NCBI GenBank assembly: GCA_030655315.1
Contig: JAURVT010000022.1
Span: forward strand, 1-64,000
DNA: 64,000 bases
Source: Nocardioidaceae bacterium
GTDB lineage: Bacteria > Actinomycetota > Actinomycetes > Propionibacteriales > Nocardioidaceae
Direction of reading: 5' to 3'
Numbering within the stretch: the stretch's first letter is position 1; each line of letters opens with the position of its first letter. The notes beneath the pieces are model-generated. The model saw nothing but the letters and a program-made list of their open reading frames with translations, did not search any database and was not told the origin of the DNA. Of the stretch, positions 1 to 64,000 are shown in pieces. A program made the translations under genes and the position numbers.

Positions 1-1
1 C

Positions 2-1051
2 GTCGCCGCGGTCGCGCCGGCCTCGCTCGGCGGTGGCCTGGCCGCCGCGTCCTGCGCCGCCGCCGCCCGCGACCGGTGGTTCGTCGGCGCCGGCACGACG
101 GCCGAGCGCAGCGGCACGCTCGTGCTCGCCAATCCGGGCGAGGGCCCCGCCGTCGTCGACGTGACGCTGCTCGGCCCGGACGGACCCGTCGAGACCGTGG
201 ACGGCACCGGGATCGTCGTCGACCCGGGCGACGCCGTCCAGGTGCCCCTCGACGACCTGGCCGCCGGCACCGCCGACGTCGCGGTCGAGGTGGTCACGCG
301 CCGGGGCGCGGTCGGTGCCGCGCTGCTCGACGCGGCCGTGTCCGGCGACGCCGAGCCCGGCACCGAGTGGGTGCCGGCCGCCGCCCCGCCGTCCCGCTCG
401 CAGGTGTTGCCTGGCGGCGTGCGCGGGGCCGACACCCGCACCCTCACCGTCGCCAACCCGGGCGACAGCACCGCGACGGTCGACGTCGAGGTGCTCGGGC
501 CCGACGGCCGCTACGCGCCGCGGGGCGCCGAGCAGCTCCAGGTGCCGGCGCAGGGCCTCGCCACCCTCGACCTGCCCGCCGCCGTGTCGGCCCGGGCGTT
601 CGGGATCGGGCTCACCTCGACCGAGCCGGTCGTCGGCGGTCTGCAGAGCCGGGTCGGCGACGACGTCACCCACACGGCCTCCACGCCCGCGTCCCGCGCG
701 GCGCTCGTCGCGCCCGCCACCGTCCCCACCGGGGAGGACGACGCGACCGCCGTCGTCCAGGTCAGCGGCGCCGACGACGCCCCCGCCGCCGTCGTCTCCG
801 TCCGCGGCTACGACGCCGGCGGGCAGCAGGTGGCCCGGGGCCGCCTGCAGGTGCCGCCCGGCGCCACCGTCCGGCTCGATGCCGGCGCGCTCGAGGGCCG
901 ACCGGACGACGCGGTCGTCCTCGTCCTCGACCCCGGCGACGTCCCCGTCCACGCGGCCCTCGTCGTCACCGGCGACGACGGCACCTCCGTCGTCCCCCTC
1001 CGTCCCGCCCCCGCCCTCGTCGACGCGCCCTCCGTCTCGCCCCTGCCCTGA
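2..1051 (+). CDS. DUF5719 family protein, C-terminal part (5' end outside window)
   Basis: The reading frame is open from the window edge to the TGA at 1049-1051, so the true start lies upstream. The visible ~349 residues hold the motif RDRWFVGAG followed by repeated beta-rich blocks with LVLANPG and LTVANPGDS, which I recognise as the DUF5719 family of actinobacterial exported or membrane-anchored proteins. In related genomes it sits beside the DUF3499/metallopeptidase pair, as it does here. It is very rich in Ala, Val, Asp and Gly. Function is unknown; a cell-envelope role is inference. Confidence 0.75.
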   Translation, partial: VAAVAPASLGGGLAAASCAAAARDRWFVGAGTTAERSGTLVLANPGEGPAVVDVTLLGPDGPVETVDGTGIVVDPGDAVQVPLDDLAAGTADVAVEVVTRRGAVGAALLDAAVSGDAEPGTEWVPAAAPPSRSQVLPGGVRGADTRTLTVANPGDSTATVDVEVLGPDGRYAPRGAEQLQVPAQGLATLDLPAAVSARAFGIGLTSTEPVVGGLQSRVGDDVTHTASTPASRAALVAPATVPTGEDDATAVVQVSGADDAPAAVVSVRGYDAGGQQVARGRLQVPPGATVRLDAGALEGRPDDAVVLVLDPGDVPVHAALVVTGDDGTSVVPLRPAPALVDAPSVSPLP

Positions 1052-1690
1052 CCTGCGCCGCTCGCCGAGTGGGCGGGGGTGGGGACGAAGGGCGCGACGA
1101 AGGACGGGACCCCGTCGAGCGGCGCAAGTCTTCCGCCGAGCGGCGCAAGATGGTCGGTCTACGCGCCGGTAACCGACGAGGTTGCGCCGCTCGGCGGCCA
1201 GGACTGTCCCACCGGGGGAGTCCACCCGTCCCACCCGTCCCATCCCTCCCGCCCGCACCGCCCGCACCGGGCCCGCCCCGGAACACCGTCCGCCGGCGCC
1301 CGCACTCACGTCGAGTGGCGCAAACCTGTGGCCGAGTGGCGCAAGATCGGGGTGGGCGTCGGCGTGTCGGCCCGGTCTTGCGCCGCTCGCGAGTGGGCGG
1401 GGGTGGCGACGAAGGGTGCGACGAAGGACGGGATCCCCGCCGAGCGGCGCAAGTCTTCCGCCGAGCGGCGCAAGATGGTCGGTCTACGCGTCGGTAACCG
1501 ACGAGGTTGCGCCGCTCGGCGGCTGGGCCTGTCCCACCGGGGCTGTGCACTCCTCCCGACCGCACAGGGAGAACCGCGCAACCCCGCCAGCCCGCACTCA
1601 CGTCGAGTGGCGCAAACCTGTGGTCGAGCGGCGCAAGATCGGGGTCCGAGTCGGCGTGTCGGCCCGGTCTTGCGCCGCTCGGCGGCTCCC
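1052..1690. repeat. Non-coding spacer filled with direct and inverted GAGYGGCGCAA repeats
   Basis: I count 13 copies of GAGYGGCGCAA or its reverse complement: near 1054, 1114, 1135, 1182, 1310, 1331, 1378, 1439, 1460, 1507, 1602, 1623 and 1669. These sit inside a larger imperfect tandem duplication: the block at about 1054-1218 recurs at about 1378-1541, and the block at about 1303-1393 recurs at about 1593-1685. Copies in opposite orientation can pair into several alternative hairpins. Open frames across the segment are by-products of the repeats and lack any recognisable domain. Confidence 0.85.
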
Positions 1691-1723
1691 GAACGCCGAA
1701 CGCCGAGGGCAGGGCAGAGGGGG

Positions 1724-2137
1724 CTAGAGGTCGGCGCGGGGGTCGACGTCGTCGGGGTCCTCGTGCCAGAGCAGGGAGAGCTCCTCGACCAGCTCGGAGA
1801 GGACGAGGTCGGCGAGGGGGTCGCCGGAGGGGGTGCGGGTGACGATCGGCATCCGGTAGACGACGACGCGGGCGATGCCGGCGGCGGTGGCGGGGACGAC
1901 GGTGACGAGGTCGACCTCGGTGCCGGTCCAGCCGGGGCCGACGTCGGGGGCGTCCTCGACGCAGATCTCGAGCGCGTCGAGGCGGTCGGACCAGCGGGGG
2001 CGGAGGCGGTCGACGGCGTCGAGCACGACCTGGTCGAACTCCTCGCGCCGCGACAGCGGGAGGGGGGTGCCGGCGGGTGCCAGCGGGCCGGCCAGGGTGA
2101 GCGGTCCGCGCTTGCCGCGACCCCGTCGCTCGCGCAT
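1724..2137 (-). CDS. Metallopeptidase-family (zincin-like) protein without HExxH
   Basis: The protein is about 137 residues from the ATG that gives MRERRGRG, the start that matches the usual N-terminus of actinobacterial homologues; an in-frame ATG at 2200 is the alternative. The order EEFDQVVLDAVDRL, then a central VVYRMPI strand and an acidic tail matches the family annotated as metallopeptidase (Rv3258c-like). The zinc-binding HExxH is absent, as it is in the actinobacterial branch of this family, so peptidase activity should not be assumed. It is divergent from the DUF3499 gene at 2233, the conserved family neighbour. Confidence 0.7.
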   Translation of the reverse strand: MRERRGRGKRGPLTLAGPLAPAGTPLPLSRREEFDQVVLDAVDRLRPRWSDRLDALEICVEDAPDVGPGWTGTEVDLVTVVPATAAGIARVVVYRMPIVTRTPSGDPLADLVLSELVEELSLLWHEDPDDVDPRADL

Positions 2138-2232
2138 CCGTCCGCGACGCGGGCCGGGCGGCGTCGGGTGGGTCGGGGTCACGTCGGTGAGCCTAACCAC
2201 CGTCGTCAGGGGCCCCGGGCTAGCCTGCGACC

Positions 2233-2589
2233 GTGAGGATCGCCCGACGCTGCACCCGGACGGCGTGCACCCGACCGGCGGTGTCGACCCTCACCTACAA
2301 CTATGCCGACCAGGCCGCCGTCCTGGGCCCGCTGGCCGTCTACGCCGAGCCCCACAGCTACGACCTGTGCGACCAGCACGCGTCCCGGCTCTCGGCCCCC
2401 GTGGGCTGGGAGGTCGTCCGGCTCGCCCCCGACCAGGGCGTCCGGCCGCCGAGCCACGACGACCTCGAGGCGCTGGCCGACGCGGTGCGCGAGGCCGCCG
2501 CCCCGCCGCGACGTCCCGCGCCGCCCGCACCCGACGGCGAGCCCCCGCGCCGCGGCGGCCACCTGCGCGTGATGCGGGACCAGCCGTGA
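2233..2589 (+). CDS. DUF3499 family protein
   Basis: The 118-residue product starts at GTG. Its first 60 residues, including CTRTACTRPAVSTLTYNYAD, then GPLAVYAEPHSYDLC and GWEVVRL, match the actinobacterial DUF3499 signature. Conserved Cys residues (two near the start and one in YDLC) suggest a small metal-binding fold, which is inference. The C-terminal third is a low-complexity Pro/Arg tail. Its stop overlaps the GTG of the following Trm112-like gene, so the two are likely co-translated. Confidence 0.8.
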   Translation: MRIARRCTRTACTRPAVSTLTYNYADQAAVLGPLAVYAEPHSYDLCDQHASRLSAPVGWEVVRLAPDQGVRPPSHDDLEALADAVREAAAPPRRPAPPAPDGEPPRRGGHLRVMRDQP

Positions 2590-2759
2590 CCCTCTCGCCG
2601 CTCCTGCTGACGATCCTGGTCTGCCCCACCTGCCGGGTTAGACCGGCCGTCGACGAGGACGCCGGCGAGCTGCTGTGCAGCGCGTGCGGCCTGGCCTACC
2701 CCGTCCGCGACGGCGTGCCGGTGATGGTCGCCGCCGAGGCCCGGCGCGTCGGCCCGTGA
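2586..2759 (+). CDS. Trm112 family zinc-ribbon protein
   Basis: This 57-residue protein begins at a GTG overlapping the upstream TGA. It carries two CxxC knuckles, CPTC and CSAC, followed by GLAYPVRDGVPVM, the hallmark of the Trm112/YcaR fold. Trm112-like proteins bind zinc and, in characterised cases, act as small partners of methyltransferases; the partner here is unknown. Its stop overlaps the start of the SIS-domain gene, so 2233-3790 looks like one operon. Confidence 0.85.
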   Translation: MTLSPLLLTILVCPTCRVRPAVDEDAGELLCSACGLAYPVRDGVPVMVAAEARRVGP

Positions 2760-3790
2760 CCCCGGTGTTCGACGACTCCCGCCTCGACGACCCCGAGGTG
2801 CTCGCGTCGATCGACCCCGTCCTGCGTCGCCTCGCCGAGACCGGCGCCCGCGTGCGACGCGAGGTCGACGCCTCGGCGGTCCGTCTGCTCGCCCTCGAGC
2901 CCGACGGCCGACCGCGCGCCGTCGTCGCCGTGGGACCCGATGCCCGGCTTCTCCGGGCGGTGCTCGAGCCGTGGTGCCCGGTGCCGTTCGTGGCCTGGTC
3001 GGGACCCCGGCTCCCCGGCTGGACGGGGGCGCTCGACCTCGTCGTGGTCCTCGCGCCCGGCGGCGAGCGCGACCCCGGCGTCCTCGGCGCGGTGTCCGAG
3101 GCCGTCCGACGAGGCTCGACGCTGCTGGTCGCGTGCGACGAGCACTCCGAGCTGGCCGACCTCGCCGCCGGGCGCCACACCACCGTGCTGCCCGTGGTCA
3201 CCGGCGACGCGCTGCCCGCCACCGTCGCCGTCCTGCGCGCCCTGCGCCGCCTCGGCCTGGGGCCCGAGGTGGACGCCGACGAGGTGGCCGACGCGCTCGA
3301 CGCGGTGGCGGCGTCGTCGTCTCCGTTCCTCGACCTCGCCCAGAACCCCGCCAAGGAGCTCGCCCTCGCGATCGGCGACGACCTGCCGCTGCTGTGGGGC
3401 GGGTCGGTGCTCGCCGCCCGCGTGGCCCGCCGCCTCGCGGAGTCGGTGCGCGCCGCCACCGGACGTGCGGCCCTCGCCGACGCCGCCGACCACCTCGTCC
3501 CGCTGCTGGAGCAGGTCGCGCCCCGCGACCTGTTCGCCGACCCGTTCGATGACGTGCCGTCGCCGGCGCGTCCCGTCCTGGTCGTCGTGGACGATGGCGC
3601 CGACGACCCGGCCGTCCGCGAGGACCTCGGCCGGCTGCGCGCGGCCGCCGGAAGCGCCGGCGTGCGGGTGGAGGAGCTGGCCGTCGACCGCGGGTCCGAG
3701 CTGGCCCGCTACGCGACCCTGCTGACGCGGGGGTCCTACGCCGCGGCGTACCTCGGCGCGGCACTGGGGACGCTGGTCGCGGACGTGTGA
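2756..3790 (+). CDS. SIS-domain protein, phosphosugar isomerase-like
   Basis: The product is about 344 residues from a GTG overlapping the previous stop. It resembles the actinobacterial Rv3256c-type protein with two sugar-isomerase (SIS) lobes and a bifunctional glucose/mannose-6-phosphate isomerase-like C-terminus. Visible signs are repeated hydrophobic strands such as LVVVLAPGG and TLLVACDEHSEL, and the later NPAKELALAIGDDLPLLWGG block. In mycobacteria this gene lies next to mannose-activation genes, but no manA or manB is visible beside it here. The substrate is therefore only inferred. Confidence 0.7.
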   Translation: MTPVFDDSRLDDPEVLASIDPVLRRLAETGARVRREVDASAVRLLALEPDGRPRAVVAVGPDARLLRAVLEPWCPVPFVAWSGPRLPGWTGALDLVVVLAPGGERDPGVLGAVSEAVRRGSTLLVACDEHSELADLAAGRHTTVLPVVTGDALPATVAVLRALRRLGLGPEVDADEVADALDAVAASSSPFLDLAQNPAKELALAIGDDLPLLWGGSVLAARVARRLAESVRAATGRAALADAADHLVPLLEQVAPRDLFADPFDDVPSPARPVLVVVDDGADDPAVREDLGRLRAAAGSAGVRVEELAVDRGSELARYATLLTRGSYAAAYLGAALGTLVADV

Positions 3791-3865
3791 CGCAGGCCAC
3801 TCGCATGACCCCGGTCGTCCGCGCTCGAACCGTGGGTGTAGGCGTCCGGCGGTAGTCTCGTGATC

Positions 3866-5293
<1,428 letters not shown>

Positions 5294-5301
5294 TCGCGGG
5301 C

Positions 5302-6003
5302 GTGGCCGACGTGTCGGGCGGTGCGGGGAGGGTGCTGGTCGTCGACGACGACCGCTCCCTCGCCGAGATGCTCACCATCGTCCTCGGCGGTGAGGGGTTC
5401 GCCACGTCGGTGTGCAGCAACGGCACCGACGCGGTGGCCGCGTTCCGGTCCTTCCGACCGGACGTGGTCCTGCTCGACCTGATGCTGCCCGGCATCGACG
5501 GCATCGACGTGTGCAAGCAGATCCGCGCCGAGTCCGGCGTCCCGATCGTCATGCTCACGGCGCGCAGCGACACCCTCGACATCGTCCTCGGGCTCGAGTC
5601 CGGCGCCGACGACTACGTCGTCAAGCCGTTCAAGCCCAAGGAGCTGATCGCCCGGATCCGGGCGAGGGTCCGTCGCACCGAGGACGAGGCGCCCGAGGTG
5701 CTGGTGATCGGTGACGTCGAGATCGACGTCGCCGGTCACAGCGTCGTCCGCGACGGCGCCGCGCTGTCGCTGACGCCGCTGGAGTTCGACCTCCTGCTCT
5801 GCCTGGCACGCAAGCCCTGGCAGGTCTTCACCCGCGAGGTGCTGCTGGAGCAGGTGTGGGGCTACCGCCACGCCGCGGACACCCGCCTGGTCAACGTCCA
5901 CGTGCAGCGGCTGCGGTCCAAGATCGAGCACGACCCGGAGAACCCACGCATCGTCCTCACGGTGCGTGGCGTGGGCTACAAGGCCGGCGCCTCGGCGACC
6001 TGA
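5302..6003 (+). CDS. mtrA: DNA-binding response regulator MtrA
   Basis: This is a 233-residue OmpR-family regulator. The receiver domain shows LVVDDDRSLAEML at the N-terminus, the phospho-acceptor Asp in LLDLMLPG near residue 59 and the switch Lys in YVVKPFKPKEL. The C-terminal winged helix carries LTPLEFDLL and the terminal VRGVGYKAG. In actinobacteria MtrA controls cell-wall, division and osmotic genes and is phosphorylated by MtrB, encoded 13 bases downstream. The start is uncertain: GTG 5302 or GTG 5311. Confidence 0.93.
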   Translation: MADVSGGAGRVLVVDDDRSLAEMLTIVLGGEGFATSVCSNGTDAVAAFRSFRPDVVLLDLMLPGIDGIDVCKQIRAESGVPIVMLTARSDTLDIVLGLESGADDYVVKPFKPKELIARIRARVRRTEDEAPEVLVIGDVEIDVAGHSVVRDGAALSLTPLEFDLLLCLARKPWQVFTREVLLEQVWGYRHAADTRLVNVHVQRLRSKIEHDPENPRIVLTVRGVGYKAGASAT

Positions 6004-6016
6004 GACCATCGTCCCC

Positions 6017-7627
6017 ATGAGGTGGCTGGTCGTCGTCGCGCGGCCCTTCCGCGCGTTCGTCGGCCTGCTCCGCCGGTCGCTGCAGACCCGCGTCGTGCTG
6101 TCCACGGTGCTGCTCAGCGCGCTGGTCGTCGTGCTGGTCGGCTGGGCCCTGCTCCAGCAGGTGGCCGACGGGCTCGTCGACGGCCGCCAGACCGTGGCCG
6201 TCGCCGAGGCGCGGGCCGGGTTCGACAACGCGCAGGAGGAGCTGGACGCGAGCGTCGTCAGCGACTCCAACGGCCAGTCGCAGGTGCTCACCCAGCTGGT
6301 CAACAGCCTCACCTCGCGCAGCGGCTCGCCGCGCTCCTACGAGGTCGTGCTGCAGGGCCCCCTCGAGGCCGACGGCACCGCCTCGACCGAGGCCGGCGTG
6401 CGGGCCTCGGCCGAGGTCGAGCCGGGGAGCATCCCGGCGCGCCTGTCCAGCGCCGTGTCGTCGTCGCCGGGCATCCGCTGGACCTACACCAGCCTCGACC
6501 TGCTCGGGCAGGGCGCCTCGGAGCCGGCGGTCGTGGTCGGCCGTCAGGTGCAGCTCCCGAGCACCGACCAGTCGTACACGCTGTACTACCTGTTCTCGAT
6601 GGCCGACCAGCAGCGCACCCTCGGCCTCGTCACGCGCGCGCTGCTGTACGCCGGCCTCGCGCTGCTGGTGCTCGTGGGTGGCATCGCCTGGCTGGTCACG
6701 CGCCAGGTCGTCACGCCGGTGCGCCTCGCACGACGCATCGCCGAGCGCCTCGCGGCCGGCCGTCTCGAAGAGCGCATCCACGTGCGCGGCGAGGACGACA
6801 TCGCCCGCCTGGGCCAGTCGTTCAACCAGATGGCGTCGAGCCTGCAGAAGCAGATCCGCCAGCTCGAGGAGCTCTCGCGGGTGCAGCACCGCTTCGTCTC
6901 CGACGTCTCGCACGAGCTGCGCACCCCCCTGACCACCGTCCGCATGGCCGCCGACGTCCTGTTCGACGCGCGCGACGGCTTCGACCCGCTCACCGGACGC
7001 TCGGCCGAGCTGCTGCAGAACGAGCTCGACCGGTTCGAGGCGCTGCTCGCCGACCTGCTCGAGATCAGCCGGTTCGATGCGGGCGCGGCACGGCTCGAGG
7101 TGGAGGAGACCGACCTCGTCGACGTCGCCCGCCGCGTCGTCGAGTACTACGGGTCCCTCGCCGACCGGCACGGCGTCGAGCTGCACGTCGTCAACCGCGA
7201 CGGACCCGCCCACGCCGAGATCGACGTCCGCCGGGTGCAGCGCATCGTGCGCAACCTGGTGGTCAACGCCATCCACTACAGCGGGTCGCCCCGGGTGGAG
7301 CTGGTGGTCGCGCACTCCGACGACGCCGTCGCGCTCGCCGTCCGCGACCACGGCATCGGCCTGGAGCCCGGCCAGGCGCAGCTGGTGTTCAACCGGTTCT
7401 GGCGGGCCGACCCCGCCCGCGAGCGCACGCGGGGCGGCACCGGCCTCGGCCTGGCCATCTCGCAGGAGGACGCCGTCCTGCACGGCGGCTGGCTGCAGGC
7501 GTGGGGCGAGCCCGGCCGCGGCGCGCAGTTCCGGCTCACGCTGCCCCGCCGCGCGGGCGAGGACGTCGTCCGCTCGCCGCTGCCGCTCGTCCCCGTCCAG
7601 CTCGCACGCCTGGAGGCCGGCCGGTGA
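6017..7627 (+). CDS. mtrB: Sensor histidine kinase MtrB
   Basis: This 536-residue membrane kinase is the partner of MtrA. The first transmembrane helix is at about residues 24-46 (VVLSTVLLSALVVVLVGWAL) and the second at about 195-218. An extracytoplasmic sensor domain lies between them, and HAMP follows the second helix. The H-box SDVSHELRTPL places the phospho-His near residue 299. The N-box (LVVNAIHYSG) and G-boxes (DHGIGL, GGTGLGLAIS) are intact. The ATG at 6017 gives a short cytoplasmic N-terminus. The stop overlaps the lpqB start, as expected for the conserved mtrA-mtrB-lpqB unit. Confidence 0.95.
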   Translation: MRWLVVVARPFRAFVGLLRRSLQTRVVLSTVLLSALVVVLVGWALLQQVADGLVDGRQTVAVAEARAGFDNAQEELDASVVSDSNGQSQVLTQLVNSLTSRSGSPRSYEVVLQGPLEADGTASTEAGVRASAEVEPGSIPARLSSAVSSSPGIRWTYTSLDLLGQGASEPAVVVGRQVQLPSTDQSYTLYYLFSMADQQRTLGLVTRALLYAGLALLVLVGGIAWLVTRQVVTPVRLARRIAERLAAGRLEERIHVRGEDDIARLGQSFNQMASSLQKQIRQLEELSRVQHRFVSDVSHELRTPLTTVRMAADVLFDARDGFDPLTGRSAELLQNELDRFEALLADLLEISRFDAGAARLEVEETDLVDVARRVVEYYGSLADRHGVELHVVNRDGPAHAEIDVRRVQRIVRNLVVNAIHYSGSPRVELVVAHSDDAVALAVRDHGIGLEPGQAQLVFNRFWRADPARERTRGGTGLGLAISQEDAVLHGGWLQAWGEPGRGAQFRLTLPRRAGEDVVRSPLPLVPVQLARLEAGR

Positions 7628-9384
7628 CGCGGCTCCTCCGGCCCCTGCTGGCCACCGTCCTGGTGGCCCTGACCGCCGCCGGGTGCGTCCGGATCCCCGA
7701 CTCGGGGATCGTGCACACGATCGACGACGGCGTCGTCGACACCGGCCCGTCGGTCCGGTACGAGCCGCCAGCGCCGCCGGCGGGCGGCAGCCCCACCGAC
7801 GTCGTCTACGGCTACCTCGACGCGATGCTCGCCTTCCCCGTCAGCGTCGACGTCGCCACCGAGTACCTCACCCCCGACGCGGCCCGCACCTGGCGTCCCG
7901 ACGCCGGGGCCACGATCTACCGGGGCCCGCGCGCCACGTCCGAGTCGGGCACCGACGTGGCCACGGCCACCCTGTCGTTGTCGGTCGACGCCACCCTCGA
8001 CGCGCGCGGGCGCTACGCCGGCGCCGGCGGGTCCACCCGCGAGTCCACCTGGACGCTCGAGCGCGTGGGCGGCGAGTGGCGGATCGCGAACCCGCCCGAC
8101 GGCCTGCTGATCGAGCAGCGCTTCTTCGAGTCCACCTACCGGCCGGTGTCGCTGTACTTCCTGGACGCCTCGAGCAGCCGGTTGGTCGAGGACCCGGTGT
8201 TCCTGCCCGCGGGGGAGTCGCTGTCGACGGCCCTGGTCGCCCGCCTGCTCCGAGGTCCGTCCGGGCTGCTCGGCGGCAGCGCCCGGACCGCCTTCCCCGA
8301 TGGCATGCGCCTCGACGGGTCGGTCCCGGTCCGTCGTGACGGCGTCGCCGAGGTGGACCTCAGCGGCGACCCGGGGTCGCTGGACCAGCGGCGGCGCGAG
8401 CTGGTCTCGGCCCAGGTGGTCCGCACGCTCGGCCAGGTGCCGGGCATCACCGGCGTGCGCATCGACGTCGGCGGCGCCGCGCTCGACGTCGCCGGCGTCG
8501 ACCGCACCCAGCCGGTCGGGGCCTGGACCGAGCTCGACCCGCCCGCGGGCCGCGGCGTCGGCCAGGTCTTCGCGATCCGCGACGACGCGCTCGTCGTCGT
8601 CAACGGCTCCACCACCGCCGAGTTCGCCGGTGGTCTGGCCGGCGGCACGTCCGACGTCGCGGACTTCCGGGTCGACCCCCGCCTGCGCAGGATCGCGGTG
8701 GTGCCCCGCTCGCGCGACCGGGTGGTCGTCGCCGACATCGCCTCCGAGCCCGACCTCGTCGGCCCCGCCGCCTACCTCGGGGCCGCCGTGCTCAAGCCGG
8801 TGTGGGACGCCGAGGAGCGGTTGTGGGTGGCCGACCGCGTCGGCGGGGGGAGCCGGCTCAGCGTGGTGACCGAGGGCGCCGTGCGGCGGATCGCCCTGGG
8901 CGGCCTGGCCGACACCCGCCTCGAGGGGTTCGAGCTGTCGCCCGACAGCTCGCGGATGGTGCTCATCGCCCGCACGTCCGACCGCGCCCAGCGCGTCTAC
9001 GTCGCCTCGGTCGTCGCCGACGAGGACGGCGCCCCCATCGGCATCGCCGACGTCAAGCCGCTGCCCCTGGCCTCGGCCGGTCTCGGCCAGGTGCGGTCCG
9101 TCGCCTGGCGGTCGGCGACGAGCGTGGTCGCGCTCGCGAGCGCCGGCACGTCGTCGCCACAGTCCTACGTGGCCCGCGTCGACGGCTCGAGCGTCACCGG
9201 CGGCTCCCTGACGGGTGACTCGCTGCTCGGTGACGTGGGCGCCGACCGGGTGCTGGCCTCGGGCTCGGAGAGCACCCCGATCTACATCGGCGACCGCGAC
9301 CAGCGGCTGTGGCTCCGCGACGCCTCGGGCCGCTGGCAGCGCGTGGCCGGTGGGCCGCTCCGCGTCCCCAGCTACCCCGGCTGA
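7624..9384 (+). CDS. lpqB: Lipoprotein LpqB
   Basis: The 586-residue product starts at a GTG overlapping the mtrB stop. A lipoprotein signal with lipobox LTAAGC places the lipidated Cys near residue 20. The order is an N-terminal LpqB domain, a GerMN domain (around VSLYFLDASSSRLV), and a C-terminal WD40/beta-propeller-like region. LpqB interacts with MtrB's extracytoplasmic domain in mycobacteria and modulates MtrA activity; the same role here is inference from synteny and family. Confidence 0.93.
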   Translation: MTRLLRPLLATVLVALTAAGCVRIPDSGIVHTIDDGVVDTGPSVRYEPPAPPAGGSPTDVVYGYLDAMLAFPVSVDVATEYLTPDAARTWRPDAGATIYRGPRATSESGTDVATATLSLSVDATLDARGRYAGAGGSTRESTWTLERVGGEWRIANPPDGLLIEQRFFESTYRPVSLYFLDASSSRLVEDPVFLPAGESLSTALVARLLRGPSGLLGGSARTAFPDGMRLDGSVPVRRDGVAEVDLSGDPGSLDQRRRELVSAQVVRTLGQVPGITGVRIDVGGAALDVAGVDRTQPVGAWTELDPPAGRGVGQVFAIRDDALVVVNGSTTAEFAGGLAGGTSDVADFRVDPRLRRIAVVPRSRDRVVVADIASEPDLVGPAAYLGAAVLKPVWDAEERLWVADRVGGGSRLSVVTEGAVRRIALGGLADTRLEGFELSPDSSRMVLIARTSDRAQRVYVASVVADEDGAPIGIADVKPLPLASAGLGQVRSVAWRSATSVVALASAGTSSPQSYVARVDGSSVTGGSLTGDSLLGDVGADRVLASGSESTPIYIGDRDQRLWLRDASGRWQRVAGGPLRVPSYPG

Positions 9385-9450
9385 CGTCCCCCGTCCACAG
9401 GTCCGCGTCCGCCCCTGGCGACCGGGCCACGGACGACGCAGGGTGGTCGC

Positions 9451-10110
9451 GTGCGCCTGATCCATGCCGCGACCGACCTCGTCCTCGGCACCGCCTGCGT
9501 CGGTTGCGACCGCCCCGGCCCGGCCGTCTGCGAGGCCTGCGCGGCCGGGCTCGTCCCGCGTCCCCGCACGGTGCGCGACGGCCCGCCGCCGGTGGCCGCG
9601 GCGGGGGACTACGCGGGCGTGCTGCGTGAGGCCGTCGTCGGCTACAAGGAGCACGGGGTGCTGGTGCTCCGCGACCCGCTCGCGCGGTGCCTCGCCGCGG
9701 CGGTCGTGCACGTCTGCCGTGACGACCGGCCGCTCGCCCTGGTGCCGGTGCCGTCGCGCCGGTCGGCCGTGCGCGAGCGGGGCCACGACGCCCTGGCCGA
9801 CCTCGCCCGCCGCACCGCGCGCAGGCTCCGCGAGGTGGGCGTCGACGCGCGAGCCGCCCCGGTCCTGCGCCAGCGAAGCGGCGTGCGCGACCAGGCCGGA
9901 CTCGCCCGGGCCGAGCGGCTGCACAACCTCGACCACGCCCTCGTCGCGCGGCGGGCGCCGCCCCCGGGGCGAGCGGTCGTCGTGGTCGACGACGTCGTCA
10001 CCTCGGGCGCCAGCGCGGCCGCGGCGGTGGCCGCGCTCGCGGCGCGGGACGTCCGGGCGGCGGCGGTGGCGGTGGTCGCGGCGACCCGATCCGGACACCC
10101 CGCCCGATAG
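9451..10110 (+). CDS. ComF family phosphoribosyltransferase-like protein
   Basis: The 219-residue product begins at GTG 9451. The N-terminal zinc-ribbon CVGCDRPGPAVCEAC is followed by the PRTase fold, with the PRPP loop VVVVDDVVTSGAS near the C-terminus. ComF proteins support DNA uptake in competent bacteria and are widespread in non-competent ones, where the role is unclear. The gene lies between lpqB and hpf, its common actinobacterial position. Confidence 0.88.
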   Translation: MRLIHAATDLVLGTACVGCDRPGPAVCEACAAGLVPRPRTVRDGPPPVAAAGDYAGVLREAVVGYKEHGVLVLRDPLARCLAAAVVHVCRDDRPLALVPVPSRRSAVRERGHDALADLARRTARRLREVGVDARAAPVLRQRSGVRDQAGLARAERLHNLDHALVARRAPPPGRAVVVVDDVVTSGASAAAAVAALAARDVRAAAVAVVAATRSGHPAR

Positions 10111-10214
10111 CCCCCGATGGCCTGGTGCTCCGACCGGTGCCGGGCTACGGTCTACCTCATGTGAAGCATTCGTCGCCATCGGCCGACGTGCCGGTGGGTA
10201 CCCGAGGAGGTCGC

Positions 10215-10904
10215 GTGGAGATCGTGGTCAAGGCCAGGCACTGTGAGGTCACGGACGAGTTCCGGGACCACGTGCACGACAAGCTCGACAAGCTCGCGGA
10301 CAAGTACGACGCCCGCAACAAGATCATCGGCGTCGACGTCGAGGTCACCCACGAGCGCAACCCTCGCCAGCACGACCGGGCCTGCCGCGTCGAGCTCACG
10401 GTGCGCTCCCGCGGACCGGTGATCCGGGCCGAGGCCAGCCATGCCGACAAGATCGGCGCGCTCGAGTGCGCGATGGACAAGCTCGAGGCGCGGCTGCGTC
10501 GCGCGGTCGACCGCCGCCGCATCCACCACGGGCGCCACACGCCCGTCTCGGTCAGCGAGGCCGTGGCCGGCACCAGCAGGGTCGAGTCGTTGCTCGGTGC
10601 GCTGCGCGCCGAGCAGGGGCCCGCCGACGGCGCCACCGCCACCGCGGTCGCCGAGCGCACCGAGGTGCGTCACGAGGGCGGGGTCGAGGTCCTCGGCGAG
10701 GGTCCGCTCGTCGTCCGGGAGAAGACGCACCAGGCGGCGCCGATGACCCTCGACCAGGCGCTGTACGAGATGGAGATGGTCGGTCACGACTTCTACCTCT
10801 TCATCGCCGCCGAGACCGGGTGCCCCAGCGTCGTCTACCGACGCCAGGGCTATGACTACGGAGTCATCCATCTGGAGCAGACGGCGGCCCCCACCGAGGC
10901 CTGA
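10215..10904 (+). CDS. hpf: Ribosome hibernation-promoting factor, long form
   Basis: The protein is about 229 residues if translated from GTG 10215, which follows AGGAGGT closely and yields MEIVVKARHCEVTDEFR, the expected HPF/YfiA start. GTG 10161 is an in-frame alternative that adds 18 residues and lacks a clear ribosome site. The N-terminal S30AE domain (to about residue 100) is joined by a linker to the C-terminal dimerisation domain with VREKTHQAAPMTLDQALYEM and FYLFIAAETG. Long HPF dimerises 70S ribosomes into inactive 100S particles in stationary phase. Confidence 0.92.
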   Translation: MEIVVKARHCEVTDEFRDHVHDKLDKLADKYDARNKIIGVDVEVTHERNPRQHDRACRVELTVRSRGPVIRAEASHADKIGALECAMDKLEARLRRAVDRRRIHHGRHTPVSVSEAVAGTSRVESLLGALRAEQGPADGATATAVAERTEVRHEGGVEVLGEGPLVVREKTHQAAPMTLDQALYEMEMVGHDFYLFIAAETGCPSVVYRRQGYDYGVIHLEQTAAPTEA

Positions 10905-10911
10905 TCGGCCG

Positions 10912-10956
10912 CTTCGACGCGTCCGGGGGCGACTCCCGCCCTCGGACGCGTCGAAG
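10912..10956. terminator. Perfect 14-bp stem-loop after hpf
   Basis: CTTCGACGCGTCCG at 10912-10925 is the exact reverse complement of 10943-10956, with a 17-base loop. It lies between the hpf stop and the next gene's start, so it likely ends hpf transcription. No long T-run follows, which is common in high-GC genomes. Confidence 0.75.
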
Positions 10957-10975
10957 TAGTGGGAGGATGACGACC

Positions 10976-11659
10976 ATGTCCTCCGATTCGGGTGTTGTGG
11001 GCGACGCCGACCGCGTCCGGGTGCTGCTGGTCGACGACCAGGAGCTCTTCCGTCGTGGTCTGGTGCTGGTGCTCTCCGGTGAGGACGACCTCATCGTCGA
11101 GGACGCCGCCGACGGTCGCAGCGCCCTCGCCGCCGTCGCCGCCACCGCGCCCGACGTCGTCCTGCTCGACGTCCGGATGCCGGGGATGTCCGGGCTGGAG
11201 ACCTGCTCGGCGATCAAGCAGCTCTCGCCGTCGACGCTGATCATCATGCTCACCTCGAGCGACGAGGAGTCCGACCTCTACGAGTCGGTCAAGAACGGCG
11301 CCTCGGGCTACCTGCTCAAGGACAGCTCGATCGACCAGGTCGCCGAGGCGATCCGTCTGGTGTCGACCGGCCAGTCCCTGATCAGCCCGGCGATGGCCAC
11401 CAAGCTGCTCGACGAGTTCAAGCAGATGGCGCGACCCGACCCGACCCAGGCGCTCGGCACCCGGCTCACCGACCGCGAGCTCGAGGTCCTGCGCCACGTC
11501 GCCAAGGGGCTGAACAACAAGGAGGTCGCGAAGACCCTGTTCATCTCCGAGAACACCGTGAAGAACCACGTGCGCAACATCCTCGAGAAGCTGCAGATGC
11601 ACTCGCGGATGGAGGCGGTCATGTACGCCGTGCGGACGAAGCTGCTCGACGTCCCGTGA
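10976..11659 (+). CDS. NarL/LuxR-family response regulator
   Basis: The 227-residue regulator starts at ATG 10976; GGGAGG sits eight bases upstream, too close to the earlier ATG at 10967. The receiver domain has LLVDDQELFRRGL and the phospho-Asp in VVLLDVRMPGMSG. The C-terminal LuxR helix-turn-helix reads LTDRELEVLRHVAKGLNNKE, then FISENTVKNHVRNIL. No sensor kinase is adjacent, so the input is unknown. The place between hpf and secA is conserved in related actinobacteria. Confidence 0.9.
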   Translation: MSSDSGVVGDADRVRVLLVDDQELFRRGLVLVLSGEDDLIVEDAADGRSALAAVAATAPDVVLLDVRMPGMSGLETCSAIKQLSPSTLIIMLTSSDEESDLYESVKNGASGYLLKDSSIDQVAEAIRLVSTGQSLISPAMATKLLDEFKQMARPDPTQALGTRLTDRELEVLRHVAKGLNNKEVAKTLFISENTVKNHVRNILEKLQMHSRMEAVMYAVRTKLLDVP

Positions 11660-11672
11660 CGCCCGGTCGCCC

Positions 11673-12917
11673 GTGACGCAGCGCCTGACGGCCCTCCAGG
11701 CGCGTCGTGTCGCGCTCTCGGCCCAGGGGTTCGGTCGTCGGCGTCCGAGCACGGTCCGCGCCTCGCACGTCAACGCGGTGATCGAGCGGCTCGGGCTGTT
11801 CCAGATCGACTCGGTCAACGTGCTCGCGCGGGCGCACTACGTCCCGCTGTTCAGCCGGCTCGGGCCCTACGACCGCGAGCTGCTGCACCGCGCGGCCGGA
11901 CGCTCCCCGCGCCGGCTGTTCGAGTACTGGGCGCACGAGGCGGCGCTGGTCGACGTCCGGCTCCAGCCCGACCTGCGGTTCCGGATGCGGTCGGGCGCGC
12001 GGATGTGGGGGCAGATGGAGCAGGCCGCCCGCGACCACCCCGGGCTGCTCGACTGGGTGGTCGACGAGGTCGCCGCGCGAGGACCGCTGTCGGCCCGTGA
12101 GCTGGCGGCCCGGGCGCCCGAGGGGGCGGGCGCGCGCCGCTCGGACCACTGGGGTTGGAACTGGTCGGTGGTCAAGGGCGCTGTCGAGTACCTGTTCTAC
12201 AAGGGCGAGGTCACCGCGGCCCGTCGCAACGCGGCCTTCGAGCGGCTCTACGACCTGCCCGAGCGGGTGCTGCCGCCCGCCGTCCTCGCCGCTCCCGAGC
12301 CCGACGAGGCCGAGGCGCACCGCCGGCTGGTGCGGTTCGCGTCGCGCGCGCACGGCGTCGCCACCGGGATCGGCCTGCGCGACTACTTCCGGCTCGACCC
12401 CGCCCTCGCGGCGGTCGCGGTCGACGAGCTGGTCGACGCCGGCGAGCTGCTGCCCGTCACGGTGAAGGGATGGACGCGCCCGGCGTACCTGCACCCCGAG
12501 GCCACCGTGCCGCGGCAGGTGCGCGGCCGGGCGCTGCTCAGCCCCTTCGACCCGCTCGTCTTCGAGCGCGCCCGCACCCACGACCTGTTCGGGTTCCACT
12601 ACCGCATCGAGATCTACGTGCCGGCGCACAAGCGGGTCCACGGCTACTACGTGCTGCCCTTCCTGCTCGACGACCGGCTCGTCGCGCGGGTCGACCTCAA
12701 GGCCGACCGCGCGGCCCGCGTGCTGCGCGTGCAGGGCTCCTTCGCCGAGCCCGACGCGCCCGCGGCGACGGCCCGCGAGCTCGCCCTCGAGCTGGCCGAC
12801 GTCGCCTGCTGGCTCGACCTCGACAACGTCGTGGTGGAGCCGCGCGGGGACCTCGCGGCGTCCCTCGCCGCGCAGTCCCAGGTGTCGCCTACGATGGAGG
12901 GTGGCGCTCAGGTCTGA
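11673..12917 (+). CDS. Winged-helix DNA-binding protein, YcaQ/AlkX-like
   Basis: The 414-residue protein has the winged-helix family pattern (HTH_42) shared with the E. coli interstrand-crosslink glycosylase YcaQ. Landmarks are [12 protein letters not shown] near the N-terminus, [51 protein letters not shown], and [11 protein letters not shown] with [14 protein letters not shown]. The FQIDSVN segment lies where the family places its catalytic motif. DNA-repair function is inferred from family only. It starts at GTG 11673, 13 bases after the upstream stop. Confidence 0.82.
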
Positions 12918-12969
12918 GTGCCGCCCGCCCACGGGGACCTGTGGGCCGACGACCCGGGAGTCAGTACTC

Positions 12970-15714
<2,745 letters not shown>

Positions 15715-15720
15715 ACGACC

Positions 15721-15808
15721 CCGGCGCCCGTCCGGCTGCGTTGCTGCCGGCGTCGACGAACGAAGACCAGTTCGCCTTCGCCGACGCGCCTGGCCGGACG
15801 GGCGCCGG
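15721..15808. repeat. Long stem-loop element, copy 1 (downstream of secA)
   Basis: CCGGCGCCCGTCCGG at 15721-15735 is perfectly complementary to 15794-15808. The ~58-base interior contains TCGACGAACGA and CCAGTTCGCCTTCG, which recur inside a second stem-loop at 24117-24225 with different outer arms. The shared interior and non-identical stems suggest a dispersed structured element rather than two unrelated terminators. Confidence 0.8.
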
Positions 15809-15824
15809 ACCCGATCAGGTGAGG

Positions 15825-15861
15825 ATCGGCGTATGACCGCATAGCGCGGTCATACGCCGAT
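15825..15861. terminator. Perfect 16-bp hairpin
   Basis: ATCGGCGTATGACCGC at 15825-15840 pairs with 15846-15861 around a five-base loop. It lies between secA and the convergent gene ending at 15976, so a bidirectional terminator is the simplest reading. The 114 bases to 15975 show no gene. Confidence 0.85.
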
Positions 15862-15975
15862 TCTGCTGTCTGCGGGGGCGGACGACGTGCGGCGACGAGG
15901 CCGGGTCGCGGCGGGTGGGGCGCCGTCATTCGCTGCGGGGGTGCGGGCGCCGACTGCCCCGGCAGCACCCAGCAC

Positions 15976-16470
15976 CTATCCCCAGACCACCGCCGTGCAG
16001 ACCCACCGGGCGTCGTCGCGTCGGTCCTCCTGGAGCTCCAGGCGCAGGGCGAGCGCGCGGGAGCGGTGGCCCTGGACGACGCGGGCCGACACCTCGGCGC
16101 TGTAGCCGTGGGGACGGCCGACGTGCACCGACGCGACCCGGGAGCGGGGCGTGGTGGTGGTGCGCCGGCCGGACTCGGTCCGGGCGCGGGCGATGGTGGC
16201 GAGGCGGCGACCGACCTGGTCGTGCACCTCGGGCGTCGTCCACCGGATCAGCTGCGACAGCGGGCGGTGGCCGCCGGCCACCTCCACGAGCACCTGCACG
16301 AGCGACAGGGCCCGGGCCTCCATGTGGTCCGACGGCACCGGCTGGGGGCGCGGATGGCCGGCCGGGGGAATCGGCAGGCACCCCTCGAGCGGCAGCTGCC
16401 ACTGGTCGGCCGACGTCACCAGGTGGCGGCGGGGCAGGTCGGGCAGGCGTCGGATCTGGAGGGTGCTCAT
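15976..16470 (-). CDS. Rv3235 family protein
   Basis: The product is 164 residues from ATG 16470. The central ARALSLVQVLVEVAGGHRPL followed by QLIRWTTPEV matches the small actinobacterial Rv3235 family, whose function is unknown. The N-terminus is basic and proline-rich. The start overlaps the stop of the LysM gene by four bases (ATGA), so the two are translationally coupled. Its position downstream of secA, transcribed toward it, is typical of the family. Confidence 0.72.
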   Translation of the reverse strand: MSTLQIRRLPDLPRRHLVTSADQWQLPLEGCLPIPPAGHPRPQPVPSDHMEARALSLVQVLVEVAGGHRPLSQLIRWTTPEVHDQVGRRLATIARARTESGRRTTTTPRSRVASVHVGRPHGYSAEVSARVVQGHRSRALALRLELQEDRRDDARWVCTAVVWG

Positions 16471-17129
16471 GGGTGGTCCCTGGTCGTCGGGTCGGGGTGC
16501 GGGGGAGCGGGCTGCCGCAGGCGGGTGCCCGGCAGGAGGAGGTCGGCGTCGGGTCCGATCCGGGACCGGTTGGCCCGGTGCCACGCGGCGGTGGACCTGG
16601 CGACGGCGGCGTCGGACGCGCCGGCCGGCAGCCGCTGTCGGGCGAGGTCCCACAGGCAGTCGCCGGGCAGCACCTCGACCCAGGACGTCCGGGTCGGTGC
16701 GGCGACGACGCGCTCGGGCGCCTCGGGCCGCTCGGGCAGGCGCAGGCCGCTGAGGTCGGGGTGGTCGCGGTCGGCGCCGACGCGGGGTGCGGCCGACCCG
16801 GTCGGTGCCGCCCCCACGACCACCACGGCGACGCCTGCGGTGACCAGCACGAGTCGGCGCCACCGCTCGGGCGTCAGGCGCAGGGCCAGCCGCAGCGCCC
16901 GGGAGCGCGGCGCGACGACGTCGAGCACCAGCAGCGTCACGGCCGACAGGCCCAGGTACAGCGCCGCCGCCGTGCCGGCGAGGACGAGCACGTCCGCCAC
17001 GGCGACCTCGAGGGTCAGCCCCGGGCCCGCCTCGAGGAGCCGATCCACGCGGACCGGGACCGAGGGCGTCAGCACGACGCCGGTGGCGAGCACCGCGATG
17101 ACGGCGAGGCGGCGGGTGGAGAGGGTCAT
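16467..17129 (-). CDS. Membrane protein with C-terminal LysM-like domain
   Basis: The 220-residue protein has hydrophobic segments at about residues 7-24, 42-70 and 92-110, then a Pro-rich linker. A C-terminal LysM-like module follows, with VLPGDCLWDLARQRL, an Asn in HRANRSRIG and LLLPGTRL. LysM modules bind peptidoglycan or chitin-like glycans, so an envelope-anchored protein is likely. It is the first gene of a two-gene unit with the Rv3235-family protein. Confidence 0.72.
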   Translation of the reverse strand: MTLSTRRLAVIAVLATGVVLTPSVPVRVDRLLEAGPGLTLEVAVADVLVLAGTAAALYLGLSAVTLLVLDVVAPRSRALRLALRLTPERWRRLVLVTAGVAVVVVGAAPTGSAAPRVGADRDHPDLSGLRLPERPEAPERVVAAPTRTSWVEVLPGDCLWDLARQRLPAGASDAAVARSTAAWHRANRSRIGPDADLLLPGTRLRQPAPPHPDPTTRDHP

Positions 17130-17254
17130 GGTGGCTGCTCGGCATTCGAAGAGAACGTTTGGGGACGTTTGGATACGTAGACGGATCCTGGGCGACCGGT
17201 GCGGTCGGCGTCAAGGGGTGGAGCGAGGGTGTGGACGGCCGTACCGTGTCGCCC

Positions 17255-17788
17255 GTGGCCTGGGACGAGCTGTTCGCCGACCTCGAGTCGTCGGCCGAGG
17301 CATGGGAGCAGCGCGAGCGGGACGCCGAGATCCTCGAGCGGACCCGCAGCGCCTGGTCCCGGGTGCGGTGGGCCGACCGGTGCGTCGGGTCGTCCGTCGC
17401 GCTGCGCGTCGACGGGCTGGGCGTGGTCGACGGCGAGGTCGACACGGTGGCCCGCACGTGGCTGCTGCTGAGGTCCGCGGGCGCGGTGGACTGGGTGGTG
17501 GCGCTCGACGCCGTGCTCGGCGTGGTCGGGGCGCCCGCGTCACCGGTCGCACGGGCCCGCGGCGGCGAGGTCGCCGCCCGGATGGGCTGGACCAACGCGT
17601 GGACGGTGCTGACGCGCGACCGTGCCGCGGTCCAGGTGGTGCGCCGCGACGGGAGCCGGGTGGAGGGGCTGCCGGTGCGGGTGGGGGAGGACTTCGTCGA
17701 GCTGCGGTCCGAGGACGGACGCGCCCGACCCGAGCTGGTGCCGTTCGGCGCCGTGGCCGCGGTGCGCTGCCCGCGTCTGCACGCCTGA
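17255..17788 (+). CDS. Conserved hypothetical actinobacterial protein
   Basis: I chose GTG 17255, giving VAWDELFADLESSAEAWEQ and 177 residues. The open frame reaches back to 17159, but that extension does not look family-like. The start region is a charged helix (LESSAEAWEQRERDAEIL). The remainder alternates Val-rich strands with Gly turns (SSVALRVDGLGVVDGEVDT), suggesting a small beta-barrel fold; this is inference. Homologues lie beside the LysM and BldC-like genes in related genomes. The 125 bases upstream contain two ACGTTTGG repeats near 17155 and 17165, possibly promoter elements. Confidence 0.6.
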   Translation: MAWDELFADLESSAEAWEQRERDAEILERTRSAWSRVRWADRCVGSSVALRVDGLGVVDGEVDTVARTWLLLRSAGAVDWVVALDAVLGVVGAPASPVARARGGEVAARMGWTNAWTVLTRDRAAVQVVRRDGSRVEGLPVRVGEDFVELRSEDGRARPELVPFGAVAAVRCPRLHA

Positions 17789-17789
17789 G

Positions 17790-18026
17790 CTAGACCTGCT
17801 CGGCCTCGCTGTCGGTGCGCGACTCGCGGCGGGTGACGGCGTACTGGCGCTGGATGTAGTCCTCGAGCTCGGTGGCCTCGATCCGCCAGATCCCGCGGCC
17901 ACCGATCTTGATGCCGCGCAGCTCACCGGTGCGGAGCAGGCCGAGGACGACGCGCTCGGTGACGCTCAGCACCTCGGCGACCTCGATCGGCGAGAGGAAC
18001 CGAGGCTCGGTGGATCCCAACGGCAT
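17790..18026 (-). CDS. BldC-like MerR-type helix-turn-helix protein
   Basis: This 78-residue DNA-binding protein is a single winged HTH with FLSPIEVAEVLSVTERVV and the wing IKIGGRGIWRIEATELEDYI. It matches BldC/excisionase-type regulators, which bind DNA cooperatively as head-to-tail oligomers in Streptomyces development. It ends one base after the stop of the upstream convergent gene. It should not be read as a mobile-element excisionase: the location is a conserved chromosomal one. Confidence 0.82.
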   Translation of the reverse strand: MPLGSTEPRFLSPIEVAEVLSVTERVVLGLLRTGELRGIKIGGRGIWRIEATELEDYIQRQYAVTRRESRTDSEAEQV

Positions 18027-18116
18027 GGGGCCAGTGTGCCAGCAGGGACGGACGGGTCGGCCCCGCGACGCCCACCTGTGGAGAACCGCTGGACGGACGG
18101 GCGCGAACAGGGTGAG

Positions 18117-18809
18117 ATGTCCGCCATGTCCCCACCGGAGTCCAGCTCGGGCGCCCCGCGGGCGGCCCGGCTCCGTCGTCGTCGCTGGTCCGATCCGCGC
18201 GTGCTCGTCGGCGCCGTCGTGGTGGCGGCCTCGGTCGCCGGCGTCACGACCCTGGTCACCCGGGCGGACGACACCGTCGCCGTCTGGGCCACGAGCGCAG
18301 CGGTCCGCGCCGGCGAGCCCGTCGACGTCGGACAGCTGCGGGCGGTGCGGGTGCGCCTCGACGACGACACCGGCGCGCGCTACGTCACCGCCGAAGGGGC
18401 GGCGTCCGACCGCTTCGTGGCCGGCCTCGGCGACCGCGTCTGGACCCGGTCGCTCACCGGTGGGGAGCTCGTCGCGGCCGGCGCCCTGGCCGCGCAGGCC
18501 GACGCGGTCGAGGCCGAGGTGCCGGTCCGGGTCGAGCGGGGCGCGCTGCCCGACGACCTCGCCACGGGCGACCGCGTCGACGTCTGGGTCTCGGCGCAGG
18601 ACGCCGCGGCCGCCACCGACGCCCCCGGCGCGAGGCGCGTCGCGTCCGCGTCCCGGGTGCTCGACGTGGGCGGAGACGGCGGCGCGCTCGGCGACGCCAC
18701 CGCGACCACCGTCCTGCTCGCCGTCGACGACACCGCGCTCGAGGACCTGCTCGGCGCCATGGGCGGCGCACGGGTGACCCTGGTCCGGGTGCCCGGCGCG
18801 GGCGCATGA
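18117..18809 (+). CDS. SAF-domain protein, CpaB/RcpC-like (Tad pilus)
   Basis: The product is about 230 residues from ATG 18117 (ATG 18126 is equally possible). One transmembrane helix lies at about residues 30-50 (VLVGAVVVAASVAGVTTLV). An SAF-like domain follows, with AVRAGEPVDVGQLRAV and TRSLTGGELVAAGAL, as in CpaB/RcpC proteins of Flp pilus assembly. Its stop overlaps the start of the CpaE-like gene by four bases. The matching CpaF ATPase is not adjacent but lies near 31.7 kb. Confidence 0.72.
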   Translation: MSAMSPPESSSGAPRAARLRRRRWSDPRVLVGAVVVAASVAGVTTLVTRADDTVAVWATSAAVRAGEPVDVGQLRAVRVRLDDDTGARYVTAEGAASDRFVAGLGDRVWTRSLTGGELVAAGALAAQADAVEAEVPVRVERGALPDDLATGDRVDVWVSAQDAAAATDAPGARRVASASRVLDVGGDGGALGDATATTVLLAVDDTALEDLLGAMGGARVTLVRVPGAGA

Positions 18810-20032
18810 CCCTCGCGGTGCTGCTGGCCGCGGCCGACGAGCCGTGGGAGTCCACCGTCGCCCAGGACCTCCAGCACGCGCCCGGCGTCAGCCTCGCCCG
18901 CCGGTGCGTCGACGTGGCCGACGTCCTGGCGACGGCCGCCAGCGGCGGTGCCGACGTCGCCCTGCTGTCGCTGCGGCTGCCGGGGCTCGACGCCGACGTC
19001 GTGCGCCGGCTGCGCGAGAGCCGGGTCGTCCCCGTCGCCGTCGGTGGTATCGAGGTCGACGCCGCCCGCACCACGGCCCTCGGCGTGGCCGCCGTCGTGG
19101 GGGTCGACGACGTCGTGGACCTGCCGCGGCTCGTGGAGGACGCACGCGTCGACGTCGACGTGCCCGCCGCGGGCCCGTCGCCCACCCCCGGCCACGGGCG
19201 GGTCGTCACCGTCTGGGGACCCACCGGTGCGCCCGGTCGCAGCACGGTGGCGGTGGGTCTCGCGAGCGAGGCGGCCCACCTCGGCATCCCCACGCTGCTC
19301 GTCGACGCGGACGTCAACGGCGGGGCCGTCGCCCCGATGCTGGCGCTCCTCGACGAGGTCAGCGGGCTGCTCGCCGCGGCCCGCGCGGCCAACACCGGGA
19401 GCCTCGACGCCGCCGGACTCGTGGGCCACGCCCGCGAGGTGACGCCCGGTCTCGACGTCCTGACCGGCCTGCCGCGCGCGGACCGGTGGCCGGCGCTCCG
19501 ACCGGCCGCGTTCGACGCGGTGCTCGAGGTGGCCCGCACCACCGCGGCCCTCGTGGTCGTCGACGTCGGGTTCGACCTCGAGCCGGGCGACGACCCGCTC
19601 GACCCGGCCGGACCGCGGCGGTCCGCGACCACCGCGTCGGCGCTGGCGCGCGCCGACACCGTCGTGGCGGTCGGGTCGGCCGACCCGCTCGGGCTGGCCC
19701 GGCTGACCCGGGGCCTCCACGACCTGCGCGAGGTGGTGCCCGACCGCGCTCCGCTGGTGGTGGTCAACCGGGCCCGGGAGTCGCTGGGGTGGGACCACGA
19801 CGAGGTGTCCCGGTCGCTCGAGCGGTTCACGGGCGTCGCGCCCTCGGTCTTCCTGCGCGACGACCGTGCCGCCGTCGACCGTGCCTGGGTGCACGGCCAG
19901 GCCCTGGTCGAGTGCGCGCCGGACTCGCCGCTGCGCCGTGACCTGGCGGGCCTCACCCGTCGCGTCGTGGTGCCCGTGGGCGGAGCACCGGCACGGGCGC
20001 GCGGTCGGCGTCGGGTCCGCCCGTTAGCCTGA
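18806..20032 (+). CDS. CpaE-like ATPase (ParA/MinD family) of the Tad pilus
   Basis: This 408-residue protein has a receiver-like N-terminal part (VALLSLRLPGLDADVV) and a C-terminal ParA/MinD ATPase domain. The P-loop is WGPTGAPGRSTVAVGLA, without the usual KGG, as is common in actinobacterial CpaE proteins. The downstream ATPase motif LLVDADVNGG follows. CpaE-type proteins position Tad secretion machines. Genes for the rest of the machine occur at 31.7 kb and 49.8-54 kb, so this system is split across the window. Confidence 0.75.
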   Translation: MTLAVLLAAADEPWESTVAQDLQHAPGVSLARRCVDVADVLATAASGGADVALLSLRLPGLDADVVRRLRESRVVPVAVGGIEVDAARTTALGVAAVVGVDDVVDLPRLVEDARVDVDVPAAGPSPTPGHGRVVTVWGPTGAPGRSTVAVGLASEAAHLGIPTLLVDADVNGGAVAPMLALLDEVSGLLAAARAANTGSLDAAGLVGHAREVTPGLDVLTGLPRADRWPALRPAAFDAVLEVARTTAALVVVDVGFDLEPGDDPLDPAGPRRSATTASALARADTVVAVGSADPLGLARLTRGLHDLREVVPDRAPLVVVNRARESLGWDHDEVSRSLERFTGVAPSVFLRDDRAAVDRAWVHGQALVECAPDSPLRRDLAGLTRRVVVPVGGAPARARGRRRVRPLA

Positions 20033-20061
20033 CCGGGCGCCTACCCCCGCGAGGACCCCCG

Positions 20062-21471
20062 ATGCCTGCACGCCTGAACCCGATCGACGCCCTGTTCCTC
20101 AGCGAGGAGACCCGCACCACGCCGCGTCAGGTCACCACCCTCGCGGTGCTCGAGCCCGGGCCCGACGGGTTCGACTACGACCGCCTCGTGCGCGTCATCT
20201 CCGAGCGGATCGCGCTCGTGCCGCGCTACCGCCAGCGGGTGATGTCGGTGCCCGGACACGTCGGCGCGCCGGTCTGGGTGGACGACGAGGACTTCGACCT
20301 CACCTACCACGTGCGCCGCTCGGCCCTGCCGAGCCCGGGCACGAGCGAGTCCCTCCGCGACCTCGTCTCGCGGTTGATCTCGCGTCGGCTCGACCTCGAC
20401 AAGCCGCTGTGGGAGGCCTACCTGGTGGAGGGCCTCGAGCACGGACGGGTCGCGCTGCTCATCAAGTCCCACCAGGCCCTGGTCGACGGCTCCGAGACGG
20501 TCGACCTCGCGCAGGTCCTGCTCGAGGAGACCACGCGCGACCGCGACGTCCCGCACGACGGCTGGACCCCGCGCGCCGCGCCCAGCCCGTTCACGCTCGT
20601 CGCGGACTCGCTGACCGACCTCGCGACCCACCCGACCAAGGCGGCCGGTCTCGCCGGCGCGCTGCTGGGACGCGCCGCGTCGCTGCTGCCGGTGCTCGGT
20701 CCGCCGCGGGCCGACCACGACCACCTGCTCACCGGCGAGCTGAGCCAGCACCGCCGCTTCGTCACCGTGGCCACCCGGCTCGAGGACTACCGGCGCGTCC
20801 GCGACGCCCACGGGGGCACGGTCAACGACGTCATCCTCGCCACGATCGCGAGCGCGGTACGGGCCTGGCTGCTCACGCGCGCCGAGCCGGTGGCCGACAC
20901 GATGCGCCTGCGCGCGATGGTGCCCATGTCGGTCGTGTCGCCCGACGGAGCGCCCACCTCGCTCGGCAGCAAGGTCCGCGGGCACCTGCTCACGCTGCCC
21001 GTCGGCGAGAGCAACCCCGTCGTCCGGCTGCACCAGGTCTCCTACGCCCTCAAGGCGCACCGCGAGACCGGGGTCGCCGTCGCGGCCAACACCCTCGCCG
21101 GCCTCCCCGGGTTCGCTCCCACCACCTTCCACGCGGTCGGCGCGCGCGTCGCCGACTCGGCGTCGGGCCGCTCGTTCCAGCTCGTCATCACCAACGTGCC
21201 GGGGCCGCAGGAGCCGATGTACATGGCGGGTGCACGGGTCGCCGAGACCTACCCGGCGCTGCCGCTCGCCCACGACCGGCTGCTGTCGATCGGCGTCACG
21301 TCCTACGACGGCGGCGTCTACTTCGGGCTGGTCGCCGACCGCCAGGCCATCCCCGACGCCGACGTGCTCGGCCAGTGCATCTCCGAAGCGCTGGACGAGC
21401 TCGTCGAGAGCACCAGCCCCACCCGTCAGCGCGCCCCGCGCGGCCGCAAGCGCCCGGCGGCCAAGTCGTGA
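20062..21471 (+). CDS. WS/DGAT-family acyltransferase with HQxxxDG motif
   Basis: The 469-residue protein matches wax ester synthase/diacylglycerol acyltransferases: PRYRQRVMSVPGHVGAPVWV near the N-terminus, DLDKPLWEAYLVEGL, NDVILATIASAVRAWL, and NVPGPQEPMYMAGA near the C-terminus. The catalytic HHxxxDG is present as HQALVDG, so the second His, normally the general base, is Gln. Acyl transfer may therefore be altered or lost. It starts at ATG 20062 and overlaps the DUF6912 gene. Confidence 0.82.
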   Translation: MPARLNPIDALFLSEETRTTPRQVTTLAVLEPGPDGFDYDRLVRVISERIALVPRYRQRVMSVPGHVGAPVWVDDEDFDLTYHVRRSALPSPGTSESLRDLVSRLISRRLDLDKPLWEAYLVEGLEHGRVALLIKSHQALVDGSETVDLAQVLLEETTRDRDVPHDGWTPRAAPSPFTLVADSLTDLATHPTKAAGLAGALLGRAASLLPVLGPPRADHDHLLTGELSQHRRFVTVATRLEDYRRVRDAHGGTVNDVILATIASAVRAWLLTRAEPVADTMRLRAMVPMSVVSPDGAPTSLGSKVRGHLLTLPVGESNPVVRLHQVSYALKAHRETGVAVAANTLAGLPGFAPTTFHAVGARVADSASGRSFQLVITNVPGPQEPMYMAGARVAETYPALPLAHDRLLSIGVTSYDGGVYFGLVADRQAIPDADVLGQCISEALDELVESTSPTRQRAPRGRKRPAAKS

Positions 21472-21776
21472 GCACGCGCGCCTACCTCGCCGTCAGTCGG
21501 GACCACCTGCGATCGCTCGCGTCCGACGGCGTCCTGCGCCGCGAGGGCACCGTCGCGTTCGTCTCGGAGAGCGACGACGAGGAGGACGAGACCGACGCGG
21601 CGGCGTCGGCCGCGGACTGGGCCGAGCAGGAGGACGGCGAGGCCCTCGTGGTGGTCGCCGACCTCGACGACCCCGAGGACCCCGCCGAGGACGTCCCGCT
21701 CACGCGGATCGCGTGCTTCCTCGTGGGCGACGAGCTCGCCTGGTACGCCGTCCAGGAGCTCGACTCGCTGCCCTGA
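21468..21776 (+). CDS. DUF6912 family protein
   Basis: The 102-residue acidic protein starts at a GTG overlapping the acyltransferase stop. The pattern TRAYLAVSRDHLRSL, then an acidic AAA(D/E)-rich middle and ALVVVADLDD is that of small actinobacterial DUF6912 proteins of unknown function. Coupling to the acyltransferase suggests a shared process, which is inference. Confidence 0.65.
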   Translation: MSTRAYLAVSRDHLRSLASDGVLRREGTVAFVSESDDEEDETDAAASAADWAEQEDGEALVVVADLDDPEDPAEDVPLTRIACFLVGDELAWYAVQELDSLP

Positions 21777-21780
21777 CGCC

Positions 21781-21797
21781 CCCGGCATCGCGCCGGG
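21781..21797 (+). terminator. Short GC hairpin after DUF6912 gene
   Basis: CCCGGC at 21781-21786 pairs with GCCGGG at 21792-21797 and is followed by CGGTTT. It is a plausible intrinsic terminator for the acyltransferase operon but is short. Confidence 0.5.
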
Positions 21798-21933
21798 CGG
21801 TTTGACGACCGGCTCGCGGGGCAGACCCGGCCCGGCTCCACCGTCCGGGCGTCGGGAACGACGGGACCATCGCACCATCGCGTGGACGTCGTGCGCTTTG
21901 GCCGTGTCGGGACGAGGTGGCAGGGTGGGACGC

Positions 21934-23561
<1,628 letters not shown>

Positions 23562-23562
<1 letters not shown>

Positions 23563-24116
23563 TGTCCCGCCGACTCGAGCCGCACCGTCCGCGCGACCTC
23601 GACGACGCGCAGCGCCGCGTCTACGACGCCGTCGCGGGCGGGCGCCGGGCCGAGGGTCCGCAGGCGTTCGCCCTCACCGACGACGACGGGTCGCTGCGGG
23701 GGCCGTTCGACGCGTTCCTGCTGTCACCGCCCGTCGGGCACGCGCTGCAGGAGCTGGGCGCGGCGGTGCGCTTCGGCTCGGGCCTCACCGACCGCGTGCG
23801 CGAGATCTCGATCCTCGCCGTCGCCGCCCGCGAGCGGTGTGCGTTCGAGAAGCAGGCGCACGAGGCCGTCGGCGCGAGCGTCGGCCTCACCGACGACGAG
23901 ATGGTCGCGCTCGCCGCCGACCGGGTGCCGACCGGTCTCGACGAGCACGAGACCGCCGCCCTCGAGCTGGTCCGCGCCCTGCTCGACGGCGACGTCGACG
24001 ACCACACCTGGGTCCGCGTCGCCTCGCTCCTCGGCGAGCGCACCGTCTTCGAGCTCACCACCGTCGTCGGCTACTACCGGATGCTCGCCCTCCAGCTCCG
24101 AGTCTTCCGCGTCTGA
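23562..24116 (+). CDS. Carboxymuconolactone decarboxylase-family protein
   Basis: The 184-residue protein overlaps the pruA stop (TGATG). The central segment VREISILAVAARERCAFEKQ followed by AHEAVGASVGLTDDEM matches the AhpD/CMD-like fold. It keeps the Cys and the following His but lacks the CxxC redox pair of AhpD, so peroxidase-reductase activity is not supported. A metabolic role next to pruA is inference from coupling only. Confidence 0.78.
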
Positions 24117-24225
24117 GGCCCCCGGCATCCCGGCTGGCGGCGTTGCTCGCGTCCTCGACGAACGACACCAGTTCGCCTTCGACGCGGCGCCTTGCCGTCC
24201 GGGCGCCAGGCGGGATGCCGGGGCC
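24117..24225. repeat. Long stem-loop element, copy 2
   Basis: GGCCCCCGGCATCCC at about 24117-24131 pairs, with one bulged base, with GGGATGCCGGGGCC at 24212-24225. The interior carries TCGACGAACGA and CCAGTTCGCCTTCG, in the same order and spacing class as the element at 15721-15808. It lies between two convergent genes, so it may also terminate transcription. Confidence 0.8.
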
Positions 24226-24227
24226 CG

Positions 24228-24713
24228 TCAGAGCTTCTTGTTGGCCTCGCGGCACTCGAGGCGGAGCGCCTGGACGATCGCCTTCGCGACCTCGGGCTCG
24301 ACCTTCTTGCCGATGAAGGGGATCTTGACGGTGACGTCGCCGACGACGGTGAGGACGGTGTCGTCGCCGCGGGCGGCGAGGGTGGTGGCGCCCTTCATGC
24401 TGGCGGGCTGGCCCTTGATGTCGACCGCGACGCGACCGGTGCGGTCACCGGAGGCGTCGGGGGCGTCCCAGTGCTCGACCTGGTCGACGCTGACCGTGTC
24501 GCCGACCATCTTCTTGAGCATGTCCGGCAGGTCGGCCGGGAGCGTGCGCGCGATGGTGATGGTGGCGGCCCCGCCCTGCGAGGTCACGTCCACGTCGTGG
24601 CGGGTGGCTCCCATCGTGGTGCACACCTCGTCGCGGAAGGACGGGTCGCTGATCAGCGCGAACACGGCCTCCGGCGTGGCGCCCGGGTACGTCACGGTCT
24701 CCTCGATCTTCAT
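24228..24713 (-). CDS. DUF2505 family protein
   Basis: The 161-residue protein starts at ATG 24713. MKIEETVTYPGATPEAVFAL, RDEVCTTMGATRHDV and the C-terminal VTVKIPFIGKKVEPEVAKAI match actinobacterial DUF2505, a START/SRPBCC-like fold expected to form a hydrophobic-ligand cavity. The ligand is unknown. It is divergent from the glutamate dehydrogenase gene, with about 80 bases between starts. Confidence 0.85.
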   Translation of the reverse strand: MKIEETVTYPGATPEAVFALISDPSFRDEVCTTMGATRHDVDVTSQGGAATITIARTLPADLPDMLKKMVGDTVSVDQVEHWDAPDASGDRTGRVAVDIKGQPASMKGATTLAARGDDTVLTVVGDVTVKIPFIGKKVEPEVAKAIVQALRLECREANKKL

Positions 24714-24793
24714 GGCGTCAGACTAGGGCGTTAGTGTCGCCTCGTCGCACAACGGCGTGCGGCGTCGCGACGCGAAGGGGGCGTGTGCAGCCC

Positions 24794-27700
24794 ATGACGG
24801 ACCGTGCAGGACTGGTCGAGGACTACTACCGGGACCTCCCCGCGAGCGAGCTCGCGGCCGAGCAGCCGGGCGAGCTGGAGGCCGTCGCGCAGAGCCACCG
24901 CGCGCTCGCCGCCTCGTGCCCCCGCGGCACCTCCCTGGTGCGGGCGTTCTCGCCGACGGTGGAGGCCGACGGCTGGGACGCGGGCGGCCACATCGTCGTC
25001 GAGATCGTCACCGCCGACCGCCCGTTCCTGGTCGACTCGGTGACGTCCTACCTCGTGGAGCAGGGCTACGGCATCGACCGGCTCGTCCACCCGCAGCTGC
25101 TCGTCTCGCGCGACGCCGAGGGCCGGCTGCTCGACGTCCGGGTACCCGATCCCGCGGCACCGTCGCGCGACGAGCACGACGACCTCACCGACGTGCGGGA
25201 GTCGTGGATCCACGTCGACCTCGACTCCTCGAGCGACCCCGAGGTGTACGCCAAGATCGAGGACGGCCTGCGCGGCGTCCTGCGCGACGTCGAGGAGGTC
25301 ACCGCCGACTGGCGGCCCATGCACGCCAAGGCGCTCGAGCTCGCCGACGAGATGCGTCGTCCGCTGCCCGGCGTCCCGACCGACGAGGCCGACGAGGCCC
25401 GCGAGCTGCTCACCTGGCTGGCCGACGGCCACTTCACCTTCATGGGCTACCGCGACTACGCGATCGACGACTCGGCCGGGACGGGCGGTGCGGGCGTCAT
25501 GCGAGTCGTCCCCGACACGGGCCTCGGGCTGCTCCGCAGCGACCGGATCGTGTCCAGCGAGGCCGGCGGCGAGGCCGCGGCGGCGGCCGCGCGGGGCAGC
25601 GACCGCTCGCTGCTCATCGTCACCAAGGCCGACACCCGCTCGACGGTCCACCGGCCGGTGCACCTCGACCGGATCGCCGTCCGCACCTACGACGAGGCCG
25701 GGACCGTGGTCGGCGAGCGCCGGTTCCTCGGTCTGTTCACGTCGTCGGCCTACGCCGAGAGCGTGATGCGCGTGCCCGTGCTCGGACGACGCACCCGCGC
25801 CGTCCTCGAGCACCTGCGGTGGGACCCGCAGAGCTACAACGGCAAGGCCCTGGTCGACATGCTCGAGGGCTACCCGCGCGACGAGCTGTTCGGCGCCCGC
25901 GTCACCGAGCTCGCGGCGATCGCCACCGACCTGCTCCACTCGCGCGACCGTCGCCAGGTCCGGTCCTACGTCCGCCGCGACGAGCTGAGCCGCTTCTGGT
26001 CGTGCCTGGTCTACCTCCCGCGCGACCGCTACACGACCGACGTCCGCGTGCGGATGCAGGACCTCCTCAAGGCCGCGGTCGGTGAGGGCGCGACCGTCGA
26101 GTACACCGCGCTGGTGAGCGACCAGCTCCTCGCGCGCCTGCACTTCGTGGTGCGTCCGGCCGGAGGCACCGTCGCCGAGCCCGACGTCGACGACCTGCAG
26201 CGCCGGCTGGTCGACGCCGCCCGCACCTGGGACGACGACTTCGCGACGGCGATCGACGCCGCCTTCGGCCAGGCGGCCACCACCGAGACCCTCGCGACCT
26301 ACGCCGGCGCGTTCCCCGAGGCCTACAAGGAGGACTTCGCCGCCCGGGTCGCGGTGCAGGACCTGCAGTGGCTCGAGTCGCTGGCGGGCGGCACGATCGC
26401 CCTGAAGTTCCGACGCTCGACCACCGACGGGCAGGCCAGCGGCCGGATCAAGATCTACCGCCACGGCACCGCGCTGTCGCTCGCCGACGTGCTGCCCGTG
26501 TTCACCTCGCTCGGCGTCGCCGTCGTCGACGAGCGGCCCTACCGGATCTCGATCGGGTCCGAGGAGGCGTGGGTCTACGACTTCGGCCTGAACTACGAGG
26601 GCCGGGTCACCGACGCCGTCCTCGGTGAGTTCCAGAACGCGTTCGTCGCCTGCTGGGGCGGCAAGGCCGAGGCCGACGGGTTCAACCGCCTCGTGCTGGG
26701 GGCCGGGCTCACCTGGCGCCAGGTCGTCGTGCTGCGCACCTACGCCAAGTACCTGCGGCAGGCGGGCTCGCCGTTCAGCCAGGAGTACCAGGAGCGTGCG
26801 CTGCTCGACAACGACGAGATCGCGCGGCTCGTCGTCGAGCTGTTCGAGACCCGGTTCGACCCCGACGGCGGTACCCGCGACGAGCGGGTCGCGCGGTCGA
26901 CCGCGATCGAGGAGACCATCACGGCCGCGCTCGAGGAGGTGGCGAGCCTCGACGCCGACCGCATCCTGCGCGCCTTCGTCGGCCTGGTCCGGGCGACCCT
27001 GCGCACGAACTTCTACCAGCTCGACGAGGACGACCGGCCCAAGCCGTACGTCTCGGTCAAGCTCGACGCGCGCGCGATCGACGACCTGCCCGAGCCGCGT
27101 CCCCGGTTCGAGATCTTCTGCTACTCCCCGCGGGTCGAGGGCGTGCACCTGAGGTTCGGACCCGTCGCCCGCGGCGGCCTGCGGTGGTCGGACCGCCGCG
27201 AGGACTTCCGGACCGAGGTGCTCGGGCTCGTCAAGGCACAGATGGTCAAGAACACCGTGATCGTCCCGGTGGGGTCCAAGGGCGGCTTCTACTGCAAGCA
27301 CCTGCCCGACCCGGCCGTCGACCGCGACGCGTGGCTGGCCGAGGGCGTCGCCTGCTACCGGACCTTCATCTCCTCCCTGCTCGACGTCACCGACAACCGC
27401 CGCGGCACCGAGACGGTGCCGCCCGAGCGCGTGGTGCGCTGGGACGACGACGACTCCTACCTCGTCGTCGCCGCCGACAAGGGCACCGCCACCTTCTCCG
27501 ACATCGCCAACGGGGTCTCGCTCGACTACGGCTTCTGGCTCGGCGACGCGTTCGCCTCCGGGGGCTCGATCGGCTACGACCACAAGGCCATGGGCATCAC
27601 CGCCCGCGGAGCCTGGGAGTCGGTCCGCCGGCACTTCCGCGAGCGCGGCATCGACTGCCAGAGCGAGGACTTCACCTGCGTCGGCGTCGGCGACATGTCG

Positions 27701-29563
27701 GGCGACGTGTTCGGCAACGGCATGCTGCTCTCGCGCCACACCCGGCTCGTCGCGGCGTTCGACCACCGCCACGTCTTCCTCGACCCCGACCCGGACGCGG
27801 CGACGTCCTTCGCCGAGCGGGAGCGGCTGTTCGCCCTGCCGCGCTCCAGCTGGGCCGACTACGACGCGTCGCTGATCTCCGAGGGCGGCGGCGTCCATCC
27901 CCGCACCGCCAAGACCATCCCGGTCACGCCCCAGGTCCGCGTCGCGCTGGGCCTGCCCGACGGCGTGGTGCAGATGAGCCCCACCGAGCTGCTCACCGCC
28001 GTGCTGAAGGCGCCGGTCGACCTGCTCTGGAACGGCGGCATCGGCACCTACGTCAAGGCGAGCACCGAGACCCACGACCAGGTGGGCGACAAGGCCAACA
28101 ACGCGATCCGGGTCGACGGGGCGGACCTGCGCGCCCGCTGCGTCGGCGAGGGCGGGAACCTCGGGCTCACGCAGCTGGGCCGGATCGAGTACGCGTCCGC
28201 CGGCGGGCGCATCGACACCGACTTCATCGACAACTCCGCCGGGGTCGACACCTCCGACCACGAGGTGAACATCAAGATCCTGCTCGACCGTGTCGTCGAG
28301 TCCGGCGAGCTCGACGTCGCCGGCCGCAACGAGCTGCTGCCCACCATGACCGACGAGGTCGCGGGGCTGGTGCTCGCGCACAACTACGACCAGAACAAGG
28401 CGCTCGCCAACTCGCAGGCCAACTCGAGCAGCCTCGTGCACGCGCACGAGGACTGGATCCGTGCCCTCGAGCGCGAGGGCCACCTGGACCGCGAGATCGA
28501 GTTCCTGCCGCAGGACGACGAGATCGCGCGCCGTCGCGCCGAGGGCGGCGGGCTGACCGCGCCCGAGCTGGCCGTCCTGCTCGCCTACACCAAGATCGTG
28601 CTGTCCGACGAGCTGCTGGCCTCGGGCATAGCCGACGACCCGTTCTTCCGCAGCGAGCTGTACTCGTACTTCCCGAGCGCGATCCAGCACCGCTACCGCG
28701 CGCAGATCGACGACCACCCGCTGCGCCGCGAGATCGTCGTGACGCGCCTGGTCAACCAGCTGGTCGACTCCGCGGGGATCACGTTCTACCACCGCCTGCG
28801 CTCGGAGACCGGCGCCTCGATCGACGAGCTCGCCCGCGCCCACGCCGTCGCCGTCGAGATCTACGGCACCAACGCGCTCAACGACGACGTCGACGCGCTC
28901 GACAACCAGGTCGCGGCCGAGGTGCAGACCCAGGTCCGGCTCGCGCTCCGCACGCTCGACGAGCGGGTGACTCGCTGGCTGGTCAACAACCAGCGCGACG
29001 TCGACGCCGAGCAGATCGTCGACTACTTCGGCACCACGGTCCAACGCGTGGTGGCGGCGATGCCACGGGTGCTGGTGGGCCGTCAGAAGGAGGCCTTCGA
29101 CGCCGCCGTCGCGACGTTCCTCGAGGCGGGGCTGCCCGACGACGTCGCCCACCGCGCCGCCAGCGTCGGCCCGGCCTACTCGGCGATGGGCATCGCCCAC
29201 CTGGCCCACGACCACGACGTCGACCCCGAGCTCGTCGCCGCGGTGCACGTCCGGGTGGGAGAGGCCCTCGGCCTCGACCTGTTCGCGTCGCGGGTGCAAG
29301 GGCTGCCGCGCGACGACCGCTGGCGCACGATGGCGAGGGCGTCGCTGCGCGACGAGCTGCACGCGGTCCACGTCTTGTTCGCCGAGCAGGTGCTCGAGGA
29401 GACCTCCGGTGACGACCCGCAGGCGCGGGTCGACGCCTGGGTCGAGACGCACCGCGCCGCGATGGACCGCGCCTCCGACACCCTCGACGCGATCTGGTCC
29501 GAGGACGAGGCCGACCTCGCCCGCCTGTCGGTGGCGCTCCGGGTGGTGCGCGGGCTGCTCTGA
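24794..29563 (+). CDS. NAD-specific glutamate dehydrogenase, large (GDH180) type
   Basis: The 1589-residue enzyme converts glutamate and NAD+ to 2-oxoglutarate, ammonia and NADH. Length and layout fit the ~180-kDa class: a long N-terminal ACT-like regulatory region, a central catalytic domain with GPVARGGLRWSDRREDFRTE, KNTVIVPVGSKGGF and GVGDMSGDVFGNGMLLS, and a helical C-terminal region. The motif LWNGGIGTYVK and the EGGNLG Rossmann segment are intact. It starts at ATG 24794; no strong ribosome site is seen. The large antisense open frame across it is a composition artefact. Confidence 0.95.
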   Translation: MTDRAGLVEDYYRDLPASELAAEQPGELEAVAQSHRALAASCPRGTSLVRAFSPTVEADGWDAGGHIVVEIVTADRPFLVDSVTSYLVEQGYGIDRLVHPQLLVSRDAEGRLLDVRVPDPAAPSRDEHDDLTDVRESWIHVDLDSSSDPEVYAKIEDGLRGVLRDVEEVTADWRPMHAKALELADEMRRPLPGVPTDEADEARELLTWLADGHFTFMGYRDYAIDDSAGTGGAGVMRVVPDTGLGLLRSDRIVSSEAGGEAAAAAARGSDRSLLIVTKADTRSTVHRPVHLDRIAVRTYDEAGTVVGERRFLGLFTSSAYAESVMRVPVLGRRTRAVLEHLRWDPQSYNGKALVDMLEGYPRDELFGARVTELAAIATDLLHSRDRRQVRSYVRRDELSRFWSCLVYLPRDRYTTDVRVRMQDLLKAAVGEGATVEYTALVSDQLLARLHFVVRPAGGTVAEPDVDDLQRRLVDAARTWDDDFATAIDAAFGQAATTETLATYAGAFPEAYKEDFAARVAVQDLQWLESLAGGTIALKFRRSTTDGQASGRIKIYRHGTALSLADVLPVFTSLGVAVVDERPYRISIGSEEAWVYDFGLNYEGRVTDAVLGEFQNAFVACWGGKAEADGFNRLVLGAGLTWRQVVVLRTYAKYLRQAGSPFSQEYQERALLDNDEIARLVVELFETRFDPDGGTRDERVARSTAIEETITAALEEVASLDADRILRAFVGLVRATLRTNFYQLDEDDRPKPYVSVKLDARAIDDLPEPRPRFEIFCYSPRVEGVHLRFGPVARGGLRWSDRREDFRTEVLGLVKAQMVKNTVIVPVGSKGGFYCKHLPDPAVDRDAWLAEGVACYRTFISSLLDVTDNRRGTETVPPERVVRWDDDDSYLVVAADKGTATFSDIANGVSLDYGFWLGDAFASGGSIGYDHKAMGITARGAWESVRRHFRERGIDCQSEDFTCVGVGDMSGDVFGNGMLLSRHTRLVAAFDHRHVFLDPDPDAATSFAERERLFALPRSSWADYDASLISEGGGVHPRTAKTIPVTPQVRVALGLPDGVVQMSPTELLTAVLKAPVDLLWNGGIGTYVKASTETHDQVGDKANNAIRVDGADLRARCVGEGGNLGLTQLGRIEYASAGGRIDTDFIDNSAGVDTSDHEVNIKILLDRVVESGELDVAGRNELLPTMTDEVAGLVLAHNYDQNKALANSQANSSSLVHAHEDWIRALEREGHLDREIEFLPQDDEIARRRAEGGGLTAPELAVLLAYTKIVLSDELLASGIADDPFFRSELYSYFPSAIQHRYRAQIDDHPLRREIVVTRLVNQLVDSAGITFYHRLRSETGASIDELARAHAVAVEIYGTNALNDDVDALDNQVAAEVQTQVRLALRTLDERVTRWLVNNQRDVDAEQIVDYFGTTVQRVVAAMPRVLVGRQKEAFDAAVATFLEAGLPDDVAHRAASVGPAYSAMGIAHLAHDHDVDPELVAAVHVRVGEALGLDLFASRVQGLPRDDRWRTMARASLRDELHAVHVLFAEQVLEETSGDDPQARVDAWVETHRAAMDRASDTLDAIWSEDEADLARLSVALRVVRGLL

Positions 29564-29570
29564 GCGCCGC

Positions 29571-29822
29571 TCACCGATCTCCGACGGGGCGCAGGTGACC
29601 GGCGGCGACCCAGCGCACCACCAGCGACTCGGCCCCGGTGGGCACGAAGGCGACGAGCGCCCACCAGCCGTCCTGCTGGCGCCGCCACGAGACGACCAGG
29701 CCCGGATAGGGCTCGAGGTCGGCTCGTGACGACTCCTTGACCAGCACGTGGCGCACCCGTGGGACGACCGGCTCGAGGAGCGGTCGCGCCGCCTCCTGGC
29801 CGTACCGCCGGTTGCTGCCCAC
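29571..29822 (-). CDS. Small hypothetical protein
   Basis: The 83-residue protein starts at GTG 29822 and ends eight bases after the glutamate dehydrogenase stop, on the opposite strand. It has the pattern PRVRHVLVKESSRADLEPYP followed by GLVVSWRRQQDGWWALVAFV and a WVAAGHLRPV end. This resembles small uncharacterised actinobacterial proteins. No function is assigned. Confidence 0.6.
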   Translation of the reverse strand: MGSNRRYGQEAARPLLEPVVPRVRHVLVKESSRADLEPYPGLVVSWRRQQDGWWALVAFVPTGAESLVVRWVAAGHLRPVGDR

Positions 29823-29854
29823 CGGGGCACTCTATCGAACAGGTGTTCGAAGTG

Positions 29855-30859
<1,005 letters not shown>

Positions 30860-30873
30860 GCCCTCCACGCTGC

Positions 30874-30893
30874 ACCTTGGAGCGCGCTCGAAC
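30874..30893 (-). promoter_or_regulatory. Probable MerR operator upstream of the reductase gene
   Basis: ACCTTGGAGCGCGCTCGAAC lies 14 bases upstream of the reductase ATG. It contains the dyad GAGCGCGCTC and the CTTGGAG..CTC layout typical of MerR sites placed between -35 and -10. A related sequence precedes the merR gene. Confidence 0.6.
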
Positions 30894-30905
30894 GCAAGCC
30901 GAGGG

Positions 30906-31301
30906 TCAGGACGGCGTGCCGACGCGGTCCTCGTAGATACCGATCTTGCGGTTGATGGCACCGAGGTGCTCGGTGACCTCGCTCAGCTGGGCCAGCACGC
31001 GGTCGCGGTGGGCGTGCAGGATGCCGAGCCGCTCGGCCTCGTTGCCGTCGCCCATCCGGCACAGGTCGGCGTAGGCCCGCACCTCGCGGATGGGCATCCC
31101 CGTGGCGCGGAGCCGGTTGATCATCTCGATCCACTGCAGGTCGGCCGGCCCGTAGGCGCGGCGCCCGGCGGCGGTCCGCGAGACCGGCCCGAGCAGCAGC
31201 CCGTCGCGCTCGTAGTAGCGCAGGGTGTGGGTGGTCAGGCCGGTGCGCTCGGCCGCCTCGGCGATGGACAGCGTCTCGGCGGAGGCGTCGATGGTGGTCA
31301 T
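30906..31301 (-). CDS. MerR-family transcriptional regulator
   Basis: The 131-residue regulator starts at ATG 31301. The N-terminal winged helix reads [20 protein letters not shown] followed by RDGLL and [17 protein letters not shown]-terminal coiled coil ([20 protein letters not shown]) mediates dimerisation in the family. No metal-binding Cys set is seen, so a metal sensor is unlikely. The reductase gene immediately downstream is its likely target. Confidence 0.88.
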
Positions 31302-31303
31302 GT

Positions 31304-31324
31304 GTTCGAGTGTGCACCTTCGAG
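31304..31324 (-). promoter_or_regulatory. Probable MerR autoregulatory operator
   Basis: GTTCGAGTGTGCACCTTCGAG lies three bases upstream of the merR ATG. It shares GTTCGAG and the TGCACCTT segment with the site in front of the reductase gene, in keeping with one protein binding both. Confidence 0.5.
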
Positions 31325-31396
31325 CCAACTGCAAGACGAAGACAGGATGGCCGGGGTGCTCAGCAGCCCGTCCCCCGCGTGTCGGATTCCCAGGTA

Positions 31397-31456
31397 GGCA
31401 CGGTCTTCCGACGGGACCACGGCGAAATCTTTGTGGTCCCGTCGGATCTCCGTGCC
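31397..31456. other. Large two-part stem-loop upstream of cpaF
   Basis: GGCACGG (31397-31403) and TCCGACGGGACCAC (31407-31420) pair exactly with GTGGTCCCGTCGGA (31433-31446) and CCGTGCC (31450-31456). Both sides carry a TCT internal loop and the apical loop is 12 bases. This gives 21 perfect pairs. It lies in the 383-base gap between merR and cpaF. It could be a terminator or a structured leader; no T-run follows. Confidence 0.8.
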
Positions 31457-31684
31457 AGGTGGGGCTGACGGGACGGCGTGGACGACGGGCGACCGACGGT
31501 CTCGATCGGGCGGCGCCGCGCACCCTCCCTCACCCGGACGAGCCGTGTTGACGAGCCGTGTGACAGCAGTGAACTCCTGTGACGTCGACGGCCGGAGTTG
31601 TCCACAGATTCGGTTTCGGGGGGTTTCATCCCCGCGATCTCGGGGGAGCATCGGTGCCACCGAGACCGAGCCGGAGGTGGACCG

Positions 31685-31987
31685 ATGGGCGTGGTGGATA
31701 CGAGCGTCCTCGCCGAGCAGGTCCGCGCCCGCGTCCGCGACGAGGGCATCGACCCGGTGCGACAGGCGCCGCTGGTGCGGCGCATCGCCGAGCAGGTGGC
31801 CCGGGCGCACGACGAGCGCAGCCTCACCGGCGCGGTCGCACCGCTCGACGACGTCGCCGGCGTGGTCGGGTCGTTGGTCGACCGGGTGTCGGGGTTCGGA
31901 CCGCTCCAGGCGCTGCTCGACGACGAGACCGTCGAGGAGATCTGGATCAACGACCCTAGTCGGGTACGCTACAGGTATCTCACTTAG
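31685..31987 (+). pseudogene. cpaF/tadA pilus ATPase, N-terminal fragment cut by the element
   Basis: The ATG at 31685 has a GGAGG ribosome site. The first 90 codons give a CpaF N-terminal domain with VGSLVDRVSGFGPLQALLDD and EEIWINDP. The frame then enters element DNA, adds PSRVRYRYLT and stops at 31985. The remainder of the gene resumes at 49777 with SRVFVARGG. CpaF/TadA is the hexameric ATPase that powers Tad/Flp pilus assembly. As it stands this fragment has no Walker motifs and cannot act as the motor. Confidence 0.92.
31930..31980. other. attL junction
   Basis: Chromosomal cpaF sequence (GATCTGGATCAACGA) meets element DNA at the CCC of 31954-31956. The following codons CCT AGT CGG GTA still spell Pro-Ser-Arg-Val, matching the native residues encoded by CCG TCG CGC GTG at the right junction. 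Exact crossover bases cannot be set without an empty site. Confidence 0.75.
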
Positions 31988-32009
31988 GCGTCCACAGGAG
32001 GGCCGAAAC

Positions 32010-33446
32010 ATCTCCACTGCAGCCGCGATCTACGTCCGGATCTCACGGGATGCCGAGGGCGCCGGACTCGGCGTGAAGCGGCAACGGGCCGACTGCGAAG
32101 CCCTCGCAGCTCGGCTCGGGTGGAACGTGGTCGAGGTGTTTGAGGACAACGACGTGTCGGCCTCTAAGTCCAAACCGCGGCCGGCATACGTGCGGATGAT
32201 GGAGGCCGTCCAGCGCGGCGCGGTGACAGGCGTCGTCGTATGGGACGTGGACCGCCTGACCCGCACGCCTCGCGAGCTCGAGGACGTCATCGACTTCGCC
32301 GACCGCGTGGGCCTGCGCCTGGCATCCGTAGGCGGCGACATCGACCTCGGGACTGAGCAAGGTCGGATGATGGCCCGCATGAAGGGCACGGTGGCCCGCT
32401 ACGAGATCGAGCAATCTCGCCGACGACTCAGGGCCAAACACGTGGAGCTGGCGGCGAGTGGCCGGCACAACGGCCCGCGACCATTCGGGTGGGACTTTCG
32501 CGAAGACCGATCGCTAGCAATCAACCCGGCCGAAGCGGCGGTCATCCGTGAGTGCGTCGACCGCGTACTCGCCGGCGAGGGCATCTGGAAGATCTGTCGC
32601 GACCTGAACGACCGAGGCATCCTCACGAGCACCGGAAGGCCATGGGTTCCCCAAGTGCTGCGGCGCATGGTGCTCCGGTGGCGCAACTGTGGTGTGCGCA
32701 CCCACAACGGCAAAGAGGCCGGGGAGGGGCAGTGGGAGGCGGTCGTCGACCGCGAGACGCACGAGCGGGTCGTCGCGCTGCTCACTGATCCCGCTCGTCG
32801 CTCCAACAACAGAGGGACCGCACCGAAGTACCTCTTGACCTCGGTCGCCCGCTGTGGCGAGTGCGGCAAGTACGTGGTCGGCACCAACGAGCACACGTAC
32901 AAGCTGAAGAGCGGGCGCACGCGCACGTTCCTCCATGCCTACAAGTGCCCTCACGCCGGCTGCATGAAGGTGCAGCGGAACATGGCCGAAGTCGATGAGC
33001 TCGTTAGCGGGGTCGTCGTCGGGGTGCTGGAGCGCAACGGCGTCCGACTTCTCGGTGGCGACCCGGTGGCTGCTGCGCAGGCGCGCGACCGGGTTAACGC
33101 GCTTGAAGCCAAACTCGCACTTGCCGCTGATCAATACGCCGAGGACGTCATCACCGGTGACCAAATGAAGCGCATCAGCGAGCGTCTTCGGCCGCAGCTC
33201 GAGGCGGAGCGTGGTCGGCTGATGCAGTCCCAGCCTGATCCTGCGCTAGCGAGTTTCACGGGCGCCGACGTCGCGGAGGCTTGGGAGAGGGCGGACGTAG
33301 AGGTCAGGAAGCGGATCATCAGAACGCTGGGCATGGAAGTCAGCATCGAGCGGGTTGGTTCCGGCAATGGGCGGACATTCGATCCTGAGTCCGTCTGCAT
33401 CAGTTGGGCGGACACACGCGAGCCTGATACGCAGCGGAGCCAGTGA
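32010..33446 (+). CDS. Large serine integrase
   Basis: The 478-residue recombinase has an N-terminal resolvase domain (IYVRISRDAEGAGLGVKRQ, with the catalytic Ser in YVRIS), GVVVWDVDRLTR, then a recombinase domain (GPRPFGWDFRED). A zinc ribbon (CGECGKYVVG then CPHAGC) and a coiled-coil C-terminus follow. It catalyses attP x attB integration. No ATG, GTG or TTG lies between the upstream stop and the conserved IYVRIS, while AGGAGG at 31996-32001 sits eight bases before an ATC at 32010. An ATC start is therefore the best call. Confidence 0.93.
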   Translation: MSTAAAIYVRISRDAEGAGLGVKRQRADCEALAARLGWNVVEVFEDNDVSASKSKPRPAYVRMMEAVQRGAVTGVVVWDVDRLTRTPRELEDVIDFADRVGLRLASVGGDIDLGTEQGRMMARMKGTVARYEIEQSRRRLRAKHVELAASGRHNGPRPFGWDFREDRSLAINPAEAAVIRECVDRVLAGEGIWKICRDLNDRGILTSTGRPWVPQVLRRMVLRWRNCGVRTHNGKEAGEGQWEAVVDRETHERVVALLTDPARRSNNRGTAPKYLLTSVARCGECGKYVVGTNEHTYKLKSGRTRTFLHAYKCPHAGCMKVQRNMAEVDELVSGVVVGVLERNGVRLLGGDPVAAAQARDRVNALEAKLALAADQYAEDVITGDQMKRISERLRPQLEAERGRLMQSQPDPALASFTGADVAEAWERADVEVRKRIIRTLGMEVSIERVGSGNGRTFDPESVCISWADTREPDTQRSQ

Positions 33447-33973
33447 TGCCGCGCATTCCCCCCGCCTTCACCTTCGATTTCTTGCTGGCCATCGTGTGCT
33501 CGGAGCGCGGCCGACACCACGAACGCCGAGGCGCGACCACGATTGCCGAGTTCGGTGCGTTGGATGCCGTCGGGGGCAAGTGGGTGGAGCTCCAGCATCG
33601 ACGAGAGGCGTCGTCCGTTTCGCTGGACGAGGCCCATCAGTCGGACCGGACCTTGAGGCCCACAAGTCTGGTCGTCATCGACGATCGTGGCGAGTTAGAC
33701 GTGAGTGAGGTCAAGGACTGGATCGAGCTGTCGGTCAGGGAGGGCAGCACGGTCGAGGGCGCTGACGGGGGCCCTGATGCCATCGACGTCGAGTTCCTTG
33801 GCGCTCGAGCCCATAGAGATCTGCATTGTGGCTGCGGGCTTCATCTGACCATGCAGCACGACAAGCTCTGTCTGCTTCTTGACGGGTTTCGGGCGGCCGG
33901 CCATTCGACGGTCGAACTGGGCCTCATCGTTCGAGCCGCCACGACGCCACGCCGAGGGATCTTCGACGGCTAG
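33446..33973 (+). CDS. Hypothetical protein with Cys/His motifs
   Basis: The 175-residue protein starts at ATG 33446 (or the GTG just before it), overlapping the integrase stop. Cys and His residues cluster in CSERGRHHERR near the N-terminus and in RDLHCGCGLHLTMQHDKLC near the C-terminus, suggesting metal binding. I recognise no family. Coupling to the integrase might point to a role in integration control, such as a recombination directionality factor; this is speculation. Confidence 0.7.
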   Translation: MPRIPPAFTFDFLLAIVCSERGRHHERRGATTIAEFGALDAVGGKWVELQHRREASSVSLDEAHQSDRTLRPTSLVVIDDRGELDVSEVKDWIELSVREGSTVEGADGGPDAIDVEFLGARAHRDLHCGCGLHLTMQHDKLCLLLDGFRAAGHSTVELGLIVRAATTPRRGIFDG

Positions 33974-34100
33974 CACCTTCGCGGTCGTAGACTGGCAGTG
34001 TCGTAAGACCGCGTCGAGCTCCGTACTCGATACCCGCGCCCAAGCGCTGGTCTAGCTGACCCTCTCACCAAGGGTCTCCTAGCCGTGCCTGGAGGCAGCG

Positions 34101-34328
34101 GTGTCTTGGACCCACGAACGCGCACGTGTCGCGTCACTCTCTCGTGATCGTCGACCAGACGATCCAGAACTTCTCGATGCTCGCCGGCGGCTTCGTACCG
34201 AGCGTCTCGCCGAGTACATCGCACGAACGGTCGACGCCGCTCCGCCATTGACCGACGAGCAGCGGCGCAGGCTGGCGGCTCTGCTCACGGCCACCCCTGC
34301 CGATCGGGGTGACGCGAATGTCGCATGA
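34101..34328 (+). CDS. Small phage-type hypothetical protein
   Basis: The 75-residue protein starts at GTG 34101, five bases after GGAGG. The helical core RTERLAEYIARTVDAAPPLT then DEQRRRLAALL is common in small genes of actinobacterial prophages and integrative elements. No function is known. It follows a 127-base non-coding gap that likely holds the promoter for the rightward genes. Confidence 0.7.
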   Translation: MSWTHERARVASLSRDRRPDDPELLDARRRLRTERLAEYIARTVDAAPPLTDEQRRRLAALLTATPADRGDANVA

Positions 34329-34578
34329 GAAAAGAAGCAGCCCCACGGGGACGAACCGTGGAGCTGCAGAGTCTTCGGCTGGCGGCCTCGACACTCCCAT
34401 TCTAGGCGACGCGATCGCTTATGCAGTGTTTGTTGAGACCACCGAGGGTCGTGAATCACGACGGCTGTTCCTGTCGCTGCACGGTGCGCTCAAGGCCATC
34501 ACTCGAGCCGAGGCCCGCGGCCACACGGCGACCATGACACTTTGCGCGCTGGTTCCGGTCGGCGGTGACCGCGCATGA
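34318..34578 (+). CDS. Small hypothetical protein
   Basis: The 86-residue product starts at ATG 34318 and overlaps the previous gene's end. A disordered Ser/Gly-rich N-terminus is followed by YAVFVETTEGRESRRLFLSL and a short helix. No family is recognised. The stop overlaps the next start (ATGA), so it belongs to the same rightward operon. Confidence 0.6.
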   Translation: MSHEKRSSPTGTNRGAAESSAGGLDTPILGDAIAYAVFVETTEGRESRRLFLSLHGALKAITRAEARGHTATMTLCALVPVGGDRA

Positions 34579-34862
34579 GGCGCGTGCGACTGAGTGAGGA
34601 GCTGGCCGAGCAGATCGCAGTCGACGCGCTCAAGGAAGCGCTCGAGTCCGCGACCCGCGGGTGGTGGCTGAAGCGCGCAGCCGACTTCGAGCGGGCCATG
34701 CACCGTCCCGGCGACTTCGCGGGGCTGTCCTCGGTCGAGCAGATCGAGGACATCAACGCCCGCCTAAAGGCGAAGGCCGACGCCTGCCGCGCTCACGCCG
34801 GTATTGCGCCGCGGTGGGTCGAGGGCATCTCGGATCTCGACAGCGCTGAGGCGGCCGCATGA
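34575..34862 (+). CDS. Small hypothetical protein
   Basis: The 95-residue, mostly helical protein has LAEQIAVDALKEALESATRG and a later block QIEDINARLKAKADACRAHA. Four-base overlaps with both neighbours place it in a tightly coupled run of small genes before the RepA-like ATPase. Function unknown. Confidence 0.65.
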   Translation: MRRVRLSEELAEQIAVDALKEALESATRGWWLKRAADFERAMHRPGDFAGLSSVEQIEDINARLKAKADACRAHAGIAPRWVEGISDLDSAEAAA

Positions 34863-35098
34863 GGCGCCGCCCGTGGATCTCCATCGAGATCGAGCCGGAC
34901 AGCCGCGTGGCCTGGGTGAGCGGTCAGAATGTTCGCCCGCTGATCGAGCGCGCCGGCGGACGGCCGCTGTGGTCTGCCACTCGGCGCGCGTGGAACACGT
35001 CGTCTGAAGTCGGTCGCGACCTCCTGGCCGTCGCTGAGCACGCCGGATACGCCGTGGTGTTCAGCGCTGGGGGTGAGGACTTTGACGACGCAGCCTGA
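34859..35098 (+). CDS. Small hypothetical protein
   Basis: The 79-residue protein starts at ATG 34859. The pattern WISIEIEPDSRVAWVSGQNV, then RPLIERAGGRPLWSATRRAW and a central VGRDLLAVAEHAGYAVVF, looks like a compact alpha/beta fold. It overlaps the start of the RepA-like gene. No family is recognised. Confidence 0.65.
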   Translation: MRRRPWISIEIEPDSRVAWVSGQNVRPLIERAGGRPLWSATRRAWNTSSEVGRDLLAVAEHAGYAVVFSAGGEDFDDAA

Positions 35099-36167
35099 TT
35101 CGGACTTCTGGCTCAACCCGCCCGAGCTCGAAGACGAGGCCGCCGACGTCACGTTCAAGCGCGACTGGAAGGCCGTTGACCTCACGGACGTGCTCGAGGG
35201 CACCTGGGAGCCTCCACAGCCCACTGTGGGCCGACGTAGCGACGGGGTGGGCCTGTTCTACCCCGGGAAGGTCCACACGGTCGCCAGCGAGTCCGAGGCC
35301 GGTAAGACATGGTTCGCGCTGTCCGCGGTGATTGACGAGATCATGGCCGGCAACCACGTGCTGTATGTCGACTTCGAGGACGACGCCGGGGGAGTGGTCG
35401 GCCGTCTCCTGGCCCTGCAGCTCGGCGCCGAGCTGGTGCGGGAGCGGCTGCACTACGTGCGACCCGAGTCCGCGCTCGGCAGCGGCATCCACTCGGACGA
35501 CCTGCGCGATCTGCTGGTCACCTACCGGCCCACGCTGGCCATCGTCGATGGCATCACTGAGGCGATGACGCTGCACGGGCTGGACCCGCTGTCCAACAAG
35601 GACATCGCGACCTTCGGGCGGCTGATCCCCAGACGGCTGGCAGACGACGGCCCCGCTGTCGTCTGCTTGGACCACGTCGTCAAGGACCGTGAGGGCCGAG
35701 GCCGCTACGCCCTCGGTGGCGTGCACAAGCTGAACGCTGTCGACGGTGCCGCTTTCCTTCTCGACAATCGCAAGCCGTTCGGCATCGGCCTCAAGGGCAT
35801 CACGACGATTCGAATTGCCAAGGATCGACCGGGGCAGCTGCGCAAGCACGGCGTGCCGAACGCGCAGGGGGTGTGGTTCGCAGACCTGACGCTCGACTCC
35901 CACGACGAGGCGTTCGCCGAAGTCGAGGTGGTGCCGGCCGAGAAGAAGGCCACAGAGGAGTTCAGGCCCACCGCGATCATGGGCAAGATCTGCGAAGCGA
36001 TCGAGGACAAGGGACCGCTCTCGGGGGCGAAGATCAACGCTCTTGTGACTGGCAAGGCAACGACGATTCGGCAGGCGATTTCCTTGCTGCAAATCGACGG
36101 GTACGTCTCGGACGGGACACCGCACACGTTGCTCAAGCCCTGGGATGGGGGCGGTTCCAATGCCTGA
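35073..36167 (+). CDS. RepA-like AAA ATPase (replication initiator candidate)
   Basis: The 364-residue protein starts at GTG 35073. A RecA/AAA_25-type ATPase domain shows the Walker A segment ASESEAGKTWFAL near residue 70, LYVDFEDD, Walker B TLAIVDGITEAM, and VVCLDHVVKD followed by GRYALGGVHKLNAVDGA. This set is typical of RepA-like helicase or initiator ATPases of plasmids and satellites. A C-terminal winged-helix-like part (GKICEAIEDKGPLSGAKINA) follows. A direct- and inverted-repeat cluster starts right at its stop, suggesting an adjacent origin. Confidence 0.82.
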   Translation: MRTLTTQPDSDFWLNPPELEDEAADVTFKRDWKAVDLTDVLEGTWEPPQPTVGRRSDGVGLFYPGKVHTVASESEAGKTWFALSAVIDEIMAGNHVLYVDFEDDAGGVVGRLLALQLGAELVRERLHYVRPESALGSGIHSDDLRDLLVTYRPTLAIVDGITEAMTLHGLDPLSNKDIATFGRLIPRRLADDGPAVVCLDHVVKDREGRGRYALGGVHKLNAVDGAAFLLDNRKPFGIGLKGITTIRIAKDRPGQLRKHGVPNAQGVWFADLTLDSHDEAFAEVEVVPAEKKATEEFRPTAIMGKICEAIEDKGPLSGAKINALVTGKATTIRQAISLLQIDGYVSDGTPHTLLKPWDGGGSNA

Positions 36168-36636
36168 TCTCGTCCCCTCTTCCCAACCTCTTCCCACCTC
36201 TTCCCAGGACGGGGCCAGTACCCCTCAAATCGACCTCGTCCCCTCTTCCCGCTCTATAGGAAGAGGGACGAGGGACGAGGGTCTGGAGAAGCAGAACTCA
36301 CACGACAACCTCGTCCCCTCGTCCCAAGCCCGCAGACGGCCCATTCGGCTCGAAGACCTGCCCCGCCTTGCGGTGGACCACGACAGGTTCATGGCCAAGC
36401 TCACCGACCTGCGAGAGGCAGGCGAGCGCATTCCGTGCGTCGGTGACGATCGGTGGATCAGCGACGACCGCCAGGCGCAGGCCGAGGCTGCTCAGAAGTG
36501 TGCCGGGTGCCCGGCGCTGGCCGCTTGCGGGTCGTACTTCGAGCGGTGGCCCGAGCCGGGCGGCGTGTGGGCCGGGCTCACCGAGAGAGCCCGAGACGGC
36601 CGCGCCGTCGGCAGGCGAAAGAAGGTGGCCGGGTGA
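36160..36636 (+). CDS. WhiB-like iron-sulfur protein
   Basis: The frame is read from ATG 36160, which overlaps the RepA-like stop. WhiB features are clear in the second half: a first Cys in RIPCVGDDRW, then KCAGCPALAACGSYF giving CxxCx5C, and GGVWAGL as the G(V/I)W turn. Phage WhiB proteins can interfere with host WhiB regulators or sigma factors. The first ~50 residues are low-complexity LVPSS repeats encoded by the iteron-like DNA, so the true start could be further in (for example GTG near 36372). Length is then 87-158 residues. Confidence 0.78.
   Translation: MPDLVPSSQPLPTSSQDGASTPQIDLVPSSRSIGRGTRDEGLEKQNSHDNLVPSSQARRRPIRLEDLPRLAVDHDRFMAKLTDLREAGERIPCVGDDRWISDDRQAQAEAAQKCAGCPALAACGSYFERWPEPGGVWAGLTERARDGRAVGRRKKVAG
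36169..36326. repeat. Iteron-like repeats and dyad next to the RepA-like gene
   Basis: CTCGTCCCCTCTTCCC occurs at 36169-36184 and 36235-36250. The 10-mer CCTCTTCCCA occurs at 36176, 36187 and 36197. A near-perfect inverted copy, GGAAGAGGGACGAGG, lies at 36259-36273 facing the second long repeat across a short AT-containing loop (CTATA). CCTCGTCCCCTCGTCCCA follows at 36309. Clustered repeats with a dyad beside an initiator gene are what an origin of replication looks like; origin function is inference. Confidence 0.75.
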
Positions 36637-37061
36637 ACAGCGTTTGGGGTGAGATCCCCGCGTCGCCCGACGTGCAGGTGCTAGGCGACGCAGTGGTCCT
36701 TCGAGGCGCCGCGGCCCTCGAGGCGTTCCGCCTGGTGCGACAGGGCATCCAGTACCAGGAACGTACCGACCACATCTCGGCCAATCCGCGAGTGCTGGGC
36801 GTCCTCGCCGCACTGAAGGTCGCGGCTGAGCGTGCAGGCATGTCCGCCAGCGGACACGCGGACGTCCGCAAGGAGCCCGATTCGCCATCGTTGGTCATGC
36901 AGCTGGGGATCACTGCGGCGGCGCACGAGCTGAACATGACCGAACGGCACGTGCGCCGCCTGGCCCGAGACGGCGTCATCGCCGGTCGAAAGGTCGGGCA
37001 GTCCTGGCAGCTGGACAGGGCAGCGGTCCTGGCCCACCGACTGGAAAGAGAGTCCGCCTGA
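36633..37061 (+). CDS. Helix-turn-helix DNA-binding protein
   Basis: The 142-residue protein starts at a GTG overlapping the WhiB-like stop. The C-terminal half carries a MerR/excisionase-type HTH: ITAAAHELNMTERHVRRLAR and the wing DGVIAGRKVGQSWQLDRAAV. The N-terminal half is helical. Its place among early genes suggests regulation of the rightward operon or excisionase activity; serine integrases normally use non-HTH directionality factors, so a regulator is more likely. Confidence 0.75.
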   Translation: MNSVWGEIPASPDVQVLGDAVVLRGAAALEAFRLVRQGIQYQERTDHISANPRVLGVLAALKVAAERAGMSASGHADVRKEPDSPSLVMQLGITAAAHELNMTERHVRRLARDGVIAGRKVGQSWQLDRAAVLAHRLERESA

Positions 37062-37234
37062 TGCCGAAGTACATCGTCACCGCGCCCCTGGTCACCCTCA
37101 CCACGACCCCCGCGGTGGTCCCGAACCCGTCTTACGAGAAGCGCTACGAGAAGGGCGACGTGCTGCCCGACTGGGTCAGCGCGGCAGACCTTGCCAGGCT
37201 GCAGGGGCTGAACTACGTCCAGACGGTGGCGTGA
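37061..37234 (+). CDS. Small protein, first of a tandem paralogous pair
   Basis: The 57-residue protein starts at ATG 37061. It shares the pattern APLVxLTT, YEKxYxxGDxLPxW(V/I)S and DL with the next gene. Function unknown; the motif resembles small phage proteins with an SH3-like beta fold, which is only an impression. Confidence 0.72.
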   Translation: MPKYIVTAPLVTLTTTPAVVPNPSYEKRYEKGDVLPDWVSAADLARLQGLNYVQTVA

Positions 37235-37455
37235 GCGAGATGGTGACCAAGTCGGACCACAAGACCACCACGCGTTACGTGGTGCTCGCGCCGCTGGTGC
37301 AGCTCACGACAAGTGAGGGACCGTTCATCGGGCCCAACCACGTCTACGAGAAGCAGTACCGCGAAGGCGACACGCTGCCCTCCTGGATCAGCGACACCGA
37401 TCTGGGGCAACTGCTCGAGTTCGGGTACGCCCGGCCGATCGAGCAGGTCGCGTGA
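37231..37455 (+). CDS. Small protein, second of a tandem paralogous pair
   Basis: The 74-residue protein starts at GTG 37231, overlapping its paralogue. APLVQLTTSEGPF, YEKQYREGDTLPSWISDTDL and FGYARP align with the preceding protein, which points to a local duplication. No function is recognised. Confidence 0.72.
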   Translation: MSEMVTKSDHKTTTRYVVLAPLVQLTTSEGPFIGPNHVYEKQYREGDTLPSWISDTDLGQLLEFGYARPIEQVA

Positions 37456-37976
37456 TGGCCGACCCTTACTCGCCGAACCCGCTGGCGGACCAGTACGCCC
37501 AGACCCACCCGGAGCGGTTCGAAGCAGTGTCGGCCGCCAAGGCGCCGCCCAAGATGTTCGCCGGCGGCACCTCGGACACCCCGGCGTTCACGGCTTCAGG
37601 CATCGACCCTCAGCTCCTGCTGCGGCTTCCCTACGGGGTACGACATGCAGCTGCGGCTGAGCCTGACGTCACGGTGGTGCATGGGTACTTCGAGCAGTAC
37701 GCAGACGTCGACGGTGCTGTCATCGACCACGAGGGGCTGCGCGCCGCCCAGTACCGACTCCAGGACTGGATCGAGAACACAGACCTGGACACGCGCACCC
37801 CCGAGCAGCAGCAGGCGGACGACGACGAGCTCTACCTCGCGATGTTCAACCCGAGCAACGACCGCATGGCCTACGCGAAGGAGAACAAGCGTCGGCTCGA
37901 GGCTGGCGAGGACGAACTGCCGCGCTTTGGCAGCTACGAGATGAACCAGCTGTGGGAGCAGGAGGGCGCTCGCTGA
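37452..37976 (+). CDS. Hypothetical phage-type protein
   Basis: The 174-residue acidic protein starts at GTG 37452 or ATG 37455. Landmarks are SPNPLADQYAQTHPERFEAV, FEQYADVDGAVIDHEGLRAA and a helical C-terminus with MNQLWEQEG. It closes the tightly packed rightward operon that began near 34.1 kb. I do not recognise a family. Confidence 0.65.
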   Translation: MMADPYSPNPLADQYAQTHPERFEAVSAAKAPPKMFAGGTSDTPAFTASGIDPQLLLRLPYGVRHAAAAEPDVTVVHGYFEQYADVDGAVIDHEGLRAAQYRLQDWIENTDLDTRTPEQQQADDDELYLAMFNPSNDRMAYAKENKRRLEAGEDELPRFGSYEMNQLWEQEGAR

Positions 37977-38331
37977 TGCGGCACGCCGAAAAGTGCCAGA
38001 CCCGTAGCCAGGCTGAGCGCCTATGCCATCCGGGCGACTCTAAAAGCCTTCGGGGGGCACGCCCCACTGGCGTGGCCGGCAAGAGGGGTGGCGGGGGACC
38101 CCCTTCGACCTCACAGGCTCCCTCTCGGCATAGCGCCAATCTCTCTCCACGGTTTTTTCGCGCTCCCCAGACTGCCTCGCAGGAGCGCCCAGGTTGCCCG
38201 GTGCGCCCCGGCCGCGGTGGCGATGACCGCTCGATCCCCCGGATGCGGCCAGGGCCGGCACGCGTTCGGGCCCACCACCGGGGCGCAATGGTGCAGTTCA
38301 AGGGCGTAAGTCGTTACATCGGGGCATCGTC
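37977..38331. other. 355-base non-coding segment before the terminase-like gene; candidate packaging (cos/pac) region
   Basis: No open frame here has coding character, although one frame stays open by chance. The segment contains the palindrome GGGGGACCCCC at about 38094-38104, a purine/pyrimidine-skewed stretch ending in CTCTCTCCACGG and a TTTTTT run near 38152. Phage cos or pac sites usually lie just upstream of the small terminase gene, which begins at 38332. A packaging site is inference from position and the unusual base pattern. Confidence 0.4.
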
Positions 38332-38622
38332 GTGACTGGTAAGCGTCTGCGCGCGGTCGCACGCGGAGAGACCGGCCAGCCGTCCGTCCCGCGGTCCATC
38401 ACTGATGCGGTTGCCGACGGCCGAACGCTCCAACTCCTTCTTGCGATGAGGGCTCGCCTGGCCACGGCCCTGGATGACCCGAACATCCGAGGCGCTGACC
38501 TTGCCGCCTTGTCCCGTCGGATGCTTGAGATCGCCAAGGAGATCGAGGCGGCCCACTCGAGTGAAGAGTTTGCGGTCGACGGCTCGGTCGCAGACGACGC
38601 GTTCGATCCGGAGGCCATCTGA
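38332..38622 (+). CDS. Terminase small-subunit-like protein
   Basis: The 96-residue protein starts at GTG 38332. The core ITDAVADGRTLQLLLAMRAR, then DDPNIRGADLAALSRRMLEI followed by AKEIEAA, is like the short DNA-recognition proteins that precede the large terminase in actinobacteriophages. No large terminase, portal or capsid gene follows. A lone TerS-type gene is a recognised satellite strategy for redirecting a helper phage's packaging. The assignment rests on pattern and position. Confidence 0.5.
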   Translation: MTGKRLRAVARGETGQPSVPRSITDAVADGRTLQLLLAMRARLATALDDPNIRGADLAALSRRMLEIAKEIEAAHSSEEFAVDGSVADDAFDPEAI

Positions 38623-39332
38623 TGCGCCGGGTCTCGATGAGGCAGTGGGAGTTCGCGTCCTCGCCGCACCTGGGGTCGACCGAGGGTGCGGCGATGGCAG
38701 ACGAGGACGGGCAGCTCTGGTACCTGAAGGACTGGGGTCTGCCATACAAGAACAAGACTGCCAACGAGCTGCTCGGCAACGATCTGTATCGCGCGGCGGG
38801 GGTGCTGGTACCCGAGGTGGTGACCGACGAGACGGGCCGGTTCCACGCGAGCAGGTGGGTCGAGGGACGACCACTCAGCGACCTGACGTCCGAGGAGCTC
38901 GACAGAGTCCGCGCCGACGCGCAGGACGGGTTCATGGTCGATGCATGGCTGAGCAACTGGGACGTCGCAGGCACTGGCAACATGCGCCTGGGTGACGACG
39001 GGCGGGTCTGGCGCATCGATGCCGGCGGGGCGCTGTTCTTCCACGCAATGGGAGTTGCCCGAAGGCTGGGTCGTCACGCTCGCGCAGATGTGGAGTCGAT
39101 GCGCGACCCGGCCGTCGCGACTGAGCAGGGCGCCAAGCTCTTCGCAGACGTCTCCGAGCAAGCACTAATCAGAGGCGCCGAGATGGTCGCCTCAGTCTCA
39201 GCACGCACGATCCAGCAGCTGTCCGCCAAAGCGCAGTTCGCACTCGATGCCGACCTGCGTCTCGACACTCAGGTCATCATCGACCGCCGCAACGACATCG
39301 CCGACCTGTTCGGCCTGATGGTGGAGGACTGA
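38622..39332 (+). CDS. PI3K/HipA-like kinase-fold protein
   Basis: The 236-residue protein starts at ATG 38622, overlapping the previous stop. It has a possible nucleotide-binding Lys in LWYLKDWG, ANELLGNDLYRAAGVLVPEV, a catalytic-loop-like VDAWLSNWDVAGTGNMRL and a DFG-like VWRIDAGGALFF. This resembles HipA/phosphatidylinositol-kinase-like proteins of phages and islands. Substrate unknown. It pairs with the Nudix gene one base downstream, so the two probably work together. Confidence 0.65.
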   Translation: MRRVSMRQWEFASSPHLGSTEGAAMADEDGQLWYLKDWGLPYKNKTANELLGNDLYRAAGVLVPEVVTDETGRFHASRWVEGRPLSDLTSEELDRVRADAQDGFMVDAWLSNWDVAGTGNMRLGDDGRVWRIDAGGALFFHAMGVARRLGRHARADVESMRDPAVATEQGAKLFADVSEQALIRGAEMVASVSARTIQQLSAKAQFALDADLRLDTQVIIDRRNDIADLFGLMVED

Positions 39333-39333
39333 C

Positions 39334-40563
39334 ATGGAGACTCTCGACTGCACGTGTGGACGCCAGCACGATGGCGCTCACGGAGCCGCCGGTCTGGCGC
39401 TGATCAGGGACGGACGCCTGCTGATCTGCCATCATTCGGAGTTCGCAATGGCCAACGGGGTGTGGTCACTACCTGGGGGCCCAGTCGAACACGGCGAGTC
39501 ACCACTGCGGGCAGCGAAGCGGGCAGCTCGCACCGAACTCGCCGGGCTGGACGTGTCCGCGATCCGTGTCGTCGGCGAGATGGTCGACGACCACGGCGGG
39601 TGGGCTTACACGACGCTGATCTGCGAGTACGACGGGCCGACCGAGTTGAAGCCCAGTGGCCCCGACGCGTCAGGGCTGGTGTGGGCGCCGCTCGAGGCGG
39701 TCAGTTCGGCGCAGATGCTGGACCAATCTGCACACACCTGGCCCGCGCTGCGGGATCGGATCAAGCAGCTGTTGGACTTGTCGCCTGTCCTGCCGTCCGA
39801 GGTAGCCGAGATAGCTCGGTGGCTTCGCGCAGTGTCCGCGGACCCGCTGGTGCCCGAGGTCGACCAGAACCCGACCGAGACCACCGTCGGATGGAGGGTT
39901 TGGCGTCCCACGAACCTGGGAGGTCTCGAGGCGCCGTCGCAGGACCCCTGGGTGCCCTGGCCGGCTGAGGGCTACCGGGCCCGCTGCCAGTACCCGAGGT
40001 GGGCGCTGGAGGCCGGTTCGACGGTGCACGAGTCACCTCACCCGGACTGCCTGTGCGGCATCAGGGTGGTGCCGACGATCGAGGAGTTGCTGTCTATTCA
40101 ACCGGTCAATCTCGGCGCCGGCGCGATCAACGACTGGTCGAACATCAGCTACGACTACATGCGCCACCGTGAGGAGTGGGGCCTGTGGGAAACCCTGGAT
40201 GTGGTCGGAACGGTCGAGTGCTGGGGCACGATGGTGCCCACCCGCGAGACCGAGGCCGAGCCCGAGAGCGTTCTGACCGCGCAGTACGCCCGTGTCGGCC
40301 CCAGGGTTCACCTCAGCGGCCACGCCTGGCAGGCGGCCGAGGCGATGGCCGACACCTACAACACCGAGGTCGTCGTGGGCTCGACGCTCGGTCCCAGCTG
40401 GTACCGCGAGATCATCGGCTACGAGAAGAACCACCCCCTGCCCGAGACCCGGGCGGCGAAAGTGACTCCGCTGGGTCCGCTCGGATCGGTCAACTCGCCT
40501 GTGAGTCTGCGGCGGAAGTTCTTCGACTTCTCAGCACTTGCCGATGGCATACACGGCCGCTGA
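39334..40563 (+). CDS. Nudix-fold protein with degenerate Nudix box and unknown C-terminal domain
   Basis: The 409-residue protein has an N-terminal Nudix domain (residues ~15-140): GLALIRDGRLLICHHSEF, WSLPGGPVEHGESPLRAAKR and LVWAPLEAV. The box has the initial G-x5-E and the Arg, but the REUxEE end is RAARTE, so two metal-binding Glu residues are missing. The C-terminal ~230 residues (from GWRVWRPTNLGGL, with a Cys pair in DCLCGIRV) are a separate domain without a family I know. It may bind rather than hydrolyse a nucleotide. It follows the kinase gene directly. Confidence 0.75.
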   Translation: METLDCTCGRQHDGAHGAAGLALIRDGRLLICHHSEFAMANGVWSLPGGPVEHGESPLRAAKRAARTELAGLDVSAIRVVGEMVDDHGGWAYTTLICEYDGPTELKPSGPDASGLVWAPLEAVSSAQMLDQSAHTWPALRDRIKQLLDLSPVLPSEVAEIARWLRAVSADPLVPEVDQNPTETTVGWRVWRPTNLGGLEAPSQDPWVPWPAEGYRARCQYPRWALEAGSTVHESPHPDCLCGIRVVPTIEELLSIQPVNLGAGAINDWSNISYDYMRHREEWGLWETLDVVGTVECWGTMVPTRETEAEPESVLTAQYARVGPRVHLSGHAWQAAEAMADTYNTEVVVGSTLGPSWYREIIGYEKNHPLPETRAAKVTPLGPLGSVNSPVSLRRKFFDFSALADGIHGR

Positions 40564-40742
40564 TGGGCGGACCGCGCCGCTCAATCCCTCTCCGAGGAAG
40601 GCCCAGCGGCGACAGTTGCTTCTCGAGTAGGCCGTCGGTTCCGCCCAAACCGGCCACGCGCGCGTGCATCCGACTAGCCTGCGGGGACCAAGTGCGGCGC
40701 CCACGGCTCCGTGTCGGCGCGGCAACGAGACTGGGGTACAGC

Positions 40743-41729
40743 GTGACGGATGGATTTCGGGTTTTTCGGGCGTTCCTTACGCAGCAACGCAGTTACGACG
40801 AGATCCCCTTCGACCATCCCGACCTCGGTCCTGACGGCATACAAGGATTGATGTCGGCTGCAGTGGTAGATCGAGTCGAAGCCGGCGGAGAAGTGCACGA
40901 AAGTAGCAGCCACTTCCTTCGTGTGGATGACGCGAGGGCTGGCGGGTGGGTGATTGCCCTGACCGCTAGTGGTGGCGGTTACGGCGTCGAACGAGATGTC
41001 GTTGATGTAGTTACTGGCGCGACTAAGCAGCCAATCGGATCGGGTGACGCCGTTCTGAACCGGCTGATGACTCTTCTCGTGCTGCCGAACTTTGGCTGCG
41101 ATGGGCTGCTGATAGCTCAGACGCAGGGGCGGTCGCACCTAACCAGCGCCTTGCTGCGAGACGTGAACTATGCCTTGCATGAGCGCGGTTTTCACCTCCG
41201 GTTGGAGGCCAACCTGACCGATGAGATCGCGTGGAACGACTACTTGAACAGCGATGGAGTGGACGTGAAGGAGATCCAGCTGGTTCAGCACGTGCCCTCC
41301 CCCGACCGAACTAGTTTCGGCGATGGGCGTGTCGTCAGGGCCACTCTGTCCCTAGTTCTGTCGGACGCTGGGGATACCAAGAAGAGTGTGCTTGGCCGGA
41401 TGCGAGAGGCGTTCACGGAGAACAAGCGGCCGGAGCTCACTGACTTGGTCGGTATGACGGCTGCCGGTGATGACGACTTCGACGAGCAAAAGATCGTCTA
41501 CGTGAAGAATAAGCGCGAAAGGACAATAAAGGTCGAGCAGAGCTGGCCAGCATTCATTCACGAGATCTCGTCGGACAAGCCACTGGACCTGAAGACCTTG
41601 CTAGGAGAGTGTCGAGACGACGCGCAGGCCGTGCTAGCCGAGCTCGGGGTCGATCGACCGTCGACATGGTGGCCGCAGGCCCACAAGATGAAGGTCTTAG
41701 CTGTGCGTGACGATGAGGTGTCCGAATGA
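40743..41729 (+). CDS. Unknown soluble protein, coupled to a membrane protein
   Basis: The protein is about 328 residues from GTG 40743; a 179-base non-coding gap precedes it. No recognised domain. It is alpha/beta in look, with GGGYGVERDVVDVVTG, FGCDGLLIAQTQGRSHL and KIVYVKNKRERTIKVEQSWP near the end. The stop overlaps the start of the four-helix membrane gene by four bases. A soluble protein coupled to a small polytopic membrane protein is a common layout in phage-defence islands (Kiwa is one example), but I cannot show homology. Base composition is less GC-rich than the chromosome. Confidence 0.75.
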   Translation: MTDGFRVFRAFLTQQRSYDEIPFDHPDLGPDGIQGLMSAAVVDRVEAGGEVHESSSHFLRVDDARAGGWVIALTASGGGYGVERDVVDVVTGATKQPIGSGDAVLNRLMTLLVLPNFGCDGLLIAQTQGRSHLTSALLRDVNYALHERGFHLRLEANLTDEIAWNDYLNSDGVDVKEIQLVQHVPSPDRTSFGDGRVVRATLSLVLSDAGDTKKSVLGRMREAFTENKRPELTDLVGMTAAGDDDFDEQKIVYVKNKRERTIKVEQSWPAFIHEISSDKPLDLKTLLGECRDDAQAVLAELGVDRPSTWWPQAHKMKVLAVRDDEVSE

Positions 41730-42331
41730 CAAGCTCACTCCAGGCGTTCAACCTGGGCCCCATAGTGGCGAGGCACTTTGCTGCGCTCCGCCCACCCGGC
41801 CAGCCGCGGCAGTCGACGGCCGTGCGGGCGGCCATGCTGGGCGTGCCGGTTGGAGCCGGCGCTTTAGTGGGAGTCCTGGTCGCCTTGGGCCTCGACCTCC
41901 GAGACGGCACCTCTCAAGTCCTTGCCGCAACCGCCCTACTTGTTGGAGCGATGCTCACCTTGTTCGTCTTCTTGACGAACTTGCGCATAAAGATCAGCGA
42001 GAGCGCAACCTACGCATTCCGGACCAGATTGCAACAACTCGTGGGAGGTGCCGCAGTCAGCTCGCTTTACGTTGCCTGCCTGGCAATGCTCGTGGCCCTC
42101 GAGATCGCCACCGTCGCAAGCGTCCAGTGGCTCCGCGACTTCCCGCAGCAACCTCTGACAGCCGCGGTTCTAGTATCCACCGGATGTCATCTTGCCCTCA
42201 CGCTGGTGACTGTCATCAGACGACTGTTTGGCGTCTACTACGAACTGTTTCAGAGTGACTTCAGTCCATCGGTCGATGATGCCAACCGGATGGCAGCCGG
42301 GACGAGCGGAAAGCGAGAAGTGAAGGGCTAG
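41726..42331 (+). CDS. Membrane protein with four predicted helices
   Basis: The 201-residue protein starts at ATG 41726. Hydrophobic helices lie at about residues 35-56, 64-84, 106-129 and 142-165 (for example LVGAMLTLFVFLTNL and SSLYVACLAMLVALEIATVA). The C-terminal tail is charged and cytosolic-looking. It is translationally coupled to the unknown soluble protein upstream, with which it probably forms a functional pair. Confidence 0.78.
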   Translation: MTSSLQAFNLGPIVARHFAALRPPGQPRQSTAVRAAMLGVPVGAGALVGVLVALGLDLRDGTSQVLAATALLVGAMLTLFVFLTNLRIKISESATYAFRTRLQQLVGGAAVSSLYVACLAMLVALEIATVASVQWLRDFPQQPLTAAVLVSTGCHLALTLVTVIRRLFGVYYELFQSDFSPSVDDANRMAAGTSGKREVKG

Positions 42332-42519
42332 GCGGGTGGACCGTCCACACCCTGACCGCCCTGGCCTTCAGTGTTCGAAGGTTGGGATGGGTGAGTGCCG
42401 CCCGGCGGGTCGCTCTGATCAACCTTCGGCAACTGGGTCACCACCTGCTTAGGGCTGCGATTCCCACCCTTCTTCTCGAGCCCATCCCGATTCGGCGTCT
42501 GGTTCGACTGGTCCCGCAT
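42328..42519 (-). CDS. Small disordered protein downstream of DUF6338 gene
   Basis: The 63-residue product is rich in Gln, Gly, Pro and Ser and looks unstructured. ATG 42519 lies three bases after the DUF6338 stop, so the two are probably co-translated. A short proline-rich partner after DUF6338-type genes seems familiar to me, but I cannot verify it. Confidence 0.5.
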   Translation of the reverse strand: MRDQSNQTPNRDGLEKKGGNRSPKQVVTQLPKVDQSDPPGGTHPSQPSNTEGQGGQGVDGPPA

Positions 42520-42522
42520 GGC

Positions 42523-43173
42523 CTACATCACCTGAGCTTCGAGGTACTCGATCTCGTCCCATCTCACCAGCAAGCCGCTGGGCGGGTTGCGGCAAACGGG
42601 CACGCCGTCCACCATGTCAACATACTTCCCGGTAACAGGATCAATTTTCAAGGTCTTGGCTAGATAGACGTCCTGCGCCTCCCCGAAGGCTGAGGAGTAG
42701 GAACTGCCGACGTCTTCGAAGGTTCCGTACACGCCGGCCACCCAGCAGCCACTCTTGAGCCTAGCTCGAACCATGACCGACTTGCCCTGAGTCCAGACGT
42801 ATTCCCAAGCGGTGGGCTGCGGGTTGGCGCCGAAGATGAAGGTGATCACCCTCCACTCGTGTCGCGTTCCATTGCCGATCAAGAGCCCAGCAGAGATGGG
42901 TATCAGAAGGTATACGCCCGCTGCCGCCCACAGATCTCGTGCTGGTACGCCTCCACTCACCAATGCGCCCGACTCGACCCACGCACGGTAGATCTTGACC
43001 TCCCCCCAGAGGAACAACGTGTGGAATACGGCGGACACCACCAAGAAGCGGAGCAGCCGATCGCCGAGTCGCACGCCGTAGGGGCCGACCACTCGTTCGA
43101 AGGCGTAGGTGTAAGACGCCCCGGGCAGGAAGGCGAGTAGGAAGACAACTACCGCCTGGAAGGTCCCGATCAT
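42523..43173 (-). CDS. DUF6338 family membrane protein
   Basis: The 216-residue protein starts at ATG 43173. It has an N-terminal hydrophobic segment with VVFLLAFLPGASYTYAFER, a second near residues 37-58, and a third near 88-105 (YLLIPISAGLLIG). A soluble C-terminal domain follows (PTAWEYVWTQGKSVMVRARL, GCWVAGVYG, and WDEIEYLEAQV at the end). These match the DUF6338 pattern, which is frequent in genomic islands. Role unknown. It is oriented against the preceding cargo genes. Confidence 0.75.
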   Translation of the reverse strand: MIGTFQAVVVFLLAFLPGASYTYAFERVVGPYGVRLGDRLLRFLVVSAVFHTLFLWGEVKIYRAWVESGALVSGGVPARDLWAAAGVYLLIPISAGLLIGNGTRHEWRVITFIFGANPQPTAWEYVWTQGKSVMVRARLKSGCWVAGVYGTFEDVGSSYSSAFGEAQDVYLAKTLKIDPVTGKYVDMVDGVPVCRNPPSGLLVRWDEIEYLEAQVM

Positions 43174-43210
43174 GGTTGGACTTTAGTAGCCCGCCGTCGG
43201 GATCGAACTA

Positions 43211-43465
43211 GTGATCGATACTAACGAACGCCCAGTCGGCGCCTCAGTCGAGAAGAGGCTTTCGCCGTCCGCCTTAACGCCGCGGCCAGCAACACGGTCG
43301 ACAACTTTCGCCCGGCGGCCGAGATGGCTCGTCGCCGAGCTGCAGGAGACCGCGGGGGAGTGGACCGATCTACCGGCCGCCGAGCTCGGGATGATCGTCG
43401 GCTTCTGGGTGCGTGGTCCAGCCAAGTCTCGGGTCAAGGCCGGACCAGGCCGAGTCTGGGTGTAA
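43211..43465 (+). CDS. Small hypothetical protein (weak)
   Basis: The 84-residue frame from GTG 43211 contains TTFARRPRWLVAELQETAGE and WTDLPAAELGMIVGFWVRGP, which read like natural protein. No clear ribosome site or family is seen. It lies between the DUF6338 gene and the tyrosine recombinase. Confidence 0.4.
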   Translation: MIDTNERPVGASVEKRLSPSALTPRPATRSTTFARRPRWLVAELQETAGEWTDLPAAELGMIVGFWVRGPAKSRVKAGPGRVWV

Positions 43466-43519
43466 GTAACCACCTAGCCGGGCCTGGACGACTGGTGACT
43501 GCCGTAGTTGCGTGAGCGG

Positions 43520-44503
43520 ATGACAGACACACGAAGCGCCGCCACGATTCCGCTGCGCGACCGCGACTTGCCACCCGTGATTGATCAACTCCTCACCGAC
43601 TACCTGCTGCCTTACGGGGGCAACACGAGGTGCCTATATGAGATGCACCTGGCCCTTTTCCTTCGCTGGTGCGCCGACGCAGGCCTTGGCCCACTTGCCG
43701 CCACGCGCACTCATATCGAGCTCTACATCCACTATCTGCTCGTCGAAAAGGGCCTGAAGCCGTCAAGTGTCTGCACCGCGCTCACGCCGGTCCGTGGCTT
43801 CTACCGGTTCGCCTGTTACGAGGGTGCGGTCGACCGTGATCCAGCCATCTACGCCCGCCGGCCCAAGGTGCACACAGGGCTGAGCGACACCCTTGGGCTC
43901 GACCGCGACCAAATGAGGGCCTTCTTGGCGGTGGGCGCCGAGATGGGTGGCCGGTACTACGCCGCAGCCTTCCTGCTCGCCTGCATGGCACTGCGCGCGA
44001 GTGAGGCCTGCTCCATCCGTTGCGAGAGCTTCGAGAAGACGATGCGTGGGCACCGCGTGCTTGAGTTCGTGGGGAAGGGGATGGTGCCAGCGCGGATGCC
44101 GCTGCCCGTGCCTGTCCTGCGAGCTCTCGAGGCTGCTGCCGGAGGGCGCGCGTCGGGGCCGTTGCTACTGGTCCGCGATGGCACTCGGGGCATGCAGCGG
44201 CAGGGGCTGAACACGCTAGTCGCCACGATGTCAAAACGTGCCGGGATCGAGTCCAAGGTGACCTCGCATGTGCTGCGACACAGCAGCATCACGAACGCTT
44301 TGGAGTCTGGTGCTTCGCTGCGCAAGGTTCAGGATCTGGCGCGGCACACCGAACCGAGGACGACGATGCGTTATGACCGAAACCGGACCAATCTCGACGA
44401 CCACGCCGTGCACTCGTTGGTGGCATTTGTGGTTCCAGTTGGCGAAGACGGCACAACCATGGGGCTTGCCGGGGATGACCGAGGGGCTCGCGCTGGGGCG
44501 TGA
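43520..44503 (+). CDS. Tyrosine recombinase (XerC/D-like)
   Basis: The 327-residue recombinase starts at ATG 43520 (a TTG lies four codons upstream). The N-terminal SAM-like core-binding domain is followed by the catalytic domain. All residues are visible: Arg in ACMALRASEA, Lys in FVGKGMVP, H-x-x-R in SHVLRHSSI, the second His in LARHTEPRT and the nucleophile in TTMRYDR. It is the element's second recombinase. It could resolve dimers, invert or mobilise part of the cargo, or mark a nested insertion. Confidence 0.9.
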   Translation: MTDTRSAATIPLRDRDLPPVIDQLLTDYLLPYGGNTRCLYEMHLALFLRWCADAGLGPLAATRTHIELYIHYLLVEKGLKPSSVCTALTPVRGFYRFACYEGAVDRDPAIYARRPKVHTGLSDTLGLDRDQMRAFLAVGAEMGGRYYAAAFLLACMALRASEACSIRCESFEKTMRGHRVLEFVGKGMVPARMPLPVPVLRALEAAAGGRASGPLLLVRDGTRGMQRQGLNTLVATMSKRAGIESKVTSHVLRHSSITNALESGASLRKVQDLARHTEPRTTMRYDRNRTNLDDHAVHSLVAFVVPVGEDGTTMGLAGDDRGARAGA

Positions 44504-44680
44504 GCGTGGTCTGCGCGGCGGCCGCAGCGCGTAAGGATAGGGCAGGCCGCATTGGCGGCTCGGCTGACTGGTGCAAGTGAGGGCTCTTCGCGTGTCAGGC
44601 CATGCTGCAACAGCGCGTCAGCCTTTCAATCGGGCGTGCGTTGCGTACCCTCGGGGTTCCCGCCCCATCAGGAGACTTAC

Positions 44681-45589
44681 GTGGCGTCGTCGCCTCTTAC
44701 GATGCAGGAGCAGTCTGACTTCGATCAGTACGCCCTGGCTGTCGACGTCTATGCGTCGACATGGTGGGACCTCGCCGACGAGCCGCAGAAGTCTCGCCTG
44801 AAGTCGGCGCCACACCTCCGGTCAGCGCTCGACACTATGGCGAGAGATGGGCGGCGAATCCCTACGTCGAATGTCTACCAAGATGCCGGTCATTGGATTC
44901 CCGTTCGTGAACTACTGCAAGACACACTCATAGCGAACGAGCTGGGCGAGGCAGGGGGGTCAGCGGAGGGCAGCCCGAACGCGTGCTATTTCCTCCTTGG
45001 TCTGCCTGGGTCCGGCAAGACTTCGGTGTTGCGTGAGGTTGCGAGGGCGCACGCGGCCGCTGCGGGTCTCGCACTATCAAATCGGGTCAGCGACGCTGAC
45101 CAGCTGAGGAAGGCGCTGCCCGAGTTTGCGAGCGGACTGGGATCAGACATCCTCCAAGAAGAGGTTGTCTCGATGACCTACGGAGATTCCTCAAGACCGC
45201 GGGCCCGTAGTCTCGAGGAAGGCGTGATGCGAACGGCGCACGCGGGGTCGCTAGTGATGATCGACGTTGTCGGAGACCCGAAGTACCTGCCGGGTAGCGT
45301 GACGGCACTGGCCGAGCGTGGGTGGACCGTGTTCGTCCTGGTTACCCAGTGCTCCGCCGACGAAGCGGTGATTCGTGCGACCAGACGAGCCCTCAGCGAT
45401 GGGAGGTATACCCCTCTGGACCTCATCTGGGGGTCAAACCTTCGCCCAGTAAGAGCACTCAATGCCGCTCTCAGGACTGAGGCGGTGGATGGGTGGGCCC
45501 TTATCGACACTGAGGACAGTCCTGCGCGTGTGGTTCGTGGGGACGGGGCATTCGGCGACAACGGAACACTGATCTCGCTGCCTGTGTGA
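44681..45589 (+). CDS. Zeta-toxin-like P-loop kinase
   Basis: The 302-residue protein starts at GTG 44681, with AGGAG six bases upstream. An extended helical N-terminus precedes a P-loop kinase domain: FLLGLPGSGKTSVLREVARA, then a zeta-type SDADQLRKALPEF and a later ADEAVIRATRRAL helix. Zeta toxins phosphorylate UDP-GlcNAc or other nucleotides; substrate here is unknown. No small epsilon-like antitoxin is next to it, though a 170-residue protein and an ImmA/IrrE peptidase follow in order. Confidence 0.65.
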   Translation: MASSPLTMQEQSDFDQYALAVDVYASTWWDLADEPQKSRLKSAPHLRSALDTMARDGRRIPTSNVYQDAGHWIPVRELLQDTLIANELGEAGGSAEGSPNACYFLLGLPGSGKTSVLREVARAHAAAAGLALSNRVSDADQLRKALPEFASGLGSDILQEEVVSMTYGDSSRPRARSLEEGVMRTAHAGSLVMIDVVGDPKYLPGSVTALAERGWTVFVLVTQCSADEAVIRATRRALSDGRYTPLDLIWGSNLRPVRALNAALRTEAVDGWALIDTEDSPARVVRGDGAFGDNGTLISLPV

Positions 45590-45675
45590 CACGCCGACAG
45601 CCCTACCGGCTTGGTTTGCCGACCGTGACAGGCTGGTGGTGTAGCATCACGCGCTACCCCTGAAGGGACAGGTTC

Positions 45676-46188
45676 GTGCCTGAGAGCAAGAACAAGCAGG
45701 ACGCGGTGATCCGTCTTGCCCGTGCTCAGGAGCAGCTGATGCACGCGGAGATCCAGGGGGATCTTGAGCTGAAGGCCTCGGCACGCTTGGCGATGGCCGA
45801 GGCCGAAGACAAGCTAGCGAAGAGTAGGCGCCGTCAAGTGACTGCGGCTATCGGCGACGCCCTGGACGAGCGCGCTCGACAGAGTGCCGACCCGCTTCGA
45901 CAGGCGTTGAGCGGCGGCCTTACCTTCCCAGAGCTCCTTTCGCGAGTGGATGAGACTGTCGACCGTCTGGACCACCGCGAGGCGCTGGCAGTTAAAACTC
46001 GGCCATCAAACATCAGGCTTGTACTGCTTGCCCGCCATCAAGGCCGGTCGTTTGTAGAGGTGGAATCCGAGTTTCTAGGCCCGGCTGCCTCTCGTCGTGG
46101 CAGTTTCGTACTCGCCGCTCGAACATACGACGCAAAGTCCGCCAAGCGGATAGCTAGGCTCTTGAGTCGGCACGGAGTAAACGTTTAG
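45676..46188 (+). CDS. Hypothetical protein with N-terminal coiled coil
   Basis: The 170-residue protein starts at GTG 45676 after GAAGGGA. Residues ~5-60 form a charged helix (RLARAQEQLMHAEIQGDLEL and EDKLAKSRRR). The C-terminus has IRLVLLARHQGRSFVEVESE and a basic terminal helix. It ends two bases before the ImmA/IrrE gene, so the two are coupled. It could be an antitoxin, repressor or substrate of that peptidase; this is inference from arrangement. Confidence 0.65.
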   Translation: MPESKNKQDAVIRLARAQEQLMHAEIQGDLELKASARLAMAEAEDKLAKSRRRQVTAAIGDALDERARQSADPLRQALSGGLTFPELLSRVDETVDRLDHREALAVKTRPSNIRLVLLARHQGRSFVEVESEFLGPAASRRGSFVLAARTYDAKSAKRIARLLSRHGVNV

Positions 46189-46190
46189 TT

Positions 46191-47189
46191 ATGACAGGTG
46201 CGACCAGGCTCCACCCTGAGCAAGCGCTGGCCGACAAGTTGGTGGCACGCTTGGACCTGCGGCCGCCTGTAGACGTCGGTGCGCTGCTGTCGCAATTTTG
46301 CGACGTTGTTCAAGACGATTTCCTAGGCAACGCGGACGCTGTTATGTACGGGCTTCTAGAAGAGAGCAAGCCCCTGCTGCTTCTAAATCCGCAGAAGAGT
46401 GAGCAGAGGATCCGTTTCACTCTGGCTCACGAGTTGGCGCACTTGCTGATCCCCTGGCACGTGGGGACAATTGAGTGCCATCCCCTCAGTAACGACTACG
46501 ACGGTACAAATCAGCCAGCCGAGGAGTCGTCTAGTTCGTCGCGGGGCTACCGGTCACTGGAGGATGAGGCTGACCGCTTCGCATCAAGAATCCTGGTGCC
46601 ACGCCGCTTCCTGGACACACTTCGCGGCTTAAGCGTTCGCGAAGCCTGCGTCGAGCTTGAGTCGACCAACGTTTCCGCGACCGCCGCAATGAGGGCATAT
46701 AGCGACTCCCTCAGTCCTGGCTATGCCCTTTTGGTTGTGTCGGACAACGACACGGTGATCAGTTGGCACATGGCGCCTCAAACAGTGAGCCCCGGATTTC
46801 GTAGAGGCGTAGTCGTCGATCCCGCGTGGCTCTCGACAGCAGTTGACCGGGGAAGGGCTACGTACCGAAACCGGTCGGTGATCTGGATGCGCAGCGTCAC
46901 TAGTCTGGACGAGTCGGTGTCAGTCCCATGGAGAACATTGCTTGACGAACTACTCGATGGGCAGCAACTCCGTCCGCCCGCCCGCGAAGCTCTGTGGAAG
47001 ACCATCAACGGCGTAGCCGCTAGCGCCAACAGCGCATCAGCCACGTCCGACCCAAGCGCCGTTGCCGCAGCGATCCTGAACGCCGCAGCCCGCAGACCGG
47101 AGCTCGTGCAGGTGGTCGCGGACCCAAGATTCAAGCAGTTCGCCATTGCCCGAGCCATGTCCTTCGCCGGGTTCGCAAAACCGAACTGA
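46191..47189 (+). CDS. ImmA/IrrE-family metallopeptidase
   Basis: The 332-residue protein starts at ATG 46191. Its zinc site is clear: HELAH in RFTLAHELAHLLIPWH, with the third ligand Glu in LEDEADRFASRILVP. ImmA-type peptidases cleave phage or island repressors, and IrrE activates DNA-damage responses by cleaving a repressor. The ~200-residue C-terminal extension is unassigned and may sense a signal. It converges exactly on the end of the ParB-like gene. Confidence 0.85.
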   Translation: MTGATRLHPEQALADKLVARLDLRPPVDVGALLSQFCDVVQDDFLGNADAVMYGLLEESKPLLLLNPQKSEQRIRFTLAHELAHLLIPWHVGTIECHPLSNDYDGTNQPAEESSSSSRGYRSLEDEADRFASRILVPRRFLDTLRGLSVREACVELESTNVSATAAMRAYSDSLSPGYALLVVSDNDTVISWHMAPQTVSPGFRRGVVVDPAWLSTAVDRGRATYRNRSVIWMRSVTSLDESVSVPWRTLLDELLDGQQLRPPAREALWKTINGVAASANSASATSDPSAVAAAILNAAARRPELVQVVADPRFKQFAIARAMSFAGFAKPN

Positions 47190-48000
47190 TCACTTGGGCT
47201 CGGGAAAGTTTTCGTTCGTCAGCCCACCTCTCGGCATCTGTAGCTTGGTCCGCTTCTCCCCGGCCCGGTGTGCGTTCCATGCCCGGATGGTCAGGGCGAG
47301 ACCTTCGGTCTCGTTGATGCGCCCGCCGGTGATGCGCAGACGGGTCACCCTGCTGCGGAGGACGGCGATGGGGGAGTCGGCCGCGACGCCGTCTCCGTCT
47401 GCCACGCGCAATAGGAAGGTGTTGGCCTCGTCGGGGTCGAGGTCGCTGAACAGGAAGTGGCACAGCCCGATGACCGAGGCGGGCAGGCGTTCGCGGTTGG
47501 CCAGTCTCGAGGCGAGGTCGGCTGAGGTGCGCACGCGCGGGTTGGCCTCGACGAAGGCGTGCATCTCGCGGGCTGTCGGTCGGATGGCGCCGGTGTTGGT
47601 GCGCATCCCGCGTTCCCACATGACCGCTCGACGGGCGACTGAGGCCAGGGTCGACGGGTTGGTCTCGCCGCGGAGCTTGAGGGCGTCTGCGTAGGTGCGC
47701 TTGGCGCCTGCGTCGACGGTGTCCATCGCTTCGGCCTCGACGCCATGCACGACGATCATGGGCACGGTGACGCCGGCCTGGACGACCGCTGACAGGCGGT
47801 GCTGTCCGTCGATGAGCTTGCCGGCCCGGTCGAGCTTCACGGTCTCACCGTTGAGCGCCCACTCGCCGGCGGCCATGTCGCGGGCGTAGGAGTCGACGAC
47901 TGCGCGTCGCAAATTTCTGTTGCTCGGGTTGAGTCCAAGCCAGGTCTCGGCCATGGCGGGGTCGACGTCGCGGACTTCGACGGTGGGGCGGTCGGGCATG
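47190..48000 (-). CDS. ParB/sulfiredoxin-fold phage protein
   Basis: The 269-residue protein starts at ATG 48000 (MPDRPTVEVRDV), preceded by AGGACAGC. The N-terminal ParB-like module has YARDMAAGEWALNGETVKLD and the signature KLIDGQHRLSAVVQAGVTVP. The remaining helical region carries VARRAVMWERGM. Phage versions are widespread and mostly uncharacterised. A longer frame reaches 48101 but lacks a ribosome site. It is the last gene of the leftward operon. Confidence 0.75.
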
Positions 48001-48097
48001 GCTGTCCTGTCTGAGGTGGGGCTGCTGGCGTGGGAGAACCGCACGCCCCGGGAGGCGTGCGGCGTGGGTGGGTCTCGGCCGGGCATGGGCAGTGGGG

Positions 48098-48388
48098 TCA
48101 CCGGCGGGCCGCCAGCTCGTTGCGCGCGACAGTCAGCGCGGCGATGGTCTGGTCGAGGAGCTCGACGTCGGGCAGGCCCTTGCCGACGGGCGGATCGAGC
48201 AGGACTTCGATGCAGCCGTCGCCGGCCACGCCGTGGGAGACCAGGACCATGCCGTCCTCGGCCCCCTCGTCGAAGTGGATGCCGAGTCGCTTGCGGGCGA
48301 GTAAGAGGTCGCCGTTGTAGGAGTAGTCGACGCGGCGGTCACAGATGTCCGGGTCGTAGGCGCCCATCTGCAGGATCTCGGCACTCAT
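48098..48388 (-). CDS. Small hypothetical protein
   Basis: The 96-residue acidic protein starts at ATG 48388, overlapping the upstream stop (ATGA). It contains MVLVSHGVAGDGCIEVLLDP and ends in a helix (TIAALTVARNELAARR). Unlike its three upstream neighbours it lacks the C-x-W-C-x-H-like knuckle. No family is recognised. Confidence 0.65.
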   Translation of the reverse strand: MSAEILQMGAYDPDICDRRVDYSYNGDLLLARKRLGIHFDEGAEDGMVLVSHGVAGDGCIEVLLDPPVGKGLPDVELLDQTIAALTVARNELAARR

Positions 48389-48681
48389 CGGGTCACCTCT
48401 GCGGCGGCGATGAGCTCGTTGAGGGCGTCGGCCAGGGTGCGCGCGTCGTCCAGGCTCAGGGCGTCATCTACGCCGTCCTGGGTGAGGTAGATGCGGGGTC
48501 CGAAGATGCCGTCAGCGGCCTCGAGCGTGTCGAGCTGGACCGACACCTGCTCGCCCTCGGACCGCTCCCAGGAGACGACCGGTGACAGGTGGCCTAGAGA
48601 CCCGTCTGCGGTGGGTCGGTGCTCGGCGCACCAGGGCTGGCAGGCGGGGGTGACCTTGAGGCGGTCGGTGAGGGCGATCAT
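48385..48681 (-). CDS. DUF6907-like small protein
   Basis: The 98-residue protein starts at ATG 48681 (MIALTDRLKV), overlapping the upstream stop. The Cys motif CQPWCAEH near residue 16 and the C-terminal helix LSLDDARTLADALNELIAAA fit the small actinobacterial DUF6907-type proteins of plasmids and integrative elements. The Cys/His knuckle suggests metal binding. Function unknown. Confidence 0.6.
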   Translation of the reverse strand: MIALTDRLKVTPACQPWCAEHRPTADGSLGHLSPVVSWERSEGEQVSVQLDTLEAADGIFGPRIYLTQDGVDDALSLDDARTLADALNELIAAAEVTR

Positions 48682-49025
48682 GCTGCGGCCTCCGGTCCCT
48701 GGACCCACCAGCCGGCTGCCTCGATCTGGCGGCCGAGGTTCATCAGCACCGAGCCGACCGAGATGACGTCACCGGCCTCGAACTCGTCGGTGCCCATCGA
48801 GCCCGAGCCGTCGTTGCCTTCGAGGCGCACGTCGGGCCCGTGGGTCTCGCGGACGTTGAGGTACTCGATCCATCGGATCTGCGCGGTGACCTCGGTGTCG
48901 CGGACGGTTCTGATGGTGACGGTGTCGCCCTTGTGGCGGATCAGGGAGTCGTCAGGGTGACCGTCGAGCTCGATGTCGTCGTGGGTGCACCAGGCGGGGT
49001 GTCGGAGGTCGTCGCGGCTGGTCAT
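48678..49025 (-). CDS. DUF6907-like small protein (divergent)
   Basis: The 115-residue protein starts at ATG 49025. It has the Cys knuckle in HPAWCTHDDI, a central beta region (TVTIRTVRDTEVTAQIRWIE) and the end SVGSVLMNLGRQIEAAGWWV. It overlaps both neighbours by four bases. The single PAWC motif links it to the adjacent genes. Confidence 0.55.
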   Translation of the reverse strand: MTSRDDLRHPAWCTHDDIELDGHPDDSLIRHKGDTVTIRTVRDTEVTAQIRWIEYLNVRETHGPDVRLEGNDGSGSMGTDEFEAGDVISVGSVLMNLGRQIEAAGWWVQGPEAAA

Positions 49026-49534
49026 GCCGTCACCGCCGTGGCGTCGGCGAGCTGGCGGAGTGCGGCCGAGATCTGGGGCCCGTTCTCCTCGATCCCGGCG
49101 GACAGGTCGGCGGCAGAACTGGCCGTCATGGTCAGCAGCGTGGCGCCGATGTTGAGGGTGATCTCAGGCTCGCCGGTGTACGAGTCGGGGGCGAGGTACA
49201 GGTCTGTGCGCTCGTCGACGGCGACGTCGGTGACGCACCAGCTGGGGACGCCGTCGTAGTTGTGGTCTGTGCACCACGGTTCGTGTCGCAGCGGGAGCTC
49301 ACTGCGGGGGACAGCCATTCGCCGCTTGGCGTCGGCGGTGGCCTGGGCCTCGTGCTCGTCCCATCGGCGAAGGGCGTTGTGCAGGGTGTGGCACAGGTCC
49401 ACCAGCTCACCCCTGCTGAGGTAAAGCTCGAGCACGGGCCACGTGTCGCCCTCCTTCTCGCGGATCTCGAGGACTTCTCCCCGGACGCTGAAGTGCGGGT
49501 GGTCAGGCTTCTCATTGCGGTTGCAGATCAGCAT
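49022..49534 (-). CDS. DUF6907-like protein with N-terminal extension
   Basis: The 170-residue protein starts at ATG 49534. An N-terminal beta module (PHFSVRGEVLEIREKEGDTW) is joined to a DUF6907-like part with HEPWCTDHNYDGVPSWCVTD, two WC knuckles, and a final TASSAADLSAGIEENG helix. It is the second gene of the leftward operon and the longest of three related proteins. Confidence 0.6.
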   Translation of the reverse strand: MLICNRNEKPDHPHFSVRGEVLEIREKEGDTWPVLELYLSRGELVDLCHTLHNALRRWDEHEAQATADAKRRMAVPRSELPLRHEPWCTDHNYDGVPSWCVTDVAVDERTDLYLAPDSYTGEPEITLNIGATLLTMTASSAADLSAGIEENGPQISAALRQLADATAVTA

Positions 49535-49677
49535 CAGGCCACCCCAGCCAGGGTCTCGAGGCCGAAGCCGGCGCCGTAGGTCGCCACGACAGCGGCTACC
49601 AGTACAGCGGTGGGGATCAGGTGGTGGAGAGCGCGGCGCGCCCTGCCTGGGGCGGATACGGTGCGGGGACGGTTCAC
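49534..49677 (-). CDS. Small single-helix membrane peptide
   Basis: This 47-residue ORF reads from GTG 49677 to a TGA that overlaps the next ATG. GGAGGT lies at the right distance upstream, which supports translation. A basic N-terminus (RTVSAPGRARRALHH) precedes one hydrophobic stretch, LIPTAVLVAAVVATYGAGFG. It opens the leftward operon. Function unknown. Confidence 0.65.
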   Translation of the reverse strand: MNRPRTVSAPGRARRALHHLIPTAVLVAAVVATYGAGFGLETLAGVA

Positions 49678-49697
49678 GGGTACCTCCGTGGGTCGAG

Positions 49698-49732
49698 GTC
49701 GCAGGTCGGTGCTTGCTTCACCGATCTGCGAC
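49698..49732. promoter_or_regulatory. 14-bp dyad between the leftward operon and attR
   Basis: GTCGCAGGTCGGTG (49698-49711) and CACCGATCTGCGAC (49719-49732) are complementary except for one G-T position, around a seven-base loop. It lies just upstream of the ribosome site of the leftward operon. It is a strong candidate operator for an element repressor, or a leader hairpin. Confidence 0.7.
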
Positions 49733-49749
49733 CGTTCTAGGCCGGATTT

Positions 49750-49800
49750 GGTGGAGACCCCTTAGCAACCGGAGTCCCGTCGCGCGTGTTCGTCGCGCGC
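49750..49800. other. attR junction
   Basis: Element DNA ends at the CCC of 49776-49778. From 49777 the codons CCG TCG CGC GTG TTC GTC continue cpaF in frame (PSRVFV). Together with attL this predicts an intact gene reading ...INDPSRVFVARGG... after excision. Confidence 0.75.
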
Positions 49801-50745
49801 GGAGGACGTCACGAGCTGACCAACGTGATCCTCACGTCCGACGAGGTGCGCGAGCTGGTGGAGCGGATGCTCAAGTCCAGCGGCCGCCGCCTCGACGTCT
49901 CGCAGCCGTTCGTCGACGCGACGCTCCCCGGCGGCCACCGTCTGCACGTGGTGCTGGAAGGGATCAGTCGCGGGTTCGCCGCGGTGAACGTCCGCAAGTT
50001 CGTCGCGCGGGCCCACGGCCTGGACGACCTCGTCGAGCTGGGTTCCCTGTCGCCCCACGCCGCGGCCTTCCTGCACGCGTCGGTCGTCGCCGGGCTGAAC
50101 GTCGTGGTCTCCGGAGGGACGCAGGCTGGAAAGACGACCCTGTTGAACTGCCTCGCGGCGTCGATCCCCGGCCACGAGCGGATCGTCTCGGCCGAGGAGG
50201 TCTACGAGCTGCGCTTCGGCCACCCCGACTGGGTCGCGCTGCAGACGCGACAGGCCGGTCTGGAGGGCACCGGCGAGATCCCGCTCCGCACGCTCGTCAA
50301 GGAGTCCCTGCGGATGAGGCCGTCGCGGGTGATCGTGGGCGAGGTGCGGTCGGCCGAGTGCCTCGACCTGCTGCTCGCGCTCAACGCCGGGCTGCCCGGG
50401 ATGGCCAGCATCCACGCGAACTCCGCGCGACAGGCGCTGGTCAAGATGTGCACGCTGCCGCTGCTGGCGGGAGAGAACATCGGCTCGCGGTTCGTCGTGC
50501 CGACGGTCGCCGCGTCGGTCGACCTGGTCGTGCACGCCGCCATGGACGCCCGCGGTCACCGGTCGGTGCGCGAGGTCGCCAGCGTCACCGGCCGCGTCGA
50601 GAACGACCTGATCGAGACCGAGTCGGTGTTCGTGAGCCGGGACGGCGATCTCGTCCGCGGCGCCGGGGTGCCGGTGCGGCGCGACCGGTTCGACCAGGCG
50701 GGGATCGACCTCGACCGGTTGCTCGCCGCCGAGGTCGCACGATGA
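49777..50745 (+). pseudogene. cpaF/tadA pilus ATPase, C-terminal fragment
   Basis: This is the body of the Tad secretion ATPase, cut from its first 90 codons. It begins mid-gene at SRVFVARGGRHELTN. The Walker A GGTQAGKTTLLNCLA, LRMRPSRVIVGEVRSAE with the Walker B region, and the His-box GMASIHANSARQAL are all intact. GTG 49786 could restart translation, with a weak GGAG eleven bases upstream, giving 319 residues without the N-terminal domain. Whether that product works is unknown. The stop overlaps tadB. Confidence 0.92.
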
Positions 50746-51605
50746 CGACCTTGCTCGGGCTGGGGCTCGGTCTCGGGCTGGCGATGATCTGGCTGGCCCT
50801 CACCGACACCGCCGAGAAGCAGCCGAGGCGGCCGCGTCCACCCGCGGGTCGCCGGGCCGAGGAGCTGCTGCGCCGCGCCGGCGTCGAGGACGTCAGCCCG
50901 ATCGCGCTGGCGACCATGTCGGCGGTCGGGTTCGTCGTGGCCACGATCGTCATGCTCGTGGTGTCCCGCACGCTCCCGGTCGCACTCGTCTTCGCCCTGA
51001 TGGCGGCCTGGCTCCCCGTCGCCGTGCTGCGGGGACGGGCCCAGCGCCGCGCGCGCGAGCTCGCCGAGTGCTGGCCCGAGGCCGTCGACAACCTCGCGTC
51101 CGCGGTGCGGGCCGGGCTGTCGCTGCCCGAGGCGCTCGGACAGCTCGGCGAGCGCGGACCGGAGCCGCTGCGCGACGCGTTCACCCGGTTCGGCCGCGAC
51201 TACCAGGCCTCGGGCCGGTTCGCGGAGTCCCTCGACGCCCTGAAGACCCGCCTCGCCGACCCCGTCGGCGACCGCGTGGTCGAGGCGCTGCGCATCGCGC
51301 GCGACGTCGGCGGCGGCGATCTCGGGCGGATGCTGCGGGCCCTGTCGGGGTTCCTGCGCGACGACGCCCGCACCCGCGGCGAGCTCGAGTCGCGTCAGGC
51401 CTGGACCGTCAACGGCGCCCGGCTCGCGGTCGCCGCACCGTGGATCGTCCTGCTGATGATGTCGCTCCAGCCGGACGTGGTCACCCGGTTCGCCTCGGGC
51501 ACCGGCCTCGTCGTGCTCGTCGGCGGTGCCGGCACCTGCGTCGTGGCCTACCGCCTGATGATGCGGATCGGTCGCCTGCCCGACGAGCGACGGATCCTCG
51601 CATGA
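50742..51605 (+). CDS. TadB-like pilus inner-membrane protein
   Basis: The 287-residue protein starts at ATG 50742 in a four-base overlap with cpaF. It has membrane segments at the N-terminus, near residues 60-100 and at the C-terminus (VLVGGAGTCVVAYRLMMRIG). The type II secretion F domain includes WPEAVDNLASAVRAGLSLPE. TadB and TadC form the membrane platform driven by CpaF. Confidence 0.87.
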   Translation: MTTLLGLGLGLGLAMIWLALTDTAEKQPRRPRPPAGRRAEELLRRAGVEDVSPIALATMSAVGFVVATIVMLVVSRTLPVALVFALMAAWLPVAVLRGRAQRRARELAECWPEAVDNLASAVRAGLSLPEALGQLGERGPEPLRDAFTRFGRDYQASGRFAESLDALKTRLADPVGDRVVEALRIARDVGGGDLGRMLRALSGFLRDDARTRGELESRQAWTVNGARLAVAAPWIVLLMMSLQPDVVTRFASGTGLVVLVGGAGTCVVAYRLMMRIGRLPDERRILA

Positions 51606-52546
51606 GCCCGGCGGTCAGCGGCGCGCTGCTCGGGCTCGGACTGTCCGGGGGCCTCTGGCTCGTGGTGGCCACTCTCGTCCGTGCGCGGCGGCCCAGCCTC
51701 GACGACCGTCTCGTCCCCTACCTGCGCGACGTGCCGCAGGTCGCCGAGCGGTCGGGTGGTGCCTCGGCGTCGTCCCTGCTGCCGGCGTCGGCCTGGTGGT
51801 CGGTGTTCGGGCCGTCGGTGCGTCGCGCCGCCGTGGGCGTCGAGCAGGTGCTCGGCGGCGGCGCCAGCATCAGGCGGCGCCAGCGCCGGCTCGGCGTTCC
51901 CGAGTCGGTGGAGGCGTTCCGCGTCGAGCAGGTGCTCTGGGGCGCCGGGGCCTTCGCGGCCACCGCGGCGGCGGTCCTCCTGTGGTCGCTGGCCAACCCG
52001 GTCGGACCGCTGCCCGGTCTGCTGCTGTGCGTCGTGGCGGCCGTCGCCGGCGTCCTGCTCCGCGACCAGGCCCTCACCCGTGCCGTCCGCGACCGGGAGC
52101 GCCGGATGATCGAGGAGCTCCCGACGGTGGCCGACCTGCTGGCCCTCGCCGTCGCCGCCGGCGAGGGGCCCGTGGCCGCGCTCGAGCGGGTCGTCGCCGC
52201 CAGCCACGGCGAGATGGCACGCGAGCTGCGTCGCGTGCTCGCGGCGATCCGCACCGGGACCCCGATGACCCAGGCCTTCGACGACCTCGCCGCCCGCACG
52301 GGGCTCGCCAGCCTGTCGCGTTTCGCCGAGGGCCTCGCGGTCGCCGTCGAGCGCGGCACGCCGCTCGTCGACGTGCTGCACGCCCAGGCCGCCGACGTCC
52401 GTGAGGCCAGCCGCCGAGAGCTGATCGAGGCCGGCGCGCGCAAGGAGGTCGCCATGATGGTCCCGGTGGTGTTCCTGCTCCTCCCCGTCACCGTGGTCTT
52501 CGCCTTCTACCCCGGCCTCGTCGGCCTCGACCTGACCACGCGCTGA
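51602..52546 (+). CDS. TadC-like pilus inner-membrane protein
   Basis: The 314-residue protein starts at ATG 51602, overlapping tadB. A T2SF domain is seen in IEELPTVADLLALAVAAGEG and RRELIEAGARKEVAMMVPVV, which is followed by the membrane end VFLLLPVTVVFAFYPGL. It is the TadB partner in the pilus platform. Confidence 0.87.
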   Translation: MSPAVSGALLGLGLSGGLWLVVATLVRARRPSLDDRLVPYLRDVPQVAERSGGASASSLLPASAWWSVFGPSVRRAAVGVEQVLGGGASIRRRQRRLGVPESVEAFRVEQVLWGAGAFAATAAAVLLWSLANPVGPLPGLLLCVVAAVAGVLLRDQALTRAVRDRERRMIEELPTVADLLALAVAAGEGPVAALERVVAASHGEMARELRRVLAAIRTGTPMTQAFDDLAARTGLASLSRFAEGLAVAVERGTPLVDVLHAQAADVREASRRELIEAGARKEVAMMVPVVFLLLPVTVVFAFYPGLVGLDLTTR

Positions 52547-52580
52547 GCGATGTCCGTCCATCACCGATCAAGGAGTCGTC

Positions 52581-52757
52581 ATGAATCTTCGCCACCTGTT
52601 GCACGCCGGACGTGGTGTCCGCGACGAGCGGGGCGACGTGCCCGGCTGGGTGATGATCACCGTGATGTCGGCCGGACTGGTGGCGCTGCTGACGGCGTTC
52701 GCGGGGCCGCAGCTGAGGGCGATGCTGGAGTCGGCGCTGTCCTCCGTCGGCGGCTGA
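52581..52757 (+). CDS. Flp-pilin-like small membrane peptide
   Basis: The 58-residue peptide starts at ATG 52581 after AAGGAG. A short basic leader with RDERGDVPGW precedes one hydrophobic helix (VMITVMSAGLVALLTAFAG) and a short tail. Size, position after tadC and the single helix fit a Flp-like pilin or pseudopilin. The leader lacks the classical Flp cleavage motif, so the exact role is uncertain. Confidence 0.7.
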   Translation: MNLRHLLHAGRGVRDERGDVPGWVMITVMSAGLVALLTAFAGPQLRAMLESALSSVGG

Positions 52758-53134
52758 GCCACCGCGACGACGGAGCCGCCGTCGTCGACTTCTGCCTCGT
52801 GATGGTGGTCCTCGTGCCGCTGGTGCTGGGGATCATGCAGGTGGCGCTCGTGCTGCACGTGCGCAACACGATGACCGCCGCGGCGTCGTCGGGCGCGCGG
52901 CTGGCGGCCACGTTCGACGCCGGGCCGGAGCAGGGGGCCGAGCGCACCCGCGACCTGATCGACCAGGGTCTCGCCGCCCGGTACGCCGGCGACGTGACGG
53001 CGCGGCCGACGAGGGTCGACGGCCTGGCGGGCACGGTCGTGGTGGCGCGCGCGGAGGTGCCGGCGCTGGGTCTGCTCGGCCCGGGGATCGCCCTCGAGGT
53101 CGAGGGCCACGCGGTCGAGGAGGAGCTCCCGTGA
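52754..53134 (+). CDS. TadE-family pseudopilin, apparent CTG start
   Basis: The 126-residue protein has the TadE-type N-terminus DDGAAVVDFCLVMVVLVPLV then LGIMQVALVLHVRNTMT, with one helix and an exported domain. No ATG, GTG or TTG precedes the conserved start in this frame for a long distance. The best start is CTG 52754, which overlaps the upstream stop as CTGA, implying coupled translation. A GTG inside the helix would destroy the signal. Confidence 0.78.
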   Translation: MSHRDDGAAVVDFCLVMVVLVPLVLGIMQVALVLHVRNTMTAAASSGARLAATFDAGPEQGAERTRDLIDQGLAARYAGDVTARPTRVDGLAGTVVVARAEVPALGLLGPGIALEVEGHAVEEELP

Positions 53135-53571
53135 GGCGGCGCGACGAGCGGGGGAGCGCGATCGTGGAGGTCACCTGGCTCGCGCTGATCCTGATGGTGC
53201 CGCTGGTGTACCTGCTCCTGTCGGTGTTCGACCTGCAGCGGGCGTCGTACGGGGTGAGCGCGGCGAGCCGGGCAGCGGGACGCGCCTTCGTGCTGGCACC
53301 GGACCAGCGGACGGCCCAGGCGCGCGCCCAGCACGCCGCAGAGGTCGCCATGCGCGACCAGGGCCTGGACCTGGAGCAAGCGCAGGTGCAGGTCAGCTGC
53401 CGGCCGGACCCGGCCCGGTGCCTGGCGCCGGGGGCGGTCGTGACGGTGCTGGTGCGTGCCCGGCAGCCGCTGCCGCTGGTGCCGTCGTTCCTCGGCTCGG
53501 GCCGGCCCGAGGTGCGGGTGCAGTCCACCCACGTCGAGCCGTACGGGACCTTCCGCGAGGACCGCACGTGA
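53131..53571 (+). CDS. TadE-family pseudopilin
   Basis: The 146-residue protein starts at GTG 53131 with a four-base overlap. DERGSAIVEVTWLALILMVP then LVYLLLSVFDLQRASYGVSA is the TadE pattern. A Cys pair (VSCRPDPARC) in the exported part could form a disulfide. It probably forms part of a pseudopilus or minor pilin set. Confidence 0.8.
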   Translation: MRRRDERGSAIVEVTWLALILMVPLVYLLLSVFDLQRASYGVSAASRAAGRAFVLAPDQRTAQARAQHAAEVAMRDQGLDLEQAQVQVSCRPDPARCLAPGAVVTVLVRARQPLPLVPSFLGSGRPEVRVQSTHVEPYGTFREDRT

Positions 53572-53990
53572 GGGGCGAGCGGGGGTCGGTGACCCCGATG
53601 ATCATCGGGTTCTTCCTGGTGGTGGGTCTCCTGGCCGCGGTGGTGGTGAACGCCTCGGCGGCGTTCCTGACCCGCCAGGAGCTCGACAACCTCGCCGACG
53701 GCGCGGCGCTCGCCGCGGCCGACGGGGTGCAGGGCGAGCAGGTCTACGAGGGCGGCCTGGGCGAGAACGCGGCGGTCGACGCGGTCGCGGCCCGGCGCTA
53801 CGTCGCGGACTACCTGGCCGACACCGGAGCCGTCGCCGACCACCCCGACCTGCGCTGGCAGGTGAGCCCCGACGGCGACGCGGTCCGGGTCCGCCTGGCG
53901 GCCACGATCGAGCTGCCCCTGGGCCCGCCGGGCTGGGGCGACCGCACGCGCGTCACGGGCGAGGCCGCGGTGCTCCTCCGGGTGCGCTGA
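53568..53990 (+). CDS. TadG-like / pilus-assembly Flp-associated protein
   Basis: The 140-residue protein starts at GTG 53568. ERGSVTPMIIGFFLVVGLLA then VVNASAAFLTRQELDNLADG and AALAAADG match the N-terminal TadG-like module found last in actinobacterial Tad operons. It lacks the long C-terminal von Willebrand part of full TadG. It ends the pilus operon. Confidence 0.78.
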   Translation: MRGERGSVTPMIIGFFLVVGLLAAVVVNASAAFLTRQELDNLADGAALAAADGVQGEQVYEGGLGENAAVDAVAARRYVADYLADTGAVADHPDLRWQVSPDGDAVRVRLAATIELPLGPPGWGDRTRVTGEAAVLLRVR

Positions 53991-54047
53991 GCTCCTTCTC
54001 AGCGCGGCACCCGAGGCGTACGTTGAGTCAGCGCCTTGGAGGCACCC

Positions 54048-54995
54048 ATGCACGTCCGTCCTGCTCTCACCCTCGCCGCCGGGGTGGTCGCGATCTCGGC
54101 GCTCGTGGCCGCTCCCGCTCACGCCGCCGACGTCCCGACCTGCCAGGGACGAGCGGCGACGATCGTCTCGACCCCGGGCCAGGAGTCCGTGCTGGGCACG
54201 GACGGGCCTGACGTGATCGTGGCGACCGGGGCCCGGGACCTGCAGGGTCTCGGCGGCGACGACCGGATCTGCGTCGACCAGGCGTACTACCTGATCGGCG
54301 GACCCGGTCGGGACCGCCTGACCTCGACCGCGCAGGTCTACTACACCTCGGGTGGCGACGGCGCGGACGTCATCACGATCGGCGGCTCCAGCGACTACGT
54401 CAACGGCGACGCCGGCAACGACGTCGTGCGGGTGGCCACCACGAACGCCACCTACGGGGGCCCGGGCAACGACCTGCTCACCGGCACCGGCGGCGGGACG
54501 CTGTTCGGCGACGAGGGCTTCGACGTCGTCGCCGGCACCCGCGACTCCCAGGTGACGATGTCCGACGCTGAGGGCCCCGACCTCTACTACGGCGCCGGCA
54601 ACCCCCAGAACGTCGTGAGCTTCGGCCACTCGCCCGTCCCGGTGCGGGTGGACCTGCGCCGCGGCCGCGCCTCGGGCTCGGGCACCGACCATCTCGTCCG
54701 GGTGCGCTCGATCGGGGGCAGCAGCCACCCGGACGTGATGGTCGGCGACGCGCACGACAACCGCTTCTACGGGATCGTCTACTTCTACCGCGTCCCCGGC
54801 GACCCGCAGGCGGTCGGCGCCGACGTCATCCGCGCCGGCGGCGGCGACGACCGGATCGACGCGATCGGCATCGGCACCGTCGCGTTCGGCCAGAGCGGCG
54901 ACGACACCATCCGCACCGACGCGCTCGCCGACGGCGGCCGCGGCGCCGACGACTGCACGGCGACCACCGTGGTGCGCTGCGAGGGAACGCCCTAG
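54048..54995 (+). CDS. Secreted repeat protein, RTX/calcium-binding-like
   Basis: The 315-residue protein starts at ATG 54048 after TTGGAGG. A Sec signal peptide ends at about AHA-AD (residue ~28). The mature part has degenerate Gly-Asp-rich nonapeptide-like repeats such as GGDGADVIT, GDAGNDVVRV, GGPGNDLLTG and AGGGDDRIDA, which form calcium-binding beta-rolls in RTX proteins. Two Cys near the ends (PTCQGR, VVRCEG) may pair. Function unknown. It follows the Tad operon but has its own ribosome site. Confidence 0.78.
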   Translation: MHVRPALTLAAGVVAISALVAAPAHAADVPTCQGRAATIVSTPGQESVLGTDGPDVIVATGARDLQGLGGDDRICVDQAYYLIGGPGRDRLTSTAQVYYTSGGDGADVITIGGSSDYVNGDAGNDVVRVATTNATYGGPGNDLLTGTGGGTLFGDEGFDVVAGTRDSQVTMSDAEGPDLYYGAGNPQNVVSFGHSPVPVRVDLRRGRASGSGTDHLVRVRSIGGSSHPDVMVGDAHDNRFYGIVYFYRVPGDPQAVGADVIRAGGGDDRIDAIGIGTVAFGQSGDDTIRTDALADGGRGADDCTATTVVRCEGTP

Positions 54996-55690
54996 CCCAG
55001 GTAGCGCGTCGGGAGCGGGGTGCTCGTGACGCCGCCTTCGCCCCGCTCGACGCGGTGGGCGCGGGCGGCGGGCCGGGACGAGACGACCTCGTCGAGCACG
55101 CCGTCGGTGAAGAGCAGCGCCGCGCCGTCGTCAGCCGCGTGGCCTTCGCCGAACCCGTCGGCGACCGCGGCCTCGTAGGCCGGACGACGACGCTCCTCGC
55201 CGTCGTAGTGCGGACAGGCCGTGCCGGGAAGCAGCCCGAGGCCGTCGTCCAGCGGGGCGAGATCGGGGCTCCAGGAGTCGGTGATCGAGCCCTCGAACCA
55301 GCAGTTCATGCCGGCGCTCACCCCGGCCATGACGACGCCGGCCTCCCACGCCTCGCGCAGCACGACGTCGAGGCCGTGCAGGCGCCACAGCGCCAGCAGG
55401 TTGAGGGTGCTGCCGCCACCGACGTAGACCACGTCCTGCGCGGTGACGAGGGCGCGCAGGTCGCGGACCTCGCGGCCGAACAGCCGCAGGACCGACGTCT
55501 CGGCGCGCCCGGCGAAGGCCGTCTCGAAGCCGTCGACGTACGACTGCGCGTCGCCGCTCGCGGTGGGCACGAAGCACACCCGGGGCGTCCGGCCGTGCGG
55601 GACGAGGGAGAGGCAGAAGTCGTCGAGCAGCGGGTTGTCGGGCTCCATCGAGAAGCCGCCGCCGCCGAGGGTGAGCACGCGGGACGTCAT
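54992..55690 (-). CDS. Peptidase E-like (S51 family) protein
   Basis: The 232-residue protein starts at ATG 55690. LTLGGGGFSMEPDNPLLDDF, VYVGGGSTLNLLALWRLHGL, the nucleophile segment GVSAGMNCWFEGS and the later PHYDGEERR match S51 peptidases, which cleave Asp-containing dipeptides. Its stop overlaps the convergent upstream gene by four bases. A cytosolic peptide-recycling role is inferred from the family. Confidence 0.85.
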   Translation of the reverse strand: MTSRVLTLGGGGFSMEPDNPLLDDFCLSLVPHGRTPRVCFVPTASGDAQSYVDGFETAFAGRAETSVLRLFGREVRDLRALVTAQDVVYVGGGSTLNLLALWRLHGLDVVLREAWEAGVVMAGVSAGMNCWFEGSITDSWSPDLAPLDDGLGLLPGTACPHYDGEERRRPAYEAAVADGFGEGHAADDGAALLFTDGVLDEVVSSRPAARAHRVERGEGGVTSTPLPTRYLG

Positions 55691-55758
55691 GGGAGGACCC
55701 TCGCAGAGTTCACCTGCCTGCGGCGACCCGTTCACGCCGGGTGGGAAAGCAGGGGAGC

Positions 55759-56814
55759 ATGCGCCTCCTCGCCGCCGCCCTCGGCCTCGCCCTGGTCCCG
55801 CTCCTCGCCCCGTCGGCCACGGCCGACGCCGCACCGCGCCCACGGACCATCGACGTCCGGGTCGGCACCTACAACGTCTGCGGGCACGGCTGCCTGCCGA
55901 CGAGGGCGATCTGCGAGGCGACGATCGGCCGCGACTGCGCGACGAAGCTGCGTCCGTGGGCCGAGGGACGGGCCGCGGCCGTCGCGAGGCGGGTCGACCA
56001 CCGGCGCGTCGGCGTCGTGGCCACCCAGGAGATCGGCAACAACCCGACGCCGACGCAGACCGGGGTGGACGTCGAGTCGTTCCGTGCCCCGCTCACGCGG
56101 GCGATGGAGCGCCGGGGGTATGCCGAGGCGCCGGCCGACTACGCCGGGACGCGGCACCCCATCGAGGGGTACCCGCTCAGGTCCGGCGCAGGCCGCTACA
56201 CGTACTACGACGCGCAGCGGTACAGCCACCGGGACGGGCGCGGTCGCGACCTGCCGCACGACCTGCTCTGGCTGCCCGACTCCACCGAGATCTACGGCAA
56301 GACCATGACGTGGAACGTCCTACGTGAGCGCCGCGGCGGTGCGCGCTTCGTCGTGGTCGACCTGCACCTGGAGTTCCGGAGGAACGGCGCGACGGACCCC
56401 AACGGCTGGACCAGGGACTGGGACCGGGTGCGGTACCTGGACGCCGCCCGGACCGTCGCCCACCTGACGAAGGTCGAGCCCGCCACCCGCGACCTGCCGA
56501 TCGTGTTCGCCGGTGACATGAACTCCGCGTCCGCGGCCGACGGCGCCAGCGCCCTCGACGCGTTCGCCGACGCGGGCTTCGTCGACGCCGAGGCCGTCGC
56601 GCGACGTCATCGCCACCGCGAGCTCGCGTCGTTCAACGGCGGGAGGATCCCGCTGCCCGAGGGCGGCAAGATCGACCACGTGCTCGTGGCGCGAGGGACG
56701 ACGGTCCGCTCGTGGTCCCTGGTGCCCGAGACGCGACGCACGTCGGGCGACCCGCGCGACCTGCTCGACTCCGACCACCACCTCGTCCACGCCGACGTGA
56801 GGCTGCGTCGGTAG
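55759..56814 (+). CDS. Secreted endonuclease/exonuclease/phosphatase-family protein
   Basis: The 351-residue protein starts at ATG 55759 after AGGGGAG. A signal peptide ([18 protein letters not shown], cleavage near TADA) precedes an EEP fold: [21 protein letters not shown] with the metal-binding Glu, [25 protein letters not shown] and the C-terminal [11 protein letters not shown] His. It could be an extracellular nuclease or a phosphoesterase of other substrates. Several Cys in the first 70 residues suggest disulfides. Confidence 0.85.
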
Positions 56815-56834
56815 ATCGCGGTAGCCTCGAACAC

Positions 56835-57959
56835 GTGGCTACCGACTATCCCGAGCAGATCCAGAAGCTCGACGCGACCCTGACGTCCATCGAGAAGGTG
56901 CTCGACCTGGACGCCAAGCGCCGCGAGGTCGCCGATCTCCAGGAGCAGGTCGCGGCCCCCGACCTGTGGGACGACCAGGCCAACGCCCAGCGCGTCACCG
57001 CGAGGCTGTCCAGCGTCCAGTCCGAGATCGAGCGGGTCACGGGCCTGCGCTCGCGCATCGAGGACCTCGAGGTGCTCGTCGAGCTCGGCCAGGAGGGCGA
57101 CGGCGACCCGACGTCGATGGCCGAGGCCGACACCGAGCTGGCGCGGCTGCAGAAGCAGATGGAGTCGCTCGAGGTCCGCACCCTGCTGTCGGGGGAGTAC
57201 GACGAGCGCGAGGCCCTCGTCACGATCCGCTCGGGCGCCGGCGGCGTCGACGCCGCCGACTTCGCCGAGATGCTGCTGCGCATGTACGGGCGCTGGGCCG
57301 AGCGCCACAAGTACCCCGTCGAGGTCTACGACACCTCCTACGCCGAGGAGGCCGGCATCAAGTCGACCACCTTCGCGGTCAAGGCCCCCTACGCCTACGG
57401 CACGCTGTCGGTCGAGGGCGGCACCCACCGCCTCGTGCGGATCTCGCCGTTCGACAACCAGGGCCGCCGCCAGACGTCGTTCGCCGCCGTCGAGGTGGTG
57501 CCGGTGCTCGAGCAGACCGACGAGATCGACCTCCCCGACGAGGAGGTGCGCGTCGACGTCTACCGCTCGTCGGGCCCCGGTGGCCAGAGCGTCAACACCA
57601 CGGACTCGGCGGTGCGGCTCACGCACATCCCCACCGGCACGGTGGTCAGCTGCCAGAACGAGAAGAGCCAGCTGCAGAACAAGGCCAGCGCGATGGTGAT
57701 CCTCAAGGCCAAGCTGCTGGCGCTCAAGAAGGCCGAGGAGCGCGCCCACCTGGACGAGCTGCGCGGCGAGGCCGGCGGCAACGCCAACTGGGGCGACCAG
57801 ATGCGCAGCTACGTGCTCAACCCGTATCAGATGGTCAAGGACCTGCGCACCGAGCAGGAGTCCGGCAACACCCAGGCCGTGCTCGACGGCGAGATCGACG
57901 ACTTCATCGAGGCCGGCATCCGCTGGCGTCGCGGCGTCGACGTCACGCCCGCGTCCTGA
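56835..57959 (+). CDS. prfB: Peptide chain release factor 2
   Basis: The 374-residue release factor starts at GTG 56835. It recognises UAA and UGA: the anticodon-like region shows [15 protein letters not shown], the family position around the SPF motif, and the peptidyl-hydrolysis loop has [15 protein letters not shown] with GGQ intact. It reads without any internal frameshift, unlike E. coli prfB. Its last 17 bases overlap the convergent amidase gene. Confidence 0.95.
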
Positions 57960-59193
57960 GCAAGTCCTCGACGGCGGCGCCGAACCGGTAGAGCCGGTCG
58001 TCCCGCCCCGGCGGGGCCATCAGCTGCAGGCCGACGGGCAGACCGGCGCCGAGCCCCACGGGCACCGACATCGCCGGGACGCCGGCGAGGTTGGCCTCGA
58101 CCGTCCACCAGTCCGTGCGGGGCGTGGCGAGCGGGTCGTCGACGCCCACCCGTCCGACGAGCGGCGCGACCAGCGGCACCGTCGGGCTCACCATCACCTC
58201 GCAGCGGTCGAAGGCCTCGGCGACGTCGCGCAGGATCTGCTCGCGCACGGCCAGAGCGTCGCGGTGCTCGGTCGATCCGAGCAGCCGGCGTCCCGTCTCG
58301 AGCCGGCTCAGGGCCTCGTCGCCGAGCGGGCCGCGTCCGCGCCGGGCCGCGTGCGCCTCCAGCACCGGGAGCGCCTCGACGCAGGTGATCGCGTAGTAGA
58401 CGTCGAGCAGGTCGCCGAACCGCGGCACGTCGACGTGCACGACGGACGCCCCCCGCTCGCGCAGCGCGTCGACGCCGGCCTCGAACCGGTCGACGACCTC
58501 CGGGGCGTTGCGGCCGCCCGACATCGGGACGACGACGCCGACGGCCCGGCCCACGAGGCGCTCGCGTGTGCCGATCCGAGCCGCGTGGACGAGGTGACCG
58601 TCGTCGAGCCCGGCCATCACCTCGTGCAGCAGGGCGGCGTCCGCGACCGTGGGCGCCAGCGGACCGACGCGGTCCATCGTGGGTGCGAATTCGACGACGC
58701 CGTCGGTGGGCACCGTGCCGGGGGAGGGGGCGACGCCCACGACGCCGCAGAACGCGGCGGGCTCCCGGATGGAGCCCCCGGTGTCGGTGCCGACGGCGAG
58801 CACGCCGTACGCGGCGACCGCGGCGCCGGACCCGCCGCTCGAGCCCCCGGCCGTCCGGCGCGGGTCGTGCGGGTTCAGCGTCGCGCCCCAGGCCGAGCTC
58901 TCGGTGGACGCCCCCATCGCGAGCTCGTCCAGGTTCGTCGTGCCGACGACCACCGCGCCCGCGGCCCGCAGCCGGCGCACCACCTCGGCGTCGCGGTCGG
59001 CGGGAGGGTCGTCGAAGCGGGTGGCCGAGCCGCACGACCACGGCGCACCGCGGACCGCGACGTTGTCCTTCACCGCCACGAGCCGACCCGCCAGCGGGCC
59101 GTCGCCGCCCGTGGCGGCCGGGTCGACGTGGACGAACGCGCGCAGCTCGCCGTCGCGCCCGGAGACGTCCGCGAGCACCTCGTCGAGGGTCAT
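57943..59193 (-). CDS. Amidase signature-family enzyme (GatA-like)
   Basis: The 416-residue protein starts at ATG 59193. The Ser-cisSer-Lys triad is visible: Lys in [11 protein letters not shown], cis-Ser in [15 protein letters not shown] and nucleophile Ser in [14 protein letters not shown]. No gatC or gatB is adjacent, so it is more likely a free-standing amidase than the tRNA amidotransferase subunit. Substrate unknown. The 3' end overlaps prfB. Confidence 0.88.
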
Positions 59194-59203
59194 GCGGGTG
59201 AGG

Positions 59204-60697
59204 CTAGGCGGTGGCGAACCGCCCCAGCACCGCGGCGTCGACGCCGGCCAGCCGCTCGGCGAACATCCGCTGGTAGGCGAGCTCCTCCTGGCTGCGCGGA
59301 GCGGGCAGGCCGGCGACGCGCTCGTCCTGCCAGCCCTCGTCCTGCACCAGGTCGGTGACGCGGGCCGCCATGACGTCGGCGGTCCCGCTGCCGTCGCCGA
59401 ACTGCTCCTTGGCGCGCCACAGGATGTCGTGCGGGAGCCAGCCGGTGAAGGCCTCGCGCAGCAGCGCCTTCTCCTGCCCGAGCTCGCCGGGCAGCTTCCA
59501 GCCGATCGGGATGCGCGCGGCGAGGTTGACCAGGTCGCGGTCGAGGAACGGCACGCGCGCCTCGAGCCCGTGCGCCATCGTGACGCGGTCGCAGCGCTGG
59601 AGGTTGAGGTTGTGCAGTCCGGCGACGCTGCGCACCAGCTCGTCGCGCAGCTCCTCGTCGGAGGCGATGTCGCGGTAGTGCGCATAGCCGGCGAACAGCT
59701 CGTCCGCTCCCTCGCCGGTGAGCACGACCTTGACGGTCCGCGCGGTGGTCTCGGCGAGGAGGTAGTTGGGCACGGCGCTGCGGACGAGCGACGGCTCGTA
59801 GGACTCGATGCTCTGCACCACCGCGGGCAGCACCCGGATCACCTCGTCGGCGTCGTAGACGCGCTCGTGGTGCTCCAGGCCGAGGTGGTCGGCGACCCGA
59901 CGGGCGGCGACGAGGTCCGAGCTGCCCGCGGTGCCGGCGGCGAAGGAGTGGATCGGGCCGGTGGTGTCGGAGGCGTACCTGGCCATGATCGCGGCGACCA
60001 GGCTGGAGTCGAGGCCCCCGGACAGGAACACCCCGACGGGGACGTCGGCCATCATGCGTCGACGCACGGCCGTCTCGAGGGTCTCGCGGACGGCGGTCAT
60101 CGCCTCCTCCCGGGAGGAGATCTCCTCGCCCTCGACGTGCAGGTCACGGAACCGGACCAGGCCGGCGCCGGGCGTCCACCGGAACCCGGGCGGGAACTCC
60201 GCGACCGCGTGGCGGTGCTCGGGGTCGAACGCGCCGATCTCGGAGGCGAACAGGGTGGCGTCGCCCACCCGGGCCCAGTACAGCGGCTTGACGCCGACCG
60301 GGTCGCGCACCGCGACGACCTCGCCGTCCTCGTGCGCGACGACGAACGCGTACATGCCGCGCAGGTCCGCGAGGCCCGCCGGATCGTCGCCGACCGCGGC
60401 CGCGAGGGCGGCCTCGCTGTCGGAGTCGGTGCGGAAGTCGCGCGGGGAGACCTCGCGCAGCTGGGCGTGGTTGTAGATCTCGCCGTTGACGACGGCCCAG
60501 TGGCCGTCCGTCGAGCCCAGCGGCTGGGCTCCGTGGTCGAGGTCGACGATCGACAGCCGGGCGTGGCCGAGCCAGGTCGGGCCGACGGTGCGCCGTCCCG
60601 AGCCGTCCGGTCCACGGTGCGTGATGCGGTCGAGCATCCTCCCGCCGAGGGTCTCGTCGGGGCCGTTCGGATCATGGATCGCGACGATGCCGCACAT
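59204..60697 (-). CDS. asnB: Asparagine synthetase (glutamine-hydrolysing)
   Basis: The 497-residue enzyme starts MCGIVAI, with Cys2 as the class II glutaminase nucleophile. The N-terminal domain has HRGPDGSG and the glutamine-binding VVNGEIYNH and DSDSE. The synthetase domain carries the pyrophosphate loop [13 protein letters not shown] and [17 protein letters not shown]. It makes asparagine from aspartate, glutamine and ATP. The next gene downstream is the amidase, 10 bases away on the same strand. Confidence 0.92.
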
Positions 60698-60768
60698 CCT
60701 CCGACCCTACCGACACCCCCGGCAGCGGGGTCCGTCGAAGCCGCGGGCGGCGCCCGTACGCTGTCCCG

Positions 60769-61458
60769 GTGATCCGATTCGAGAACGTGACGAAGTCCTA
60801 CTCCGGGCAGCGACGCCCGGCGTTGGACGCGATCAACCTCGAGGTCGAGAAGGGCGAGTTCGTCTTCCTCGTCGGCACCTCCGGATCGGGCAAGTCCACC
60901 TTCCTGCGCCTGGTGCTGCGCGAGCTGCGCCCCACCTCGGGCCGCGTGTTCGTCGCCGGCAAGGAGATCAACCGCCTCGCCAACTGGAAGGTGCCGCGCC
61001 TGCGTCGCCAGGTCGGCACCGTGTTCCAGGACTTCCGGCTCCTGCCCAACAAGACCGTCACCGAGAACGTCGCGTTCGCCCTGCAGGTGATCGGCCGCTC
61101 GCGGTCCGAGATCGCCAAGCTGGTGCCCGAGACCCTCGAGCTGGTGGGGCTGGAGGGCAAGGGCCACCGCCTGCCCGACGAGCTGTCCGGCGGGGAGCAG
61201 CAGCGCGTCGCGATCGCCCGCGCGTTCGTCAACCGGCCGATGATCCTCATCGCCGACGAGCCCACCGGCAACCTCGACCCCGGCACGTCCGTCGGCATCA
61301 TGAAGCTGCTCGACCGGATCAACCGCACCGACACGACCGTGATCATGGCCACGCACGACGCGGGCATCGTCGACCAGATGCGCAAGCGCGTCATCGAGCT
61401 CGAGGCCGGCGAGCTCGTCCGCGACCAGTCCCGCGGCGCCTACGGGTACCAGAACTGA
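60769..61458 (+). CDS. ftsE: Cell-division ATP-binding protein FtsE
   Basis: The 229-residue ABC ATPase starts at GTG 60769. Walker [15 protein letters not shown]-loop [12 protein letters not shown], signature [15 protein letters not shown] and Walker [14 protein letters not shown] are intact. FtsE works with FtsX at the septum to activate a peptidoglycan hydrolase. The stop overlaps ftsX (TGATG). Confidence 0.97.
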
Positions 61459-62378
61459 TGGCCGTGCGAAGCGTCTTCACCGAGCTCGGGACGAGCCTGC
61501 GCCGCAACTTCTCGATGACCGTCTCGCTGGTCGTCACGATGACGGTCTCGCTGCTCCTGGCCGCGCTTGGTCTGCTGATCCAGCAGCAGGCCGACCGCAC
61601 CGAGCAGTACTTCGGCGACCGGCTGCAGCTGCAGGTCAACATGTGCACCGACAACTCGCCGAGCGAGCAGTGCATCGACGGCGGGTCCACCGACGAGCAG
61701 CAGGCCGCCGTCCAGGCCGCGCTGCGCGAGAACCCCGAGGTCCGCACCTTCGACGAGCGCAGCCCGCAGCAGAACTACGAGCGCGCACAGGAGTACCTCG
61801 GCCAGACCGAGACGGGCCGCAAGCAGCTCGAGACCCTCGGCCCCGAGGCGTTCCCGGTCTCCTACTTTGTCACCCTCGACGACCCGCGCGAGTTCGAGGG
61901 CGTCACCAGCCAGGTCCGCGGCATGGACGGCGTCGGCAACGTCAACAGCCTGCGCGACCTGCTCGGCCCGCTGTTCCAGGCGCTCGGCATCCTGCGCTGG
62001 GCCGCCCTCGGCACCGCCCTCGTGCTGGTCATCGCCGCCGTCCTCCAGGTGTCCAACACGATCCGGATGACGGCCTTCGCCCGCCGCCGAGAGATCGGCA
62101 TCATGCGCCTCGTCGGCGCGTCCAGCTGGCACATCCAGGCACCGTTCCTGCTCGAGTCGCTGGCCGCCGCGATCATCTCCGCGGCCCTGGCCTGCGGAGG
62201 GCTGGCCGCCTTCATGCACTTCGCCGTCTACGGCTACCTCCGTCCGTCCCTCGGCCAGATCACCACCTGGGTGCGATGGCAGGAGGCGTTCGTCGTCGGC
62301 GGCTGGATCTCGCTCCTCGCCCTGCTGCTCGCGCTCGTCCCGACCCTGGTGATGACGCGCAAGTACCTCAAGGTCTGA
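61458..62378 (+). CDS. ftsX: Cell-division membrane protein FtsX
   Basis: The 306-residue protein has one N-terminal helix (SLVVTMTVSLLLAALGLLI), an extracellular domain at about residues 45-170 with a Cys pair (MCTDNSPSEQC), and three C-terminal helices near 178-205, 230-260 and 275-300. FtsX passes FtsE's ATPase signal through its outer loop to a hydrolase; RipC plays that part in mycobacteria. The M23 gene next door is the natural partner. Confidence 0.96.
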   Translation: MAVRSVFTELGTSLRRNFSMTVSLVVTMTVSLLLAALGLLIQQQADRTEQYFGDRLQLQVNMCTDNSPSEQCIDGGSTDEQQAAVQAALRENPEVRTFDERSPQQNYERAQEYLGQTETGRKQLETLGPEAFPVSYFVTLDDPREFEGVTSQVRGMDGVGNVNSLRDLLGPLFQALGILRWAALGTALVLVIAAVLQVSNTIRMTAFARRREIGIMRLVGASSWHIQAPFLLESLAAAIISAALACGGLAAFMHFAVYGYLRPSLGQITTWVRWQEAFVVGGWISLLALLLALVPTLVMTRKYLKV

Positions 62379-62454
62379 GCCTCGACCTCGACCTGACGTC
62401 GAGACTCGCGGGAAGATGCCGCGATTTCTGGTCCATGTGACGTAGCGTCCTCAC

Positions 62455-63867
62455 GTGGTCCGACTCTTCCCCCTCGGTCGGTCACGGTCCCGGTCCGCCG
62501 TCCCCGACGGCTTCCCTCACCGTGGTCAGGCCCTGCTCGCCCTGCTCGTCGCGTGCGGCCTCGTGCTGGCGATCGCCTCGCCCGGCACGGCCGACGACCA
62601 GCGGGACAAGGTCCGCGAGAAGCAGCGCGACGTGGCCGGCAAGATCGGCGGCGCGCAGCAGAGCCTCGACCAGTCGAGCAAGCAGTACGCGCAGGCCGCG
62701 GCCGCGCTCTCGTCCGCGCAGAGCTCGCTCGCGACCGCGCGCACCCGTCTGACCACCGTCCGCGGGCAGCTCGCGACGGCCAAGGCCCAGGACACCGCGA
62801 TGCAGGCGAGGCTGGTCCAGGCCGAGGGGCAGCTCGACGGCGCCCGCACCGCGCTGAAGGTGGGCCGCAAGAAGCTGCGCACCGCGGAGTCCGACGTCAA
62901 GGAGTTCACGCTCGAGTCGCTGCAGAACGGCGACCCGAGCCTGCGGGCGTTCAGCGGGCTGCTGCAGGGCGAGGACCCGTCGTCCTTCACCGAGCAGATG
63001 GTGCTCTCGGGCTCGGTCGGCGACGCCCAGCTGGCCAAGATGGACACCTTCGACGCGTCGCGCGTCATGCTCAAGCTGAACGAGGAGAAGGTCGAGAAGC
63101 TGCGCGACTCGGTCAAGGCCCAGCGGGTCGCCGCGGCGGAGAACCTCGCGACCAAGGAGCGGCTCGAGGCCGAGCAGGCGGCGCAGACGACCAAGGTCGC
63201 GGCCCTCGTCGGCACCGCCGCGCAGGCCGAGACCAGCGCGGCCTCGCTCAAGGCCGACGACCTCGCCGAGCTCGGCCGCCTGGAGTCCGAGCGCAGCCGG
63301 CTCGGCAACAAGCTCAAGGCGATCGCCGCCCGTGAGCGCGCCGCCGCCGCCCGCAAGCGCGCCGAGGCCGCGGCCAAGAAGCGCAACAGCAGCGGGGGCA
63401 GCGGCAACGGCGGGGGCTCGTCCTCGGGCGACTCCGACGACACCGGTGGGGCCGGCGACGCGGCCGACGGCGGCGGCGCGCTCTCGCGTCCGGTCGACGG
63501 CCCGATCACCTCGCGCTACGGCATGCGCTTCCACCCCGTCCTCAAGGTCTGGAAGCTGCACGACGGCACCGACTTCGGCGTCCCCTGTGGCACGCCCGTG
63601 CGGGCCGCGGCCGGAGGGCGCGTGATCGAGAAGTACTTCAACGCCGGCTACGGCAACCGCATCATCATGGCCAACGGCCAGATGCGCGGCAAGAGCATCG
63701 CCACCACGTACAACCACCTCTCGCGCTTCACCGTGCGGGTGGGCGAGAAGGTCAAGCGCGGCGAGGTCATCGCGTACTCCGGCACCACCGGCTACTCGAC
63801 CGGCTGCCACCTGCACTTCATGGTGCTCGAGGACGGCGACACCGTGAACCCGATGGGCTGGCTGTAA
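62455..63867 (+). CDS. Secreted M23-family murein hydrolase with coiled coil
   Basis: The 470-residue protein starts at GTG 62455. A signal/anchor (ALLALLVACGLVLAIASPGT) is followed by a long coiled coil (about residues 45-300) and a Gly/Ser linker. The M23 LytM domain has SRYGMRFHPV, the metal-binding His and Asp in KLHDGTDFGVPCG, and HLHF near the end (GCHLHFMVLED). All zinc ligands are present, so it should be catalytically active, unlike degenerate EnvC activators. It is the likely FtsEX-controlled septal hydrolase or activator. Confidence 0.92.
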   Translation: MVRLFPLGRSRSRSAVPDGFPHRGQALLALLVACGLVLAIASPGTADDQRDKVREKQRDVAGKIGGAQQSLDQSSKQYAQAAAALSSAQSSLATARTRLTTVRGQLATAKAQDTAMQARLVQAEGQLDGARTALKVGRKKLRTAESDVKEFTLESLQNGDPSLRAFSGLLQGEDPSSFTEQMVLSGSVGDAQLAKMDTFDASRVMLKLNEEKVEKLRDSVKAQRVAAAENLATKERLEAEQAAQTTKVAALVGTAAQAETSAASLKADDLAELGRLESERSRLGNKLKAIAARERAAAARKRAEAAAKKRNSSGGSGNGGGSSSGDSDDTGGAGDAADGGGALSRPVDGPITSRYGMRFHPVLKVWKLHDGTDFGVPCGTPVRAAAGGRVIEKYFNAGYGNRIIMANGQMRGKSIATTYNHLSRFTVRVGEKVKRGEVIAYSGTTGYSTGCHLHFMVLEDGDTVNPMGWL

Positions 63868-63897
63868 GGGGTTGCGCACCTGCGCGACAATGGACAG

Positions 63898-64000
63898 ATG
63901 GCCAAGGAGACGGGGCGCAAGCTCATCGCGCAGAACAAGAAGGCGCGGCACGACTACCTGATCCAGGACACCGTCGAGGCGGGCATCGTCCTCACCGGGA
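63898..64000 (+). CDS. smpB: SsrA-binding protein SmpB, N-terminal part (runs off window)
   Basis: ATG 63898 opens a frame reading [20 protein letters not shown], then [13 protein letters not shown], the SmpB start that binds tmRNA for ribosome rescue. The gene continues past 64000. Its place after the ftsEX-peptidase genes is the standard actinobacterial order. Confidence 0.9.

Follow-up and report, generated by a model that had tools for sequence, protein, structure and literature searches.

The two overlapping genes described here probably form a divergent RexAB-type abortive-infection (exclusion) module, a function to which we assign a probability of about 0.7 from sequence comparisons. 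They lie in the window, by which we mean the whole 64,000-nucleotide stretch of Nocardioidaceae DNA that was analyzed, and encode a soluble protein (protein 1) followed by a membrane protein (protein 2). Since the families of both proteins match the exclusion pairs of phages CarolAnn and Sbash, and since the related pair of Gordonia phage DumpsterDude has already been described as Rex homologues, the window pair is read as RexAB-type and neither as evidently Kiwa nor as a new kind of system. The accessible text of PMC11077077 places Rex homologues in several phages, among them DumpsterDude as well as CarolAnn and Sbash, so that the candidate for a new system proposed in the preliminary description has a family member already in print.

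The gene pair and its relatives

Both frames are open at the coordinates in Table 1 (ORF check of the window). The four-base overlap, the less GC-rich cargo and the four-helix second protein of the preliminary description were all confirmed: the genes share an ATGA motif, GC content is 0.599 for the pair and 0.652 for the whole inserted element against 0.733 in the remainder of the window, and four hydrophobic segments (residues 36-54, 65-83, 105-123 and 146-164) were found in protein 2 by a hydropathy scan with a 19-residue window and a cut-off of 1.3, which is not a dedicated transmembrane predictor. Protein 1 is acidic (pI 4.96, net charge -17).

Relatives of protein 1 are rare. They were found in 2 of 98 related genomes (whole-genome search; the sole foreign one, G043, at 23% identity), in 5 of 296 genomes of the phylum at E 0.01 and, by profile searches for the protein 1 family, in 3 of 294 family genomes and 3 of 396 phylum genomes, each count including the window's own genome. 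By this rarity a housekeeping pair was rejected, and the housekeeping homology that the preliminary description had named as grounds for abandoning its reading did not appear. In G043, the soluble gene is followed by a gene for a 179-aa membrane protein that aligns weakly with window protein 2. The G043 protein, used as bait, retrieved the Glutamicibacter plasmid pR912A and DumpsterDude; profiles retrieved G400 and G724, and later rounds added G791, G786, a Microbacterium plasmid, Propioniferax, Arthrobacter and Dulem virus 32.

Together with the window these make up 12 distinct loci, spanning phages, a provirus (L022, the same locus as G724 and protein-identical to IMG/VR contig 644736327), plasmids and chromosomes; the G791 contig is the same as L033. 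At all 12 the soluble gene comes first and the membrane gene follows directly on the same strand, as in the CarolAnn/Sbash branch, and the two genes were never apart in any locus that was opened and kept, which answers favorably the question of co-occurrence raised in the preliminary description. Because the same order recurs at 11 other loci, the window pair is more than a chance pair of open reading frames. A search with only the membrane protein led to the Propioniferax and Arthrobacter loci, and in each of them the soluble gene precedes the membrane gene.

The membrane proteins supplied nine rows of one profile (A11) and two more of another (A13). Eleven of the 12 have four predicted segments, a count that takes DumpsterDude gp43 from a start ahead of the annotated one; the Dulem virus 32 protein, judged by hydropathy and eye only, has three above the cut-off. 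The annotated start of DumpsterDude gp43 (L010 6986-7483) is apparently about 50 codons late, since the open frame ahead of it encodes the conserved N-terminus and the first membrane segment. The annotated start of the RexA-like gene of pR912A (L011 5950-6028) overlaps the IS6100 transposase gene, and the first ~26 residues of its protein match unrelated viral contigs.

Several searches returned nothing or were rejected. Query P0001 found no relative in viral contigs, genome contigs, plasmids or phages; neither did P0003 or profile A9 in viral contigs, nor P0007 in phages, and P0005 found only DumpsterDude itself in phages. Six viral-contig matches of P0007 cover its first residues only (at most 1-38) and were read as the IS6100 end, where the annotated gene begins, not as relatives. 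Of the four weak foreign matches from the 296-genome search, the one in L003 was dropped as it falls in the frame of a 292-aa ORF that was read by eye as another kind of membrane protein, and those in L004, L005 and L006 on score and coverage; a match in L018, from the profile search of 396 phylum genomes, was dropped as it sits in a region read as pyrimidine synthesis.

Profile and fold comparisons

Named family libraries do not recognize the pair. In Pfam the best matches of proteins 1 and 2 lie under the cut-offs (E 0.033 and 0.0027, respectively), the best PADLOC match for the pair reaches only 12.9 bits, NCBIfam gives none for protein 1 and at best E 0.051 for protein 2, and neither protein has a PHROGs match up to E 0.01. 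The defence-model search suggested in the preliminary description therefore came out negative for the Pfam and PADLOC defence families. The Pfam RexA family (PF15969) and the PADLOC RexA model likewise do not match window protein 1, and the window pair is for this reason not filed in the narrow lambda-type RexA family. Lambda RexA passes both models; CarolAnn gp44, a proven RexA-like protein, is also missed by both. A PDB sequence search with the family profile gave weak matches only (best E 0.0025), taken as unrelated. The verdict of no recognizable domain in protein 1 thus stands for Pfam, PADLOC, NCBIfam and PHROGs and falls for profile-profile comparison, in which the protein is RexA-like.

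In that comparison, the RexA-like family (nine sequences) matched CarolAnn gp44, Sbash gp30 and Sejanus gp46 at 99.1% (E 1.7e-18, 294 columns), against 0.2% for the reversed profile and at most 0.8% for 50 column shuffles; with the window protein removed the score was still 98.9%. The RexB-like family (nine sequences) matched CarolAnn gp43, Sbash gp31 and Sejanus gp45 at 85.5% over 140 columns (reversed, 0.5%; 50 shuffles, at most 0.8%), and crossing the soluble with the membrane profile gave 0.0 and 0.1%. Compared with their own families without themselves, window protein 1 scored 97.9% (280 columns; 50 shuffled copies at most 1.1%) and window protein 2 93.5% (155 columns; 50 shuffled copies at most 0.9%). 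Alone against the CarolAnn profiles, they scored 45.4% and 0.2%, and the link to CarolAnn thus runs through the wider family. Lambda RexA and RexB were unreached by sequence, at 0.3% with both the nine-sequence and the five-sequence profile. By these scores the soluble proteins are predicted homologues of the RexA-like proteins of the CarolAnn/Sbash branch, and their partners, with four predicted segments, of its RexB-like proteins.

At the residue level, R87 lies at the end of segment 2 of protein 2, and an arginine is present there in seven of nine family members, the window included. Residues R70 and D73 in the central cytoplasmic loop of Sbash gp31 are reported to be needed for defence; hhalign places R70 one residue off R87, across a gap, and gives D73 no clear equivalent. 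Seven of nine RexB-like proteins share a DE pair, in place of which the window copy has GG.

Fold models were of uneven quality. The AlphaFold model of window protein 1 is poor (mean pLDDT 47.6); CENP-N, Chl4 and RdgC chains match it at Z 6.6-7.3, within background, and lambda RexA is not among the matches listed. The model of the Propioniferax relative is better (mean pLDDT 72.5) and was built from eight sequences, those of the window, CarolAnn and Sbash among them. In VIA-align it aligned with lambda RexA (8TWQ) at Z 7.5, rank 5, over 147 residues at 4.1 A, spanning residues 4-296 of 311 in the model and 1-269 of 279 in RexA. The Z value falls in the range reached by unrelated folds, which stand close below; the best rows include yeast Iml3 (Z 8.7) and human CENP-N (8.3), which we take to be the counterpart of yeast Chl4, and E. 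coli RdgC reaches 6.2. RdgC, Iml3 and Chl4 are the structural relatives of RexA named in the accessible text of PMC11077077. In the Foldseek ranking, RexA is absent from the best 50 rows for the window and Propioniferax models alike. The Z values alone are not decisive; joined to the profile match, the modelled fold agrees with the RexAB reading.

The element in tadA and the neighborhoods of the pair

Table 1. Positions of the gene pair, the inserted element and other features in the window
Feature	Position	Strand	Remarks
5' part of split tadA	31685..31966	+	read by eye; 94 aa; no own family match
Integrated element	31955..49785	.	~17.8 kb, ends approximate; splits tadA/cpaF; carries the pair
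Large serine integrase	31980..33446	+	phrog_95, 3e-104; fragment searched
DNA polymerase/primase-like protein	35073..36167	+	phrog_695, 4.5e-18
Terminase small subunit-like protein	38332..38622	+	phrog_1459, 1.6e-21
NUDIX-domain protein	39334..40563		409 aa; upstream of the pair
RexA-like soluble protein (protein 1)	40743..41729	+	328 aa; GTG start, TGA 41729; predicted infection sensor/activator
ATGA overlap	41726..41729	+	four bases, both genes; translational coupling inferred
RexB-like membrane protein (protein 2)	41726..42331	+	201 aa; ATG start, TAG end; predicted effector
DUF6338 membrane protein	42523..43173	-	convergent with the pair
XerD-like tyrosine recombinase	43508..44503		downstream of the pair
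170-aa gene	45676..46188		two bases upstream of the next gene
IrrE-type metallopeptidase	46191..47189		PADLOC capP, 3.1e-22
3' part of split tadA	49774..50745	+	PF00437, 2.3e-31; TIGR03819, 3.1e-70, model 72-339 of 340

The pair is carried by an element integrated in tadA (Table 1). The N part of tadA, the start of a TadA-type ATPase, reads EIWINDPSRV up to about 31966 and the C part resumes with PSRVFVARGG at about 49774; as for an attachment-site core, no 6-mer is common to both element junctions. The element also encodes an excisionase-like protein (8.1e-5), a WhiB-like protein, a second (tyrosine) integrase and an IrrE-like protease. Among the 18 element proteins scanned, which are not every ORF, no capsid, portal or tail genes were found, barring a weak match between the NUDIX protein and a family labelled portal. 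The gene set of phage-inducible islands comprises an integrase, an excisionase, a primase and a small terminase but no structural genes, and this likeness makes a phage satellite a fair guess for the window element. A literature search for satellites in Actinobacteria found no paper.

Other genes of the element were noted in passing. A XerD-like tyrosine recombinase gene lies inside this serine-integrase element. The IrrE-type metallopeptidase and the 170-aa gene before it are a possible second defence or regulatory module. The DUF6338 membrane protein scored 0.1% against the RexB-like family, and the 409-aa protein, which has an N-terminal NUDIX domain and a C-terminal part assigned to no family, weakly matches PADLOC PDC-S07 (2.3e-6). 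In G043 the pair is also inside a tadA-associated element, whose right end (L002 2798-3222) abuts a tadA-like fragment at another codon (by eye; no Pfam match); different recombinases may repeatedly use tadA as their insertion site.

Two kinds of neighborhood recur among the 12 loci. A repressor-like HTH gene lies directly upstream of the pair in DumpsterDude and Dulem virus 32, and in L022 a CI-like HTH/S24 repressor lies upstream with one gene between; this order of repressor and then pair resembles that of lambda rexAB after cI. Restriction-modification genes adjoin the pair at four of the 12 loci, namely HsdR and subunit S (as annotated) on the Microbacterium plasmid, a cytosine methylase, a NotI-type gene and a D12 methylase in Propioniferax, GmrSD and HsdR in Arthrobacter, and an N-6 methylase of type I kind in G791/L033. 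One membrane-protein search returned exactly these four loci, which group closely with the Glutamicibacter plasmid in a single subfamily, so the proportion of 4 in 12 is not unbiased and may reflect one lineage. The Glutamicibacter plasmid pair has an IS6100 flank and no restriction gene in the 6 kb inspected, and the G400 pair adjoins a long ORF read by eye, with no search support, as a tail tape measure. The window pair is a two-gene, membrane-associated system that very probably acts in phage defence, as the preliminary description suggested, and it recurs elsewhere, with pairing at all 12 loci and restriction-modification genes beside four.

Proposed mechanism, alternatives and known systems

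Under the RexAB reading, protein 1 would be a cytosolic RexA-like sensor, probably dimeric, that detects a phage product or a phage DNA intermediate and then activates protein 2, the RexB-like four-helix membrane protein. Activated protein 2 would depolarize the membrane and lower ATP, halting the infected cell before phage production. This wiring is inferred by analogy with CarolAnn, Sbash and Pseudomonas putida RexABpp. For CarolAnn and Sbash, neither gene suffices without the other; the proposal there is that the RexA-like protein activates its RexB-like partner as the effector, with a loss of membrane potential, and the triggers are different phage proteins (accessible parts of PMC6426606, PMC6426596 and PMC12894663). 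In P. putida, over-expression of RexA arrests growth only with RexB present, and the two proteins made no contact in a two-hybrid test (accessible part of PMC12894663), so direct activation of RexB is unproven even in a studied system. Two features of the window pair would not fit this wiring neatly: the acidity of protein 1 and the GG that replaces the conserved DE in protein 2. The pI of protein 1 does not suggest non-specific DNA binding, which is described for three RexA-like proteins (Sbash, CarolAnn and Toast) in the accessible text of PMC11077077; as the DNA-binding CarolAnn gp44 (pI 5.63) and Sbash gp30 (pI 6.13) are acidic too, this counter-evidence is tempered.

Reversed wiring, with a toxic soluble effector that its membrane partner keeps inactive until infection, is improbable. 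Mycobacteriophage Butters gp30/gp31 are wired in this way although counted as Rex-like (accessible text of PMC12894663), and the ATGA overlap would suit matched output of both proteins; however, the matched homologues from CarolAnn and Sbash have the membrane protein as the proposed effector. We consider it equally unlikely that the pair is a helper of the lysogeny switch and not mainly a defence, tipping the element toward integration or else toward excision or replication. Such an influence of RexA on the switch is reported for lambda (accessible text of PMC11077077) and three relatives lie in phage immunity regions, but no repressor gene was seen directly before the window pair and four relatives stand beside restriction-modification genes. 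An addiction (toxin-antitoxin) module stabilizing the mobile element is very unlikely: the coupling of a membrane and a soluble protein, and its presence on plasmids and integrated elements, would suit it, whereas the profile match to proven exclusion pairs, the restriction-modification neighborhoods and the lack of any antitoxin-like family match for the pair in Pfam and NCBIfam argue against it. A Kiwa-type or wholly new two-gene system, suggested by the soluble and four-helix membrane proteins shared with KwaA/KwaB and by the empty named-library searches, can be given hardly any weight, since both families match the CarolAnn/Sbash RexAB-type pairs instead and the gene order of Kiwa, membrane gene first, is opposite to that of the window pair. 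PADLOC includes Kiwa models, and neither protein matched any in the Pfam or PADLOC scans; as those libraries miss the proven CarolAnn gp44, this is a weak negative, and a search of the window's genome for KwaB (PF16162) found none but its positive control also matched no genome. The earlier pointer to Kiwa or to a new kind of system is not supported.

A broader proposal, to which we would give somewhat less than even odds, is that RexAB exclusion, far from being confined to prophages, is a free-standing mobile defence module of Actinomycetota, moving without a repressor among phages, satellite-like elements, plasmids and restriction-modification islands, and that in this branch a phage protein, and not DNA, may be what the acidic RexA-like protein senses.

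Judged by sequence, the window pair is a new, divergent member of the RexAB-type systems; since the DumpsterDude pair has been named as Rex homologues, the kind is known. The accessible text of a 2026 paper (PMC12894663) counts only five described RexAB-like systems, and that of a DefenseFinder survey (PMC9090908) places RexAB in Proteobacteria only, mostly in prophages, with models that may detect too little. RexAB-type systems in the literature found, as far as its accessible text goes, are those of phages and prophages. A literature search, with subscription journals and preprints outside its scope, gave no prior description of the chromosomal and plasmid branch. The newer point is the location of the family, in a satellite-like element in tadA and, for four relatives of one subfamily, beside restriction-modification genes. 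This family, which the Pfam and PADLOC models do not detect, places RexAB-type pairs on chromosomes and plasmids of actinobacteria and in a satellite-like element, and a profile made from it would allow a census of the true spread of RexAB. The new pairs could also be used for asking what trips RexA, which is still unknown for T4 rII according to the accessible text of PMC12894663.

Among known systems, P. putida RexABpp (PP_5643-5644), a prophage two-gene pair with a 4-TM effector, is likened to the window pair by description only, having itself been recognized by HHpred and fold (accessible text of PMC12894663). Lambda shares the gene order (cI-rexA-rexB) and a 4-TM effector; the fold of its RexA aligns with the model of a window family member, whereas sequence similarity is undetectable and lambda RexA is basic (pI 8.61), in contrast to the acidic window protein. 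DumpsterDude gp44/gp43 belong to the same family as the window pair and have the same order of soluble and membrane genes, with soluble proteins 17% identical; unlike the window pair, they have the immunity repressor of a temperate phage as their immediate upstream neighbor. CarolAnn gp44/gp43 and Sbash gp30/gp31 belong to a different branch, the aligned soluble profiles being 15-17% identical, and, unlike the window pair, are phage-borne, that of CarolAnn being co-expressed with the repressor; they are proven two-gene exclusion pairs with the same gene order as the window pair and, like it, four transmembrane segments.
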